Shown: piece by piece, positions 1 through 46,196 of the stretch | How positions within the stretch are numbered: position 1 is the stretch's first letter | Layout: the number at the start of each line of letters is the position of its first letter | DNA from: SAR202 cluster bacterium bin87 | GTDB taxonomy: Bacteria; Chloroflexota; Dehalococcoidia; Lucifugimonadales; UBA3495 | Direction: 5' to 3' | Length of the DNA: 46,196 bases | Assembly (NCBI GenBank): GCA_002238825.1 | Contig: MPNC01000020.1 | Location: 1-46,196, forward strand | Translations under genes and position numbers: made by a program | Notes under the pieces: generated by a model | Seen by the model: only the letters and a program-made list of their open reading frames with translations | The model's database searches: none | Told to the model about the DNA's origin: nothing

Positions 1-3000
1 GAACTCGTCATGGCCCGCTACAACTCCGACGGGACGCTGGACAATACCTTCGGCAGCACCAACTTCGGCAACAGCGGCACGGTCGTGACCAACTTTGGCG
101 GAACCGATTTCTGGGTCTTTGGGGCGGCGCTCCAGGCCAATGGCAAGATTGTCGTGGCCGGCGTCACGGGCAGGAATCTGAACTCCGATTTTGATGGCGG
201 AAACTTCGGCCTGGCCCGCTACACCAGTTCGGGCGCGCTGGACGGCTCCTTCGGCAGCGGCGGCAGGGTCGTCACCGACTTCGGCCACAATGACGTCGGC
301 CGGGCGATGGCGATCCAGCCCGACGGCAACATCGTGGCAGCCGGTTACTCCAGGCGCTCCCTGCATCAAGACTTCGCCCTGGCGCGTTACCTGGGGCGGG
401 GGGCTCCTTCCACCGACGCGTGGCTGAGTGGGCTGGCGGTAATGCAGGGCCCGAACGCCAGCGCCGTCACCGAACAGACCGTGTTCCGGCCGACCACCTT
501 TAATCAGTACGTAACGGGATATGCAGCGCTGCTGGCCGCTGACACCACCCACGTGACGGTGACTCCCACCGCCAGCGAGGCCAACGCCACGATATCCGTC
601 GGAGCGCCGGGTGCCTGGCAGCAGGTCGCCAGCGGCAGTTCCAGCGATCCCATTGCGGTGGCTGATCACGGGACGATCAACATCGTGGTGACCGCCGAGG
701 ACGGCAACACCCGGCAGACCTATTCGATACGGCTGCGGCCAGCCTCCACCGACGCCAGCCTGACGGGGCTTCGCGCGCTCTTTTATCGTGGCTCGTCACC
801 CGAATTGCTGGTCATCGGCGAATTCCATCCGGACCGGACGTCCTACTGGGCCGCAGTGCCCTACGCAACGGGGTATGAAAAATTTGGAGTTCCCATGGCC
901 GTGCTAGTGACACCGACGCTCGACCTCAGTACGTCCTCGGTGACCGTGAACGGCGAGGCGGTGGCCAGCGGCGGTTCGAGCTCCCCGATCAACCTTGAAC
1001 CGGGCGACAACGTCATCACGGTGCGGGTCACCGCCGGGGACGGCACGACGACGCGCGACTACACGGTGACCGTCAGGCGGCTGCCCCCCGGCGTGACGGA
1101 CTGGTCGCCCACCCTCCACACGAAGGCTCTGGGCGGAAAGTGGGGCTGCCGGAACGGCGTCGACGGCGCCGAGTGCAGCGATGCCGCCGTCCTGAGCGAC
1201 AGCCAGTTCAACGTCAACAGCGGCGGCTACGGCCATGCGCAGTCGACCACCTACCGCGTAGAGGAGCTCACCGCCGAGCGGGTGCATCAGGTTGGCGGCG
1301 ACACCCAGTATCGGATCGTGTTCACCGTCGCGTCCGACCGGCCGGTGAACATTAACCGGATGACCCTGGGCATAGAGAACAACGGCGAGGCGCTGCGGCT
1401 CCCGCTCCCCCACGCTACCCGCACCAGCCAGGGCAACACCTGGACCTGGCTGAAGTGGACCGAGTCATCAGTTCTGGAGTGGCACCGAAGGTCCGCGGTC
1501 AAGGTGCGCATGCATGCGCCCACGACCGGCCTGGACAAGGTGCGCGTGTACTACGACTCAATGAGCAACGACCATCCGGTGGCGGGCTTCTCCCGCTGGC
1601 ACATTGCGCGTGAGAAGTCCTATGACTTCCATTACCACGGCCTTAACAGATTCGGCCGAGCTTGGATTGCCGTCATCCCGGGCGAGTTCGCCAGCCGCGA
1701 AGGCAAGTCAACGACGACTCACGCCAAGCTGAGGCTGGCAGGAACGACGCCGGGCAGTAGTATCGGGTACGCCAAGGGGGCCATCAACCAGCCTCCGCCT
1801 GAATTTAGCTACCTCCCGCTGCTGGATGACGGGTTCACCGAGCCAATCGAGTTAGACCCCGCATCGAAGAACACCTACGTGTGGGTTAAGGTCTCAAACG
1901 GCGTCCAGGGCATCCCGGGAGTCGTGGACCACACGCTCCAGGAACACACGCACCTGGTGATCATCGACCCGCCGCCGCGCACCTACACGCTGACGCCGCA
2001 GGCGCGGGCCGCGGAGGGGGAGCAGGCCGCGCTGTCCCTGAGCCTGGGCAGCCCAGCCGGCGCCGGGGGCGTGTCCTTCACGGTGTCCGCCGACTACCCG
2101 GACGGCGGGGCGACGGCCGCCGACTTGGGGGAGATCGCCAGGACGGTGACGGTGCCCGAGGGCCAGCGGAGCGTCAGGATCATCATTCCCACCGTGGACG
2201 ACGAGGCGATTGAGGAGGACGAGGAGCGCTTCACGGTGACGGTAACCCACACCGGCGCGCCGGCCTGGGCGGTGGACCCGGAGGGCACGGACACCGCCGT
2301 GGTGACCATCGTGGACAACGACGAGCCTCCGGAGGGACCGGAGCCGTGGGACATCAAGGTCGTGCCGGGGGACGGCACGCTGACGGTGACCTGGAAGGTC
2401 GGCTCCCGCGACGGTGTCGAGGACTCGGAGATCTGGCACGTTCTGCGCTGGAGCCAGGAGTTCGGCGTGTGGAACAACCCCCGCGACCCCAGGGCAGTGG
2501 GCAAGAACGACGGCCTCTCGGTGGACCCCGGGTTGACCGGCTACACCATCACGGACCTCAAGAACGGCGTCGCGACGGGCGTGTTCATTCGCTCGATGGT
2601 CGGGCATCGCAACAACATGAGCGAGAGGGACGGGAACTCCAGCCAGTGGGTGCGGGTCAAGGGCGAGCACACCACGCCGGTGGCGCCGCCCAACGCTGCG
2701 CCCACGGTGGCCGCCGCCATCGCCGACGCGACCATCGTGAACGAAAGCGGCATGCATGATGTCTCCCTGTCCGGCGTGTTCGGCGACGCCGACGGCGACG
2801 CGCTGACCATCACGGCCGCATCTTCGGATACAGCCGTGGCCACCGTGTCCGTCGCCGCCGATTACTCGACGCTGACGGTTTCGGCCCAGGCGCGGGGCAC
2901 GGCGACGATCACAGTCACGGCATCCGACGGGAACGGCGGCTCGGTCGAGGCCGGGTTCACTGTCAAGGTCAAGGCCGCGCCGGTAGTGGCCTCAGCCATC

Positions 3001-4482
3001 GCCAACGTGAGCGGACTGGAGGCCGAAGACAGTCGCACAATCTCGATGTCAGGGGTGTTCAGCGACGCCGACGGCGACAGACTGACCATCACGGCGTCAT
3101 CTTCGGACGAGGGCAAAGCCACCGTCTCAGTGTCTGTCGACCAATCCGCGCTCACGGTGTCCGGGGTGTCCGAAGGCACGGCGACCATCACGGTCACGGC
3201 CCAAGACGCCGACGGCAATCAGGTCAGCGACAGTTTCACGGTAACGGTATCTGCCCCGGCCAACAACCTGCCCACAGTGTCCGCCGCCATCGCCGATGCG
3301 ACCATCGTCAATGAGAGCGGCACGCGCCAGGTTTCCCTGTCCGGCGTGTTCAGTGACGCCGACGGGGACGCGCTGACGGTCACGGCGAGCTCGTCGGATG
3401 AGAACATCGCGACAGTGTCGGTGTCCGCCGACTCCTCTACGCTGACGGCAACGGCCCAGGGCCGGGGAACGGCGAGCGTCACCGTAACGGCATCTGACGG
3501 CAACGGCGGCGCGGCATCGGACACCTTCACCGTCACGGTGAAGGCCTCGCCAACCGTGGCCTCGGCCATCGCTGACATCAGCGGACTGGAGGCCGGGGAC
3601 AGCCGCACCATCTCGATGTCGGGAGTGTTCAGCGACGCCGACGGCGACAGTCTGACCGTAACCGAAGCGTCATCGTCCGACCACGCGGTGGCGGCGGTAT
3701 CGGTCGCCATCGACGGCGCAACGGCCGCAATCACGGCCGTCACGGTGATCGGCAAGGGCGAGGGCACGGCCACCATCACCGTCACCGCCCAGGACAGCGA
3801 CGGCAACACCGTCAGCGACGCCTTCGACGTAACGGTGAACGCCGCTGAACAGCAGCAACAGCAGCGAGTGGTGGAGTTGCCCGGCCCGGTATTGGGCCTG
3901 GAGCTGACGGCGACGCACGACAGCGTGAGCGTCAGCTGGAGCGTTCCGGAGAGCGGGGGCGTACCGAGCGGTTACATCGTGCACCTGCGCCCGGAGGGCG
4001 GCGCTGAAGGCAGTGGCAGGACCAGGACGCCTCGGGGCGACAAAATGACGGTGACCTTCGACAACCTGGAATCCGGCCGGACCTACCGGGTGTGGGTGCG
4101 GGCGGAGAACGAGGCGGGCAAGGGTGAGCGGGTCCGCGCCAGCATCACCCTGCCGGCGGAGCTGCCCGGCCCGGTGACGGGTCTTGAGGTGGCCGCAACC
4201 GAGGACGGCGTGACGGTGAGCTGGAGCGCCCCGGAGACGGGCGGTGCGCCGGACGGGTACATCGTGCACCTGAAACCGGAGGACGGCGGCAAGGGCCGGA
4301 CCAAGACGCCCCGGGCGAAGAAGACGAAGGTCAGCTTCGAGAACCTGGAGTCCGGCCAAACGTACAAGGTGTGGGTGCGGGCGCAGAACGCGGCGGGCAA
4401 GGGCGAGCGGGTCCACGCCAGCATCACCCTGCCGGAGGCGGAACCCCCGCCGGAGGAGGGAGACGGTCAGACGGGTCAATGA
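1..4482 (+). CDS. Giant secreted repeat protein (delta-60, cadherin-like, Calx-beta, Ig-like, FnIII), 5' end outside window
   Basis: The frame is open to base 1 (E-L-V before the first Met at 10), so the true start and any signal peptide lie upstream. Counting from that Met: delta-60 type repeats (LARYxxxGxLDxxFG) at about 1-130; two cadherin-like beta-sandwich modules at about 135-355, each opening with STDAxLxGL; an unrecognised stretch at about 360-650; a Calx-beta-like domain at about 658-775 ending in VVTIVDNDE; an FnIII-like module at about 778-885; four Ig-like repeats at about 897-1279; a short Q run; and two FnIII domains at about 1290-1477. The four Ig-like repeats start every 285 bp (2698, 2983, 3268, 3553) and alternate between an IADATIVNESG type and an SGLEAEDSRTIS type, so an A-B pair was probably duplicated. 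Probable extracellular adhesin or matrix protein; ligand unknown. A terminator-like hairpin follows. Confidence 0.85.
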   Translation, partial: ELVMARYNSDGTLDNTFGSTNFGNSGTVVTNFGGTDFWVFGAALQANGKIVVAGVTGRNLNSDFDGGNFGLARYTSSGALDGSFGSGGRVVTDFGHNDVGRAMAIQPDGNIVAAGYSRRSLHQDFALARYLGRGAPSTDAWLSGLAVMQGPNASAVTEQTVFRPTTFNQYVTGYAALLAADTTHVTVTPTASEANATISVGAPGAWQQVASGSSSDPIAVADHGTINIVVTAEDGNTRQTYSIRLRPASTDASLTGLRALFYRGSSPELLVIGEFHPDRTSYWAAVPYATGYEKFGVPMAVLVTPTLDLSTSSVTVNGEAVASGGSSSPINLEPGDNVITVRVTAGDGTTTRDYTVTVRRLPPGVTDWSPTLHTKALGGKWGCRNGVDGAECSDAAVLSDSQFNVNSGGYGHAQSTTYRVEELTAERVHQVGGDTQYRIVFTVASDRPVNINRMTLGIENNGEALRLPLPHATRTSQGNTWTWLKWTESSVLEWHRRSAVKVRMHAPTTGLDKVRVYYDSMSNDHPVAGFSRWHIAREKSYDFHYHGLNRFGRAWIAVIPGEFASREGKSTTTHAKLRLAGTTPGSSIGYAKGAINQPPPEFSYLPLLDDGFTEPIELDPASKNTYVWVKVSNGVQGIPGVVDHTLQEHTHLVIIDPPPRTYTLTPQARAAEGEQAALSLSLGSPAGAGGVSFTVSADYPDGGATAADLGEIARTVTVPEGQRSVRIIIPTVDDEAIEEDEERFTVTVTHTGAPAWAVDPEGTDTAVVTIVDNDEPPEGPEPWDIKVVPGDGTLTVTWKVGSRDGVEDSEIWHVLRWSQEFGVWNNPRDPRAVGKNDGLSVDPGLTGYTITDLKNGVATGVFIRSMVGHRNNMSERDGNSSQWVRVKGEHTTPVAPPNAAPTVAAAIADATIVNESGMHDVSLSGVFGDADGDALTITAASSDTAVATVSVAADYSTLTVSAQARGTATITVTASDGNGGSVEAGFTVKVKAAPVVASAIANVSGLEAEDSRTISMSGVFSDADGDRLTITASSSDEGKATVSVSVDQSALTVSGVSEGTATITVTAQDADGNQVSDSFTVTVSAPANNLPTVSAAIADATIVNESGTRQVSLSGVFSDADGDALTVTASSSDENIATVSVSADSSTLTATAQGRGTASVTVTASDGNGGAASDTFTVTVKASPTVASAIADISGLEAGDSRTISMSGVFSDADGDSLTVTEASSSDHAVAAVSVAIDGATAAITAVTVIGKGEGTATITVTAQDSDGNTVSDAFDVTVNAAEQQQQQRVVELPGPVLGLELTATHDSVSVSWSVPESGGVPSGYIVHLRPEGGAEGSGRTRTPRGDKMTVTFDNLESGRTYRVWVRAENEAGKGERVRASITLPAELPGPVTGLEVAATEDGVTVSWSAPETGGAPDGYIVHLKPEDGGKGRTKTPRAKKTKVSFENLESGQTYKVWVRAQNAAGKGERVHASITLPEAEPPPEEGDGQTGQ

Positions 4483-4502
4483 TCCCCTGACGGGGCCAGG
4501 AG

Positions 4503-4536
4503 AAGGGGGCGTCCGGCTGCGGCAGGGCGCCCCCTT
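4503..4536 (+). terminator. Hairpin terminator after the giant repeat protein
   Basis: AAGGGGGCG at the left and CGCCCCCTT at the right form a stem of about 12 bp including a G-T pair, 20 bp after the stop codon. No long T tract follows, so termination efficiency is uncertain. Confidence 0.6.
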
Positions 4537-4733
4537 GGCGTTCAATCGCCTTCGTCGCCCCATGCCCGCCACGGCAGCCCTGCTGCGGCGGAGATATTAC
4601 ACAGGTAAAGACACATTATTGAGGGGTCAAAGATACGCAGGGGATAGGGTTCGCCGGGTATCATCTCCTCCCCCGGTTCCGGCGCTGTGCCGCCGGTCGG
4701 CGAGCCGGAGCCATTGGGTCAGGAGATGGAGCG

Positions 4734-5420
4734 ATGTTGAAGGTGAAGTCGGCGAGGACCGTGGGTTTCGTGGCCGCAGCGGCGCTGCTGGCGCTGTTGA
4801 TGGCCGGGATTGCGCTGGCGCTGTGGCCGGCGGGCGCGGTCCAGGCGCAGGACGAGGAGCCGCCGCCGGTGGCGAACCTGAAGTGCGAGGCCAGGACGGA
4901 CCAGGTGCGCTTCTCCTGGGACATACCCCAGTGGTCCGGCGGAGAGACCAAGTGGTACGACGTGGTGGTGACGCTGCCCAACGGGAACCGGTTCGCCGAA
5001 AGGCGCCACCGGGACCTGAGGAGCCGGACGTACCGGGGAAACTGGCAACCCGCGAGCGAGGCCCGGATTGCAGTGAAGGCGCTCTACGACCTTCCCAACG
5101 GGGACCGGGTGACCAGCGCGGCCAGTGAGGCGTCCTGCGTGGTGCCGGGCACGCCCAACAATCCACCTGCGGTGTCGGCGGCGATAGCGGACGCCACCAT
5201 TGTGAACGAGAGCGGCACGCATGAGGCGTCCCTGCCCGGAGTGTTCACCGACGCCGACAACGACGCGCTGACAATCACGGCGAGTTCCTCCGACACTGCC
5301 AAGTCCACGGTGTCGGTATCCGCCGACGGATCCGCGCTGACGGTGAGCGCAAAGCAACGTTATGCCCGCGTCCGGGCCGTGCAGGGGAGACTAACTGACG
5401 AAGCGAGGACCTACGTGTAA
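4734..5420 (+). pseudogene. 5' half of a secreted FnIII/Ig-like protein split by a 16.7-kb insertion
   Basis: A hydrophobic signal segment (AAALLALLMAGIALAL, then AxA-Q near residue 38) begins the protein. An FnIII-like domain follows (VANLKCEARTDQVRFSW) and then one Ig-like repeat (AVSAAIADATIVNESG) closely related to those in the preceding giant gene. The repeat runs normally to codon 202 (SAL) and then, at ACG GT (5340-5344), leaves the consensus. The remaining residues to the stop at 5420 are element DNA. The missing C-terminus is at 22060-22398. Joining base 5339 to base 22060 gives SALTVTGVAVGTATITV in frame, matching the family consensus, and predicts an original protein of about 314 residues. 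GGAG motifs upstream support the start at 4734. Confidence 0.85.
5340..5344. repeat. Left copy of 5-bp direct repeat (candidate target-site duplication)
   Basis: ACGGT sits where the host Ig-like repeat stops matching its family. The identical 5-mer at 22060-22064 is in the same codon phase. Flanking bases differ on both sides (G..G here, C..C at the right), so the repeat is exactly 5 bp. Confidence 0.65.
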
Positions 5421-5441
5421 GCTCCCGACGAGGCGTGTCGT

Positions 5442-5540
5442 CCGGACCAAGACCGAGAGGACATTGGTGCTGGTTGCCCGGCGCAAAGCATGGTCCGGGG
5501 GTCCTACGGTGGCATCATTGGTGACGCCCCAATCAGGGCG
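5442..5540 (+). ncRNA. Structured leader upstream of IS110 recombinase; possible bridge RNA remnant
   Basis: CCGGACCA (5442-5449) pairs perfectly with TGGTCCGG (5491-5498). A second hairpin, CGCCC (5525-5529) with GGGCG (5536-5540), follows about 75 bp before the recombinase start. IS110-group elements encode their bridge RNA in the non-coding left end upstream of the recombinase, so position and folding fit. Covariation cannot be judged from one copy. Confidence 0.3.
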
Positions 5541-5615
5541 ATCCCGTTCGGGAGAATAGCTACTTGCCGTGACCCCCTCCGGCGATGCGCCTACGCTGTG
5601 ATGCTGGAGGGGAAG

Positions 5616-6318
5616 ATGATGAAGACACGCCAGAGGAATGCGAAACCGGCGAGCCAGACTACAGCGGAGCGGGAGCGTCTGCCAGCGGAGTTGTCCCAGG
5701 TGAACCTGAACGCGGCGGGCATCGACGTGGGGGCCAGCAGCCATTTCGTGGCGGTGTCAGCCAACCGCGCGGAGCCGCCGGTGCAAGAATTTGCCGCCTT
5801 CACGGCGGACCTGTACCGTCTGGCTGACTGGCTGGCCGAGTGCGGCGTGGAGACCGTGGTCATGGAGTCCACCGGCGTGTACTGGATACCACTGTTCGGA
5901 GTGCTGGAAGAGCGAGGGTTCCAGGTGATGCTGGTGGACCCCCGGCGCATCAAGAACGTGTCCGGACGCAAGACCGACGTGCTGGATTGCCAGTGGCTGC
6001 AGCAGTTGCACACCTATGGGCTGCTGTCGGGAGCCTTCCGTCCCGACGCGGAGATACGACGCCTGCGTAGCTACCTGCGGCAGCGGGCCATGCTGGTGCA
6101 GTACGCGTCCCACCATATCCAGCACATGCAGAAGGCCTTGACCCAGATGAACGTCAAGTTGCAGCACGTCATCAGCAACATCACGGGCAAGACCGGCATG
6201 GACATTATCGAAGCCATCGTAAGCGGCGAACGGGACCCTCGAAAGCTGGCGCGGTTTCGTCGCCCGGGCATGAAATCGGATGAGGCGACCATCGCCAGGT
6301 CCCTGCAGGGCCATTGGA
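5616..6318 (+). pseudogene. IS110-family recombinase, C-terminally truncated
   Basis: The N-terminal DEDD domain is complete in its motifs: GIDVGAS, VVMESTGVYW and RRIKNVSGRKTDVLDC. This is the RuvC-like fold that IS110 enzymes use with a bridge RNA. The family sequence continues to SLQGHWR near 6318 and then stops matching. The C-terminal Transposase_20 domain with its catalytic serine is gone, although the frame stays open to 6494. GGAGGGGAAG immediately before ATG at 5616 decides the start; an in-frame ATG at 5601 is less likely. Without the second domain it should be inactive. Confidence 0.8.
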
Positions 6319-6780
6319 GGGGGTTGGTAGCGGATTCTTGCCGGCGTGCGGGAATAATCGGATTTTTCACAATCCGGACGGGCGGGCCCATCAGTACAAA
6401 TTTCACAAAATGCACCCCACATCCTCCACCCGCCACGCACGAGGCAAGCGCGGTTCAGAACCGGTCATTCGGCTGCCCCGTTCGGCGGTCCTGAATACCT
6501 CAGGCCGGTGTTGCAGAGTTTGGCCGAACCCGGGTCGGCGATCCAGGACCAAACCGGCCAGCGCAACAAGACGGCTGATGAGGTTACGGTTAGACAACAG
6601 CTTCCGCATTTATTATTACGAAACAAGGCCCAAAGCGCAGATAATCGTGATAATAGGCTGGAATCTGGAATGGTCCTCGTAATACGAACATCATATCTAA
6701 ACAAATGCTAAAAACACGCCTTTATTTTCGGCCAAAAACGTTTACCATAAAAGGGTGAGTGCCAGACACCAAATGGCAAT
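6319..6780. other. Gene-free junction between IS110 remnant and IS1595-like element
   Basis: No convincing gene. The first part (around 6330-6370) contains a stretch of the CCGGCGTGCGGGAATAA kind, resembling dispersed palindromic repeats of many genomes. From about 6600 the DNA becomes AT-rich and may contain the left end or promoter of the downstream transposase; I could not identify terminal inverted repeats. Confidence 0.4.
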
Positions 6781-6869
6781 CCTCCCCAGGAGACGGGCTG
6801 TCCTGCTGACAACCCGTACCTTCAACGGGGAGGGGAAATCAGAAACCCTCTGCCAGACTGGCAGAGGGT
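6781..6869 (+). ncRNA. Nested stem-loop RNA candidate upstream of IS1595-like transposase
   Basis: CCTCCCC (6781-6787) pairs with GGGGAGG (6827-6833). It encloses a second stem, ACGGG-c-TGTC (6793-6802) with GACA-a-CCCGT (6808-6817), with a 5-nt loop. A perfect 11-bp hairpin, ACCCTCTGCCA-gac-TGGCAGAGGGT, follows at 6845-6869. The transposase starts about 105 bp later. It could be an anti-readthrough structure, an attenuator or a guide-like RNA; no family recognised. Confidence 0.4.
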
Positions 6870-6975
6870 CGACGCGCCTGCGTCACTATTCAGCTCACCA
6901 CAACGCAGCCGCCGGAGCACCATCTCCAGCGGCCGCCCACGCCAAGCATTACCGGAACCGGACTAAGGATTCACA

Positions 6976-8511
6976 GTGCCGCCAGACAACCTCCATGCTA
7001 CGCTAGACACCCAATCACTGCAACCCTGCTCCAACCTCGCCCTCCTGGGGAAGGCAGTGGATGCTGAAGTCCTGGCCCCATTGCTCGCGGCAGTGCCGCT
7101 CCCGCGGGGCCGGCAGCCCGGCTTGCCGGGCCGCGATTCGCTACCCCGCGCGCCGATGCTGACCGCCTACCTGATCAGCAGGTACCCTGGGTCGGCCTTG
7201 CCGCAAAAGCTGTTGACGCTGTGTGACTGCCTGGCGGAACACCCCGATGTGGCCCATCTGTGTGGCTTCGATGGACACTTACCTGAGCGAACCACCCTCC
7301 GTCCAGTCTTTAAGGCGCTCGAAACGCGCCCTGACCTGGTCACTACAGCATTCAGCGCCATCTCGCACCGCTTGGTCCGGATGCCCCAGGCGTCGAAGAC
7401 CATCACTGCTCCGCCGCCCAACCCGCGACGCTCCGGCAAAAGGGATGGCAACGCGTATCGCGAAACCCGCCGACAGGCGGCGTTGGGTCTGATTCCCCTC
7501 CTGCACAGGAAACTGCGTAACGAGACCGACGCAGTGGATGTCATGGTCGAGAGCCGCTGGCCTGACGGCGTCAGGTGCCCCTCCTGTGGATCCTGCCGTG
7601 TTACGCGAAAAGATCCCGAAAATTGGCGCTGCCGCAATTGTGGGTCAAGATTCTCGCTCACCAGCAACACGTTTCTGCACAGTTCCAACGTGGCTATGCT
7701 TCCCACGCTGCTCGCCGCATATCTCACGCTGCAGTCCCCCACCGGGGTCGACGCCCTCTTCCTCTCCGACTGCCTCCAGGACGACCTGGGTCGGCGCATG
7801 TACCACTCGGAGGCCCTGTACCTGCAGCACCGCTGCCGCGCCGCGATGTACGAGCTGCCCCCGAAGTTTGCCGGCCCCATCCAAACCGACGACACCTACA
7901 TCGGCCAAGAGAACGGTGTCAAGTTCTCGATCATCGGCGGCGTGGACCAAGCCACCAATCGAGTCTGGGCCGAAATCGTTGACGGCGAGGTAGGCCAGGC
8001 GATAGTCAACCCGTTCGTGTACCACCTGAGGGAGGACGGCGCCTGGGTCTACTCGGATCAGGGAGGCGCATACGCCGCCATCCCCTGGCCTCATCTCACA
8101 ATTAACCACTCCCTACCCGAATACGGACGCTTTGACAAGGCTTTCCGAAGGTACGTCACGACCAACTGGATCGAATCCTTCTGGGCTTTTATCGATCGCC
8201 TCATTCTCGAGCATGGACGCGTGTCGCGAAAGCATCTGCCACTCTATCTGACCGAGGCCTTGTGGCACCACAATCACCGCGGCCAATCGACTTGGCAACA
8301 GATGCAGGCGCTGGTCCACAACGGCAGTACCAGACGAGTGACCGAGTTGGATATCAAGGCCGGGAATGCCGTTCCAGCCAGGCTGTGGGTGCCGGAGACC
8401 CATGCAGGCAAAACCGAACCTGCCGAATGCCATTTTCAGTTGGTTCTGCCCGACAAGCGGGCAGCTGCAGCACACCCCCACGCAGAGACGCATATCTTGG
8501 CCGCAGCGTGA
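6976..8511 (+). CDS. IS1595-family transposase with an extra N-terminal DUF772-like domain
   Basis: This 511-residue protein starts at GTG, supported by AAGGA 7 bp upstream. Residues about 20-130 (LLGKAVDAEVLAPLLAAV ... HLCGFDGHLPERTTL) resemble the DUF772 N-terminal domain of IS5/IS1182 transposases. Residues about 195-480 form a complete IS1595/ISXO2-type transposase: zinc ribbon C201-x2-C204 and C219-x2-C222, then D305/D306 in TDDTYIG, D361 in YSDQGGAY, and a TNWIESFWAFIDR block. IS1595 enzymes usually lack the first domain, so this is a fusion or chimera, about 150-200 residues longer than usual. It lies in the left part of the inserted element. Activity is plausible because the catalytic motifs are intact. 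Confidence 0.85.
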   Translation: MPPDNLHATLDTQSLQPCSNLALLGKAVDAEVLAPLLAAVPLPRGRQPGLPGRDSLPRAPMLTAYLISRYPGSALPQKLLTLCDCLAEHPDVAHLCGFDGHLPERTTLRPVFKALETRPDLVTTAFSAISHRLVRMPQASKTITAPPPNPRRSGKRDGNAYRETRRQAALGLIPLLHRKLRNETDAVDVMVESRWPDGVRCPSCGSCRVTRKDPENWRCRNCGSRFSLTSNTFLHSSNVAMLPTLLAAYLTLQSPTGVDALFLSDCLQDDLGRRMYHSEALYLQHRCRAAMYELPPKFAGPIQTDDTYIGQENGVKFSIIGGVDQATNRVWAEIVDGEVGQAIVNPFVYHLREDGAWVYSDQGGAYAAIPWPHLTINHSLPEYGRFDKAFRRYVTTNWIESFWAFIDRLILEHGRVSRKHLPLYLTEALWHHNHRGQSTWQQMQALVHNGSTRRVTELDIKAGNAVPARLWVPETHAGKTEPAECHFQLVLPDKRAAAAHPHAETHILAAA

Positions 8512-8589
8512 TGGTACATGCCAGGGAACCGCAACCGGGCACGGAGCTACTCCGTCGTTGGAATCGGGACCCGCCAGAGACCGGCCAGC

Positions 8590-9250
8590 AGGAACGCCAC
8601 TGCCGCCGCGCCGTCGGCATCTCGCGCTTCGTCCACAACCTCTGCGTCTCCACTCATTCGTGGCCGAGGTATCAACCACATCGCCAACTGGCGCAGCCCC
8701 CAACACAAAGCCGGACCACCGAGGTTCCACAGGAAACGCCTCGCCCCCGGATCCTTCCGAGCCGCCGCCCAAGGCTGGGGCGAGTACCGCCGCAAGGTGA
8801 AGAGTCCGGCCAGCACTCTGGAAGACGCGTCGGTTTCCTCAAGTTCAATCGGAGAAGGCACGAGCAGGGCTTCCGGGCCGACAACGGCCCGGACACGGTA
8901 AAGGTGAACGGCAAGGCGGTCATTCTCCCGAAGATCGGCCGGGTGGCAATGACCGAACAGCTGCGGTTCCATGGTTCCATCCGCGAAGTGTGCATCAACC
9001 GGACGGCTGGGACGCGGTTCGCCCGCTTCTTCGTTGAGGATGGCCAGGAGCCGTAACCAGTCAAGGACGGAACGACCGTCGGCGTTGACGTTGGCTTGGG
9101 TATCATGGAGACGTGCTCGGACGGCACGGTGGTGGGGAATCCGAAGGCATTGGCCACCAGCCTGAAACGATTGCGGCGGTTGGACAAAACCATGGCCCGC
9201 AGACGGAACACCCACGCTAAGAGCGCCCATTGTCCCGCGACGGAGATTGG
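8590..9250 (+). pseudogene. tnpB: Decayed TnpB (IS200/IS605 OrfB) gene
   Basis: In one frame the sequence reads VGISRFVHNL, then PKFKRRR-like FLKFNRRRHEQGFRADNGP, then ILPKIGRV, a TnpB N-terminal pattern. It hits an in-frame TAA at 9054-9056 and resumes in the same frame as GVDVGLG (the first RuvC aspartate) and NPKALATSLKRLRRLDK. Homology ends near 9236, so the later RuvC motifs and the zinc finger are lost. The start is not definable. RNA-guided nuclease activity is not expected. Confidence 0.75.
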
Positions 9251-9354
9251 GTCACTTGGTGCCGTTGCTGACACGGTGGGTAGCAGCTGTCGAGATATCG
9301 AAGGCGGGCCGCGCGTAGATCGTAGAGCCGAAAGCGTGACGGGTATGCTGGAGA

Positions 9355-9723
9355 TTACGGCGGCGCGGGAAGTTGCGTTTCGACCAGCGCGATGTAGTCG
9401 TGGGCATCCAGTATGCCGGCCTGGACGGCGCCGGCGCTGCGGGTGTTTTCGTAGAAATTGACGTGGAGTTGCTCGACGGCGTTAAAGAGCGCCAGGAAAT
9501 CTTGGTTGCCGGTGCCTTGGGCCAGGTTGCGCGCGATTCTCTTCAGGCTTGCGTGGCTGCGGTGGTAGGCTGGCGGTGTCAGACCCTCCGCGTAAGCCTT
9601 CGTAATTTGGGCGACGGCTCCCCAGGCTTTTTCGGAGGCTTGTCTCAGGTCTTGGAGCTGGAATTCGGCGTTGGCTTGTTGTATCAGATGGGCGGCAGCC
9701 GCTCGGTAGGTGACGGTGGTCAA
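9355..9723 (-). CDS. HEPN-like (PaREP1-type) helical protein
   Basis: A 122-residue all-helical protein with the pattern AxxxLxQANAEFQLQDLRQASEKAWGAVAQ, typical of PaREP1/SAV_6107-type HEPN domains. Such proteins are commonly halves of toxin-antitoxin or RNA-cleaving systems. I do not see a clear Rx4-6H ribonuclease motif, so catalysis is doubtful. It starts at TTG (9723), supported by GGAGA 7 bp upstream. The upstream gene ends 27 bp earlier on the same strand, so the two are probably cotranscribed. Confidence 0.6.
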   Translation of the reverse strand: MTTVTYRAAAAHLIQQANAEFQLQDLRQASEKAWGAVAQITKAYAEGLTPPAYHRSHASLKRIARNLAQGTGNQDFLALFNAVEQLHVNFYENTRSAGAVQAGILDAHDYIALVETQLPAPP

Positions 9724-9750
9724 TTGCGTTCTCCGCGGACGTATTTCGGT

Positions 9751-10110
9751 TCAGCCGCTCAGATGACGGCTCATGCGTTGGATGAATTCGCCGGTCAAGG
9801 TGACCCTTTCGTGGAGATCTTCGGAGTCGAGTGCCTCAATGAAGGTATCTGGGTCGAGGGCCTCGGCGCTGGCGAAAAGAGTGAAGATCCGGCGGTCTTT
9901 GGTCTTGAGGCTGAACTGCAGAACCGTTTCGGCCGGTGTCTGCTCAGGACCCATCCGCCACTGTTCGCTGAGGGTTGCTGCCTCGATGACGGTGAGGGCG
10001 GCTTGCCATGCTTTGGAACGGGCCTCGGCCTGCTGTCCGGTTTGCGATGCCCGGACAGCTTCGCCGTGGAGTGTTTTGGAACGGTCTTGGAGTTCTCGTA
10101 TGGTTGTCAT
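9751..10110 (-). CDS. Second HEPN-like helical protein of the pair
   Basis: A 119-residue helical protein. Its EARSKAWQAALTVIEA segment resembles QASEKAWGAVAQITKA of the downstream gene, and both keep an acidic FIEALDS/LHV-type C-terminal helix, so it looks like a diverged paralogue or cognate partner. The start at 10110 (MTTIREL) is preferred; an in-frame ATG at 10137 is an alternative. A cluster of operator-like palindromes lies 385-500 bp upstream. Function unknown; a toxin-antitoxin pair is an inference from size and arrangement. Confidence 0.5.
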   Translation of the reverse strand: MTTIRELQDRSKTLHGEAVRASQTGQQAEARSKAWQAALTVIEAATLSEQWRMGPEQTPAETVLQFSLKTKDRRIFTLFASAEALDPDTFIEALDSEDLHERVTLTGEFIQRMSRHLSG

Positions 10111-10494
10111 GGTGAGGTTCTCTACTTTGGGAGACATGCTGCCGTAGGCAGGTGATTTGATCGTGCAAGCACGAACCGTCGTGGTCAACCCGTCGTTATC
10201 GTGTTTCAGCACGTCCGAACCATCTTGTCGGTGCCAATGGCGGCGGTGGCGATTGTGCCGCTGATGCAATCCTGGGACCACCAGAGGCATGTGCCCACGC
10301 CGATCAGACGACAGCCCATGGTCTGAGTAATGGGCTGGGGAAGCTGTATTCTTGCAGACCTGGTCGGGTTCAAGTTCTGGGAGCCTAGAAGCGAAGTGGG
10401 TCACGGCTCTTCTTGGCGGTGATCTATGGGTGATCGCGAGCCATCTGCAGGGGCATTTGTGTTCAGGATTATGCCTCGTTAGACTCAAAACCTC

Positions 10495-10561
10495 ATTTTG
10501 CGCAAGGCTGATTTTGGGCAAAATACCACTATGCGACATCGAGCGATATTTTGGGCAGAAT
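10495..10561. promoter_or_regulatory. Cluster of three ATTTTGGGCAAAAT-like palindromes
   Basis: ATTTTGGGCAAAAT (10511-10524), ATTTTGGGCAGAAT (10548-10561) and the half-conserved ATTTTGCGCAAGG (10495-10507) share one palindromic consensus. Such clusters usually bind a dimeric regulator or act as iterons. They lie upstream of the minus-strand HEPN-like pair. Confidence 0.45.
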
Positions 10562-10581
10562 AGCCTTACAATCCCGGTTTT

Positions 10582-10611
10582 TGTGATAAATCAGTCGTGA
10601 ACATTATCACA
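10582..10611. promoter_or_regulatory. Inverted repeat TGTGATAA / TTATCACA
   Basis: Perfect 8-bp arms at 10582-10589 and 10604-10611 with a 14-nt spacer, in an AT-rich island. The layout fits a regulator site. The arms resemble CRP/FNR half-sites, but the spacing is too wide for a standard one. Confidence 0.4.
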
Positions 10612-10883
10612 GAACTGCCCCTCACAGCCGGTAGTCCACCTGGCCCACTTTACCATCGCCGATTACAGAGGCGATTTAAGGCGTAGATTTACGAAACGCC
10701 CGGACACAGCAGAAAGCCAGGCCCGGGCGTCCCTGTGAACCTCCTGGCTCTGCACGGTGATCAGCGGGAGGCCGTCGCCGTCTACGCCGTAAACTACGGT
10801 GACGGGACGGCGCATAGCGACTGCATGCGCGTTGTGGTCTGACCCGACGCCGGTTCCACGCGTACCAGCTGTCGACACACGTA

Positions 10884-10918
10884 ACGTTCGGCCGACGGGG
10901 TGAGCGCCGGCCGAACGT
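10884..10918 (-). terminator. Hairpin after the degenerate NERD gene
   Basis: ACGTTCGGCCG and CGGCCGAACGT form a perfect 11-bp stem, 9 bp past the stop codon at 10927 on the minus strand. The following T content is weak. Confidence 0.55.
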
Positions 10919-10926
10919 GCCGGGCG

Positions 10927-11646
10927 CTACTGAACGCGAACGTTCAGCGACGGACCGTCGCCATCGCCGGGTGCAGTGATGGTGAAGTGGAGGTGGATAT
11001 CGATGTGGACATCGTCTCCGTCCCGCACCGTCACCGCTCCGCCGCTCACCGTCAGGGTCGCCGCCTTCGGCGCCTGGGCCGGTCTGGCGGCCGCGGGCCG
11101 CCGGCTCAGCGTCCCCACCTCCCGGGAGATGAACCGCTTGCCCAGCTGCTTCTGCACCTGATCCCCGTCGGGCAGGTCGGCCAGCCGGGACACCAGGTCG
11201 TCCAGGCCCCACAGCAGCTGTACCCTGCTGCCCCGCATCTCCTCCAGGATGTCCGGGTCCGGGGTCATGTCGGTGAACACCATCACCGGGATCACGTAGC
11301 AGCCGAAGTCCAGGTCCTGCGACAGCCGGTCCTTGATGGACATGGCCGCCTCCCAGGCTTCTTCCCGGACGTCGCCCATCGGCGTGACGGCGCCGTCCTC
11401 AGCATGGCGGCGCCACTCGCCGTCCCGCACGGACCACTGGCCGTGCAGGAAGGTGATGGCGTAGCGGCCGTTGCCCTCCAGCAGGACCAGGCAGTCGGAG
11501 GCGGGGTCGCCGAGGACGGGGTCGCCGGGGGCCACGATGGGCCACCACAGCGCCTGGCCGGACCGGTCGCTCTGCTCAAACTGCTGGCAGATCTCGATCT
11601 CCCTCAGGGTCATGGGCCGGTTGTCGTCGGTTTTCACGATTTTCAT
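10927..11646 (-). CDS. NERD-like protein lacking the catalytic lysine, beta-rich C-terminus
   Basis: A 239-residue protein; AAGGAAA before ATG at 11646 decides the start. It is homologous to the NERD protein at 14128-14844: compare YVIPVMVFTDMTPDPDI with YVIPVLIFPDMEPDPTI, and the following RVQLLWGLDDLVSRLADL with VYVIWGVGNLLADLAEI. In the active-site strand the partner has ALQVKGG; here it is AITFLHG, so the lysine is gone, while D51 remains. It is probably a catalytically dead paralogue with a binding or regulatory role. The C-terminal 45 residues (TLTVSGGAVTV, DDVHIDIHLHFTI) form an added beta-strand tail. It is the last gene of the NERD-helicase-NERD set, although separated from the helicase by a terminator-like hairpin. 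Confidence 0.6.
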   Translation of the reverse strand: MKIVKTDDNRPMTLREIEICQQFEQSDRSGQALWWPIVAPGDPVLGDPASDCLVLLEGNGRYAITFLHGQWSVRDGEWRRHAEDGAVTPMGDVREEAWEAAMSIKDRLSQDLDFGCYVIPVMVFTDMTPDPDILEEMRGSRVQLLWGLDDLVSRLADLPDGDQVQKQLGKRFISREVGTLSRRPAAARPAQAPKAATLTVSGGAVTVRDGDDVHIDIHLHFTITAPGDGDGPSLNVRVQ

Positions 11647-11708
11647 ATTTGGTTTCCTTTTGTTTCGGTTGTGATTGGAAGGTTGCGCCCGGTCCGCAGC
11701 AACGAAAA

Positions 11709-11741
11709 CGGGCCGACCCGGTAAGGTCCCGGATCGACCCG
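11709..11741 (-). terminator. Intrinsic terminator or attenuator between helicase and NERD-like gene
   Basis: CGGGTCGATCCGG and CCGGGTCGGCCCG (read on the minus strand) form a 13-bp stem with two G-U pairs, followed by TTTT. It lies 63 bp before the NERD-like start, so it could terminate helicase transcripts or act inside the NERD-like leader. Confidence 0.6.
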
Positions 11742-11775
11742 CAACGTCTGCGGCCAGGCTGGTATGGTGAATTGG

Positions 11776-11837
11776 GGGCGGATATGTCTGCCCCCAGCGG
11801 GTTACGCTCGCCCGGCGACCCGAGGGCGGCCCTCGGG
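11776..11837 (-). ncRNA. Tandem hairpins in the helicase to NERD-like intergenic leader
   Basis: Two perfect hairpins lie just upstream of the terminator: CCCGAGGG-ccg-CCCTCGGG (11819-11837) and GGGGGC...GCCCCC (about 11774-11796). With the terminator at 11709-11741 they make three stems in series on the minus strand. It may be a structured leader or a small RNA; no known family recognised. Confidence 0.3.
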
Positions 11838-12126
11838 CCATGGCATTGCCAGCGGTCTCCTTACTCATGATGATCTTCACCCCCTGATGATGTGGTCTGG
11901 ATGGATCTGCGCGACCCTTTCCCCGACGGTTGGCGGTGCGGTCGCAGGCGCTCGGTTTTCACGTCCCCCAGAGGACGACGGCCCGTAGCCGCGGCATCCT
12001 GGAAAGACGCCGTGCCCCTACGCAGACGACGTTGACCGGCTCGACTGCCGGAACGACGGCGCGGATATGGTTGCGCTGCGCTGGCGCTGCACCAAGGCGC
12101 CGGATTCGGAACCGCGCGCGGCGTCC

Positions 12127-13863
12127 TCAGGACGGCGCTTTACCCAAATGCACGTCCACGCCTGTCAGGCGCAGCGTCAACCGGCCCGTCCTCGATAGGG
12201 TCTCCCGTACAGGGGCCCTCTCCCTGGGTTCGAACCGCTGGCGGGCCAGCGCCTCAATCTCCCCGGGACACAGCCCTCTCCAGCGGCGCGCCCCATCCCA
12301 GATGCCGTCAAAACGCTGGTGCACCGGCCCGCCGGCCGTCAGCACCAGCAGCCGCTCGGCCCTGGAGAAAGCAACGTAGTGCTGGCGCATGTGGTCGAAG
12401 GCCGCGATGCGCCGGGCGGGCTCCGCGTCCGCCCGCAGAAAGTACGGCGCCAGCGACCGGCCCACCGGGTCCACGTTGGGCTGGTGGAAATCCAGCGACC
12501 CCACGATCACGACTGGCCACTGCCTCCCCTTGGACTGGTGAATGGTCGTGATGGTCAACTCCTCCGAGGTATGCCGACGGCCCCGCCGCCCGCGGCCGGA
12601 GCCGGCCGGCACGCAGCGGGCGGGAATGCCCGCATCATCCAGGGCGTCCAGATAAGGTTCCGCCACCTCGTGCTGCACGCTGTGCAACAGCAACGCCACC
12701 CGGTCATAACCCCCGATCACCCCGCGGCCTTTCAGGAACCGCAGCAGCGCGCCCAATTGCTTACCCTCGTCGTCGGGGTCCCGGCCGTCGATGGCAATCA
12801 CCGCCGGATGATCGTCGTACCCGCTCGGGTCGTGGGGAACTATCGTCTTGGCGTGGCGGAAGGGCGCGCCGGCGGGATCGGGGTTGGACCAGTCCGCCGA
12901 TCCCATCCACCCGTCATACGCACTCACGATGTCGGGATGGCTGCGATAGTTGACGGTGAGCTCCACCACCCGGCAGTCGGGGAAGCGCCGGTCAAACCCG
13001 AGGATGTTGCGCACCGTGGCGCCGCGGAACCGGTACAGGCTCTGGTCCTCGTCGCCCACCACGCACAGGTTGCCATGCGCCTCGGATACCCGCGTCAGGA
13101 TGCGCTCCTGCACGTGGCTGGTGTCCTGGTACTCATCACACATCAGGTACCGTACGGCGCCGGCGATCTCAGCGGCGACCTCGTCGTCATCCAGCAGCAG
13201 GTCGGCCCACGCCTGCAGGTGGGCGAAGTCGGCGGCGTTCTCGTCCAGCAGCCGCCGCGCGTAGCGCCGGTAGCAGCGCCCCACCGCGGCGATGAAGGCA
13301 CTGCGGGAACGGGTCAGGTCCCGGGGATTGATCGCCTCGTCGCAGATCCTCTCGAAGTACTTCAGCGCGTTCTTCACCACCGCCGGCGGCCGTCGCCAGC
13401 CCCGGCCCTCCAGCTCCACCAGGTCGGGGCCGAATACGTCGTCAAACCGTTCCTGCAGCAGGTTCGCCTGCTGATCGCCGTCCAGCAGGCGGAAACCCCG
13501 CCGCAGACCCACCCGCTCGGGGTGTTCGGCCAGGAGCCGTGCGCACAGGCTGTGGATGGTGCAGACCCGCGTGCGGCCGGCACTGACGCCGTAATCCGCC
13601 GCGCTGGTCACGGCGTCAAAGCGCTGGCGCAGCTCACCGGCCGCGTCGGCATTGTAAGTGCACAGCAGCAGCTCGTCAGGTTCGGCTCTGCCCAGCAACA
13701 GGATGTTGGCGGCGCGCAGCGCCAGCGTCAGGGTCTTGCCGGCGCCGGGACCGGCCACGCCCAGCGTGGGACCATCGAGGCTCCCGATCAGCTCCAGCTG
13801 GCCGGCGTCCAGTCGCGGGTAGAGGGACATAATGACGGGCGCCACGCCCGCGGGGGTCTTCAT
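12127..13863 (-). CDS. UvrD/Rep-type SF1A helicase
   Basis: A 578-residue helicase with the full motif set: Walker A GPGAGKT (38-44), CTYNADAAGELRQRF, IHSLCARLL, Walker B DEYQDTS (243-249), VVGDEDQSLYRFRGA (268-282), TVNYRSHPDIV, TTIHQSKGRQWPVVIV, and YVAFSRAERLLVL near the C-terminus. SF1A helicases translocate 3'-5' on single-stranded DNA. It is shorter than UvrD (about 720) and near the size of GajB-like defence helicases, but no OLD-nuclease (GajA) partner is present. The last 20 residues (RLTLRLTGVDVHLG...) resemble the end of the upstream NERD protein. It lies between two NERD-family genes on the same strand. GGAG 10 bp upstream supports the ATG at 13863. Confidence 0.9.
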   Translation of the reverse strand: MKTPAGVAPVIMSLYPRLDAGQLELIGSLDGPTLGVAGPGAGKTLTLALRAANILLLGRAEPDELLLCTYNADAAGELRQRFDAVTSAADYGVSAGRTRVCTIHSLCARLLAEHPERVGLRRGFRLLDGDQQANLLQERFDDVFGPDLVELEGRGWRRPPAVVKNALKYFERICDEAINPRDLTRSRSAFIAAVGRCYRRYARRLLDENAADFAHLQAWADLLLDDDEVAAEIAGAVRYLMCDEYQDTSHVQERILTRVSEAHGNLCVVGDEDQSLYRFRGATVRNILGFDRRFPDCRVVELTVNYRSHPDIVSAYDGWMGSADWSNPDPAGAPFRHAKTIVPHDPSGYDDHPAVIAIDGRDPDDEGKQLGALLRFLKGRGVIGGYDRVALLLHSVQHEVAEPYLDALDDAGIPARCVPAGSGRGRRGRRHTSEELTITTIHQSKGRQWPVVIVGSLDFHQPNVDPVGRSLAPYFLRADAEPARRIAAFDHMRQHYVAFSRAERLLVLTAGGPVHQRFDGIWDGARRWRGLCPGEIEALARQRFEPRERAPVRETLSRTGRLTLRLTGVDVHLGKAPS

Positions 13864-14000
13864 AATTGCTTCACTCCAGAATTGGGCTTGGGTTTAGGAT
13901 CGGGTGATGGCAGCGACATGCAACGGCGGCGACATCAGTGGCGGCGGCGAGCGCGCTGCCGGTCGGGACGGACCGGACGGGTCCGTCGTACGCATGAAAA

Positions 14001-14030
14001 AGCGCCGGTGACCATCGGCCGACCGGTGCT
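14001..14030 (-). terminator. Intrinsic terminator after NERD gene
   Basis: On the minus strand AGCACCGGT and ACCGGCGCT pair over 9 bp (one G-U) and are followed directly by TTTTT. It lies about 100 bp past the NERD stop codon and 140 bp before the helicase start. Confidence 0.7.
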
Positions 14031-14127
14031 GTCGTTGCTGCACGGATGTGGCCACAGCGCCGGACTGCTACGGCAAGATGGGCCTATGCGTTGGACCAGG
14101 GCCTGGACTTCCCGGCGATGCGGGCGG

Positions 14128-14844
14128 TTATCCCGCCGGAGGCACGCCGCGGGCGCGGGTCGTCGTGACATCGACGCCGACCAGCGTCAGACGAAGCGTC
14201 CCGACGTATTGCCGTCGTTCCGGGACGGAAACCGGCTGATCCGCCGCATCGGCAACGCAGCCCGGCTCAAACTTCTCCAGGCGGATCAGCCCGTCGGTCA
14301 CCGCATGCACCTCGCGGGCGATGCGGTCCATCCCCAGAGCCTCCGACACCCGGCGGCTCCGGACGATCTCCGCCAGGTCAGCCAACAGGTTCCCGACCCC
14401 CCAGATCACGTACACTCCCGTGCGCCTGGCCAGGCTTTCGATGGTCGGATCAGGCTCCATGTCCGGAAATATCAACACCGGAATCACGTACGGGCTGTAG
14501 CGAGTTTCAGCCATCTCTTTGACGTCGTCGTGCAGGTCCAGCGCGGCCAGCTTGGTCTCATCCAGCGGGCAGGACTTGACCGGCTGGACGCCGTACCGGG
14601 TCTTCAGATACCAGTCACCGTGGATGAGCAGGTACCTGCCGCCCTTCACCTGCAGGGCGAAGCGACCCAGCCCTTCGGTCCACACGGCGAAGTCAAGCTC
14701 GATATGCTCATACCCCCTGCGCCACTCGTAATAAACGAAGCCCCAGCGACGGCTGTCAGCCAGGGCTTGGTACACTCGGCGTTCCGCCTGCCGCTTCGGC
14801 TTCTTGCGGCGACCCGACGGAAACTCTCTTGGGTACATCCTCAT
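14128..14844 (-). CDS. NERD-domain nuclease
   Basis: A 238-residue protein. The N-terminal NERD (nuclease-related) domain shows E21 in AERRVYQAL, D51 in ELDFAVW, and QVK (65-67) in ALQVKGG: a PD-(D/E)XK-like site with Q in place of the usual E. The second half (YVIPVLIFPDMEPDP, VYVIWGVGNLL) is shared with the NERD-like protein at 10927-11646. The C-terminus carries TLRLTLVGVDVTTT, resembling the helicase tail. NERD proteins are often tied to helicases in DNA processing and anti-phage systems. It is divergent from the Fic gene with 121 bp between starts. GGAG about 11 bp upstream supports ATG at 14844. Confidence 0.75.
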   Translation of the reverse strand: MRMYPREFPSGRRKKPKRQAERRVYQALADSRRWGFVYYEWRRGYEHIELDFAVWTEGLGRFALQVKGGRYLLIHGDWYLKTRYGVQPVKSCPLDETKLAALDLHDDVKEMAETRYSPYVIPVLIFPDMEPDPTIESLARRTGVYVIWGVGNLLADLAEIVRSRRVSEALGMDRIAREVHAVTDGLIRLEKFEPGCVADAADQPVSVPERRQYVGTLRLTLVGVDVTTTRARGVPPAG

Positions 14845-14965
14845 GGTTGGTGCTGCTCCTTTTACTAATCGTGCCTCCCCAGCCCAGTGCGGGATCGCTT
14901 GGAAACTTTAATAACGGCGACTGGTGTTCAATGATGCGTGCTATCCTTGAATAAAAGGGCGGGCC

Positions 14966-16237
14966 ATGGCCAAGTTGGAAGAACACATCTGGGAACCCGA
15001 TTTCGCCGGCCCAACCCGGCGCGACCGCAGACCATGCCGGTATTCCCTCTACCTGCCCGACCAACTGACCGGTCGCCGCTTCGCGCTCGACGGCGACGTG
15101 GCCGCGGACGTCGCCGACGCGGAAGCCGACCTGGTCAAGTTGAACGCGGTGGTTGACGCCCTGGCCGACACCGAAGCGCTGGCCCGGCTGCTGCTGCGCG
15201 CCGAGTCGGTGGCATCCTCGCGCATCGAGGGCCTGGTGGTGGGTGGAAGACGGCTGCTCCGCGCCGACGCGGCCCGCCGGATGGGGGAGGAGGTGTGGGA
15301 CGTCACCGCAGCCGAGGTGCTGGCCAACATCGACGCCATGGTCTGGGGAGTGGCGGCAGTTGAACCGGGCGATCAGGTAACCCTGGAAATCCTTCTGGAG
15401 GTGCATCGCCGTCTGCTGGCCGGAACCCGCCTGCGGGAACACGGCGGACGCATCCGCACGGTGCAGAACTGGATCGGCGGCAGCGGCTACAACCCCTGTT
15501 CCGCCGTCTTCGTGCCCCCGCCTCCGGAGGAAGTCCCTGCCCTGCTGGATGACCTGCTCGCCTTCTGCAACGACGACGGGCTTCCTGCTCTGGTCCAGGC
15601 GGCCATCGCCCACGCCCAGTTCGAGACCATCCATCCCTTCGTGGACGGCAACGGGCGCGCCGGACGGGCGCTCCTTCACCTGATCCTGCGCCGCCGCGGG
15701 ATCGCAACGCACTTCCTGCCGCCGGTCTCCCTGGTGCTGGCCACGTGGGCCGAGGACTACGTGGCGGGACTCACCGCCACCCGCTACGTGGGCGATACCA
15801 ACTCGGACGCTGCCCACGCCGGCGTCAACCGCTGGGTGGCGCTCTTTGCCGGAGCGTGTCAGCGGGCGGTTGCGGACGCCCGGGCATTCGAGGAACGGGT
15901 GCGCCGGTTGCAGGCGGCCTGGAGAGAACGGGTCGGCAATCCACGCCGCGACTCGGCCATGCACCGGCTCATCGGAGCCCTGCCGGCGGCTCCGGTCCTC
16001 ACCGCGACCACCGCGGCTGAGCTGACCGACCGCTCATTCCAGGCCGCCAACCAGGCCATCGACCGCCTGGTGGCCGCCGCCGTGCTGGTCCAGGTCAACG
16101 TGGGCCGGCGCAACCGCGCCTTTGAGGCCCCCGAACTCATCGACGCCTTCACGGCGCTGGAACGACAGCTGGCCAGTCCGGAGGGAGACACACTGGTCTC
16201 AGAGCCAATACGGGACGTGCCGCGCAGACGGCGCTGA
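14966..16237 (+). CDS. Fic-domain AMP-transferase, class II
   Basis: The 423-residue protein has the canonical Fic motif HPFVDGNGRAGR (223-234) and an N-terminal inhibitory helix SSRIEG (84-89), which makes it a class II Fic whose glutamate blocks ATP until relieved. An N-terminal Fic_N-like region precedes it, and a winged-helix segment follows (TAAELTDRSFQAANQAIDRL). Fic enzymes transfer AMP to Ser/Thr/Tyr of target proteins. Many orphan class II Fic proteins regulate cell processes or act like toxins; the target here is unknown. It is transcribed away from the NERD gene and may share a regulatory region with it. Confidence 0.9.
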   Translation: MAKLEEHIWEPDFAGPTRRDRRPCRYSLYLPDQLTGRRFALDGDVAADVADAEADLVKLNAVVDALADTEALARLLLRAESVASSRIEGLVVGGRRLLRADAARRMGEEVWDVTAAEVLANIDAMVWGVAAVEPGDQVTLEILLEVHRRLLAGTRLREHGGRIRTVQNWIGGSGYNPCSAVFVPPPPEEVPALLDDLLAFCNDDGLPALVQAAIAHAQFETIHPFVDGNGRAGRALLHLILRRRGIATHFLPPVSLVLATWAEDYVAGLTATRYVGDTNSDAAHAGVNRWVALFAGACQRAVADARAFEERVRRLQAAWRERVGNPRRDSAMHRLIGALPAAPVLTATTAAELTDRSFQAANQAIDRLVAAAVLVQVNVGRRNRAFEAPELIDAFTALERQLASPEGDTLVSEPIRDVPRRRR

Positions 16238-16685
16238 TCGTACCGACCAAACTGCGCACAGAGCTCAGGTGCCCCTTCCGGCGCTCCTCGTTTGCGTACG
16301 AAAGCCCGAGCAGCAGCGTTCGCCGATTTGCAGTCGTAGGCTGCGAACGTCGCCGGCGGCAGCATTTCCTGAGGAACGGCGAGTTTAGGGCGGAACGGTC
16401 AGTTCGACCAATGTCGGGGCATCCATCCCTCAGTCTCCGGATCTCTCGGCGGGTGTGGTTACGGCCGATCCCGGCTTTGGGCCATCATCCTCACTGGTCA
16501 CGACTTGCCCCATACTGTGACAATCCGGGAGGATCTGTATCGCGACCGACACGTTAACTTGGGTGTCCTTGTCTACGGCGTGCTCTGCTAACCCATCTTC
16601 AGAAAGCCACGACGTAGCCATAATCACCGCAGCCAGCACACCAGGTCGGATAGTCTGGAGACCCTGACCGCGCCGACCTACTGAT
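16238..16685. other. Intergenic stretch, no confident gene
   Basis: About 450 bp between the convergent Fic and nuclease genes. A minus-strand frame from an ATG near 16621 to 16430 (MATSWLSEDGLAEHAVDKD...) lies 46 bp downstream of the nuclease gene and could be a short cotranscribed peptide or a remnant. It has no recognised domain and no clear ribosome-binding site. Confidence 0.35.
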
Positions 16686-18041
16686 CTACTGCTCCGCCTC
16701 GTATTCGCGCAGGCAGTCCACGATAACCTGATTCATCGTGGGAAACCGGTTGCTCGCGAAGTCAGAAACCCACGCTTCGATTTTATCGCGCACCGAGCCG
16801 TCATCCCATCGGACGCCATAATCCGCCTCATCCAAGATGTAATCCGGTTCGTCGTGCAGAATTACCCAGCCATCGATCAGGGACGTGGTTTTCGCCTTGA
16901 ACAGCGTTGGGTGTTGTCTTACCGCATCGTACAGTTTGGCCCTCACTGGGTTGTTGTCCACATTGCCGGTCGAAAGTGCGAGATCAAGCCAGGGAAGTTC
17001 ATCGTAAAATCTGAACTGGAACAGCAACAGTGCGCCGGAGCGAGGAGCCCAACCAATCCCGGTCTGCATCGATCCAAACTGGTCCCAATCAGCCGACCGG
17101 AATCGCACAAATTCCCTGTCCTCTACATCAAGCCTCCAAGCCTCTTGTCCGGCGATCGCTTCCCTGAGCATCTGCTTGGCCTCAGCCACCCAATCGACCT
17201 TATTTTCGATGATGAGGTCCATCACTTCCCTGTGTTCCAGATAGATTTGACGCGCGCGTTGCGGGATGCTGGTATCAGGCACGATGTTCCTCCTCAGCGT
17301 TGTTGCGTACTGCCGCAAAAACGGGCGCACGTTTTCATCCACCGAATTGCATTCGTCATCGACGATCTGTTGCGTGATGTCGAGGACCGCCGCGTAAGCC
17401 GCCGGAACCCAGAATCTGCGTTCTTCCTCAAGGTAAGCGTCTGTACCCCCTGGTGTCAGGAATACGTGGTGCCTGGTGAAATCGGGATAGCGCTCGGCCA
17501 ACGCTCTCCGGTAGCGGGTTAGCTGTTCGCTGTGTTCGCTGGAAAACACCTTATTCTCGATAGCGCACAGAGCCGACCCGGCTTCGTTCAGCACCAGGAT
17601 ATCCAGATAACCCCACTGTCCCTCGACCAGGTTGACCCACTCCCGATGTACCTCCGCGGCCGACCAATCGGCCTCAAGTATTTGCGACGGCGCATCAGTC
17701 TGCCGCAAGAAGCTCCTGAGGAAATAATCAGCGGTCCCATGACTGCTCTGGGGATCCAATAACCAGGCCAGCAGGTTGGACTGAAACTCCTCGTCGCCCC
17801 AAAGCGGCTTGCCCGAACCCATTCTCAATTGGCCGACAAAGTCCAGAGCGTCAAATTCGTTACGCTGCTCGGCAACGAGCTTCTCCAGCTCGTCGAGGGG
17901 TTCGGACAGCGCGAATTGCTCTAATGCCAGTACCCGGCCACATCGCTCAGTAGCCAGCGACCCTTCCAGCTCCTCCAAATCGGGCACCACACTTTCAAGC
18001 CATTGGAGATGGTCCGTCGTTCCTGGATCGTCCGTTTGCAT
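16686..18041 (-). CDS. PD-(D/E)XK nuclease superfamily protein (PDDEXK_4 type)
   Basis: The 451-residue protein contains the PDDEXK_4 signature. EFQSNLLAWLLDPQSSHG at about 85-102 is followed by GYLDILVL (D147) and ALCAIENKVFS (E162-x-K164). An EHSEQLTRYR segment and HVFLTPGG follow, all typical of this family of standalone restriction-like nucleases found in defence islands. The remaining 250 residues have no recognised domain. The start is ATG at 18041; an in-frame TTG at 18047 is possible but has no better ribosome-binding site. It stands alone within the element, with gene-poor flanks. Confidence 0.85.
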   Translation of the reverse strand: MQTDDPGTTDHLQWLESVVPDLEELEGSLATERCGRVLALEQFALSEPLDELEKLVAEQRNEFDALDFVGQLRMGSGKPLWGDEEFQSNLLAWLLDPQSSHGTADYFLRSFLRQTDAPSQILEADWSAAEVHREWVNLVEGQWGYLDILVLNEAGSALCAIENKVFSSEHSEQLTRYRRALAERYPDFTRHHVFLTPGGTDAYLEEERRFWVPAAYAAVLDITQQIVDDECNSVDENVRPFLRQYATTLRRNIVPDTSIPQRARQIYLEHREVMDLIIENKVDWVAEAKQMLREAIAGQEAWRLDVEDREFVRFRSADWDQFGSMQTGIGWAPRSGALLLFQFRFYDELPWLDLALSTGNVDNNPVRAKLYDAVRQHPTLFKAKTTSLIDGWVILHDEPDYILDEADYGVRWDDGSVRDKIEAWVSDFASNRFPTMNQVIVDCLREYEAEQ

Positions 18042-18372
18042 AGTCAATACCAGCCAGAAGAGATCAGGGCACTTCGCCGGCGATTATAGCCGGCCAACCG
18101 GGTGTTGTCCCATTATTGATGAAGTCAGAGTTGTACTTGCTGATCCAGGAACAGCAGACAACTCGGCCCCAAGCGGGCTCGGCTACGGCTGAGGTCGGAG
18201 ACGCGCAGCGACAGCGCGATAGCCGCGGCTCCGTGCCTATCGGCGTAGTCTGAGGTCTCTGGCTTCCGCGGAGCTCTACCCGCGGAGGTTTTGCGGCCGC
18301 GATGGTATCAGCCATGCCTCGGTCCTAAGGTACCGGCGGATGGCGACCGGAGGCAGGGACAGGAACGGCCGG
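18042..18372. other. Intergenic stretch between the nuclease and phosphoesterase genes
   Basis: No gene seen. A CCGCGG...CCGCGG hairpin around 18259-18284 could end transcripts of the phosphoesterase gene on the minus strand, although no T tract follows. Confidence 0.35.
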
Positions 18373-19230
18373 TCATCCTACAACCTCGATCAGTATCCGG
18401 CAGTGGTCGCTGGCTCCCCACTCGTCCACTCCGTTCAGGGCCCGCGCATGCACCCCGCGGTGGAACCCCCGCGAGGCGAACACGTAGTCCAACTGGTTTG
18501 CGGCGGTTGCCGGTGATTGTCGGGTGGTGTAGTAGGTTGGGACATTTTTCGTGTCTGGACGCAGCCCTACCGGCGTGGCGCTGGCCAGCCGCCCGTCGGG
18601 ATGCTGTGGCCCCACGAACTCCAGGCCCAGCGCACCCATGCGTTCAAACACGCCTCGGTCCCGCTCGTACCAGACCAGGGGATTGCCCCGGATAGCGCCG
18701 TAGATGTTGTTGAGATCGCCAGCCGCCAGGATCCGGTGACCACTGAGGTCAGTGTCCCAGATGAAAGCGGCCAGGTCGGACATGATCAGGTGAGCAGTCC
18801 TATCCGAGTGGATGTTACGGGTCCTGCCGGTGAGAGGATGAGGCCTGAACCAGCGAGCGTACATCGACACGACGATGAAGGGCTCTCCGCCAGTAAGCGG
18901 GATGATCTTCGCGGCGGCGATGATGCCGACGTTGCTGACGGCGATCTCGTCGTCACCTTCGCTGGGGGTGCTGGGCAGGACCTGACTGAACCACTCCACC
19001 TCCACCCGGTCCGACAGCTTCACCACCATGGGCCAGCGGTCAAAGTGCTCCCGGGGCCAGGGTTCCCAGGGGTCCTGGGGACCGACCGAGACGTTGCCCC
19101 CAGCGTTGCGCAGTCGATCCAGGGCACCCGGACCCACCTCCTGGAGAAGAGCCACGTCGGCGTCCATGGCCAGCAGCTCCTCCACCGCCTGGAGCCGCAT
19201 GGCAATGTTCCAGCTCACCACCGTGACCAT
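18373..19230 (-). CDS. Endonuclease/exonuclease/phosphatase (EEP) family protein
   Basis: The 285-residue EEP fold is complete: SWNI with N8, LLQEV with E31, an internal MYARWF strand, AGDLNNI, QLDYVFASRG and a terminal SDHCRI. These are the metal- and phosphate-binding residues of DNase I/ExoIII-like enzymes. No signal peptide is visible, so it is probably cytoplasmic. The substrate (DNA, RNA or a phosphorylated small molecule) cannot be told from sequence. It follows the partition region in the element and could be either cargo or a maintenance nuclease. Confidence 0.85.
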   Translation of the reverse strand: MVTVVSWNIAMRLQAVEELLAMDADVALLQEVGPGALDRLRNAGGNVSVGPQDPWEPWPREHFDRWPMVVKLSDRVEVEWFSQVLPSTPSEGDDEIAVSNVGIIAAAKIIPLTGGEPFIVVSMYARWFRPHPLTGRTRNIHSDRTAHLIMSDLAAFIWDTDLSGHRILAAGDLNNIYGAIRGNPLVWYERDRGVFERMGALGLEFVGPQHPDGRLASATPVGLRPDTKNVPTYYTTRQSPATAANQLDYVFASRGFHRGVHARALNGVDEWGASDHCRILIEVVG

Positions 19231-19559
19231 GACGTCTGCCTCCGCGGAACCTGCGGCCGGACCGCATTGCTCAGACCGTCCATAGACGTTTGATAAATCG
19301 CCCTTATCAGACCTTTATGAGAGGCCGATTCCCGGCGCTGTTCGTCTGCCACCCAGCAAGTCCGGCAGTGATCGATGTCGGATCCACTTTATCCAAGAAC
19401 CGGGTGGAGTTAAAGTTCGACACTCCTTGTAGATCATAGATTTCGCGGGCGAATGGCTATCCCACCACCGGATTAGATAGCAAATAAACGCGCGCCGCCA
19501 CGTCACCTCGTGCGGGTGATAGCGTTGTTGTTTTGCAAAGTTGCGGATTGGTAGACCGG

Positions 19560-19635
19560 CGATTCTACAACTCTACATGCTTACGACCCTACAATCTTAC
19601 AGGTCTGCAGATTCATAGAGTTTTAGATATGCAGA
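19560..19635. repeat. Centromere-like short-repeat array downstream of the parA-RHH operon
   Basis: A low-GC tract made of 8-9 bp variants of YTACANNY: CTACAACT, CTACATGCT, TACGACC, CTACAATCT, TACAGGTCT, GCAGATTC. Several words (TCTACAACTCTA, CTTACAGGTCT) recur in the array on the other side of the operon at 21010-21080. RHH partition proteins bind such short direct repeats. Confidence 0.6.
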
Positions 19636-19693
19636 GGCGAGGTTACGGGGATTCGCGGCGCCTCGCAAAATCCGCCCGGTGGCGTGTGACCAA

Positions 19694-19722
19694 AAACGGC
19701 TGGCCCCAAAAGCCAGCCGTTT
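19694..19722 (-). terminator. Intrinsic terminator of the parA-RHH operon
   Basis: AAACGGCTGGC and GCCAGCCGTTT form a perfect 11-bp stem with a 7-nt loop. On the minus strand TTTTT follows, 24 bp after the RHH gene's stop codon. Confidence 0.85.
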
Positions 19723-19745
19723 CGAACATGACAATGTTTCGGAGG

Positions 19746-20114
19746 TCAGGTGCCGGGACGACGGTAGCCTCGCTTGTTCATCCAGTCTTCCAATGATTCT
19801 GCGACAATCGTCGAGAGGCTCTTTCCAGTGGCGGCGATGGCATATTGCAGGTCTTGGCGCAGGGCGGTGGGAACATAGGCGGTGAGTCTTTTCTTGCCAG
19901 CCACGTCATTGGCCTGGGAGATGGCCGCCTTAGGAGAGCGATGCTTGTGCACGTCGTAGCCCTGTCTCTTGAGAAACTGTCTGATGGCATCATGGTCGAT
20001 CTGGGCTAACGTATCGTGTTCAAGTTTATCCTCGGACTCGTTAGCCAAGTCCGGGTAGTCCGAGGTTGCTAGAGCCGTCAGATCCATCAGATCTGGTTTT
20101 TTCTGATCAGACAT
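19746..20114 (-). CDS. ParG-like ribbon-helix-helix centromere-binding protein
   Basis: A 122-residue protein with a flexible acidic/basic N-terminus and a C-terminal RHH-like domain (KRLTAYVPTALRQDLQYAIAATGKSLSTIVAESLEDWM). Its start overlaps the ParA stop by 8 bp, with GAGGAG upstream, so the two are translationally coupled. This is the arrangement of type Ib plasmid partition systems, in which the RHH protein binds a repeat centromere and autoregulates. Related repeat arrays flank the operon on both sides, supporting that role. Confidence 0.75.
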   Translation of the reverse strand: MSDQKKPDLMDLTALATSDYPDLANESEDKLEHDTLAQIDHDAIRQFLKRQGYDVHKHRSPKAAISQANDVAGKKRLTAYVPTALRQDLQYAIAATGKSLSTIVAESLEDWMNKRGYRRPGT

Positions 20115-20793
20115 GGAGCATCTCCTCGAGCTCGACGGGTTCTTGGCGGTGGGAGTCATCAATCTGCTTGGCGATCCACTTCCACAGGTTAGTCATCTCT
20201 TGGGCGGCCGCACTCTTGGGTTGGAACTCCGCTACGCTGAGGCCGACGAGGGAGGCGTCCCAATAAGTCACACGTCTTGTGATGATGGCTGGTGCGATGT
20301 CGATGCCCATGCCCGACAGGCTGCTGAGCATCCGGTCCCGTCGCTGCCTGATCGCAGGGATGTTATTCGGAATGAGGGCCATTCTCCAGCCTTTCTCTAC
20401 CCCGCGATGAACTAGGCTGGCCGTGATCATGACCTCGTACGGCGATGGCATGATGGGGATCAGTATCAGGTCCATGGCGTTGAGAGCCTGGTCCATGCTG
20501 AAGGAGTCCGCACCCGGCATATCGCAGATGATCAGATCGTACTTGGCCTTCCCCTGGACTCCACTCAGTGCAGCGATGCCTTCGTCGGACATTGACGCCT
20601 TGACAGTGGTGACTCGGGTCCTATCGGGGCTGTGATTCTGCCGCAGTTGGTGTTGTCTGAGGGCGGTAGCCTGAGGGTCGAAGTCGCACAACAAGGTGCG
20701 GACGCCGGCGGCGTTCGCGCGTTCAGCTGTATTGAATGCCAAGGTAGTCTTGCCAGTGCCTCCTTTCCAGGAGGCGAATGCGATGGTGGTCAT
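20107..20793 (-). CDS. parA: ParA-type partition ATPase
   Basis: The 228-residue ATPase has a deviant Walker A motif, KGGTGKTT (10-17), then LLCDFDPQAT and LIICDMPGADS (Walker B), and the MPSPYEVMITASLV segment common in short ParA/ParF proteins. There is no N-terminal DNA-binding extension, as in type Ib systems. GGAG 6 bp upstream decides the ATG at 20793. ParA forms ATP-dependent patterns on the nucleoid to separate plasmid copies with its RHH partner. Its presence implies that this inserted element is, or was, a low-copy replicon. Confidence 0.9.
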   Translation of the reverse strand: MTTIAFASWKGGTGKTTLAFNTAERANAAGVRTLLCDFDPQATALRQHQLRQNHSPDRTRVTTVKASMSDEGIAALSGVQGKAKYDLIICDMPGADSFSMDQALNAMDLILIPIMPSPYEVMITASLVHRGVEKGWRMALIPNNIPAIRQRRDRMLSSLSGMGIDIAPAIITRRVTYWDASLVGLSVAEFQPKSAAAQEMTNLWKWIAKQIDDSHRQEPVELEEMLHV

Positions 20794-21009
20794 GGCTGCT
20801 CCGGTTGCCGTGGATTGGCGATTACGCGGCGGCCGCTGGTCCAGGTAGCGCGTCGCGACCCCATAAATCCACTGGGTTGCAGGCTTTCCAATGCGGAAAT
20901 TGCCTTCTCCGCAGGTTAACAACCGAGACGCGGCGCCGTCCCGTAAACCACCAGCCATGGTTTGGCGATTTTCAGGGTTGCGGGGTTGCAAACCCTCAGG
21001 TTTGTCAGC

Positions 21010-21085
21010 CTCCACGTCTGTAGAATCATCAGCTTACAGGTCTACAACTCTAGCAGTCTCCAGACCTGCAAATCTTCAGTCTGAA
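21010..21085. repeat. Centromere-like short-repeat array upstream of parA
   Basis: Repeats such as TCTGTAG, CTTACAGGTCTACAACTCTA, CAGTCTCCAG and CCTGCAAATC echo the words of the 19560-19635 array. The tract lies between parA and the divergent RHH gene, where type Ib centromeres and promoters are usually found. Confidence 0.55.
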
Positions 21086-21105
21086 AAGCACAAGCAAGCG
21101 ATGTG

Positions 21106-21134
21106 TTGTTTCCAACGGAGTACCGTTGTAACAT
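21106..21134 (+). promoter_or_regulatory. Promoter with built-in operator for the small RHH gene
   Basis: TTGTTT (21106-21111) and TAACAT (21129-21134) are spaced by 17 bp. The spacer consists of CAACGG-agta-CCGTTG (21113-21128), a perfect inverted repeat in the position of a classical repressor site. The gene starts 37 bp downstream, so autorepression by the encoded RHH protein is likely. Confidence 0.55.
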
Positions 21135-21171
21135 CGTGCTAACATCCAAGCACAGTTGAAGGAAGTCAGCG

Positions 21172-21318
21172 ATGGTCGCACGCATGACGGTAAAAATCGA
21201 GCCAGATTTAAAGAAGGAAATCCAAGCAGAGGCGAAGCGTCGAGGCATCGATATGAGTGCGTGGGTCAGGCTGACGCTTACCGATGCTTTGGAAGCCGCC
21301 AGGGAGCGCAGACAGTGA
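21172..21318 (+). CDS. Small ribbon-helix-helix (CopG/Arc-like) regulator
   Basis: 48 codons: MTVKIEPDLKKEIQAEAKRR, GIDMSAWVRLTLTDALE. This is the RHH fold: a short beta strand (TVKIE), then two helices with a turn at GIDMS. AAGGAAG upstream supports ATG at 21172; an in-frame ATG four codons later is also possible. It is too short for many gene callers. It sits between the centromere-like array and the primase-like gene, where plasmid copy-number repressors such as CopG lie. Likely autoregulator through the CAACGG/CCGTTG operator. Confidence 0.7.
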   Translation: MVARMTVKIEPDLKKEIQAEAKRRGIDMSAWVRLTLTDALEAARERRQ

Positions 21319-21547
21319 CGTCCTCTGCGTCATCGAGCTGGGGGATCGTGGTGTGGAACCTGGCCATTGCATTGGTTGGTCCGCCTACCAGAAAACCCCC
21401 ACAGACTGGAACTTTTGCCGTCGAGGCTCCCTACTGGTCAACGTGAACGGAAAACAGGCTGGTCATTCCAGCCCTATCTGCAGGCTTTACTCTGCCCCGG
21501 GAGGCAACCGATCCGGCTGCCCGTCGACGACGGTGGAGGTTAACTAA
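21284..21547 (+). CDS. Small uncharacterised ORF coupled to the primase-like gene
   Basis: A frame of about 87 codons ends at TAATG shared with the primase-like start, a coupling that suggests it may be translated. It contains CVIELGDRG, GHCIGWSAYQKTPTDWNFC and SLLVNVNGKQAG but no recognised domain, and its start inside the RHH gene has no ribosome-binding site. A competing frame begins at GTG 21315, overlapping the RHH stop as GTGA, and encodes 43 residues with one possible membrane segment. Only one is likely real. Confidence 0.3.
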   Translation: MLWKPPGSADSDVLCVIELGDRGVEPGHCIGWSAYQKTPTDWNFCRRGSLLVNVNGKQAGHSSPICRLYSAPGGNRSGCPSTTVEVN

Positions 21548-22059
21548 TGACAACCTACGGAGGGTCTAGGCTGGCGGACTGGAAGACGATCACCCAAGCA
21601 GTGGCCCGCGAGTTGAAGGGAGAACCCAACAATCACCTGTCAAACAGGATCGAACTGCGGTGGGGCCGACGTGGCAGTTTCCAGTTGACCACCGACGGCC
21701 CCACAGAAGGTCGTTGGAAGGACTGGGAATCAGGCCAAGGCGGCCGCGGCGCTGTAAGTCTAGCCGGGTACCTCCTCGGCACTGACCGTGATGGCGCTTT
21801 AGACTGGCTACGGCGGAGAGGTTATCTGTCAGACCACCCACCTGCCGCGGCACCGCGTAAACTCACAGCTACGCCGGCCGTTGAGCAAGCATCTACCGAC
21901 CGTTCAGCCATCGCACGATCAATCTGGGCCTCCAGCGCGGCGATACCGCGACATGAGGTCCATCCGGCCAGACGCTGGTTCTCCAACCGTCGACTGTGGC
22001 GTCCGGAGTTGCCTACTCCACCATTTTTGCGCTGGCGGGCGGCGGACAACCGCCAACAC
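21547..22059 (+). pseudogene. Plasmid-type primase-like protein, truncated at the element edge
   Basis: GGAGG 9 bp before ATG decides the start. The first 170 residues fit plasmid/phage primase-helicase N-terminal regions: RWGRRGSFQL...GRWKDWESGQGG...LAGYLL, then ARSIWASSAAIPRHEVHPARRW and RRLWRPELPTPPFLRW. Family members continue with a Toprim region; here the sequence breaks after DNRQH at the ACGGT junction and runs on, in frame, into the host Ig-like protein. The result is an accidental chimeric ORF from 21547 to 22398. The missing C-terminal half is not in this window, so the element is not replication-competent as seen. Confidence 0.65.
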
Positions 22060-22064
22060 ACGGT
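22060..22064. repeat. Right copy of the 5-bp direct repeat
   Basis: ACGGT, identical to 5340-5344 and in the same codon phase of the split host gene. Confidence 0.65.
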
Positions 22065-22398
22065 CACCGGCGTGGCAGTGGGCACGGCGACCATCACGGT
22101 CACGGCGGCAGACGGCAACGGCAACCGGGTCAGCGACGCCTTCGAGGTTGTGGTGGTCAAGAAGTACGCGGCGCTCATCGCGCAGATGTACGAATGGCGC
22201 AACGATCCCACGCGGGCCTCGAAGGCCCACACGGACCTCTGGGACCGGGCGCTGCTGGCCTTCGGGGAGACGGTGGCCGATGCGGCGATGACGGCGATGA
22301 CAGCGGCGGAGGCGCAGACCTATGCCGACCGGGGCTGGGAGCGCTGGGCGCCGGTGGCCAAGGCGCTGGCGGAGATCGAGGCAGGCGGGTCCGGGTAG
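22060..22398 (+). pseudogene. 3' half of the secreted Ig-like protein split by the insertion
   Basis: Begins TVTGVAVGTATITVTAADGN, the second half of an Ig-like repeat. It continues into a conserved C-terminal module with WDRALLAFGE and MTAAEAQTYADRGWERW, which I associate with the ends of such surface proteins in Chloroflexota. It lacks its own start and is presently translated, if at all, as the tail of the truncated primase-like gene. It completes the fragment at 4734-5344. A strong hairpin follows 28 bp after its stop codon. Confidence 0.8.
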
Positions 22399-22426
22399 TG
22401 GCCGCCCGAACCGCCGGCTATCCCAC

Positions 22427-22456
22427 GCGGGCGTCCGGCTTCGGTCGGGCGCCCGC
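22427..22456 (+). terminator. UUCG-tetraloop terminator hairpin
   Basis: GCGGGCGTCCGGC-TTCG-GTCGGGCGCCCGC: 13 pairs (two wobble) closed by the very stable cUUCGg loop. No T run follows. It terminates the split surface-protein gene. Confidence 0.65.
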
Positions 22457-22616
22457 GCTTGACCGCGCCGGAAGGACGCCAACGGCGCAGTGAAGTGGAG
22501 GCCGTCACCATTACGGCGGAGACTCCGCCTTATGCAGCGACGTTGCGTTCTGCTGGCGCGGCGTTCTGAGGCAGTGGCGGCCGGGAAGGGGCATGATCGC
22601 GGGGTCACGGTAAACC

Positions 22617-22889
22617 TCACCGTGGAGGATGTTCCTCCCGCCGGCGATGGACACGAACCGGTGTTTTGGGTTGATGCCAGGGGCCGGGGCTGCGGCGCCC
22701 ACATGCCACCGGCGGTTGGAACGCAGAGACGGGAGCGGTCACCGGCCCGTTGGCCATGGGCAACCGCGCCGCCGGGCCTCGGGTGGCGGGCCGGCCGTTC
22801 TTCATGGTGACGGCCTCGATGTCCTTCGAGGCGGTCTTGGCCTTGCACTTGACGCAGTAAATCTCCACGGCATCGGAGGGTGTGGTCAT
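22617..22889 (-). CDS. DUF5679-type small zinc-ribbon protein, C-terminus replaced
   Basis: Starts MTTPSDAVEIYCVKCKAKT and continues with AVTMKNGRPATRG, the signature of DUF5679 proteins. These normally go on to a second CPxCG knuckle within 45-60 residues. Here the sequence after RPATRG turns into GPAARLPMANG and unrelated residues up to residue 90, so the second metal-binding half is missing. This suggests a frameshift or recombination that leaves a half zinc ribbon. GGAG 9 bp upstream supports ATG at 22889. Function of the family unknown. Confidence 0.5.
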   Translation of the reverse strand: MTTPSDAVEIYCVKCKAKTASKDIEAVTMKNGRPATRGPAARLPMANGPVTAPVSAFQPPVACGRRSPGPWHQPKTPVRVHRRREEHPPR

Positions 22890-23019
22890 GGATGAAAACT
22901 CCAGCATGGGGTGACATAATTCTAACCCATGCGTCTGCGGCGTCAGCGACCACGCCGTCGGGCGGCGTCCTCCGCGGCCCGGCTGCGGAGAGGTGAGCGA
23001 GCATAGCGGAGTGTCAGGC

Positions 23020-23562
23020 ATGACGAAGATGAGCGTGGAGATCGAGGGCAGCGTAGACGAGGTGATCGGTGTCCTGCGGCGGCTCGGGATCACGGGGAGC
23101 CCCGCAACCGTGGGTGATGCCGACCGGTCGACGGAGCAACCTGGTGATGGCGTCGGGGAGACCGCGCCAGCCGCCGCGGGTCAGGGCAAGGCGGTAGCCG
23201 ACGAGGCTCCTCCCGGGGAATGGACGGAGACGCTGGCCCGCGATTTCCTGTCCATGCTGCAGCCGGCGGCCCGGAGGCTGGCGTTGCACGTCTGGCGGGC
23301 CGGCGCGGCGGGCATCCACCGGAGTGCCCTGTGCCAGCGTACGGAGCTGACGCCCATGGAGCTGCGTTCGCTGGTGATGCGGATGGGCCACGCGCTGGCA
23401 GGGCTCCAGCGGGAGCGGGGGATGACGCTGTCCCGGCCGTTGGCGGCCAACAGCCCGCTGCAGAGTTATTTCGTCGATCCCGACTTCGCGGCGGCGGCGG
23501 ATACCGAGATGTTCGGTGATGGGACGGCGGAGGTGCCGGTCAATGGCGCGGGGCGCCCCTGA
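23020..23562 (+). CDS. Hypothetical protein with coiled/helical core
   Basis: A 180-residue protein. The start at 23020 (MTKMSVEIEG) has GGAG 8 bp upstream; a GTG at 22993 is in frame. It shows a short regulatory-like beta segment (SVEIEGSVDEVIGVLRRLGI), a low-complexity linker, and then a helical domain (WTETLARDFLSMLQPAARRLALHVWRAGAAGIHRSALC ... MELRSLVMRMGHAL). That domain resembles a winged-helix arrangement, and the protein ends with VDPDFAAAADTEMF. I recognise no named family. It overlaps the next, lipoprotein-like frame by 20 bp. Confidence 0.6.
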   Translation: MTKMSVEIEGSVDEVIGVLRRLGITGSPATVGDADRSTEQPGDGVGETAPAAAGQGKAVADEAPPGEWTETLARDFLSMLQPAARRLALHVWRAGAAGIHRSALCQRTELTPMELRSLVMRMGHALAGLQRERGMTLSRPLAANSPLQSYFVDPDFAAAADTEMFGDGTAEVPVNGAGRP

Positions 23563-23865
23563 CGGGTTCCGGTTGCTGGCGCCCGGGATAGCCGATGTGG
23601 GACGATGGTGGAAGGCGCTGACGATGACGGCCTGCGTATGGCTGACGCTGGCCTGCGGGATGGACGGCGACGACCGGACGGTGCCCGGTACGCCGAGTGC
23701 ATGGTGGACACCAACACCGCTTTGCACCGGCTGAGGGTGTCCGGAGTGGTCGGGACCGTGGCGCTGAGCGCCGATGCGGTGGAGGGACGTATGCGTGACC
23801 AACTGGAGCGAGGCGAGGTTACGATGGCGGAGATCAGGACTGGCTACGGCCGCTACTGTGAGTAA
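23543..23865 (+). pseudogene. Small lipoprotein-like gene, probably frameshifted
   Basis: The first frame (ATG 23543) encodes a hydrophobic stretch ending in the lipobox-like LTLACG (WWKALTMTACVWLTLACG), then a Thr/Pro/Asp-rich linker, and stops at 23734. From about 23700 another frame gives a compact conserved-looking domain, ALHRLRVSGVVGTVALSADA, ending GEVTMAEIRTGYGRYCE at 23865. Together they look like one lipoprotein with a +1/-1 shift near 23695. Alternatively the second part starts at its own ATG (23701) as a 54-residue protein. Confidence 0.4.
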
Positions 23866-23886
23866 GAACCGGCGAGGGTTGGGGGC

Positions 23887-24132
23887 ATGGCACGGGTGGA
23901 AGGCACTGGGGGTTGGGCCGCATCCGGTATCAAAAGCATTGCCGAGGGGCCGGATGGCAGGTGCGGCATGGTGACGACGGAATGCGCCGCGCTGGGCGGG
24001 GAATGGATGGCAGGAGCGATGATCTGGGGGTGGATGATGTGGCGCATCCGCAATCAGGAGGGTTCAAAACCAGCCGACGAAATCCGGCGTGAGCCTGGCG
24101 GACGGAATCTCCGCACGGGACGGTTTACGTAA
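23887..24132 (+). CDS. Doubtful small ORF
   Basis: 81 codons with GGGGG upstream of ATG. One Trp/Met-rich hydrophobic stretch (GAMIWGWMMWRI) sits in the middle. No domain recognised, and codon use does not separate it clearly from background. Confidence 0.2.
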   Translation: MARVEGTGGWAASGIKSIAEGPDGRCGMVTTECAALGGEWMAGAMIWGWMMWRIRNQEGSKPADEIRREPGGRNLRTGRFT

Positions 24133-24248
24133 TGACCGTTTGCGCGAATCATGGGGCCAGTTAATTTGGCGAGACAATCGTCTGCAGATGCCGGATAATT
24201 AACGGATGATGCGGCCGATAACCGATACTTGAACAGGAGAATAGGAAT

Positions 24249-24476
24249 ATGGATGCCATGGATTTTATTTACGTTTGCACTAACCCGGATTGTTTCGCTA
24301 ACGGGATCGCCGAGGCTCCACCCGAGCCAATGGGCTCTGAGATCTCGGTGTGTTGCGGTCGGTGTGGCCGAAAGCGCACTTACCCGACGATTTGGTTGAA
24401 CAATGAAACCCCATCGTTGTTGGAAGAGTATCTACGCGGCTACTTTGAAGTGCGCCAGCGGTACGTCGCTGACTGA
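24249..24476 (+). CDS. Small zinc-ribbon protein
   Basis: A 75-residue protein with CTNPDC near the N-terminus and CCGRCGRKR in the middle, a probable C-x4-C / C-x2-C metal site. AGGAG 9 bp upstream decides the start. The C-terminal half (LLEEYLRGYFEVRQRY) is helical. Probably a nucleic-acid- or protein-binding accessory factor; no family recognised. Confidence 0.6.
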   Translation: MDAMDFIYVCTNPDCFANGIAEAPPEPMGSEISVCCGRCGRKRTYPTIWLNNETPSLLEEYLRGYFEVRQRYVAD

Positions 24477-24660
24477 GGTTTCAGGCCGGCCAAGTGAGCG
24501 GCCGCGGCCCTGGTCAGGAACAGGGGTACGCTCCGGCTCTCGATGATCGCCTCGGCGATGAGGGAGGAGGTAGGCCTCTGATCCTGTTTGAGCAACATGA
24601 TCGTCAGGCGGACCAATCATTATTGGCGAGAAGCTGTCGGCACCCTACAGGAGGATAGAT

Positions 24661-24888
24661 ATGTCGATTCAGGGAGCAGGTAAGACAATGAAACGGTTGG
24701 CGAGGGAGGCACATGGCGTGGTGCTTGATTCCGCGGGTGAAATGGGTCGTAGACAAAGGTGGAACTTGTTCGTCAAGAATCTGCCACATGACCATACGCT
24801 ACTGGAACTAGCTGGTGAAATCGTGGACGAGATGGATGACCAGCAGCGCCGACAGTTGCTTCTGGTCACTGAGAGGGCGATTAGCTAG
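24661..24888 (+). CDS. Small helical hypothetical protein
   Basis: 75 residues preceded by a strong AGGAGG. The protein is helical and charged (LFVKNLPHDHTLLELAGEIVDEMDDQQRRQLLLVTERAIS). It may be cotranscribed with the zinc-ribbon gene 185 bp upstream. No recognisable domain; the tail resembles a short oligomerisation helix. Confidence 0.55.
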   Translation: MSIQGAGKTMKRLAREAHGVVLDSAGEMGRRQRWNLFVKNLPHDHTLLELAGEIVDEMDDQQRRQLLLVTERAIS

Positions 24889-25187
24889 GCCGGGATGTGC
24901 GAATGAAAATCGCGGCTATCTGGACGTTTGCTGGTGGCGTCGTGGCTGGCGACCCGACCACGCGCAACCCTCGTTAGACTTGGCGGTTTGACGTAACGGC
25001 TGTTGGCGAACCATGGCAGGTATCAGCAAGGCTACTTGAACCGCCACAAGCTGAGAGTTGTGGCCGGAAATTGGTTGCCCGACAAAACTGCGGTAAGCGG
25101 CAGTACTGCAACGGCTGTGGTGCGAGGAACACGGTCTGCGAAGTAGAAACGGAGGCGACAGATCAGCAATGCTCAAGGTTTAGCGGA
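24889..25187. other. Intergenic stretch, nothing recognised
   Basis: About 300 bp between the small helical gene and the PIN toxin, with convergent flanking genes. No hairpin with T tract and no coding frame worth reporting. Confidence 0.4.
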
Positions 25188-25688
25188 CTACCCTGCTACA
25201 TTCCGAAGACGCCGCGACAGTTCCTGTTTCGGAACCGGGCTCCTGGGATCTGCGAGCATCGCTTCCAGAGCGGCGACCACCTGGGACGTGGTCAGTATGG
25301 CCACCTGGTGCATCTGGTCAATGATCCACAGGAGGTCGTGGTGCTGAATGCCCTCTTCGAGGGCGCAGGATCTCATGCGCCGGTCTTCCGTCAGAACGGT
25401 GTACCCCTGATGATAGGCTAGGGCCAGGGCAAAGCAGTCCACCAGACTGAGGGCGCGCCGCCGGCTTTGATAGGCAATCGCGGTCGCCACGCCTTCAGGG
25501 TCCAGGGATTCGACGCGAAGCCCCATTCTGACCAGGTCCTGCCGGTCGTAATGGCCCAGGTCGATGAGTTCCTCGTTGAACAGCAGGTCCGGCACGGCAA
25601 ATTGGAAACGCAGCTCGAACATCCTGTCCAGCAGGTCTCGCTTGGAGAACTCGATCAGCACGGAACTGTCGCTGACGAGGACGTGCAT
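25188..25688 (-). CDS. PIN-domain toxin
   Basis: The 166-residue protein opens with a PIN-type first strand and acidic residue (LVSDSSVLIEF). It has FNEELIDLG, a central SLVDCFALALA with the second acidic cluster, and YTVLTEDRRMRS with the third. PIN domains are metal-dependent ribonucleases used as toxins. It starts 6 bp after the stop of the upstream HTH/ImmA protein, so the two are one operon and presumably form the toxin/antitoxin pair. Confidence 0.8.
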   Translation of the reverse strand: MHVLVSDSSVLIEFSKRDLLDRMFELRFQFAVPDLLFNEELIDLGHYDRQDLVRMGLRVESLDPEGVATAIAYQSRRRALSLVDCFALALAYHQGYTVLTEDRRMRSCALEEGIQHHDLLWIIDQMHQVAILTTSQVVAALEAMLADPRSPVPKQELSRRLRNVAG

Positions 25689-25694
25689 GGCGTG

Positions 25695-26747
25695 TCAGTC
25701 TGCCGTTCCCACCATGACGCGCTCGATCTCGCTGACCCGCATACCCAGTAGTTCGGCGGCTTTGGATTCCGATATCACGTCCTCCGCCAGCGCTCTCAGG
25801 CAGAGGCGCCGGAACCGTTTGGGGCTTTCCGGCTGCGTGAGCGGGCAGGGTTCCTGCGTCCTCCAGGATCGCCCGATGCCGCGGAAGATGCGCGTTACTG
25901 TTGCCTGGCCGATGATGCCCAAGTCACGCATGCGGATCACCAGCGCTGCGGCGCTGACGCCGAATATCTTCTTGATTTCAACCAGCTCACCGAAGCCGAA
26001 GTCGAGGCGGCGGCGGCCCACTTCCCGGACCAGTTCATCTTCGGGCACCAACAAGGCGCTGGCAAACCGGTCGCAAATCTTCTCTTCAGGCATTCCGGCG
26101 GGGATGTCCATCACCAAGTGCCCGAGTTCGTGGGCCAGGGTGAACCTTTGCCGCTCGATGGACTTGCCGATAGAGCACACCACCACCGGCACGGCCGTTT
26201 CGTCGCTACGATGGACGAAGCAGGTGAGCCCGTCCACAGCCCGCGGGAAATCCAGTTTCAGGACCTTGATGCCGTGTTCTTCGAGCAGCTCGGTCATGTT
26301 GGGGATGGGCGCGCCGCCGAGGTTCCAGGCCTTGCGTACCCTCGCCGCGGTCGGCTCGCCATCCTCCACGGTGTCTGCGGGGTACGGGGCGCCGTCGGGG
26401 ATTTCCCAGACGCTGCTGGCGATGTCCAGGAGCTCCTCCACCTGCAGGTAACGGTCGACATGGTCAAGGACCGCCGCTTCCACCATCGTGCGTTCACGGA
26501 CTTTGGTGGAAGCCAACTTCCTGAACTCGACGGATGCCAGGGAGACAACGGTAGGGCTGAGCAGGTAGGTGGTCGTAACGTCGAGAGCGTCGGCCAACGC
26601 AATGGCAACGGATGAACTGGGCATCATCTCGTCGCGCTCGTACTTCCCGATAGCCTGTGCGGAGACCATCCCGTTCATATTCGAAGACAAATCCCGCAGT
26701 GACAGTCCGCTGCGTTTTCTGGCGAGCTTGAGGCGTTCGCTGAACAT
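25695..26747 (-). CDS. XRE-family HTH fused to ImmA/IrrE peptidase-like domain
   Basis: In this 350-residue protein residues 1-60 are an XRE helix-turn-helix (LKLARKRSGLSLRDLSSNM ... AIGKYERDEMMPSS). Residues about 150-290 form an ImmA/IrrE domain with the metalloprotease motif TLAHELGHLVMD and a downstream ASALLVPEDEL. A C-terminal HTH-like segment may read SESKAAELLGMRVSE. In such pairs it is the antitoxin/regulator of the PIN toxin. AGGAGGTG before ATG at 26747 decides the start, and a GTTTACAG/CTGTAAAC palindrome just upstream is its likely operator. Confidence 0.85.
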   Translation of the reverse strand: MFSERLKLARKRSGLSLRDLSSNMNGMVSAQAIGKYERDEMMPSSSVAIALADALDVTTTYLLSPTVVSLASVEFRKLASTKVRERTMVEAAVLDHVDRYLQVEELLDIASSVWEIPDGAPYPADTVEDGEPTAARVRKAWNLGGAPIPNMTELLEEHGIKVLKLDFPRAVDGLTCFVHRSDETAVPVVVCSIGKSIERQRFTLAHELGHLVMDIPAGMPEEKICDRFASALLVPEDELVREVGRRRLDFGFGELVEIKKIFGVSAAALVIRMRDLGIIGQATVTRIFRGIGRSWRTQEPCPLTQPESPKRFRRLCLRALAEDVISESKAAELLGMRVSEIERVMVGTAD

Positions 26748-26760
26748 GAGGACACCTCCT

Positions 26761-26797
26761 GTTTACAGTCTATGGTATAATGTGGTTATCTGTAAAC
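26761..26797 (-). promoter_or_regulatory. Operator palindrome upstream of the HTH-ImmA/PIN operon
   Basis: GTTTACAG (26761-26768) and CTGTAAAC (26790-26797) are perfect inverted 8-mers flanking an AT-rich core. On the minus strand TTTACA and TAGACT lie 18 bp apart as a weak promoter. A dimeric XRE protein is the natural ligand. Confidence 0.55.
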
Positions 26798-27000
26798 CAA
26801 CGTGCCCACTGGACAGGGTTGCGGATCAGTACCCTGACCTCCAATAACCAACGGACCATCCGATACGGAAACGATGAGCGAACGGGATAATCCGGAGCGT
26901 AGTTCAGCAACTCCAACCAGCGCTGCCGCGTTGACGACGTGCGCCAGACCAGCTGCGTCGGCAAATTGGCCAGCGCCCGGTGATCCGGTGGAGTATCCAC
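26770..27000 (-). CDS. Small basic protein upstream of the HTH-ImmA/PIN operon
   Basis: 76 residues starting at GTG 27000 with GAGGAGGAAC immediately upstream, a very strong ribosome-binding site. Trp/Arg/Leu-rich (RQRWLELLNYAPDYPV ... MVRWLLEVRVLIRNPVQWARWF). The stop codon lies inside the operator, 22 bp before the HTH-ImmA start, so it could be the first gene of the operon. No family recognised. Confidence 0.4.
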   Translation of the reverse strand: MDTPPDHRALANLPTQLVWRTSSTRQRWLELLNYAPDYPVRSSFPYRMVRWLLEVRVLIRNPVQWARWFTDNHIIP

Positions 27001-27148
27001 GTTCCTCCTCTACAAGAGGCCGCACCGCCTGACGTGGTTGCTCATGAGTAAATGAAAAGCAATTTGCTGCTGATGTCCGGTAGCGCCAGCCAGGCTGCGG
27101 TGTGCAATTGTGAACGTCTCCAATGGCGCGGTTGGGTACGAGGGCAAT

Positions 27149-27955
27149 ATGAGGAATCTGAAGGGCAAGTTCATCCACTTGACGGGCAGTGTGCCTGTGG
27201 ATAGCCCGGGTCATGACGTTGCGCTGGTGAAGCGGTTTGTGGCCGGGCTGACGGAGGGCATACTGCGGAACGGCGGGGGATTGGTCGTATTGGTCAATAA
27301 GGGGGAACCGAACTCCACTATTCCTTTCGACTGGGACGCAATCGAAGCGGCCGTGGAATTCGAGACCGTTTTCCAGTCCGGAAGGATCCTGTTGCGTACG
27401 GTGCGGCGATCGGATTACCAATCGGCGCTGTCGGACGAGCAACTGGAGTTGTTGGAGGGCATAGCACGGAATACGGAGGATCAGCCCATACCGGTTCGGG
27501 ACTGGACCGGCGGAACGATTCGGCGTCGGCAACTTCAACAAGCTGACGCTGCAATCATTATTGGCGGCTCCAGGGGGGTGGAGGATACCGCCAAGTTGAT
27601 GCGCAAAGCGGGGAAGCCGGTGCTGCCTCTGAATTTTCATGTGGGATCCCAGTCCCGAGAGGCGGGTGGCGCCCGCTTATACGAAGAGAGCCTTACCAAC
27701 CCTGGGTCCTATATGCCCAGGACTCATCGCGCCATCAGCACGCAAACAGACGCCCTCCACGTACGGGATGACACATCCGCAGAACGAGTGGCCAGCGAAG
27801 TTGTCTCCATCATCGCCAACGAGATGAGGAGGCCAAGCTGGTTACGGCGGATTGGGGGGAAGGTGCAGACCGTCTATCGCAAGAGCGATCCGGTATTGAA
27901 CATAATCTTCCGCGCAAACGCGGGCTACAACCTCAGCCAGAACATTCCCCTGTAA
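27149..27955 (+). CDS. Standalone SLOG (STALD-type) protein, first gene of a CBASS-like operon
   Basis: A 268-residue protein; AGGG before ATG at 27149 is preferred over the upstream GTG at 27110. It reads as a Rossmann-like SLOG domain: KFIHLTGSVP (8-16), a GGGLVVLV strand (42-49), and ADAAIIIGGSRGVEDTAKLM (132-151) followed by AGKPVLPLNF. This pattern is typical of the STALD branch that accompanies SIR2 and TIR proteins and binds nucleotide signals, as in ThsA. The C-terminal 90 residues show no TIR, SIR2, nuclease or membrane segment. Immediately downstream lie a CD-NTase and Cap2, so it occupies the effector position; whether it kills alone or recruits a partner is unclear. Confidence 0.65.
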   Translation: MRNLKGKFIHLTGSVPVDSPGHDVALVKRFVAGLTEGILRNGGGLVVLVNKGEPNSTIPFDWDAIEAAVEFETVFQSGRILLRTVRRSDYQSALSDEQLELLEGIARNTEDQPIPVRDWTGGTIRRRQLQQADAAIIIGGSRGVEDTAKLMRKAGKPVLPLNFHVGSQSREAGGARLYEESLTNPGSYMPRTHRAISTQTDALHVRDDTSAERVASEVVSIIANEMRRPSWLRRIGGKVQTVYRKSDPVLNIIFRANAGYNLSQNIPL

Positions 27956-27989
27956 CCGACACGCTACGCCATCAATGGAGGGCGCGACA

Positions 27990-29018
27990 ATGAAGCACAA
28001 CGAGGAATTCGCCGATTTCCTGAGGGGTCACGTCAATCTCAATCAGGGTCGTATAGAAGAACTTGACCAGCACGTGAAGGCGGTAACGTCCTACCTGCGC
28101 AACAATCTCACGGGGTTTCGTCGGGTTGAATACCAGGGCTCACGCGCCTTGGGCACCATTATCCAACCGGTGAAGGACCGGCACGAATTTGACGCCGACC
28201 TGCTGGTGATAGTGGACAAGGATGGCGACGACCCCAAACCGTACATGGATGGCCTGTGGGATACCCTCAAGGACAGCGACCGTTACAAGGAGAAGATCGA
28301 GCTCTGGAACCGGTGCGTAAAGGTCAAGTATCAGGGCCAGTGCCACCTGGACACGGTGCCGTGCGTGGAGGATGACGGGAAACAGTACGTTTGCCCTCGT
28401 AACGACGATGATCTGGAGGAAACCGACGGGACGGGGTTTCGGGACTGGTTCAACGATCAGAATCGGATTACAAAAGGAAATCTCAAGCGCACCGTGAGGT
28501 TGCTCAAGTTCCTCCGTGACCACAAGGGCAACTTCAGTGTCCCGTCCGTTATTCTGACGGCATTGGCCGGGGAAGCGATACAGGAGAAAGATGCTGACGG
28601 TGAAGAGGTCAGCACGATGGCGGACACGGTGGCCACCGTGCTGACCCGGATTGACGAACGGCTGGAGAAGTGCGATCAGATACCGGTGATAGCCAATCCG
28701 GCGAACCCTGACCTGACGTTCAACACGCATTGGGAGGACAATCAGTACCAGAACTTCCGTCACCTCATGGGGGTCTACGCCAACACCGCTCGTCAGGCTA
28801 GAGACGAGACCGATAAGGCTAAATCCATTGCGGCCTGGCAGAAGCTGTTCGGGGAGAGTTTCGGCAAAGGTGGGGGTTCCGGGAGCGGCAGTGGAGGAAG
28901 CAGCGCTGGAAGTGGCGGGGAACGCAACCGGCCGCGGGGCCCCCCCCCCCCTGCCGGCCCCCCTGCCGCCAGCATACCGGTAGCCCGGCGACGGAATGAG
29001 GCTGGCGGAATCGGATAG
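27990..29018 (+). CDS. cdnX: CD-NTase (CBASS cyclic-nucleotide synthase)
   Basis: A 342-residue SMODS-type nucleotidyltransferase. Gly50-Ser51 in YQGSRALGT, the catalytic pair D68/D70 in EFDADLLV, and a third aspartate D121 in CHLDTVP are all present, followed by the helical OAS-like half (GNLKRTVRLLKFLRDH). GGAGG about 8 bp before ATG at 27990 decides the start, not the upstream ATG at 27975. The C-terminus is a long Gly/Ser/Pro tail ending AGGIG; a terminal Gly is what Cap2 enzymes conjugate. A run of 12 C bases encodes part of that tail. The next gene starts 5 bp after its stop. Family-level call firm; clade and product nucleotide not assignable. Confidence 0.85.
   Translation: MKHNEEFADFLRGHVNLNQGRIEELDQHVKAVTSYLRNNLTGFRRVEYQGSRALGTIIQPVKDRHEFDADLLVIVDKDGDDPKPYMDGLWDTLKDSDRYKEKIELWNRCVKVKYQGQCHLDTVPCVEDDGKQYVCPRNDDDLEETDGTGFRDWFNDQNRITKGNLKRTVRLLKFLRDHKGNFSVPSVILTALAGEAIQEKDADGEEVSTMADTVATVLTRIDERLEKCDQIPVIANPANPDLTFNTHWEDNQYQNFRHLMGVYANTARQARDETDKAKSIAAWQKLFGESFGKGGGSGSGSGGSSAGSGGERNRPRGPPPPAGPPAASIPVARRRNEAGGIG
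28940..28951 (+). repeat. C12 homopolymer in the CD-NTase tail
   Basis: Twelve consecutive C bases. A change of one base would send the tail into a frame ending in PATE or AYR instead of AGGIG. It is either a slippage hotspot (phase variation) or a place where read errors are likely. Confidence 0.85.
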
Positions 29019-29023
29019 ACACC

Positions 29024-30562
29024 ATGACTGATGAGCACTTCCATACCGAGTCGCTCGAGGAGTTTGCGAGCCAACTCGCAGAGTTTGGTTTCCAATCGGT
29101 CGCGGCCTCCGGCTCAGCGCGCTGGAGAGGACCGGTCCATCCGGCTTTCCGGGCGCTGACCGATGCTACGACGATGGACATTGTGATTCAGCCCGGATGG
29201 CCATTCCAGCCTCCGGTCCTCCTGGTCGATGGTCTGGACACCAATCATTCAACGCTGGACGGTTTCGTCTGTATGTGGCGCGACGGGGACCCCAGCCTGG
29301 AATGGACCACGGTGCCGGGATTCTTCGCTCGCATCGAAAAGTGGTGCGAAAAGGCTGAGCGTGGTTGGCAAGACGACCCGCTGGGATATGACGCGTTCCT
29401 CAACTTTGATGTCAGAAAGAAACTGCCGAACCTGGCGACGTTTGACCTTCCTCAACTCGGCATTCGGCCCGGCCAATGGAGCGAGTGTCATGGGGTGGCT
29501 GGCGGCGCCCCAATGAGGGTGGACATTGTTCCCGGGCGCCAACAGACAGCGAACCGGCTGAGGTGCCTTTGGTTCCACGTGGGCGAGCTGAGTACGCCGC
29601 CTCCCCGCAGGTTTTCGGAGGTGTTCCGACACCTGTCCAGAAACCAGAGGAGGGGGCTGGAACGCGCTCTGGAAGAACGGCGTCGGCCCGAACCATTCAT
29701 GGTAAGCGGAGGCGTGGATCTCGTCCTGTTCTGCTGGGAACACATGGGTAGGATCGACCTGCTGCCGATGGCGTGTGAAGGAACGAACGGGAACGTGGAG
29801 GCAATAGCGTTGCAGCCGGCACCGACTGACGAAAGCAGCCTGATTCTGCGCGCAGGACCTGATGCGCCGGCGCTGCGGACCGCCAGGGCGACCCTGTTCG
29901 GAGCCGGAGCTCTGGGTGGTTACGTGGGGACTACGCTCGCGGAAAGTGGGCTCGGCCACTTGGATATTGTGGACGGCGACGTGCTCTTGCCGGGTAATGT
30001 AGTCAGACACGTCGCCGGCCATGACCAGGTGGGAAAGGCCAAGGTGCAGGCGGTCCGTCAAGTAATAGAAAAACATGCGCCTTGGACGGAAGTAAGCGAG
30101 TTTCCGGAATCGCCGATGACTCCTGGCAAGATACGAGAACTCATCTCAGACGCCGATATTGTCGTCAATACCACGGGTAACGACGCTTTCACCGACGCGC
30201 TGGCCATGGTGATCGAAACAATGGAGAAGCCACTGGTTTCCGGAGCCCTTTACCGTGGCGGGAACATTGCGCGAGTGCAGCGGCAGGTGTTGGGCGCGGA
30301 TACTCCCATCCATCTCAGGGAGGAAGGAGAGAAGTATCCCCTCATTCCTGATGGTGATTGGGCGAACGATTTTGCCACGCCCGCATTGGGTTGCTCGGCT
30401 CCGGTCAACAACGCTCCACCGTCATCGGTGACGGCATGCGCTTCGCTGATAGTACAGGTTGCATTGGATGCGCTGACTGGACGTTTTGAGTTCAATGATG
30501 AAGTGATCGACGTCTATCGGAGCATTCCCGAAGCGCCGTTCGATCGTGCGGGGCGTTTGTAG
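29024..30562 (+). CDS. cap2: Cap2: E2-E1 fusion of type II CBASS
   Basis: The 512-residue fusion has an E2-like (UBC) domain at 1-115 with candidate cysteine C83 in GFVCMW. An E1-like ThiF domain from about 285 has the ATP site LFGAGALGG (291-299), D317, R328 and K338, and the candidate E1 cysteine C457 in LGCSAP. In type II CBASS, Cap2 uses ubiquitin-like chemistry to conjugate the C-terminus of the CD-NTase to cellular targets, priming cyclic nucleotide synthesis. It is cotranscribed with the CD-NTase (5-bp gap). A JAB deconjugase (Cap3) normally follows; here the next gene is AbiE and no JAB motif is visible anywhere in the window. Confidence 0.85.
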   Translation: MTDEHFHTESLEEFASQLAEFGFQSVAASGSARWRGPVHPAFRALTDATTMDIVIQPGWPFQPPVLLVDGLDTNHSTLDGFVCMWRDGDPSLEWTTVPGFFARIEKWCEKAERGWQDDPLGYDAFLNFDVRKKLPNLATFDLPQLGIRPGQWSECHGVAGGAPMRVDIVPGRQQTANRLRCLWFHVGELSTPPPRRFSEVFRHLSRNQRRGLERALEERRRPEPFMVSGGVDLVLFCWEHMGRIDLLPMACEGTNGNVEAIALQPAPTDESSLILRAGPDAPALRTARATLFGAGALGGYVGTTLAESGLGHLDIVDGDVLLPGNVVRHVAGHDQVGKAKVQAVRQVIEKHAPWTEVSEFPESPMTPGKIRELISDADIVVNTTGNDAFTDALAMVIETMEKPLVSGALYRGGNIARVQRQVLGADTPIHLREEGEKYPLIPDGDWANDFATPALGCSAPVNNAPPSSVTACASLIVQVALDALTGRFEFNDEVIDVYRSIPEAPFDRAGRL

Positions 30563-30585
30563 CGACGTATTCGCAAGCATAAAAC

Positions 30586-30614
30586 TTGACATCATCCAAT
30601 TATCACGATATAAA
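30586..30614 (+). promoter_or_regulatory. Near-consensus sigma-70 promoter of the AbiE operon
   Basis: TTGACA (30586-30591), 17-bp spacer, TATAAA (30609-30614), in an AT-rich island right after the CBASS operon. Transcription would start near 30621, giving a leader of about 40 nt before the AbiEi ATG at 30661. It shows that AbiE is not just a distal part of the CBASS operon. Confidence 0.8.
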
Positions 30615-30660
30615 AACTACACACAGGATAAATTGCTCATAGATCTTAGGAATGGTACAC

Positions 30661-31500
30661 ATGGCCACCGCGACGCGGCCAAAGCGGTCCATGGCCGGCA
30701 TCGAGTTGGTCAGGCTCCTCGCCTACGAAGGCGACCGCATCTTCACCACGGACCGGGCGAGAGAGCTGGCGCCCAGGGCAGGGCTGAATGATGACTACCT
30801 CCTCGAGGCGCTGCACCACCTGAGGCGGAATGACTGGATCGTCCCCCTGCGCCGCGGCCTCTATGCCTTGTCTTCGTCGGTGCCCGGGGTCGCCGGCGTC
30901 CATGAATTCGAGGTAGCCATGGCGCTGGTCAAGCCTGCGGCGATCTCCCACTGGTCGGCCCTGAACTACCATGAATTGACGGAGCAGATCCCGCGGCATG
31001 TGTTCGTCCTCACCACCACGGACGTCTCGGTACCGCGAAAGCAGACTTCGGACAGCGCTGGTGGCAGAGGCGGTTATCCCGTGAACGGCACGGTGTACCG
31101 GTTCGTCCAGGTGCAGTCGAAGCGGTACTTTGGCACGGATCGAATTTGGGTGGGCGACGCCCGGGTGTCAATGACCGATCTGGAGCGCACCCTGCTGGAC
31201 GGTCTTGCCATGCCGCAGCACTGCGGTGGTTTCGGAGAAGTCATCCATGCCTTCGCAGAGGCCATGGGACGGCTCGACCTCGAGCGGATCGCCGAATACG
31301 CCCAGCGGCTGGGTCCCACCGTGGTCAAGCGGGCAGGATGGGTCCTGGAGTTGCATGGCTGCGAGGCTCCTCAACTGGAGGAGTTGGCCGCGATTCCCAT
31401 CAAGGGCCATCGGAAGCTTGATCCCACTGGTCCCAGAAAGGGCGCCTATAACAATCGGTGGATGCTTCAGGAGAATCTGCCGGGGATGGTGGGTACATGA
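30661..31500 (+). CDS. abiEi: AbiEi antitoxin of type IV toxin-antitoxin system
   Basis: A 279-residue protein with an N-terminal winged helix (ELVRLLAYEGDRIFTTDRARELA ... HHLRRNDWIVPLRRGLYAL) and an AbiEi C-terminal domain (AISHWSALNYHELTEQIP, RIWVGDARVSMTDLERTLLDGL). AGGA about 9 bp upstream supports ATG at 30661; an ATG at 30652 is in frame. AbiEi represses its own promoter and neutralises AbiEii without a direct complex. The stop codon overlaps the toxin start as ATGA. Confidence 0.85.
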   Translation: MATATRPKRSMAGIELVRLLAYEGDRIFTTDRARELAPRAGLNDDYLLEALHHLRRNDWIVPLRRGLYALSSSVPGVAGVHEFEVAMALVKPAAISHWSALNYHELTEQIPRHVFVLTTTDVSVPRKQTSDSAGGRGGYPVNGTVYRFVQVQSKRYFGTDRIWVGDARVSMTDLERTLLDGLAMPQHCGGFGEVIHAFAEAMGRLDLERIAEYAQRLGPTVVKRAGWVLELHGCEAPQLEELAAIPIKGHRKLDPTGPRKGAYNNRWMLQENLPGMVGT

Positions 31501-32372
31501 GGGACCTGCGTCTTCGTCTGCAGGAGGCTTGGCGCCAACCGGGCTTGCAATCGTACGTCGTTGAGCGGGACTACCTGCTGTCCTGGGTATTGGCCGGCAT
31601 CAGTGCGGTTCCAGAACTGAGAGAGACGCTGGTGTTCAAAGGCGGGACTGCGCTCAAGAAGTGCTACTTCGGGGATTATCGTTTCTCGGAGGACTTGGAC
31701 TTCTCCGGATTGGAAGGCGTTCCAGCGGGCGATGATCTGGCGGAAGCCATCGTGCGGGCATGCGCTGAAGCAAGCGCCTTGCTGGTTGAGTATGCCCAAG
31801 TAGAGATGCACTGCGAACGATATGCCGAGAATAACCCGCATCCCGGCGGACAGGAGGCGTTTCGCATTAGGGCCAGGCTGCCGTGGCATCCGCAACCGGA
31901 CATCCCGATCAAAGTTGAGATCACCGCAGACGAGCAAATCGCTTGGCCGGTGGAGCGTCGTATGGTGATCCATGACTACGGTGAGCCTCTGGAAGCGGAG
32001 TTGCAGGTCTATTCCCCAACGGAGATGGTGGCCGAGAAGCTGCGGGCGACCCGGCAGCAATTGGTGCGGTTGGAGAGCCGCGGGTGGATGCGCAACCGGG
32101 CGCGGGACTATTACGACCTGTGGAGGGTACTTGGAGATTACTGGGGCCTCCTGGACCTGATTGACTTCCGTGCTCGTCTCCATGACAAGTGCCGGCTGCG
32201 GAACGTTGATTTCGAAGGTACGGAAGATTTCTTCGACCCGCGCATAGTGGACGATGTAGAAAAGGGTTGGGAGAACGCTCTTGGCCCGTTGCTAGTCGAT
32301 CTCCCGGTCTTCACGACTGTGATAGATGAACTGCGTCCACGGGTAGCGACTCTCCTCAATTCAGAAGGATAA
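31497..32372 (+). CDS. abiEii: AbiEii nucleotidyltransferase toxin
   Basis: A 291-residue protein with the AbiEii motif LVFKGGTALKKCYFGDYRFSEDLDF, combining the GG/S substrate motif with the D-x-D metal site of polymerase-beta-like transferases. It continues through EITADEQIA and PTEMVAEKLRA, a usual AbiEii pattern. Such toxins add nucleotides to tRNA or other targets and stop growth upon phage attack. The start at 31497 overlaps the AbiEi stop (ATGA), so the two are translationally coupled. Ten bases separate its stop from the restriction-modification gene, so read-through into it is plausible. Confidence 0.9.
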   Translation: MRDLRLRLQEAWRQPGLQSYVVERDYLLSWVLAGISAVPELRETLVFKGGTALKKCYFGDYRFSEDLDFSGLEGVPAGDDLAEAIVRACAEASALLVEYAQVEMHCERYAENNPHPGGQEAFRIRARLPWHPQPDIPIKVEITADEQIAWPVERRMVIHDYGEPLEAELQVYSPTEMVAEKLRATRQQLVRLESRGWMRNRARDYYDLWRVLGDYWGLLDLIDFRARLHDKCRLRNVDFEGTEDFFDPRIVDDVEKGWENALGPLLVDLPVFTTVIDELRPRVATLLNSEG

Positions 32373-32382
32373 CCGGACCGCG

Positions 32383-35300
32383 ATGGCAGATAGGAAGCTT
32401 GTTCAGGCCGTCGAGGCCTACTTCGTGGATCTGCGTATGGTGCGAGCAACGGGCGGTGCTACGGATGAGCGTTCCCTCTACGTGCCGCTGGCCAACCTGC
32501 TGAACGCCGTTGGCGGCACGCTGAGGCCCAAGGTGTTCTGCGTGCAGGAGCTGGCCGACCAGGGCTCTGGTCATCCGGACTTCGGCCTTTACTCGACCCG
32601 GCAGGTTCAGAAGGGAAGGCCGAAGACCGGACAGAAACCGGAGCGTGGCGTGGTTGAGGTCAAGCCGGTGGGCGATGACGCGTGGATCACCGCAGGCAGC
32701 GACCAGGTAAGCCGCTACTGGGATGGGTACCGGCGGGTGCTGGTCACCAACGCCAGGGACTTTGTGCTGATGGGCGAGGACGCTGCCGGCCAACCGGTGC
32801 GCCTGGAGACATTCCGAATAGCGGGTTCCGAGGCAGAGTTTTACGGACGATTGGAGAAGCCGCGGGCTTTCGCCAACGAGGTCGGCGCCGGATTGGGCGA
32901 GTACCTGGGCCGGGTGCTGTCCCACTCCGCCTCATTGACCGAGCCCAAGGATCTGGCCTGGTTGTTGGCGTCCTACGCACGGGATGGCCTGGCTCGTGTC
33001 GAAGCGGCCGGCGACACAGCGTCCCTCGACGCCGTGCGCTCTGCCTTGGAGGAATCCCTGGGAGTGCGTTTCGAGGGGGACAGGGGCGCTGACTTTTTCC
33101 GGTCCACCCTGGTGCAGACCCTCTTCTATGGGATCTTCTCCGCGTGGGTGCTCTGGGCACGGCAAGGATTGTCTCCGAACGGCTCGTTCGACTGGCGCAC
33201 CGCGGTTTGGCACCTGAGAGCGCCGTTATTGCGGGCGCTCTTTCAACAACTGTCCGACCCGGGACGGTTGCAGCCTCTGGGGTTGGTCGAGGTCTTGGAC
33301 TGGACGGCGGCCGCGTTGAACCGTGTAGACCGGGAGGCTTTTTTCGCCAGGTTCGACGAGGGCGAAGCCGTGCCCTATTTCTACGAGCCATTCCTCCAGG
33401 CCTTCGATCCCGAACTCCGCAAGCAGCTGGGCGTGTGGTACACCCCCACCGAGGTCGTCCGTTACATGGTGGCCCGCGTGGATCGTGCCCTCAAGGATGA
33501 CCTGGGCATCACTGATGGTCTGGCTGCCGAGAACGTGTATGTGCTGGATCCCTGCTGCGGAACCGGCGCGTACCTGGGCGAGGTGTTGCGCCGGATCTTC
33601 TCGAACTTGGAGGACAGCGGACTGGGCGCGTTGGTCGGCGCACGGGTGAAGCAAGCCGCCACTCAGCGAGTATTCGGCTTCGAGATCATGCCCGCGCCCT
33701 ACGTGGTCGCGCACCTGCAGGTCGGCCTCACCATGCAGGACTTGGACGCGCCCCTGTCCGATGACGGCAGCGAGAGGGCCGGCGTCTTCCTGACCAACGC
33801 CCTTACTGGATGGGAGCCCAGCGTGCAGAAACCGCTGCCCTTCCCAGAGCTGGAGCAGGAACGCGAACGCGCTGATCGGGTGAAACAGGACACGCCGGTG
33901 CTGGTCATCCTGGGCAACCCGCCCTACAACGGCTTCGCCGGCCTGGCCGTGGACGAGGAACGGGAACTGTCCGAGGCTTACCGCACCACGAAACAGGTGC
34001 GTCATCCCGAGGGCCAGGGCTTGAACGATCTATACGTGAGGTTCTTCCGCATGGCGGAGCGGCGTATTGCCGAGAAGACCGGCCAGGGCGTGGTGTGCTT
34101 CATCTCCAACTATTCATGGCTGGACGGGCTGTCATTCACCGGGATGCGGGAGCGCTACCTTGAGGCCTTTGACGCCATCCGCATCGACTGTCTCAACGGC
34201 GACAAGTACAAGACCGGCAAGACGACGCCGGATGGTGCGCCCGACCCCAGCATATTCTCCACGCCCGAAGATCCGGTGGGGATCCAGGTGGGCACCGCGA
34301 TCGCCACGCTGGTGCGCAAGGCAGACCACGCGGCGGCGCAGTCGGTTGGTTTCCGCCACCTGTGGGGACAGTCCAAGCACGGCGAGCTGGTGGAAACGGC
34401 GGAAAGTGCGGCGGATGATTTGTACGGCGGGGTCGCGCCGTTGCTGTCGCTGGGATTGCCTTTCGCTGATCTGGCGGTGAGCGACGGCTGGGAGGACTGG
34501 CCCTCGCTGCCGGATCTGTTCCCGACTTCGTTCTCAGGTGTAAAAACCGCGCGAGATGCCTTCTTGGTTGATATCGACGCTGATCGTCTCAAGGCCCGCA
34601 TCGCTGACTATTTCAACAAGGATTTGAGCAATGAAGAAATAGGGCGGAGATATCCGGTTTCAATGAAAACCTCTCCACGCTTTGATCCGATTGAGGTACG
34701 TGCAAATCTGCTGAAGCGTTCGGAATTGATCGAGGGTGGGTTCCTTCAGTATGCCTACCGACCGTTTGATGATCGTTGGCTTTACTGGGAAGCCGACACG
34801 AAACTTCTTGACGAGAAGCGTGCCGATTACCGGAGGCATATTTTTCCAGGCAATCTGTGGTTTTCATCGTCGAACCGAATCAGAAAAGGTGAAACTGAGC
34901 CACAGACCGCTTTTACCCGACACATAGCGTCTTATCATCTGATCGAAAGGGTTGCCAATTGGTTCCCGGCGTGGCTGAGAGACGACGGCATTGCTCTCGG
35001 TGGCACTGCGGAATACCGACCCAACCTCTCGCTATCAGCACAGCAGTACCTGGATCGTCTGGGCCTCGGAGTTGAGGATCTGTTCCACCACGTCATCGCC
35101 ACGCTGCACGACCCAGCCTACCGGACGGCCAACGCCGGCGCACTGCGGATGGAGTGGCCGCGCATCCCGCTGCCCGGCTGGCCCGATGGCAATGCCCAGG
35201 GCGCGGCGGATGCGCTGATCATGTCGGCGGCCCGAGGCCGCGAGCTTGCGGCGCTGCTGGACTCCGACGCGGCCGTCGCCGGCGTGACCACCGGAGCGCT

Positions 35301-36054
35301 GCGGCCGGAGCTGGCATCCATCGCCGTGCCCGCCACCACCGACGGCGGCAACATGGCCGACGAGGACTTCACGGTATCCGCCGGCTGGGGCCACTTCGGC
35401 ACGGGCGAGGCCGTCATGCCCGGCCAGGGGCGGGTGGTGCAGCGCGATTACACCGCCGCCGAGCTGGCCGGCGCCATCCCCGATTCTGACCAGGTCTGGG
35501 GCGACACCACCTTCGACGTGTACCTGAACGAACGCGCCTACTGGCGCAACGTGCCCGCCGCCGTCTGGAACTACCAGCTCGGCGGCTATCAGGTTCTCAA
35601 GAAATGGCTGTCCTACCGGGAGAGCAAGGTGCTGGGTCGCCCGCTGCAACCGGAGGAAGTGCAGCACTTCACCGACACGGCGCGGCGGATCGGCGCAATC
35701 CTGCACCACCAGCAACCGCACGTCCGCAAGCTTGGTTACGGCCAATATGACCACGAACTGGAGCCCGCAGACCACGAACGATTCCAAGAACTGGCCGACC
35801 AGTGGGAAGAGGAAACTTTCTTCCTGTCCAGATCGGATCATGCCATTGCACACCCAGTTCACCAAGAAATCATCAGCTTGGGCCAACCAGTCGTGCCGCT
35901 TATCCTTGAGAGGATGCGTTCGCAAGGCGGCCACTGGTTTGAAGCGCTACAACAGATAACGGGAGAAGATCCGGTATCGCCAGCCGACTATGGCAACATT
36001 GCAGCGATGCAGAGTTCGTGGCTGCAATGGGGCGAAGACCATGGCTACGCCTAG
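32383..36054 (+). CDS. Type IIG/ISP-like restriction-modification enzyme (nuclease + N6-adenine methylase + specificity domain)
   Basis: A 1223-residue single-chain enzyme. The N-terminal nuclease site reads HPDFGLY (D66) ... GVVEVKP (E92-x-K94). A helical connector follows. The N6-adenine methylase has motif I LDPCCGTGAYLGEV near residue 388 and motif IV LGNPPYNGF near 510, and a C-terminal 600-residue portion is typical of ISP-type specificity regions (YRPFDDRWLYWE, SYRESKVLGRP, then YQVLKKWLSY). No helicase domain is present, unlike LlaGI/LlaBIII. Such enzymes modify their own recognition site and cleave unmodified DNA. The gene lies 10 bp behind AbiEii. The sequence after about residue 1140 (QWEEETFFLSRSDHAI...) is less typical and may be an added C-terminal extension. 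Confidence 0.85.
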   Translation: MADRKLVQAVEAYFVDLRMVRATGGATDERSLYVPLANLLNAVGGTLRPKVFCVQELADQGSGHPDFGLYSTRQVQKGRPKTGQKPERGVVEVKPVGDDAWITAGSDQVSRYWDGYRRVLVTNARDFVLMGEDAAGQPVRLETFRIAGSEAEFYGRLEKPRAFANEVGAGLGEYLGRVLSHSASLTEPKDLAWLLASYARDGLARVEAAGDTASLDAVRSALEESLGVRFEGDRGADFFRSTLVQTLFYGIFSAWVLWARQGLSPNGSFDWRTAVWHLRAPLLRALFQQLSDPGRLQPLGLVEVLDWTAAALNRVDREAFFARFDEGEAVPYFYEPFLQAFDPELRKQLGVWYTPTEVVRYMVARVDRALKDDLGITDGLAAENVYVLDPCCGTGAYLGEVLRRIFSNLEDSGLGALVGARVKQAATQRVFGFEIMPAPYVVAHLQVGLTMQDLDAPLSDDGSERAGVFLTNALTGWEPSVQKPLPFPELEQERERADRVKQDTPVLVILGNPPYNGFAGLAVDEERELSEAYRTTKQVRHPEGQGLNDLYVRFFRMAERRIAEKTGQGVVCFISNYSWLDGLSFTGMRERYLEAFDAIRIDCLNGDKYKTGKTTPDGAPDPSIFSTPEDPVGIQVGTAIATLVRKADHAAAQSVGFRHLWGQSKHGELVETAESAADDLYGGVAPLLSLGLPFADLAVSDGWEDWPSLPDLFPTSFSGVKTARDAFLVDIDADRLKARIADYFNKDLSNEEIGRRYPVSMKTSPRFDPIEVRANLLKRSELIEGGFLQYAYRPFDDRWLYWEADTKLLDEKRADYRRHIFPGNLWFSSSNRIRKGETEPQTAFTRHIASYHLIERVANWFPAWLRDDGIALGGTAEYRPNLSLSAQQYLDRLGLGVEDLFHHVIATLHDPAYRTANAGALRMEWPRIPLPGWPDGNAQGAADALIMSAARGRELAALLDSDAAVAGVTTGALRPELASIAVPATTDGGNMADEDFTVSAGWGHFGTGEAVMPGQGRVVQRDYTAAELAGAIPDSDQVWGDTTFDVYLNERAYWRNVPAAVWNYQLGGYQVLKKWLSYRESKVLGRPLQPEEVQHFTDTARRIGAILHHQQPHVRKLGYGQYDHELEPADHERFQELADQWEEETFFLSRSDHAIAHPVHQEIISLGQPVVPLILERMRSQGGHWFEALQQITGEDPVSPADYGNIAAMQSSWLQWGEDHGYA

Positions 36055-36517
36055 GTGGATGACATGGCTGAATATCTCATTCCCCAACCTTCGCAACGAA
36101 GGGTTTACAGTAATAGATCCGCCGTCAGACCGCTACAACTGCATTGCGTACGCCGCCGGGGATACCAGCCAGTGGTGGGATCATACACCTCGCCGCTACT
36201 GGCCATCCTGGGCAATGAGGTCAGCGCAAATTGAAAGCCTGCAAGAAGTTTTCGCCGGATTGGGATTCGGCGAATGTCACGACGGCAGTTTGGAAGCCGG
36301 CTACGAAAAGGTCGCGCTCTACGAGGATGACGGAGAATATCAGCACGCGAGCATTCAAATGCCCAACGGAGCGTGGCGCAGCAAAATGGGCCCAGGGCCA
36401 GTGATCGAGCACCGTAGTCCGGGTTCACTATCTGGTGGACCGTACGGCAATGCGACCATCCACATGAGAAGGGCCGCGAATGCAACCCCTAACCGAATAT
36501 CCGGGGCCACCCGTTGA
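36041..36517 (+). CDS. DUF7689-type protein
   Basis: The 158-residue protein has a conserved core: PSDRYNCIAYAAGDTSQWW, then YWPSWAMRS, LGFGECHDGSLEAGYEKVALYED, HASIQMPNGAWRSKMG, VIEHRSPGSLSGGPYG. This fits the DUF7689 family, seen next to restriction and defence genes. The C(x)IAYAAGD and H(A/S) motifs look like a cysteine-histidine hydrolase-like pair, but the chemistry is not established. The start overlaps the restriction-modification stop by 14 bp; an internal ATG at 36059 is possible. Confidence 0.65.
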   Translation: MATPRWMTWLNISFPNLRNEGFTVIDPPSDRYNCIAYAAGDTSQWWDHTPRRYWPSWAMRSAQIESLQEVFAGLGFGECHDGSLEAGYEKVALYEDDGEYQHASIQMPNGAWRSKMGPGPVIEHRSPGSLSGGPYGNATIHMRRAANATPNRISGATR

Positions 36518-36744
36518 AAATCGGTGGCGTTGACTTCTCCGAACCACTACTGAACGCCCTACGCGACGGGCGTTTGGTGGTGTCTGCCGGCGCCGGCGTT
36601 TCGATGGGACCACCGGCCCGACTACCCGACCTTCCGCCGGCACTTTCCCTCAGACCATGGAAGAAAGCCCGGAGAATCACCGTGTGCTACAATCCGCTCA
36701 CGCCATCGCGTCGAACACGGATTACCAACGGGAGGCGAGACTAG
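36514..36744 (+). pseudogene. Truncated SIR2-like protein
   Basis: From TTG 36514, overlapping the previous stop as TTGA, the frame reads KIGGVDFSEPLLNALRDGRL, then VVSAGAGVSMGPPARLPD. That is the N-terminal strand and GAGVS NAD-binding loop of SIR2 domains found in anti-phage effectors. The next expected helix (PDF..LA..) is missing, and the sequence becomes non-homologous after about residue 40. It is a fragment left by deletion; no complete SIR2 remains in the window. Confidence 0.6.
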
Positions 36745-37155
36745 ATGCAGAGTCCAACGCTCCTCAACCCTCATTCCCACGTCAATCTTCCAATCGCCGA
36801 CCTCCGTGCCATCACGCAACAGCTGGAAGACCTGAAACGAGTCGGCCCCGAATGGGATGGCCCCGGCACCATCACGCCAGGCCCCGTAGTCGTTGACCGC
36901 ACCGCCGCCTGGCTCACGAAATACTGGCGCACCGAGTTGGGCACCCCCGACATCTGCCCTACCGCTGGCGGCGGCGTCAGCATCAGTTGGGAGTGGAACG
37001 CCATCGAGCACAGCATCGACGTGCGCTCCGACGGCTCCAGCATGGAATGGTGCCAATACAATCCTCGTACCCTGCAGACCATTGAGACCGAGATCGGGAT
37101 GGACCACCAGGGATGGGACACCATACTGACCGGCCTCAACCAATCAGCGGTATGA
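36745..37155 (+). CDS. Hypothetical protein, first of a coupled pair
   Basis: 136 residues with GGAGGCGA before ATG. The pattern LKRVGPEWDGPGTITPGPVVV ... DICPTAGGGVSISWEW matches a recurring class of small proteins with an N-(W)DG-x-G start and a G-G-V-x-I-x-W beta strand, often found in defence islands and toxin-antitoxin loci. No biochemical role known to me. Its stop overlaps the next start as ATGA. Confidence 0.6.
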   Translation: MQSPTLLNPHSHVNLPIADLRAITQQLEDLKRVGPEWDGPGTITPGPVVVDRTAAWLTKYWRTELGTPDICPTAGGGVSISWEWNAIEHSIDVRSDGSSMEWCQYNPRTLQTIETEIGMDHQGWDTILTGLNQSAV

Positions 37156-37577
37156 GGACCCAACCAGAGACACCCCAACAAACAGACCAGAACATCATCC
37201 TGCTCCGGCAGGCCAACCCTCTAGTCGTGAGGAACGGCAAGGCCCAGAAGGGTCTCTTCCGCATCGACACTGACCCGGAAACCGGCGAACGCGCTATTTC
37301 GGTAGAAATGGCCAGCCCCGACTACTCGGCCCAGGACGCTTACGAACGGCACGACGGCGGACACCCGCCGACCATCGGAACAATCGGCATCTCGATGGAC
37401 GAGATAATCCGGTTGAACCTTCAGGCCAGGCCGGACCCACTGCCCGAGAACCCCCACCACTGGCTGTTGGTACTCCCGGATGGAGCCAGCAACAACAGCG
37501 TCCAGAACCCGCTGAAGACCTTCGCCGTCAGCCGCGGCTGGCTGTACGCGCCACCGGGAACTCCGCCGCTACGGTAG
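37152..37577 (+). CDS. Hypothetical protein, second of the coupled pair
   Basis: 141 residues starting at ATGA overlap with the previous gene. The core HWLLVLPDGASNNSVQNPLKTFAVSRGWLY and the segment ISVEMASPDYSAQDAYERHDGGHPPTIGTIGIS look like a compact alpha/beta fold. The overlap and shared orphan status suggest that the two proteins act together. No family named. Confidence 0.55.
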   Translation: MRTQPETPQQTDQNIILLRQANPLVVRNGKAQKGLFRIDTDPETGERAISVEMASPDYSAQDAYERHDGGHPPTIGTIGISMDEIIRLNLQARPDPLPENPHHWLLVLPDGASNNSVQNPLKTFAVSRGWLYAPPGTPPLR

Positions 37578-37765
37578 CCGGCGATCTGTCCACCGTCGTT
37601 GAAAACGAGATCTCCGCCTTGCGCAGCCTCAACTTGGACGGCCGTGAGCTGGTGCTACGCTTGGAGCTATTGCAAGAGCGTTACCGGTTGAACTCGGAGA
37701 GGCAGAGCGAAGCCTCCGTTGATTCCTTCGCTACGCGCATCATTTGCTCCGACGGCTTGCTATGA
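37574..37765 (+). pseudogene. Orphan coding-like fragment
   Basis: An uninterrupted frame reads VAGDLSTVVENEISALRSLN, then LDGRELVLRLELLQERYRLN, and ends at TGA 37763-37765. It looks like protein but has no start codon with a ribosome-binding site. It may be a remnant of a third gene of the preceding pair or a relic of the methylase fragment downstream. Confidence 0.3.
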
Positions 37766-37799
37766 AACGTCCACGCTGAACAGACCTGAAAACGGGGCC

Positions 37800-38133
37800 A
37801 TTATTCGATTCTCTCATACCCCATTTCAAAATGAGTCACTACCGTACGGAGCGAGAGATTTCCACAAGCACGGATGGAAGCTGCCCATCCCTCGCTACGA
37901 CACCAATGACCCGCTGCAAGTTCGGCTCAGTGAACTGGGAGCAATCGCAGAGCAGGAATGCAATACCTTGATCGCCGAAAGCGACGTCCGCGACAATCCA
38001 GCCGGCGACGCCCAATCCCGAGCTGCGCCACGAGTGGCAACCCAACAGCGAAACCGCCCAAGCCATTGAGGTAACCGTGGCTCAACTGCTCAGCGACCCA
38101 GCCCAAGCCGCATTAGCAGAGCGGCAGATAAAT
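37800..38133 (+). pseudogene. C-terminal remnant of a DNA methylase/restriction enzyme, frameshifted
   Basis: One frame gives FHKHGWKLPIPRYDTNDPLQ, then VRLSELGAIAEQECN. After a shift near 38000 another frame gives PNPELRHEWQPNSETAQAIE and LLSDPAQAALAERQI. Together these match the end of N6-adenine methylase-type restriction enzymes, as I remember it. No methylase motifs remain. Confidence 0.5.
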
Positions 38134-38773
38134 GGCAGATGACACAAATGAAGGCCATCTGGGAGAAGGTTCGTTGCGCCGCAAAATCAGCGAACAAGAA
38201 TTCGCCGCACAGGAAAGCAAGCCGAACGGTGGCATGGCCCAACCTGATGCCGCAACGCCACGTAATGGAGAGTTGAATATGATCCAAGGCCTGCCGGGAT
38301 TCCGCGAAGTCCCCCAAAACTATAACGTGGAAGACCTCATCACCGCGTTCAGCCAAAACGACCAAGAATTAGCGAAATTGCGTTCAGCAGACATCCTGCT
38401 GCTGCCAGAGCGGTTCCAATTCGCGGATGGAATGTTCGCGGGAGAATACTACCCCGATAGCACCGACACTTTCCTCCAATTCCTGGAGTCAGAGAAAGAA
38501 ACGAGTAACGGCATATTAGCCCGTGCGTCCGACGACGAGACGTTCATGCGCAGAAGCGATGAAGTATGGCTAGCAGCCATCAAGGTTGCCTTGCCGGCAC
38601 TGATACCGAAAGTGGTGGACCTCGTGCGGCGCTATCTGCTGAAGCAGGGAAAGCAACAGAACGATGTGGTGCATTTGAAAATGGTTGTTGGCGACAAGCA
38701 ACTTGAGTACGATGGGCTGGTCAAGAACCTGCATACTGTAGTCGAAGAAACGAAACACCTATGGGACAAATAG
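38132..38773 (+). CDS. Hypothetical protein A of a SEC-C module
   Basis: A 213-residue protein; an internal ATG at 38279 preceded by GGAGAG 7 bp upstream is a strong alternative start giving 165 residues. The core (MIQGLPGFREVPQNYNVEDLITAF ... LLLPERFQFADGMF) leads to helices LPALIPKVVDLVRRYLLKQG and a C-terminal VVGDKQLEYDGLVKNLHTVVEE strand-helix. No domain recognised. It overlaps the following SEC-C gene by 13 bp, so the two are coupled. Confidence 0.6.
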   Translation: MADDTNEGHLGEGSLRRKISEQEFAAQESKPNGGMAQPDAATPRNGELNMIQGLPGFREVPQNYNVEDLITAFSQNDQELAKLRSADILLLPERFQFADGMFAGEYYPDSTDTFLQFLESEKETSNGILARASDDETFMRRSDEVWLAAIKVALPALIPKVVDLVRRYLLKQGKQQNDVVHLKMVVGDKQLEYDGLVKNLHTVVEETKHLWDK

Positions 38774-39666
38774 AACCGTCGGACGCGGAACGCTATCCGC
38801 ACTTGCTACTCGCGGTCAAGGAAATCGCGCGATTCCGCGAATTGCCAGATTTGCCGCGACACTTGGACAACCTCGCAGAACGGAAAGAGCACGCAGTAAA
38901 AACGCAAGGGGATGAACCCCAAGCCAAGACCATTTGGTGCTTGGAACGCTTGGTGTCCGTGCACACTGAATTCGTGTCGGCTCACAACTCCATGCGATCA
39001 GGCGATGTAGTGGACGCATTCGACAAGATAGAGCGCATCCTAACCGACATCCATCTCATCCGTGGGCACCTGAACGACGCCAGCGGAAAGTTTGGACTGG
39101 ACCTGATCCAAAACATAGCGTGGAACTGGGTCACGTTACTCGACCCGCCTTACGGAATTAGCCATGGGTCAATCATAAAAAGAGCGTATTGTTCGATCTG
39201 CCAGACCAAGGTTGGAATACGGTGGCCATGTGGCCACATCAAAGGCGAAATCTACGGTGGACAACTCTGTTTCCGTGTCATCAAGGAAGCAGAGGTAATT
39301 GAAATTTCCCCCACCGACCGACCAGGGTCATTACTATTGATCAACCACAGAAGACGGATGCTGATCAGAGCTGGCATGTTCATGGAATTGGCTGACAAAC
39401 TACTGTCGCCATATACGTTCTGGTTCCCAGAATCTATCACAGACCTCAAACAACACCCAAAATACCGAGATGTAGGGCGTAACGCAAAATGTCCTTGCGA
39501 TTCGGGAAAGAAACGCAAGCGGTGTTGCACCGATGGAAATCTCAAAATTAAGCACTGGGACATCTACATCATCAACGATCATACTAAACGCCCAATACAC
39601 GCCATCAAACGGCAGCCGCAAGATGCTCCGCACGCTGAAATTCGCTCTGCGCTACCAACCAGTTAA
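38761..39666 (+). CDS. SEC-C zinc-motif protein B of the module
   Basis: A 301-residue protein with a helical N-terminal half. A central zinc-ribbon-like CSICQTKVGIRWPCGH follows, and at about 237-256 a SEC-C motif, DVGRNAKCPCDSGKKRKRCC, similar to the zinc-binding tail of SecA. SEC-C motifs bind zinc and often mediate protein contacts in otherwise unknown proteins. The gene ends one base before the IS1380 remnant; the final residues may be native or shortened by that insertion. Coupled with the 213-residue protein upstream. Confidence 0.6.
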   Translation: MGQIEPSDAERYPHLLLAVKEIARFRELPDLPRHLDNLAERKEHAVKTQGDEPQAKTIWCLERLVSVHTEFVSAHNSMRSGDVVDAFDKIERILTDIHLIRGHLNDASGKFGLDLIQNIAWNWVTLLDPPYGISHGSIIKRAYCSICQTKVGIRWPCGHIKGEIYGGQLCFRVIKEAEVIEISPTDRPGSLLLINHRRRMLIRAGMFMELADKLLSPYTFWFPESITDLKQHPKYRDVGRNAKCPCDSGKKRKRCCTDGNLKIKHWDIYIINDHTKRPIHAIKRQPQDAPHAEIRSALPTS

Positions 39667-39786
39667 CCCCAATCCACCGAAGAGGTGATTGTCGAGGGGT
39701 GCTGAGAGGGTAAGAAAGTGCTCCCGGCTTCGGGGATAATGGTTTGTGAAATAGCAAACCGCCCTGAAACAAGGAGCACCCAACGG

Positions 39787-40222
39787 ATGCTATCACGCAA
39801 CGACCCCGACCGCATCCAAGTCGCCTTTAATGACCACCGCCTGGTAGTTGATGCTGGTCTGATCCTTCCAGTCACGTTGGCCCACCGCGTGGGATTGTGC
39901 GAGCTGGTGGGCAACCATGTTGACCTGGGAGATGCGCCGGGTCGAGCCAATGCTGGAGACAAACTGCTGACGTTGGCGGCGTCGGCATTGGCCGAAGGTG
40001 ACTGCATCGACGATGCCGATGCGCTACGCGCTGGAGGAACCGAGCAGGCGCTGGGCTGCGTGGTCAAGGCGCCATCCACCTTGGGAACCTTCCTGAGGAG
40101 TTTCCGGTGGGGCCACGTCCGGCAACTGGATCGGGTGAGCCGGGAGTTTCTGGCCCGAGCGTGGTCGGCTGGCGCCGGACCGGGCGATGATCCGTTGACC
40201 ATCGACCTTGATTCCACGCTAG
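39787..40222 (+). pseudogene. IS1380-family transposase, 3' part lost at an IS701-like insertion
   Basis: ATG 39787 is preceded by AAGGAGC. The N-terminal half is typical: LAHRVGLCELVGNHVDLGDA, GDKLLTLAASALAEGDCIDD, GTFLRSFRWGHVRQLDRVSR and LTIDLDST, in which D is the first catalytic aspartate. After DST the frame runs into the left end of an IS701-like element. The rest of this transposase is not found on the other side, so the junction is not a clean insertion. Confidence 0.8.
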
Positions 40223-41672
40223 ACTTTCCGCATTTCAAGCGGCGTAAGCGAGGGAATCCACAAGTCGGTGGTACAGAGCCACCGGGAGTTCCTGCGTGTC
40301 GGAGTTGCCGGACGACAGTGAGAAACCTTCTGACGCCAGCCACAGGTGCCGACGCACCAGGGCGATGGCGTCTACGAAGGTCGGCGACGGTTTGTCGTAC
40401 CAGGCCGCAGTGCGTTGGGTGATGGGATGACGTTGCTGCAAGGCGTGGGCGGCCAGGGTGGTCCAGGAGAAGAGGCCCAGCAGGGCAGGGGTGGTGCGGG
40501 CGATGGCCAGGTCCGACCACTGGCGCTGGGTCTCGACGCCCAGGTGGGTCCTGACCTCCTGAAAGGTGACTTCCAGTTGCCAGCGCAGGACAAACCACTG
40601 GAGGATCTGGATCGGGTCCGCCGCCGGATCGGTGCAAAGCAGGGCCTGGGGGTCGAAGGCGCCCTGGGGGTCTCGGATCAGCACCCAGCGCAGGAGTACC
40701 GGCGGCTTGCTGGAGCGGTACCACACCGCCGTCTGGGAGGTGAGTTCCACGATGCGGGTGGTGCCGTCATACCAGTCCACCGACACGCTGTCCCAGATTA
40801 CGTCGGCGTGATCAAGGAGCGTTTTCAGCGGTGGTCGCCGCGGGCCTTTCAGTGGTGTCCGGCCGTTCTGACCCGGCTGACGAGCTGGCGCTGGCGCATA
40901 CAGGGCGGCGTCCAGGCGCAGTCTCGCGATCAGGGTAACGGGTTCACGGAGGGACTGGCAGCAGTGGAGCAAATCCAGCACGGCGTAGCTGTTGTCCCCC
41001 ACCAACACCAGGGGACGTTCGGGCAGCCAGCGACGCAGTTGCATGACCATCTGTCTCGCCCAGTCGGTGATCTTCTTGTGCCGGCGTCCTTGTTGCTGAT
41101 GGTACCGGGACGAGGGCGCCAGCACGGTGAGCACCGGCAGCGCCCAATGGCGACCGGCCCAGGGGACGTGTCCCAGCCACATCAGGGAGATCCAGCGCAA
41201 CCCACTGGCTTTGACCAGTTGGCTCCGGCTGGAACGCACCGGGTCGCGATAGATGGCCCGCGCCCTGATCTTGGCCCCACGACGTCGTTCCAGGGTCTCG
41301 TCAATGCCGAAGATCAACGGACCGTCGCCGCGGTCCAGGTGTTGGAGCAGCAGTACCAACAGGACGCGGGCGGCCTCCCGAGATGACCACACCGCCCGAT
41401 TGAGCACCTCGTGGTAGCGGGCGTAGTCGCGCTGGTCGCTGCGTCCCATGACGCGCAGCGCTGCTGCCACGGTGCGCTGGCCCGGGGTGAGGATCGTGCC
41501 CACCAGCAGCAGTTGTGCTTTCCGCCAAGTCGGGTTGGTGAACAGCGTGGCGAAGGGAAGGAGAACGGCTACAATGGCATCGGGCAGGGTGAGCATGGCT
41601 GGACCTTTAGTCAGATTTGGGTCAGGCTAGCTTACCCTGCCTTTATACTTTTTCTAAATTTTGCGTAAAGCC
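40223..41672 (-). mobile_element. IS701-like insertion sequence
   Basis: Related termini ACTTTCCGCA at the left (40223) and GCTTTACGCA at the right (reverse strand, to 41672) enclose one transposase gene. The left flank is CTAG, matching the YTAR target of IS701, but the right flank is unrelated (CCAG). The element therefore lacks a matching target duplication and marks a rearranged junction. Confidence 0.6.
40235..41596 (-). CDS. IS701-family DDE transposase
   Basis: A full-length 453-residue DDE enzyme: helical N-terminus, then PLIFGIDETLERRRGAKI with the first aspartate, RPLVLVGDNSYAVLDLL with the second, and a C-terminal WQLEVTFQEVRTHLGVE block with the catalytic glutamate. The spacing suits IS701/IS4-like elements. 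The gene fills almost the whole element, as usual. No frameshift seen; it may be active. Antiparallel to the interrupted IS1380 transposase and to the ankyrin remnant. Confidence 0.9.
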   Translation of the reverse strand: MLTLPDAIVAVLLPFATLFTNPTWRKAQLLLVGTILTPGQRTVAAALRVMGRSDQRDYARYHEVLNRAVWSSREAARVLLVLLLQHLDRGDGPLIFGIDETLERRRGAKIRARAIYRDPVRSSRSQLVKASGLRWISLMWLGHVPWAGRHWALPVLTVLAPSSRYHQQQGRRHKKITDWARQMVMQLRRWLPERPLVLVGDNSYAVLDLLHCCQSLREPVTLIARLRLDAALYAPAPARQPGQNGRTPLKGPRRPPLKTLLDHADVIWDSVSVDWYDGTTRIVELTSQTAVWYRSSKPPVLLRWVLIRDPQGAFDPQALLCTDPAADPIQILQWFVLRWQLEVTFQEVRTHLGVETQRQWSDLAIARTTPALLGLFSWTTLAAHALQQRHPITQRTAAWYDKPSPTFVDAIALVRRHLWLASEGFSLSSGNSDTQELPVALYHRLVDSLAYAA

Positions 41673-42381
41673 CAGCTTGAGGCGATCAGGTTGCTGCTGG
41701 CAGCCGGCGCCGACGCCCAGGAATTTCAGGGAGAACACGCCGCTGCATTACGTGGCGGAGCACCGACGTCTCCATGCAGCGCAGTTGCTGCTGGCCCACG
41801 GCGCGGATGCAACGTCGTGGAACGACTTCGGCAGGACGCCGCTGCACAGCGCAGTGCTTGACGACAGCTCACCTGCCCACGGCAGCGACTACGTTGAAGA
41901 TCTCAGGCTGCTGCTGGAGCATGGAGCGGACCCCAACGCCGCCGATGCCAATCTGAAAACGCCATTGCACCTGGTGGCTGGCTGGCACTACCGCGCAGCC
42001 TCCCCCGCAACCGTGGCGCTGCTGCTGACCGCCGGCGCCGATCCCAACGCCATCGACTCCAGACTACAGACGCCGTTGCACCGGGCGGTGTCGCCGCTGC
42101 CATCGTATCTTCTCGATAGAGTGCCCTCTGCTGAAATCATCACCCTGCTGCTGTACGCCGGAGCTGAAGTCAATGCCACTGACCGGCAGGGAAACACGCC
42201 GCTGCATATGGCCGCGGCGCCGGAGGCGGGCTGGAACGACCCATCGGACGTTGGGTTCATAATTGGGTTGTTGGACGGGGGCGCGGGCATGACGGCCGTC
42301 AATGAGGATGGAGACACGGCCTGCGACGTGGCCCGTCAGTTCGACGGAGGTGAAGTGGCGCAGGACCTGCTGTGTCCCTGA
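41673..42381 (+). pseudogene. Ankyrin-repeat protein, 5'-truncated and frameshifted
   Basis: Six or so ankyrin repeats are readable: QLEAIRLLLAAGADAQ in one frame and, after a shift near 41730, ENTPLHYVAEHRRLHAAQLL, GRTPLHSAV, KTPLHLVAGW, QTPLHRAV and NTPLHMAA in another, ending GDTACDVARQFDGGEVAQDL. The 5' end is cut by the IS701-like element. The longest uninterrupted frame from 41617 borrows its first codons from the IS end. It was presumably an interaction-scaffold protein and is now inactive or reduced. Confidence 0.75.
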
Positions 42382-42631
42382 CCGCCCATGGGCCTCGTCG
42401 GTCAGAGTGGAGCGATGGGGAGCAAACAGTCAATGGATGGCAGGCGGTAATCTCGCACCGCCGGATTACGTAATGAACATTATTGAAACCAACCCCAACC
42501 CCTTCCGCCCCTGCGCCCGGAACCCCGCCAATTTCCGCTCCGAACCTATGCCGGCAACCTAACATACTCACAACCGCCCCCGTCCACCGAAGCCGGCCCC
42601 GACTTCACCGATTTTTCAGGAGCGCCAACCC
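42382..42631. other. Intergenic stretch
   Basis: 250 bp with no gene. It is T/C-rich just before the HNH gene, without a recognised promoter. Confidence 0.3.
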
Positions 42632-43222
42632 ATGCCGAGTTTCGATGATCTACTCCGCGACGCAATCACGCTCCGGCTCGGGGCCAGGGGCATCACGGTC
42701 CGCTTCGTACAATGCGCCCAGACCCGCTACTGCCGGGGCCTGCCGGAATTTCCGAGCCGCGTTGTAACCGTCTTTCCGGCGTCAACCCGCCTGTGCTACA
42801 ACCGGATCCCGGCCCGCCCCAACCCCGACGTATTTCCCTACGCGCCCTCGGAACCATGGGGCGTGATCCGTTGTCCGAACCCCCGCCCCGAGGGCAGCTA
42901 CATCTGCCCACCCTGCGCTGCCACCCTGAGGCGGGCTGCGAGAGAGAGGCGCCGGGACGCCGAAGCGGCCGGCGCCTGCACCCACGGGCCCGGCTGCTGG
43001 CCGTCCCTGGAGGAGATGATTGAACGGGACGGCGGCCGCTGCCGGTACTGCGGAACGGCGGTCACACGGGGTCTCGGGTTGGACGGCGCGTGCCGCGACC
43101 ACGTGATACCGGTATCGCGCGGCGGGGCGCACTGCGCTGAAAACGCCGCGCTGGCCTGCCGCCGCTGCAATAACGAAAAGAGCGACCTGTTGCCGGCCGA
43201 GTTCGGAGGTTCACCATGCTGA
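42632..43222 (+). CDS. HNH endonuclease
   Basis: A 196-residue protein whose C-terminal HNH domain starts with GGRCRYCGTAV. It continues RDHVIPVSRGGAH (catalytic H after D), ENAALACRRCNNEKSDLLP (N and the second zinc knuckle). A CPPC-type zinc pair lies in the N-terminal half (GSYICPPCAA). The start at 42632 has AGGAG 12 bp upstream. Its stop overlaps the integrase start as ATGCTGA, so the two form an operon and may cooperate in a recombination module. Confidence 0.85.
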   Translation: MPSFDDLLRDAITLRLGARGITVRFVQCAQTRYCRGLPEFPSRVVTVFPASTRLCYNRIPARPNPDVFPYAPSEPWGVIRCPNPRPEGSYICPPCAATLRRAARERRRDAEAAGACTHGPGCWPSLEEMIERDGGRCRYCGTAVTRGLGLDGACRDHVIPVSRGGAHCAENAALACRRCNNEKSDLLPAEFGGSPC

Positions 43223-44244
43223 AGCACGAGCTGCCGCCCCTGCCCGATCATCCGGATCCCCACCTGCTGGCCTCCTGGGATCGCCACCTGGCCGCCCAGC
43301 TGTCGGCCAACACCCGCCGCGCCTACCGCGATGACCTCGCGACGTTCGCCGGGTGGACCGGTTCCCACGCCGTGACGCTGGCCGACGTGGACGGCCGCGC
43401 GGTCCGCGAATACCTGTCCTGGCTGGCCACCCGGGGCAACGGGGGCCAGCCCTACGCCCGAACCTCGGTGACCCGCAAGCTGGCCGCGCTGCGCAGCTTC
43501 TACGCCTACCTGCAGCGGCGCGGCTGGTTCGAGGTGACGCCGATCCCGTCCGCCCGCGCCCTGAAGGTCAAGATGCCCCGGCCCCTGCCGCGCTTCCTGG
43601 GCCGGACCGAAGCGGCCCGCCTGATGGCCGCGCCGCCGGTGTGGACGCCGGCCGGCCGGCGCGATCGCGCCATCCTGGAATTCGCCTACGGAACCGGGGT
43701 GCGTCTCGGCGAACTGGCCGCCCTGGACGTGGCGGATCTGGACCGCCACCGCGTGGCCACCGTGGTCACCGGCAAGGGAGGCCATTCCCGCCGCGTTCTG
43801 TACGGCGTGTCGGCCCGCGCCTCCCTGGACCTCTACCTGGACTACGGCCGACCGGCGATCCTGGCCGGCGCCGGGGAAGTCGGCGACGGCGCCGCCCTGT
43901 GGCTCAACCTGGAGGGCGGCCGTTTGTCGCGCCGGTCAATCGCCAAGATGGTCCGACGCCACGCCGACGCCGTGGGACTGGCCAGCGGGGTCACGGTCCA
44001 CGTGCTCCGGCATTCCTACGCCCTGGCGCACATGGCCCCACCGGCCTTGCCCGAAAACTCCGGAATTTCAAGGACTTTTGGGGCAACTGCTGGAGTTTTC
44101 GGGCAGGCGTCCGACTTTTCGGGCAAGGCAACTTCAGGGTCGTCGCCGGCAAGGGTTAGGCGTCAGGGCCCATATCAGCCAGCCCTGCGGCAAGCCCCTT
44201 CCGCCAGGTCATGCCCGCCATTCTCCAGCCGCAGGCTAGGCTGA
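43216..44244 (+). pseudogene. Tyrosine recombinase (XerC/D-like) lacking the catalytic tyrosine
   Basis: The SAM-like N-terminal domain (LSANTRRAYRDDLATFAGW) and the catalytic core are intact up to R163 (TGVRLGELAAL), K187 (KGGHSRR), and H262-x2-R265 (VHVLRHSYALAHM). The family then needs a GH (H/W) box and the nucleophilic Y about 25 residues later. Instead, after about base 44034, the sequence becomes unrelated (APPALPENSG ...) and lies on a repeat-rich stretch. The reading frame runs on to 44244 but encodes no recombinase end. It could bind DNA but should not cleave it. Confidence 0.8.
44045..44128. repeat. Three-copy inverted/direct repeat at the integrase break
   Basis: CCTTGCCCGAAAACTCC (44045-44061) is the inverse of GGAGTTTTCGGGCA (44092-44105, 14 bp perfect) and again of TTTTCGGGCAAGG (44116-44128, 13 bp perfect). 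The last two are direct repeats 24 bp apart. Such a layout is seen in recombinase core/arm sites and in miniature elements. Confidence 0.6.
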
Positions 44245-44762
44245 CGACGATGGCCGGGACGAAGGTGAGCAGCAACCGCAGCCACTACGGGAAGATGAGC
44301 AGGGAAAAGTAGGTTCTCATCCGATTGACTGCTTCCGTGACACCGAGTCCGTCGGCCGTGCCGCGGGAGCAAACGGTATCACATGCGCCAGTCGTTGGCC
44401 GACAGGACCCGAATGTCAATGCTCGTTTTCTGTACATCGGGGCGTGAACTGGAGTCAATTGCCTGGCCGCCGTGGAATGGCCTAATTCCAAGCGAAAACG
44501 CCCCCAGGCGCGTTGTCGCGGCCTTGAGGCGCAATGTCTCTTCGGAATTGGAAAAGGCGCCACAGATTGTCAATTGTCATTGGGGCAACAGCTATGGCCC
44601 CGTAACGAAACCGGCCGCCTCATAGTCGGGCGGCCTGCTCTTCTCCCGGTTTCTGGATCATCTGACCGAGCCGCCTACTTGAACAAACATGTTGCTCAGA
44701 GGCGGCCGGTTTTCGTTGTGGCCCGCACCGGAGGCAGATGATGAACATGCCGTGGTGTCCGG
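44245..44762. other. Gene-poor stretch with a long inverted repeat
   Basis: No gene recognised. ACGAAACCGGCCGCCTC (44605-44621) pairs with GAGGCGGCCGGTTTTCGT (44699-44716) over 17 bp with one bulged base. The arms flank about 77 bp and could act as a bidirectional terminator. Confidence 0.5.
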
Positions 44763-44816
44763 TCAGAACTGGAGGTTGCTATGGCATTTCGCGTCAGCGT
44801 TGAACTTGAGGTTCAT
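44763..44816 (-). CDS. 17-residue ORF with a perfect ribosome-binding site
   Basis: AAGGAGGTGAAC before ATG at 44816 is nearly the full anti-Shine-Dalgarno match. The ORF (MNLKFNADAKCHSNLQF) ends at 44763. The TGA of the ORF upstream lies 2 bp before the ATG, so the two are coupled. Leader peptide, remnant or small functional peptide; function unknown. Confidence 0.35.
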   Translation of the reverse strand: MNLKFNADAKCHSNLQF

Positions 44817-44818
44817 GT

Positions 44819-44938
44819 TCACCTCCTTCCGAATATGGCGGTGATAATACGCTGCAGGACACCGGGTTGACGGCGAATATTGTGGTCGTACCCACACGTG
44901 TAGCGGCTGCAGCGGTGATACTGCGTAGTGTGCAACAT
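44819..44938 (-). CDS. 39-residue Cys/His/Arg-rich ORF
   Basis: GGGAGG 9 bp before ATG at 44938. The peptide begins MLHTTQYHRCSRYTCGYDHN and ends QRIITAIFGRR, with two Cys and four His residues that could bind metal. It is followed immediately by the 17-residue ORF, and a long inverted repeat lies 45 bp further on. No family recognised. Confidence 0.35.
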   Translation of the reverse strand: MLHTTQYHRCSRYTCGYDHNIRRQPGVLQRIITAIFGRR

Positions 44939-45321
44939 GGTGAATCCTCCCGGTTCAGAGTGTCCTGGTTCTGATATTCAACGCGATTTGTCCGAGTGTT
45001 CGACTCCCTGCTCTGTGTGAAATTCGTACGGGATCTTCCGGTTGACGTGGGTTACCAATTGCTTTGCGGGCTCGGCACGTCGCTTGCTTGGATCGGCCAA
45101 TTATTGATAATTATTATTATGCTAGCCGATACAGAATGTGTCAATATGCTTTCCGTTCAACCCGACAGCATCAGTGATCAATGACCATACACGTGGGTCA
45201 CATCTGAGTTGCTATCGACACCGTCGCCTGCTTCGGCGGACGCGGCGGCGCCTCCGAGTGCCGTCCCGACCGCCCGGCGCAAAGGCGCAAGTGGGGCATT
45301 TCCCGATGCCGATGCCGATGG

Positions 45322-46196
45322 ATGATGATGCTCGCCCGATTGACAAGAAAAATGGCATTCAGCGCCATTGTCCATGCTTTGCGTCTGAGAAGCGCTGCTG
45401 CGGTGGTGCCTGTTTGCCTTTCGATTTGGCTGATTGCCTGCGGCTCGGGCGCGACGGTGCCCGAAGCGTGCGTGGACAATGATCGTGAGCTCAGGTTGGG
45501 CTTCTACGCGTACTTTGCCCCGGTCAGCCACAGCGCAGACGGTGAGACGGGTTCTCCAGGATTCGACGTTCACCAAGGATACGAAGCCGACCTGCTGTCC
45601 GCGTTGGAAGCCATGGACGGCGTGGGGGTGTTCTTCTCGCGGCGGGGCATCAGCATCTGGGACGACATCTGGCTGGCCTCGGCGGGTCCCGAGTTCGACG
45701 TCATCGGGGGCGGAATAACGATCCTGAACTCCCGTACCCGCGACGCCCAGGGTATGGAAGCGGTGGTCTTCACATCGGGGCACATCGCCTTTCGGCAGTC
45801 GCTGCTGGTGCGTGCCGGGGAGGAAAGCCGTTTCACAGACTACGACGACCTGACGTCGGACGTGCGGGTCGACGCGTTGGCCGGTACCACCGGAGAGGCG
45901 CGGCTGCTGGAGTTAACGGGCCTGACCAACTCCGACGGCGTGCTTGTTGCGGGCGCGATCATCGAAACGCCGCGTGGCGAGGTCGTCGCGGACGGCGCCT
46001 CGAACTACCGCATCACCGCCGCCGCCGCGTCGCAGAACCTGACGGGACGAAGCCGCATCAGGCCAGCTGCCGACAACATGCCCGAGGTCGTGTATCTGGG
46101 CGACCGGCTGGGCGAGTCGGAGCTGCTAGCTGCGCTCTCCGACGGCAGGATTGACGCGCTGGCCCGAGGCGAGGTCGGCAACCGGGAAGCCGAGCA
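45322..46196 (+). CDS. Lipoprotein solute-binding protein (amino-acid ABC transporter type), runs off window
   Basis: The N-terminus (start at 45322 or at ATG 45358) leads to a hydrophobic segment ending in the lipobox LIAC-GS. The mature protein follows: RELRLGFYAYFAPVSHSADG, GYEADLLSALEAM, DDIWLASAGPEFDVIGGGIT (the usual domain-1 hinge of SBP_bac_3), VVFTSGHIAFRQSLLVR, and DYDDL...VDALAGTTGEARL. The frame is open at the last base of the window, so the C-terminus is missing. Predicted substrate: a small polar metabolite bound outside the cell for ABC import; which one cannot be told. Confidence 0.8.
   Translation, partial: MMMLARLTRKMAFSAIVHALRLRSAAAVVPVCLSIWLIACGSGATVPEACVDNDRELRLGFYAYFAPVSHSADGETGSPGFDVHQGYEADLLSALEAMDGVGVFFSRRGISIWDDIWLASAGPEFDVIGGGITILNSRTRDAQGMEAVVFTSGHIAFRQSLLVRAGEESRFTDYDDLTSDVRVDALAGTTGEARLLELTGLTNSDGVLVAGAIIETPRGEVVADGASNYRITAAAASQNLTGRSRIRPAADNMPEVVYLGDRLGESELLAALSDGRIDALARGEVGNREAE

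Follow-up and report, generated by a model that had tools for sequence, protein, structure and literature searches.

We describe a three-gene cassette in a 46,196-nucleotide stretch of a SAR202 cluster bacterium genome (contig MPNC01000020.1, hereafter the window), which we read, with a probability of about 0.6, as a mobile nuclease–helicase immune cassette in which a nuclease lost from the helicase has been replaced in trans by a separate protein. The genes encode, in their order of transcription on the minus strand as given by the open reading frames, a NERD-type nuclease (A), a UvrD/PcrA-type helicase (H) and a pseudo-nuclease related to A (B). Nuclease–helicase pairs are a common logic in bacterial immunity, and here their evolution appears readable step by step, from a fused helicase–nuclease, through loss of the nuclease in cis, to a nuclease in trans that stands alongside together with a dead paralogue. 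Such a system would extend the defence repertoire of these Chloroflexota, which we take to be sponge-associated, and it opens two questions to experiment: why immune systems separate helicase from nuclease, and what pseudo-nucleases do.

The genes and the elements around them are as follows.

14128–14844, minus strand: A, active-motif NERD-type PD-(D/E)XK nuclease, 238 aa
14784–14782, 14694–14692, 14652–14650 and 14646–14644, minus strand: predicted active-site codons of A for E21, D51, Q65 and K67, respectively
13967–13987, no strand: 8-bp perfect hairpin in the A–H gap
12127–13863, minus strand: H, UvrD/PcrA-type SF1 helicase, 578 aa
12130–12225, minus strand: C-terminal tail of H (RERAPVRETLSRTGRLTL...), stump of a lost PD-(D/E)XK junction by alignment with fused relatives
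11819–11837, no strand: 8-bp perfect hairpin in the H–B gap
11708–11742, minus strand: terminator-like hairpin just upstream of B, not above chance in a terminator scan
10927–11646, minus strand: B, pseudo-nuclease and NERD paralogue of A, 239 aa
10884–10918, no strand: inverted repeat just after B, with 14-nt arms that are 93% complementary
10697–14848, minus strand: mobile A-H-B cassette, the block homologous to a copy on contig C11 (blastn 87%, 4188 columns)

A preliminary description of this DNA had placed three genes on one strand at these positions and read them as a NERD-like nuclease, a UvrD helicase and a paralogue of the first that had lost its catalytic lysine and kept the fold; the open reading frames bear out the layout, and each of the three identifications was upheld by the comparisons below. 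The start of B is probably the ATG at 11646 rather than the GTG at 11880, the long frame that reaches the latter being presumably over-extended.

Nuclease, helicase and pseudo-nuclease

By remote homology, A is a NERD-type nuclease. H is the only cassette gene recognised by Pfam, NCBIfam and PADLOC, and neither A nor B gave a match in these or in PHROGs; a profile of the family's 11 A proteins matches the NERD domain of PF08378-positive proteins (hhalign E 3e-15). Outside the family, this profile finds mostly the N-terminal NERD domains of NERD–SF1 helicase fusions of ~550–650 aa, and Pfam calls that domain PF08378 in all three fusions scanned. A carries the NERD catalytic pattern E...D...(E/Q)xK in a PD-(D/E)XK fold, with E21, D51, Q65 and K67 invariant in the 11 A relatives; in the two most divergent members Q65 is E. 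The structural model of A has pLDDT over 90 across most of the core. In VIA-align it matches Cdn1/Can2/Card1 (Z up to 10.6), NucS (8.7) and AF1548 (8.0), although values of ~8–10 are not far above background and a family missing from the list of fold matches is not thereby shown to be absent; Foldseek alone returned no significant match for the A model. Residues 1–187 of the A and B models also match the linker region of the human Schlafens SLFN5/12/14 (Z about 8–9), which in the longer Schlafens stands before an SF1-type helicase domain, and the NERD–helicase fusions weakly match the Pfam entry SLFN-g3_helicase.

B is homologous to A (BLASTP 31% over 133 aa, E 2e-17; profile–profile E 6e-31 over 203 columns), and its model keeps the PD-(D/E)XK core, with Schlafen linker regions, Upx and Can2-type nucleases as the closest structures. 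It retains E16 and D51, has a beta-rich C-terminal extension, and departs from the NERD pattern at the Q and K positions, where T65 and L67 stand in for A's Q65 and K67; across the B clade, which has four members, position 65 is T or S and position 67 is L. The dead lineages differ in the residues lost: Q and K are gone from B, D and Q from the upstream pseudo-NERDs (one of the two also having R for K), and, in genome G001, K and the helix glutamate. These differences point to separate losses without proving them, and the NERD tree, in which one dead group is supported at 48/78, does not decide between a single and a multiple origin of the dead copies.

H matches PF00580 (E 2e-55) and carries all of the UvrD/PcrA SF1 motifs I–VI. 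Judged from its alignments and its position in the tree, it descends from a fused helicase–nuclease and has lost the C-terminal PD-(D/E)XK domain together with about half of 2B. Outside the family, the helicases closest to it are ~890–950 aa long and have a full 2B region, and a C-terminal PF12705 nuclease was detected in all four fused relatives scanned (E about 1e-19); in H the 2B subdomain falls short of the full length seen in UvrD/PcrA helicases, about half of the region being missing, and the PF12705 domain is absent, a short stump excepted. The spacing from the NYRS motif to motif V is short: 135 aa in the window H and 131–147 in the H clade (the C117 protein, mis-measured by the pattern, was judged from the alignment), against 270–296 in the fused relatives and about 270–280 in PcrA (1pjr, by alignment). 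The tail of H, RERAPVRETLSRTGRLTL, lines up with RERMPVKRTYSFTGDLKI of the 920-aa fused relatives, at the point where their nuclease domain begins, and with the preceding 26 residues included the match to this junction in the two closest fused relatives reaches z 14–16. In a tree with a PcrA/UvrD-like outgroup, the H genes are nested among UvrD-PDDEXK_1 fusions; the fused protein of the window's own genome (contig C19) falls near them on a long branch, so that the H genes need not form one clade. UvrD-PDDEXK_1 fusions of about 900–920 aa that appear related to the ancestor of H are found at L128:1501–4260, L131:1–2760 and L027:1–2706, the last being the contig C19 protein. No family-type A was found in the sampled genomes that have a still-fused relative (G372, G707), nor on contig C19.

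The preliminary description had also seen similar tails at the ends of the three proteins and suggested a shared docking strand. At the window locus the A and H tails do align (score 38 against 20 for shuffles, p 0.005, a comparison chosen after the fact), but the likeness does not recur consistently at other loci, the DNA match extends over only 15 bp, and there is no alignment between the A and B tails at this locus. The A tails do not match the junction of the fused relatives, bar one weak score (z 4.0). A docking strand common to H and to A or B was rejected for H: its tail is what is left of the lost nuclease domain. Tails are partly shared among the NERD proteins of other loci, so that A and B may have a function of their tails in common, with the helicase left out: the stretch DLTARQVVIQRADVVNVYTV is nearly the same, residue by residue, in the A of G019 and the B of G001 (z 14.8). 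The motif, DLTARQVxIQxADxVNVYTV, is C-terminal and near-identical in an active A (L040:6226–6957) and a dead B (L036:6688–7428) of different genomes. In the A model, the C-terminal hairpin at 215–230 has pLDDT under 50. As for the further claim that each gene is followed by its own hairpin, hairpins do occur in both gaps and after B, but terminator-like sites are no commoner than in shuffled sequence (1 against 1.7), and in the C11 copy neither the A–H nor the H–B gap has a perfect hairpin. No RNA element was matched in Rfam.

Mobility, distribution and genomic setting

A, H and B move together as a mobile cassette. The window copy (contig C6) and a second one, which the same genome has on contig C11, share one 4.2-kb block, from 4 bp upstream of the A start to 230 bp past the B stop, with dN/dS of 0.26–0.38 across the three genes; the open reading frames and the comparison with C11 showed no other recognisable gene within the cassette. 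The co-occurrence across genomes that the preliminary description had proposed to search for was found. All ten H-clade genes found in the family lie directly downstream of a same-strand A, two of them with internal stops (G013:C3 and G016:3470k), and a B-like pseudo-nuclease or remnant accompanies seven of the ten A–H loci, on either side of the pair, and is absent from the other three. The pseudo-NERD lies downstream of H on C6, on C11 and in G016, and upstream of A at G013:C3, where it is open, and at C117, C52 and G016:961k, where it is partial or a remnant. Other arrangements include a B that follows an H fragment (G006), a B that adjoins A without H (G001), A without an H-clade helicase (twice in G001, in G019 and at G007:C69) and broken cassette copies on contigs C34 and C55. 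In G019, a different UvrD-like gene (L040:3736–5628) lies ~600 bp downstream of A; its motif II reads DG for DE (VDGMQDL), and it is perhaps an inactive helicase partner.

The cassette is present in 8 of 50 family genomes, and its distribution is patchy, multicopy and rapidly decaying. Standalone A was seen only in the window's family; a partial sampling of its order, class and phylum yielded mostly NERD–helicase fusions, so that A may occur more widely. By their public titles the relatives belong to SAR202/Dehalococcoidia MAGs of Chloroflexota. A phage or plasmid origin of A was considered and rejected, since searches of plasmids, phages and viral contigs returned nothing that matched it.

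A defence island spans positions 16686–36054 of the window, which also contains transposase-like ORFs. The island includes the following systems.

16686–18047: PDC-S26 nuclease
27110–30562: type II CBASS (Cap17-like effector, SMODS cyclase, E1-E2)
30652–32372: AbiE (AbiEi/AbiEii)
32383–36054: type IIG restriction-methylation enzyme

With these four in the window, antiviral defence is the most likely role of the cassette, though such a setting is no proof. Phage integrase or replication-relaxation genes are found near other cassette copies. Several neighbours recur: A is divergently paired with a gene for a Fic protein both in the window (14128–16237) and at the broken C34 copy (L033:3879–5989); a PaREP1/PaREP8-family gene adjoins the cassette (9355–9723), and short genes like it lie close to the copies on C34 and in G016; and related endonuclease/exonuclease/phosphatase-family genes are found near the cassette at 18373–19230 and near the A–B pair of G001 at L036:9943–10788.

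Proposed mechanism and alternative readings

By analogy with known nuclease–helicase systems, H would sense or unwind DNA, A would cut it and B would modulate the cut; the antiviral role, a physical complex of the three proteins, the part of B, the trigger and the substrate are all points that we infer. The ancestor would have been a UvrD helicase that carried a PD-(D/E)XK nuclease at the C-terminal end of the same chain, and after the domain loss in H a separate NERD nuclease, A, would have taken the nuclease's place in trans. The most likely starting points for H are DNA ends or single-stranded gaps arising from phage replication or recombination; once loaded, it would move 3'-5' with ATP and position or activate A, which would cut the DNA. 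The likeliest part for B is to pair with A, or to bind H at the site that A uses; it would thereby restrict A to nicking or keep it switched off until H acts, a role that may be likened to that of inactive nuclease modules accompanying active ones elsewhere. The complete scheme, an undescribed three-part immune system in which a nuclease-shed helicase drives a recruited NERD nuclease and a dead twin within a heteromer sets the activity in one of these two ways, is a tentative proposal to which we give somewhat less than even odds.

In favour of the immune cassette we counted the A–H pairing at all ten H loci, the lack of a cis nuclease in H, the nesting of H among the fused proteins in the tree, the failure to find a family-type A where the relative is still fused, the recurring pseudo-NERDs, the single block shared by C6 and C11 and its dN/dS of 0.26–0.38, the defence island, and the nearest relatives of A outside the family, which are NERD domains fused to SF1 helicases; against it we counted the A loci without H, the decaying loci, the lack of B at three of ten loci, the upstream copies of B, mostly remnants, and the narrow distribution. 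Some of these points bear on B in particular. A reading in which A and H do the work, while B, decaying or dispensable, is a duplicate without any function, would fit the loci from which B is missing, the remnant state of most upstream pseudo-NERDs and the high dN/dS of B over longer distances (0.57–0.78), but we think it unlikely, as B is intact and 97% identical in the C6 and C11 copies (dN/dS 0.26, from few substitutions), is uninterrupted in G016 and G006, where identity is about 40% and many residues are invariant, keeps its modelled fold, and has pseudo-NERD counterparts on both sides of A–H and in G001.

B could also be an antitoxin-like inhibitor that, with H, keeps off an A that is toxic alone, so that the trio would in effect be a toxin–antitoxin system; B has the fold of A, adjoins it and lacks the catalytic pair, and the C-terminal motifs of the G019 A and the G001 B are near-identical. 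Intact A nevertheless occurs without intact B at C49, which has no B, and at C52 and G016:961k, which have remnants; A is thus tolerated without B at those loci, and we consider an antitoxin role improbable. Quite a small chance likewise attaches to the trio being part of a mobile element's machinery for DNA repair or recombination (AddAB/RecBCD-like, or for maintenance of the element) rather than an immune system. The derivation of H from an AddA-like UvrD-PD-(D/E)XK fusion and the copies near phage integrases and a replication-relaxation protein would be in keeping with repair, yet the cassette is patchy, multicopy and quick to decay, has the setting of a defence island in the window, and in H has lost the domain that a processive repair helicase–nuclease uses.

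Comparison with known immune systems

Taken as a mobile immune cassette with its nuclease in trans, A-H-B recalls several known systems. It resembles Gabija (GajAB) in combining a UvrD-like helicase with a separate nuclease, and in PADLOC H scores best against the GajB models (E 5e-42), although UvrD fusions score equally and PcrA/UvrD structures outscore GajB structures. It differs in the apparent descent of H from UvrD-PDDEXK_1 fusions, and Gabija was rejected, as the cassette contains no OLD/TOPRIM GajA-like protein and A and B lack PADLOC and Pfam matches. The initial remark that this is neither Gabija nor any nameable system has held, membership in the other systems having failed as well. 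Linear DNA that is free of RecBCD has been proposed as the substrate of Gabija (PMC12407980).

Hachiman (HamAB) is likewise a two-protein immune complex of an effector nuclease and a separate sensor helicase, in which the helicase senses the state of the DNA and activates a nuclease in trans, and its authors discuss the separation of nuclease and helicase (PMC12278908). However, HamB is a Ski2-like SF2 helicase and HamA a DUF1837 protein, whereas the cassette combines an SF1 UvrD helicase with NERD proteins; Pfam, PADLOC and NCBIfam gave no DUF1837 HamA or Ski2-like HamB match, and Hachiman was set aside. AbpAB resembles the cassette in that its helicase is accompanied by two nuclease modules, one active and the other catalytically inactive, the role of the latter being called enigmatic (PMC12278908), but AbpA holds both modules in one chain and is related to Cap4/HamA, whereas the two copies here are separate NERD paralogues.

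The PADLOC candidates RTasNERD-Hel (DRT) and C3a187 (NERD+UvrD) also join NERD to an SF1 helicase, and a fused relative of A matches them with E 1e-88 and 7e-36, respectively. That relative, though, is a single-chain NERD–helicase, A and B themselves are unmatched, and H comes from another helicase lineage. A DRT with RTasNERD-Hel or RTasHel was rejected, no reverse transcriptase being found near the cassette loci: the RVT_1 hits in G000 and G016 are on other contigs or far away, and G013 and G007 have none. The AddA/RecB-like UvrD-PD-(D/E)XK (PF12705) proteins, one of which lies on contig C19 of the same genome, represent the ancestral architecture of H, from which H differs in its missing nuclease domain and half-lost 2B.

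NERD nucleases serve immunity in TALON, Mokosh type I, Nhi-like systems and the PglW of type 2 BREX (PMC12458937, PMC10952713, PMC12839542), and TALON is largely confined to Chloroflexota. These systems share the nuclease type with the cassette and differ in its partners, which include a YprA-like helicase, TPR-CSD proteins and kinases, among others; TALON was rejected in that the cassette consists of A, H and B only, with a UvrD-type H and no YprA-like helicase, TPR-CSD or TBP. Mus81-Eme1 and BspD6I, each with an active nuclease subunit and a related or separate second subunit, give weak fold matches to A or B; they have no sequence relation to the cassette proteins and may serve as a mechanistic model only, for an A–B dimer. 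On present sequence comparisons, then, the A-H-B cassette, known here from one Chloroflexota family only, is neither Gabija, Hachiman nor DRT, and it is probably a new nuclease–helicase antiviral system of Chloroflexota.

Follow-up and report, generated by a model that had tools for sequence, protein, structure and literature searches.

Two overlapping genes lie between a methylase remnant and a transposase

Within the window, that is, the whole stretch of 46,196 nucleotides analysed here, two forward frames at 38132-38773 (213 codons) and 38761-39666 (301 codons) share 13 nt, as a preliminary description of this DNA had stated. The same description had placed them between a decayed methylase and an insertion sequence, at the end of a run of anti-phage genes, and all of these neighbours were recovered (Table 1). 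The methylase remnant, whose end near 38140 was read from the sequence, matched seven plasmid records by tblastn, five of them annotated as N-6 DNA methylase. The transposase gene matched 127 plasmid records, with transposase annotations on the best of them, and it breaks what seems to be a second, truncated transposase (39718-40422, read by eye). Upstream of the pair, PADLOC models detected E1-E2, AbiEi/AbiEii, type IIG enzyme and PDC-M32-like genes. At 51%, the pair has a lower G+C content than the window (62%), which fits an arrival by transfer. No Rfam family was found between 36000 and 42000, and no repeat pattern with bearing on the pair was found.

Two observations concern the upstream genes. 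Two small overlapping genes at 36745-37577 match PDC-M32B almost end to end and, in PDC-M32A, just the final third (model positions 250-369 of 375); they are possibly a truncated candidate defence pair. Immediately 3' of the type IIG enzyme, a DUF7689 protein is encoded at 35990-36517 (Pfam E 1.8e-32).

Table 1 Features of the ORF1-ORF2 locus, in window positions. G012 is the nearest relative, from the same genus.
Feature	Position	Strand	Basis
N-6 adenine DNA methylase remnant, upstream boundary of the pair	37719..38140	+	tblastn, query 37719-38066
In-frame 5' extension of the 213-codon frame, probably untranslated	38132..38278	+	G012 upstream region without similarity; overlap with the 3' end of the methylase remnant
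Likely ORF1 ribosome-binding site GGAGAG, 6 nt 5' of ATG 38279	38267..38272	+	Sequence
ORF1, 5' gene of the pair, probably 164 aa, small alpha+beta, with a single hydrophobic segment	38279..38773	+	Conservation in G012, dN/dS, homologues
ORF1 hydrophobic segment, residues 98-116, possible membrane helix	38570..38626	+	Kyte-Doolittle value of 1.77 for a 19-residue stretch
ORF2, 301 aa, with a helical N-terminal half, a zinc hairpin and a SEC-C motif	38761..39666	+	Sequence, model, dN/dS
ORF2 prohead-protease-like segment, residues 129-197, S134 aligned to the presumed catalytic serine	39145..39351	+	hhalign
ORF2 first zinc site, C144, C147, C157, H159	39190..39237	+	Columns invariant in 15/15 covering rows
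ORF2 SEC-C motif, residues 240-257 (C244, C246, C255, C256)	39478..39531	+	Invariant in 16/16 alignment rows
Transposase gene, downstream boundary of the pair	40235..41596	-	tblastn

ORF1 is a small protein with a conserved hydrophobic segment

The first protein had been described as 213 residues long. That frame is present, but its first 49 codons are unconserved in G012, where ORF1 has 164 aa and a start matching the window's ATG 38279. Since no matching frame extends 5' of the G012 start and GGAGAG precedes the window's ATG, the 213-codon frame is probably too long and the true ORF1 probably comprises 164 aa. Over these 164 aa the two copies are 65% identical. Between the window and G012, dN/dS is 0.25 for ORF1 (164 codons) and 0.28 for ORF2 (286 codons), values that indicate purifying selection, so that both genes are maintained and chance frames are excluded.

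No family of Pfam, PADLOC, NCBIfam or PHROG fits ORF1. Its AlphaFold model (pLDDT 83, pTM 0.81) looks soluble overall. The hydrophobic segment reaches a Kyte-Doolittle value of at least 1.6 in 13 of 14 family members and could insert into the membrane, a suggestion kept conditional by the strand plus helix that AlphaFold draws there. The structure search of the first protein, advised in the preliminary description, gave no convincing match in the PDB (best VIA Z 3.8, rmsd 3.4 over 87 residues), and a sequence search of the PDB returned weak archease rows only, with E 0.14 and worse. An identity with bDLD1 was set aside, as it appeared with E 0.10-0.17 for the window copy alone, one of 14 members. 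Another single member carries an extra N-terminal HTH (L018:5557-6321), and the ORF1 of L016:1924-2811 carries an extra N-terminal domain of about 120 residues in which no known domain was recognised.

ORF2 combines a helical half, a zinc hairpin and a SEC-C motif

Both cysteine motifs of the preliminary description were located in ORF2: the second zinc knuckle, CSICQTKVGIRWPCGH, at residues 144-159, and the SEC-C motif, KCPCDSGKKRKRCC. ORF2 shows the spacing of SEC-C, C-x-C-x8-CC or C-x-C-x8-CH. The Pfam SEC-C family PF02810 stays below threshold for the window copy (E 0.033) but is found in 13 of 16 members at E<=1, with a best E of 1.5e-9; it is the sole Pfam family detected on the ORF2 members. 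SEC-C is a motif rather than a functional family and, apart from these 20 residues, named families cover neither ORF1 nor ORF2. The PADLOC SEC-C models (E2, E1-E2, PDC-S12) resemble ORF2 in their C-terminal SEC-C, but match its tail alone, residues 218-273, with E 6e-6 at best. No E2 catalytic or other defence domain, as in E1-E2 or CBASS-like ubiquitin defence, was detected in ORF2 with PADLOC, and no model of PADLOC-DB 2.0.0 covers most of either protein: ORF1 has no match and ORF2 is matched in its tail only.

The fold search of the PDB with ORF2 gave no convincing match; the best (VIA Z 8.0, rmsd 2.8 over 80 residues) corresponds to the helical part, and such a level is common among helical bundles. 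The absence of a convincing PDB match for ORF1 or ORF2 does not demonstrate new folds. By sequence, the PDB yielded mainly SEC-C relatives. Yippee-Mis18 was rejected as an identity for ORF2, having been hit at E 0.1 in only 1 of 16 members. A PVQKYSV motif, near-invariant in the other members, has been lost from the copies of the window and G012.

ORF1 and ORF2 form a conserved module

Scanning genome contigs with four ORF2 members yielded 18 loci, and an ORF1 profile found ORF1 directly upstream of ORF2 in 16 of them. The other two lack a complete neighbour: L030 begins inside ORF2, at a contig end, and L015 (Peptococcaceae) has ORF2 with no ORF1 in the 1.3 kb upstream, which counts against a strict pair. 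When 250 genomes of the host's order were searched independently for the two genes, ORF1 was present in four and ORF2 (E<=1e-12) in the same four, where the genes are always adjacent. Ten pair-bearing genomes have one ORF1 copy each (10/10). With start codons of our choice, 20 of 23 pairs overlap and the greatest gap is 17 nt. The ORF1 and ORF2 distance matrices of these 23 pairs are strongly correlated (Mantel r 0.91, 0/5000 permutations). The 23-pair set omits duplicates of L027 (L028, L029), near-duplicates of L019 (L020) and L017 (L011), copies of the L013 cassette described below (L039, L059) and the cut loci L022 and L030; the alignments keep L030, which starts in ORF2, and L022, with its ORF1 cut, as partial rows. 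L004 and L014 are one and the same contig.

Taken together, these results make it virtually certain that ORF1-ORF2 is a genuine module, conserved and translationally coupled. The two-gene module without known counterpart that had been proposed is thereby borne out by adjacency, overlap and matching trees, and neither a named family nor a paper was found for it. A search of the open-licence literature for SEC-C in conflict systems or phage defence, and for Humcor2, CxxC proteins and prohead proteases with zinc or CxxC, returned nothing on this pair.

The two families were unnamed before, whereas two-gene mobile conflict modules are a kind of system already known. As described by Kaur et al. 2020 (PMC7159879), EACC1 is a two-gene membrane conflict system whose 5' gene encodes one helix with alpha+beta ends, and our pair resembles it in having two genes, the 5' one small, alpha+beta and with a single hydrophobic segment that may be a membrane helix. 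The EACC1 partner fuses a caspase to a variable tail and the system is biased to multicellular actinobacteria, whereas ORF2 is a constant zinc protein and the pair has no such bias. Membership in EACC1 was rejected, PF19953 being unmatched in 14/14 ORF1 members at E<=10. An EACC1-type 3' caspase or cyclase plus variable effector was not found, Pfam recognising only SEC-C in ORF2. A direct EACC1 profile comparison relied on five poor Chloroflexota comparator loci and says little.

ORF2 contains a segment homologous to tailed-phage prohead proteases

Comparison of the ORF2 family with a phage protein profile gave an hhalign probability of 97.8% (E 1.3e-12, 68 columns), and 91.8% (E 7e-7) after masking of Cys and His; the controls gave 0.2% (reversed) and 0.1% (ORF1). 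These E-values refer to one comparison with a phage set gathered from tblastn matches and, because this set was picked by similarity, are not those of a blind search. The motif S-x9-CxxC is present in 23/23 ORF2 and 9/9 phage proteins. The ORF2 of L025 matches PHROG 18299, head maturation protease, with E 1.2e-4, and tblastn with that of L015 retrieved 13 phage records at E<=1. The genes matched there include some annotated as prohead protease or as major head and protease protein; another is an unannotated gene just 3' of a portal gene. A Foldseek search of the BFVD structures with the ORF2 model ranks a prohead protease first (probability 0.80, E 0.19), and further rows reach probability 1.00, every E-value being above 0.1.

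The shared segment is short, about 68 residues. ORF2 and the prohead proteases of, for instance, Bacillus phage KLEB27-3 and Rhodococcus phage E3 (gp77) have in common S-x9-CxxC...CxH, the ribbon and an E-hydrophobic-S-hydrophobic strand, with equal order and spacing, and ORF2 has both the catalytic-serine strand and the downstream E-x-S-x-V strand expected of these proteases. We conclude from these profile and motif comparisons that residues ~129-197 of ORF2 are homologous to the active-serine strand, the zinc ribbon and the following strand of tailed-phage prohead proteases. We take the phage serine aligned to S134 to be the catalytic one.

ORF2 differs from these proteases in that a helical half, usually with SEC-C in addition, replaces their N-terminal half, and in that its genes lie outside head operons. 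The active histidine of prohead proteases sits in their N-terminal half. In ORF2 this half is absent; the alignment begins at the serine strand, before which the model is helical, and ORF2 would thus be expected to lack protease activity, the part carrying the histidine being missing. Although the serine is invariant, an active protease was set aside as unlikely for ORF2, because of this missing part and because H265 of ORF2 has no clear counterpart in the SEC-C-less subtype described below. Among the phage sequences, L043, L044 and L047-L054 are tailed-phage prohead proteases in which a CxxC...CxH zinc ribbon is inserted after the serine strand, ahead of the strand that follows; we know of no description of a role for this ribbon.

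A subtype without SEC-C occurs in archaea, a virus and Rhizobium

Adjacent pairs whose ORF2 has no SEC-C motif were found on a Haloterrigena plasmid, in the pleolipovirus Humcor2 and on a Rhizobium jaguaris plasmid. Their ORF2 aligns with the main family at an hhalign probability of 98.6% (E 7.4e-16, two archaeal copies), and their ORF1 relatives align with the main ORF1 at 91.4% (E 8.8e-7, all three copies; reversed control 0.1%). In Humcor2, the 'CxxC motif protein' HrrHm2_020 is a full ORF2 homologue, differing from the main ORF2 in the missing SEC-C motif, and HrrHm2_025, upstream of it, is an ORF1 homologue. This pair (L045:1027-2435), with its protease-like hairpin, lies between Rep and structural genes. 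Pleolipoviruses build no protein head, so the target of the Humcor2 copy would be another virus. Humcor2 is reported to have been detected as an induced provirus in a tailed-virus stock of the same host, and Humcor1, a tailed provirus of Humcor2's host, in another stock (PMC7911831).

The pair is mobile and occurs in mixed contexts

By record title, the loci belong to Chloroflexi, Hymenobacter, several Gammaproteobacteria, Phenylobacterium, Rhizobium, Deltaproteobacteria and Synergistales, so that the pair has a rare and patchy spread over Chloroflexota, Bacteroidota, Proteobacteria and Synergistales. Only one of 369 genomes of Gammaproteobacteria, the class of L025, has it, namely L025's own. 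Among plasmid records, L025 ORF2 matches 210 and L025 ORF1 matches 203 (E<=1e-3), two sets that were counted separately, shared records not being matched one by one; nearly all come from Enterobacter, Citrobacter, Klebsiella, Escherichia and Salmonella. In E. coli CX12, the pair sits at a prophage edge. Three pattern scans of 2.9 million viral contigs, which reach close relatives only, found no relative of ORF1, ORF2 or the archaeal ORF2. We conclude that the pair is mobile.

The neighbourhood search that had been recommended thus returned a module, in mixed contexts. Of 30 neighbour proteins that we had picked from 91 tallied and scanned one at a time, with no control set, six matched PADLOC models at E<=1e-12: Drt2, an AbiLi-like protein, PglZ (beside the ORF1-less L015), AbiEii, PDC-S05 and a NucC-like nuclease. 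Elsewhere, annotation names as neighbours ABC-three-component genes and, together with an AAA ATPase, AbiEii. Ordinary genes surround the copies of Pseudoalteromonas, Acinetobacter pDETAB15 and G012 (those around L010 and G012 were identified by eye). Mobile or defence-rich surroundings outnumber housekeeping ones, the reverse of the mainly housekeeping distribution that the preliminary description had named as speaking against its proposal. On balance, we put a defence role of the pair at about even odds, and any role at all in defence or virus conflict at slightly better than even. At L015:1318-9937, the ORF2 without ORF1 adjoins PglZ in a BREX- or Pgl-like cluster, of which PglZ was scanned singly and the other genes come from the tally only.

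Discussion

The reading that we put forward, as possible rather than probable, is that of a mobile anti-virus (or virus-versus-virus) module in which ORF2 would sense or mimic head assembly and ORF1 would act at the membrane. Since the genes are translationally coupled, the two proteins would probably act as a complex. The ORF2 hairpin might bind the partners of the head-maturation enzyme, namely scaffold, capsid or portal, or else copy that enzyme as a decoy, and ORF1 might be the executor at the membrane, freed or activated by ORF2. That the hairpin was captured by cells and mobile elements specifically as a bait or dominant-negative decoy, that the membrane partner shuts the infected cell down during construction of a viral head and that viruses use the module against one another is a stricter version, a new class of virus-sensing module in bacteria and archaea, which we consider unlikely. 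The kinship of a piece of ORF2 with a head-maturation enzyme makes the putative anti-virus role likelier.

The same gene arrangement would suit a toxin-antitoxin-like pair, with ORF1 as membrane toxin and ORF2 as zinc-dependent inhibitor, serving plasmid or island upkeep and affecting phages as a by-product. Overlapping genes, a small 5' protein with a hydrophobic segment, carriage on plasmids and islands and the HTH fused to ORF1 in L018 all agree with it; yet that HTH is confined to one of 14 members, ORF1 is unlike known toxins and the prohead-protease segment would go unexplained, so we give this reading little credence. It is likewise improbable that the pair serves the virus or mobile element itself, for example through piracy of a competitor's or helper's head protease or through regulation of its own genes, rather than host defence. 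Here the prohead-protease homology is joined by the Humcor2 copy, in a provirus reported as induced in a tailed-virus stock of its host (PMC7911831), and by the prophage-edge copy of E. coli CX12, whereas satellite or packaging genes were not seen beside most copies and the pattern scans, limited to close relatives, found no relative in the viral contigs. Finally, ORF2 could be a zinc helper of membrane-protein biogenesis, a SecA-tail-like chaperone of ORF1, its hairpin being a common small fold unlinked to viruses. SEC-C is also the tail of SecA, as the PDB sequence matches show, and many unrelated proteins of the same genomes have SEC-C alone in common with ORF2. But a pair so patchy and rare in both Gammaproteobacteria and the host's order, an entire subtype without SEC-C and a hairpin similarity that persists with Cys and His masked argue against such a helper, and we regard it as unlikely.

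If the anti-virus reading is true, a defence module would detect head assembly by means of a fragment of the enzyme with which the virus itself matures, and such a module would be common to bacteria, archaea and one archaeal virus. Some 200 enteric plasmid records already contain the pair, unnoticed, as do 24 of 5,426 E. coli genomes, in 21 of which the match covers at least 80% of the query. The E. coli pair occupies L013:7423-8693 and has copies in E. coli that are 100% identical to it. In the three enteric plasmid records that were inspected, the order is a transposase, given as ISLad2 where it has a name, a TPR or hypothetical gene, an FRG-domain gene and then the pair. This transposase-TPR/hypothetical-FRG-pair cassette was observed at L013:3681-8693, L039, L041 and L059, on enteric plasmids and one E. 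coli chromosome, and its FRG and TPR genes may be working partners of the pair or a second module.
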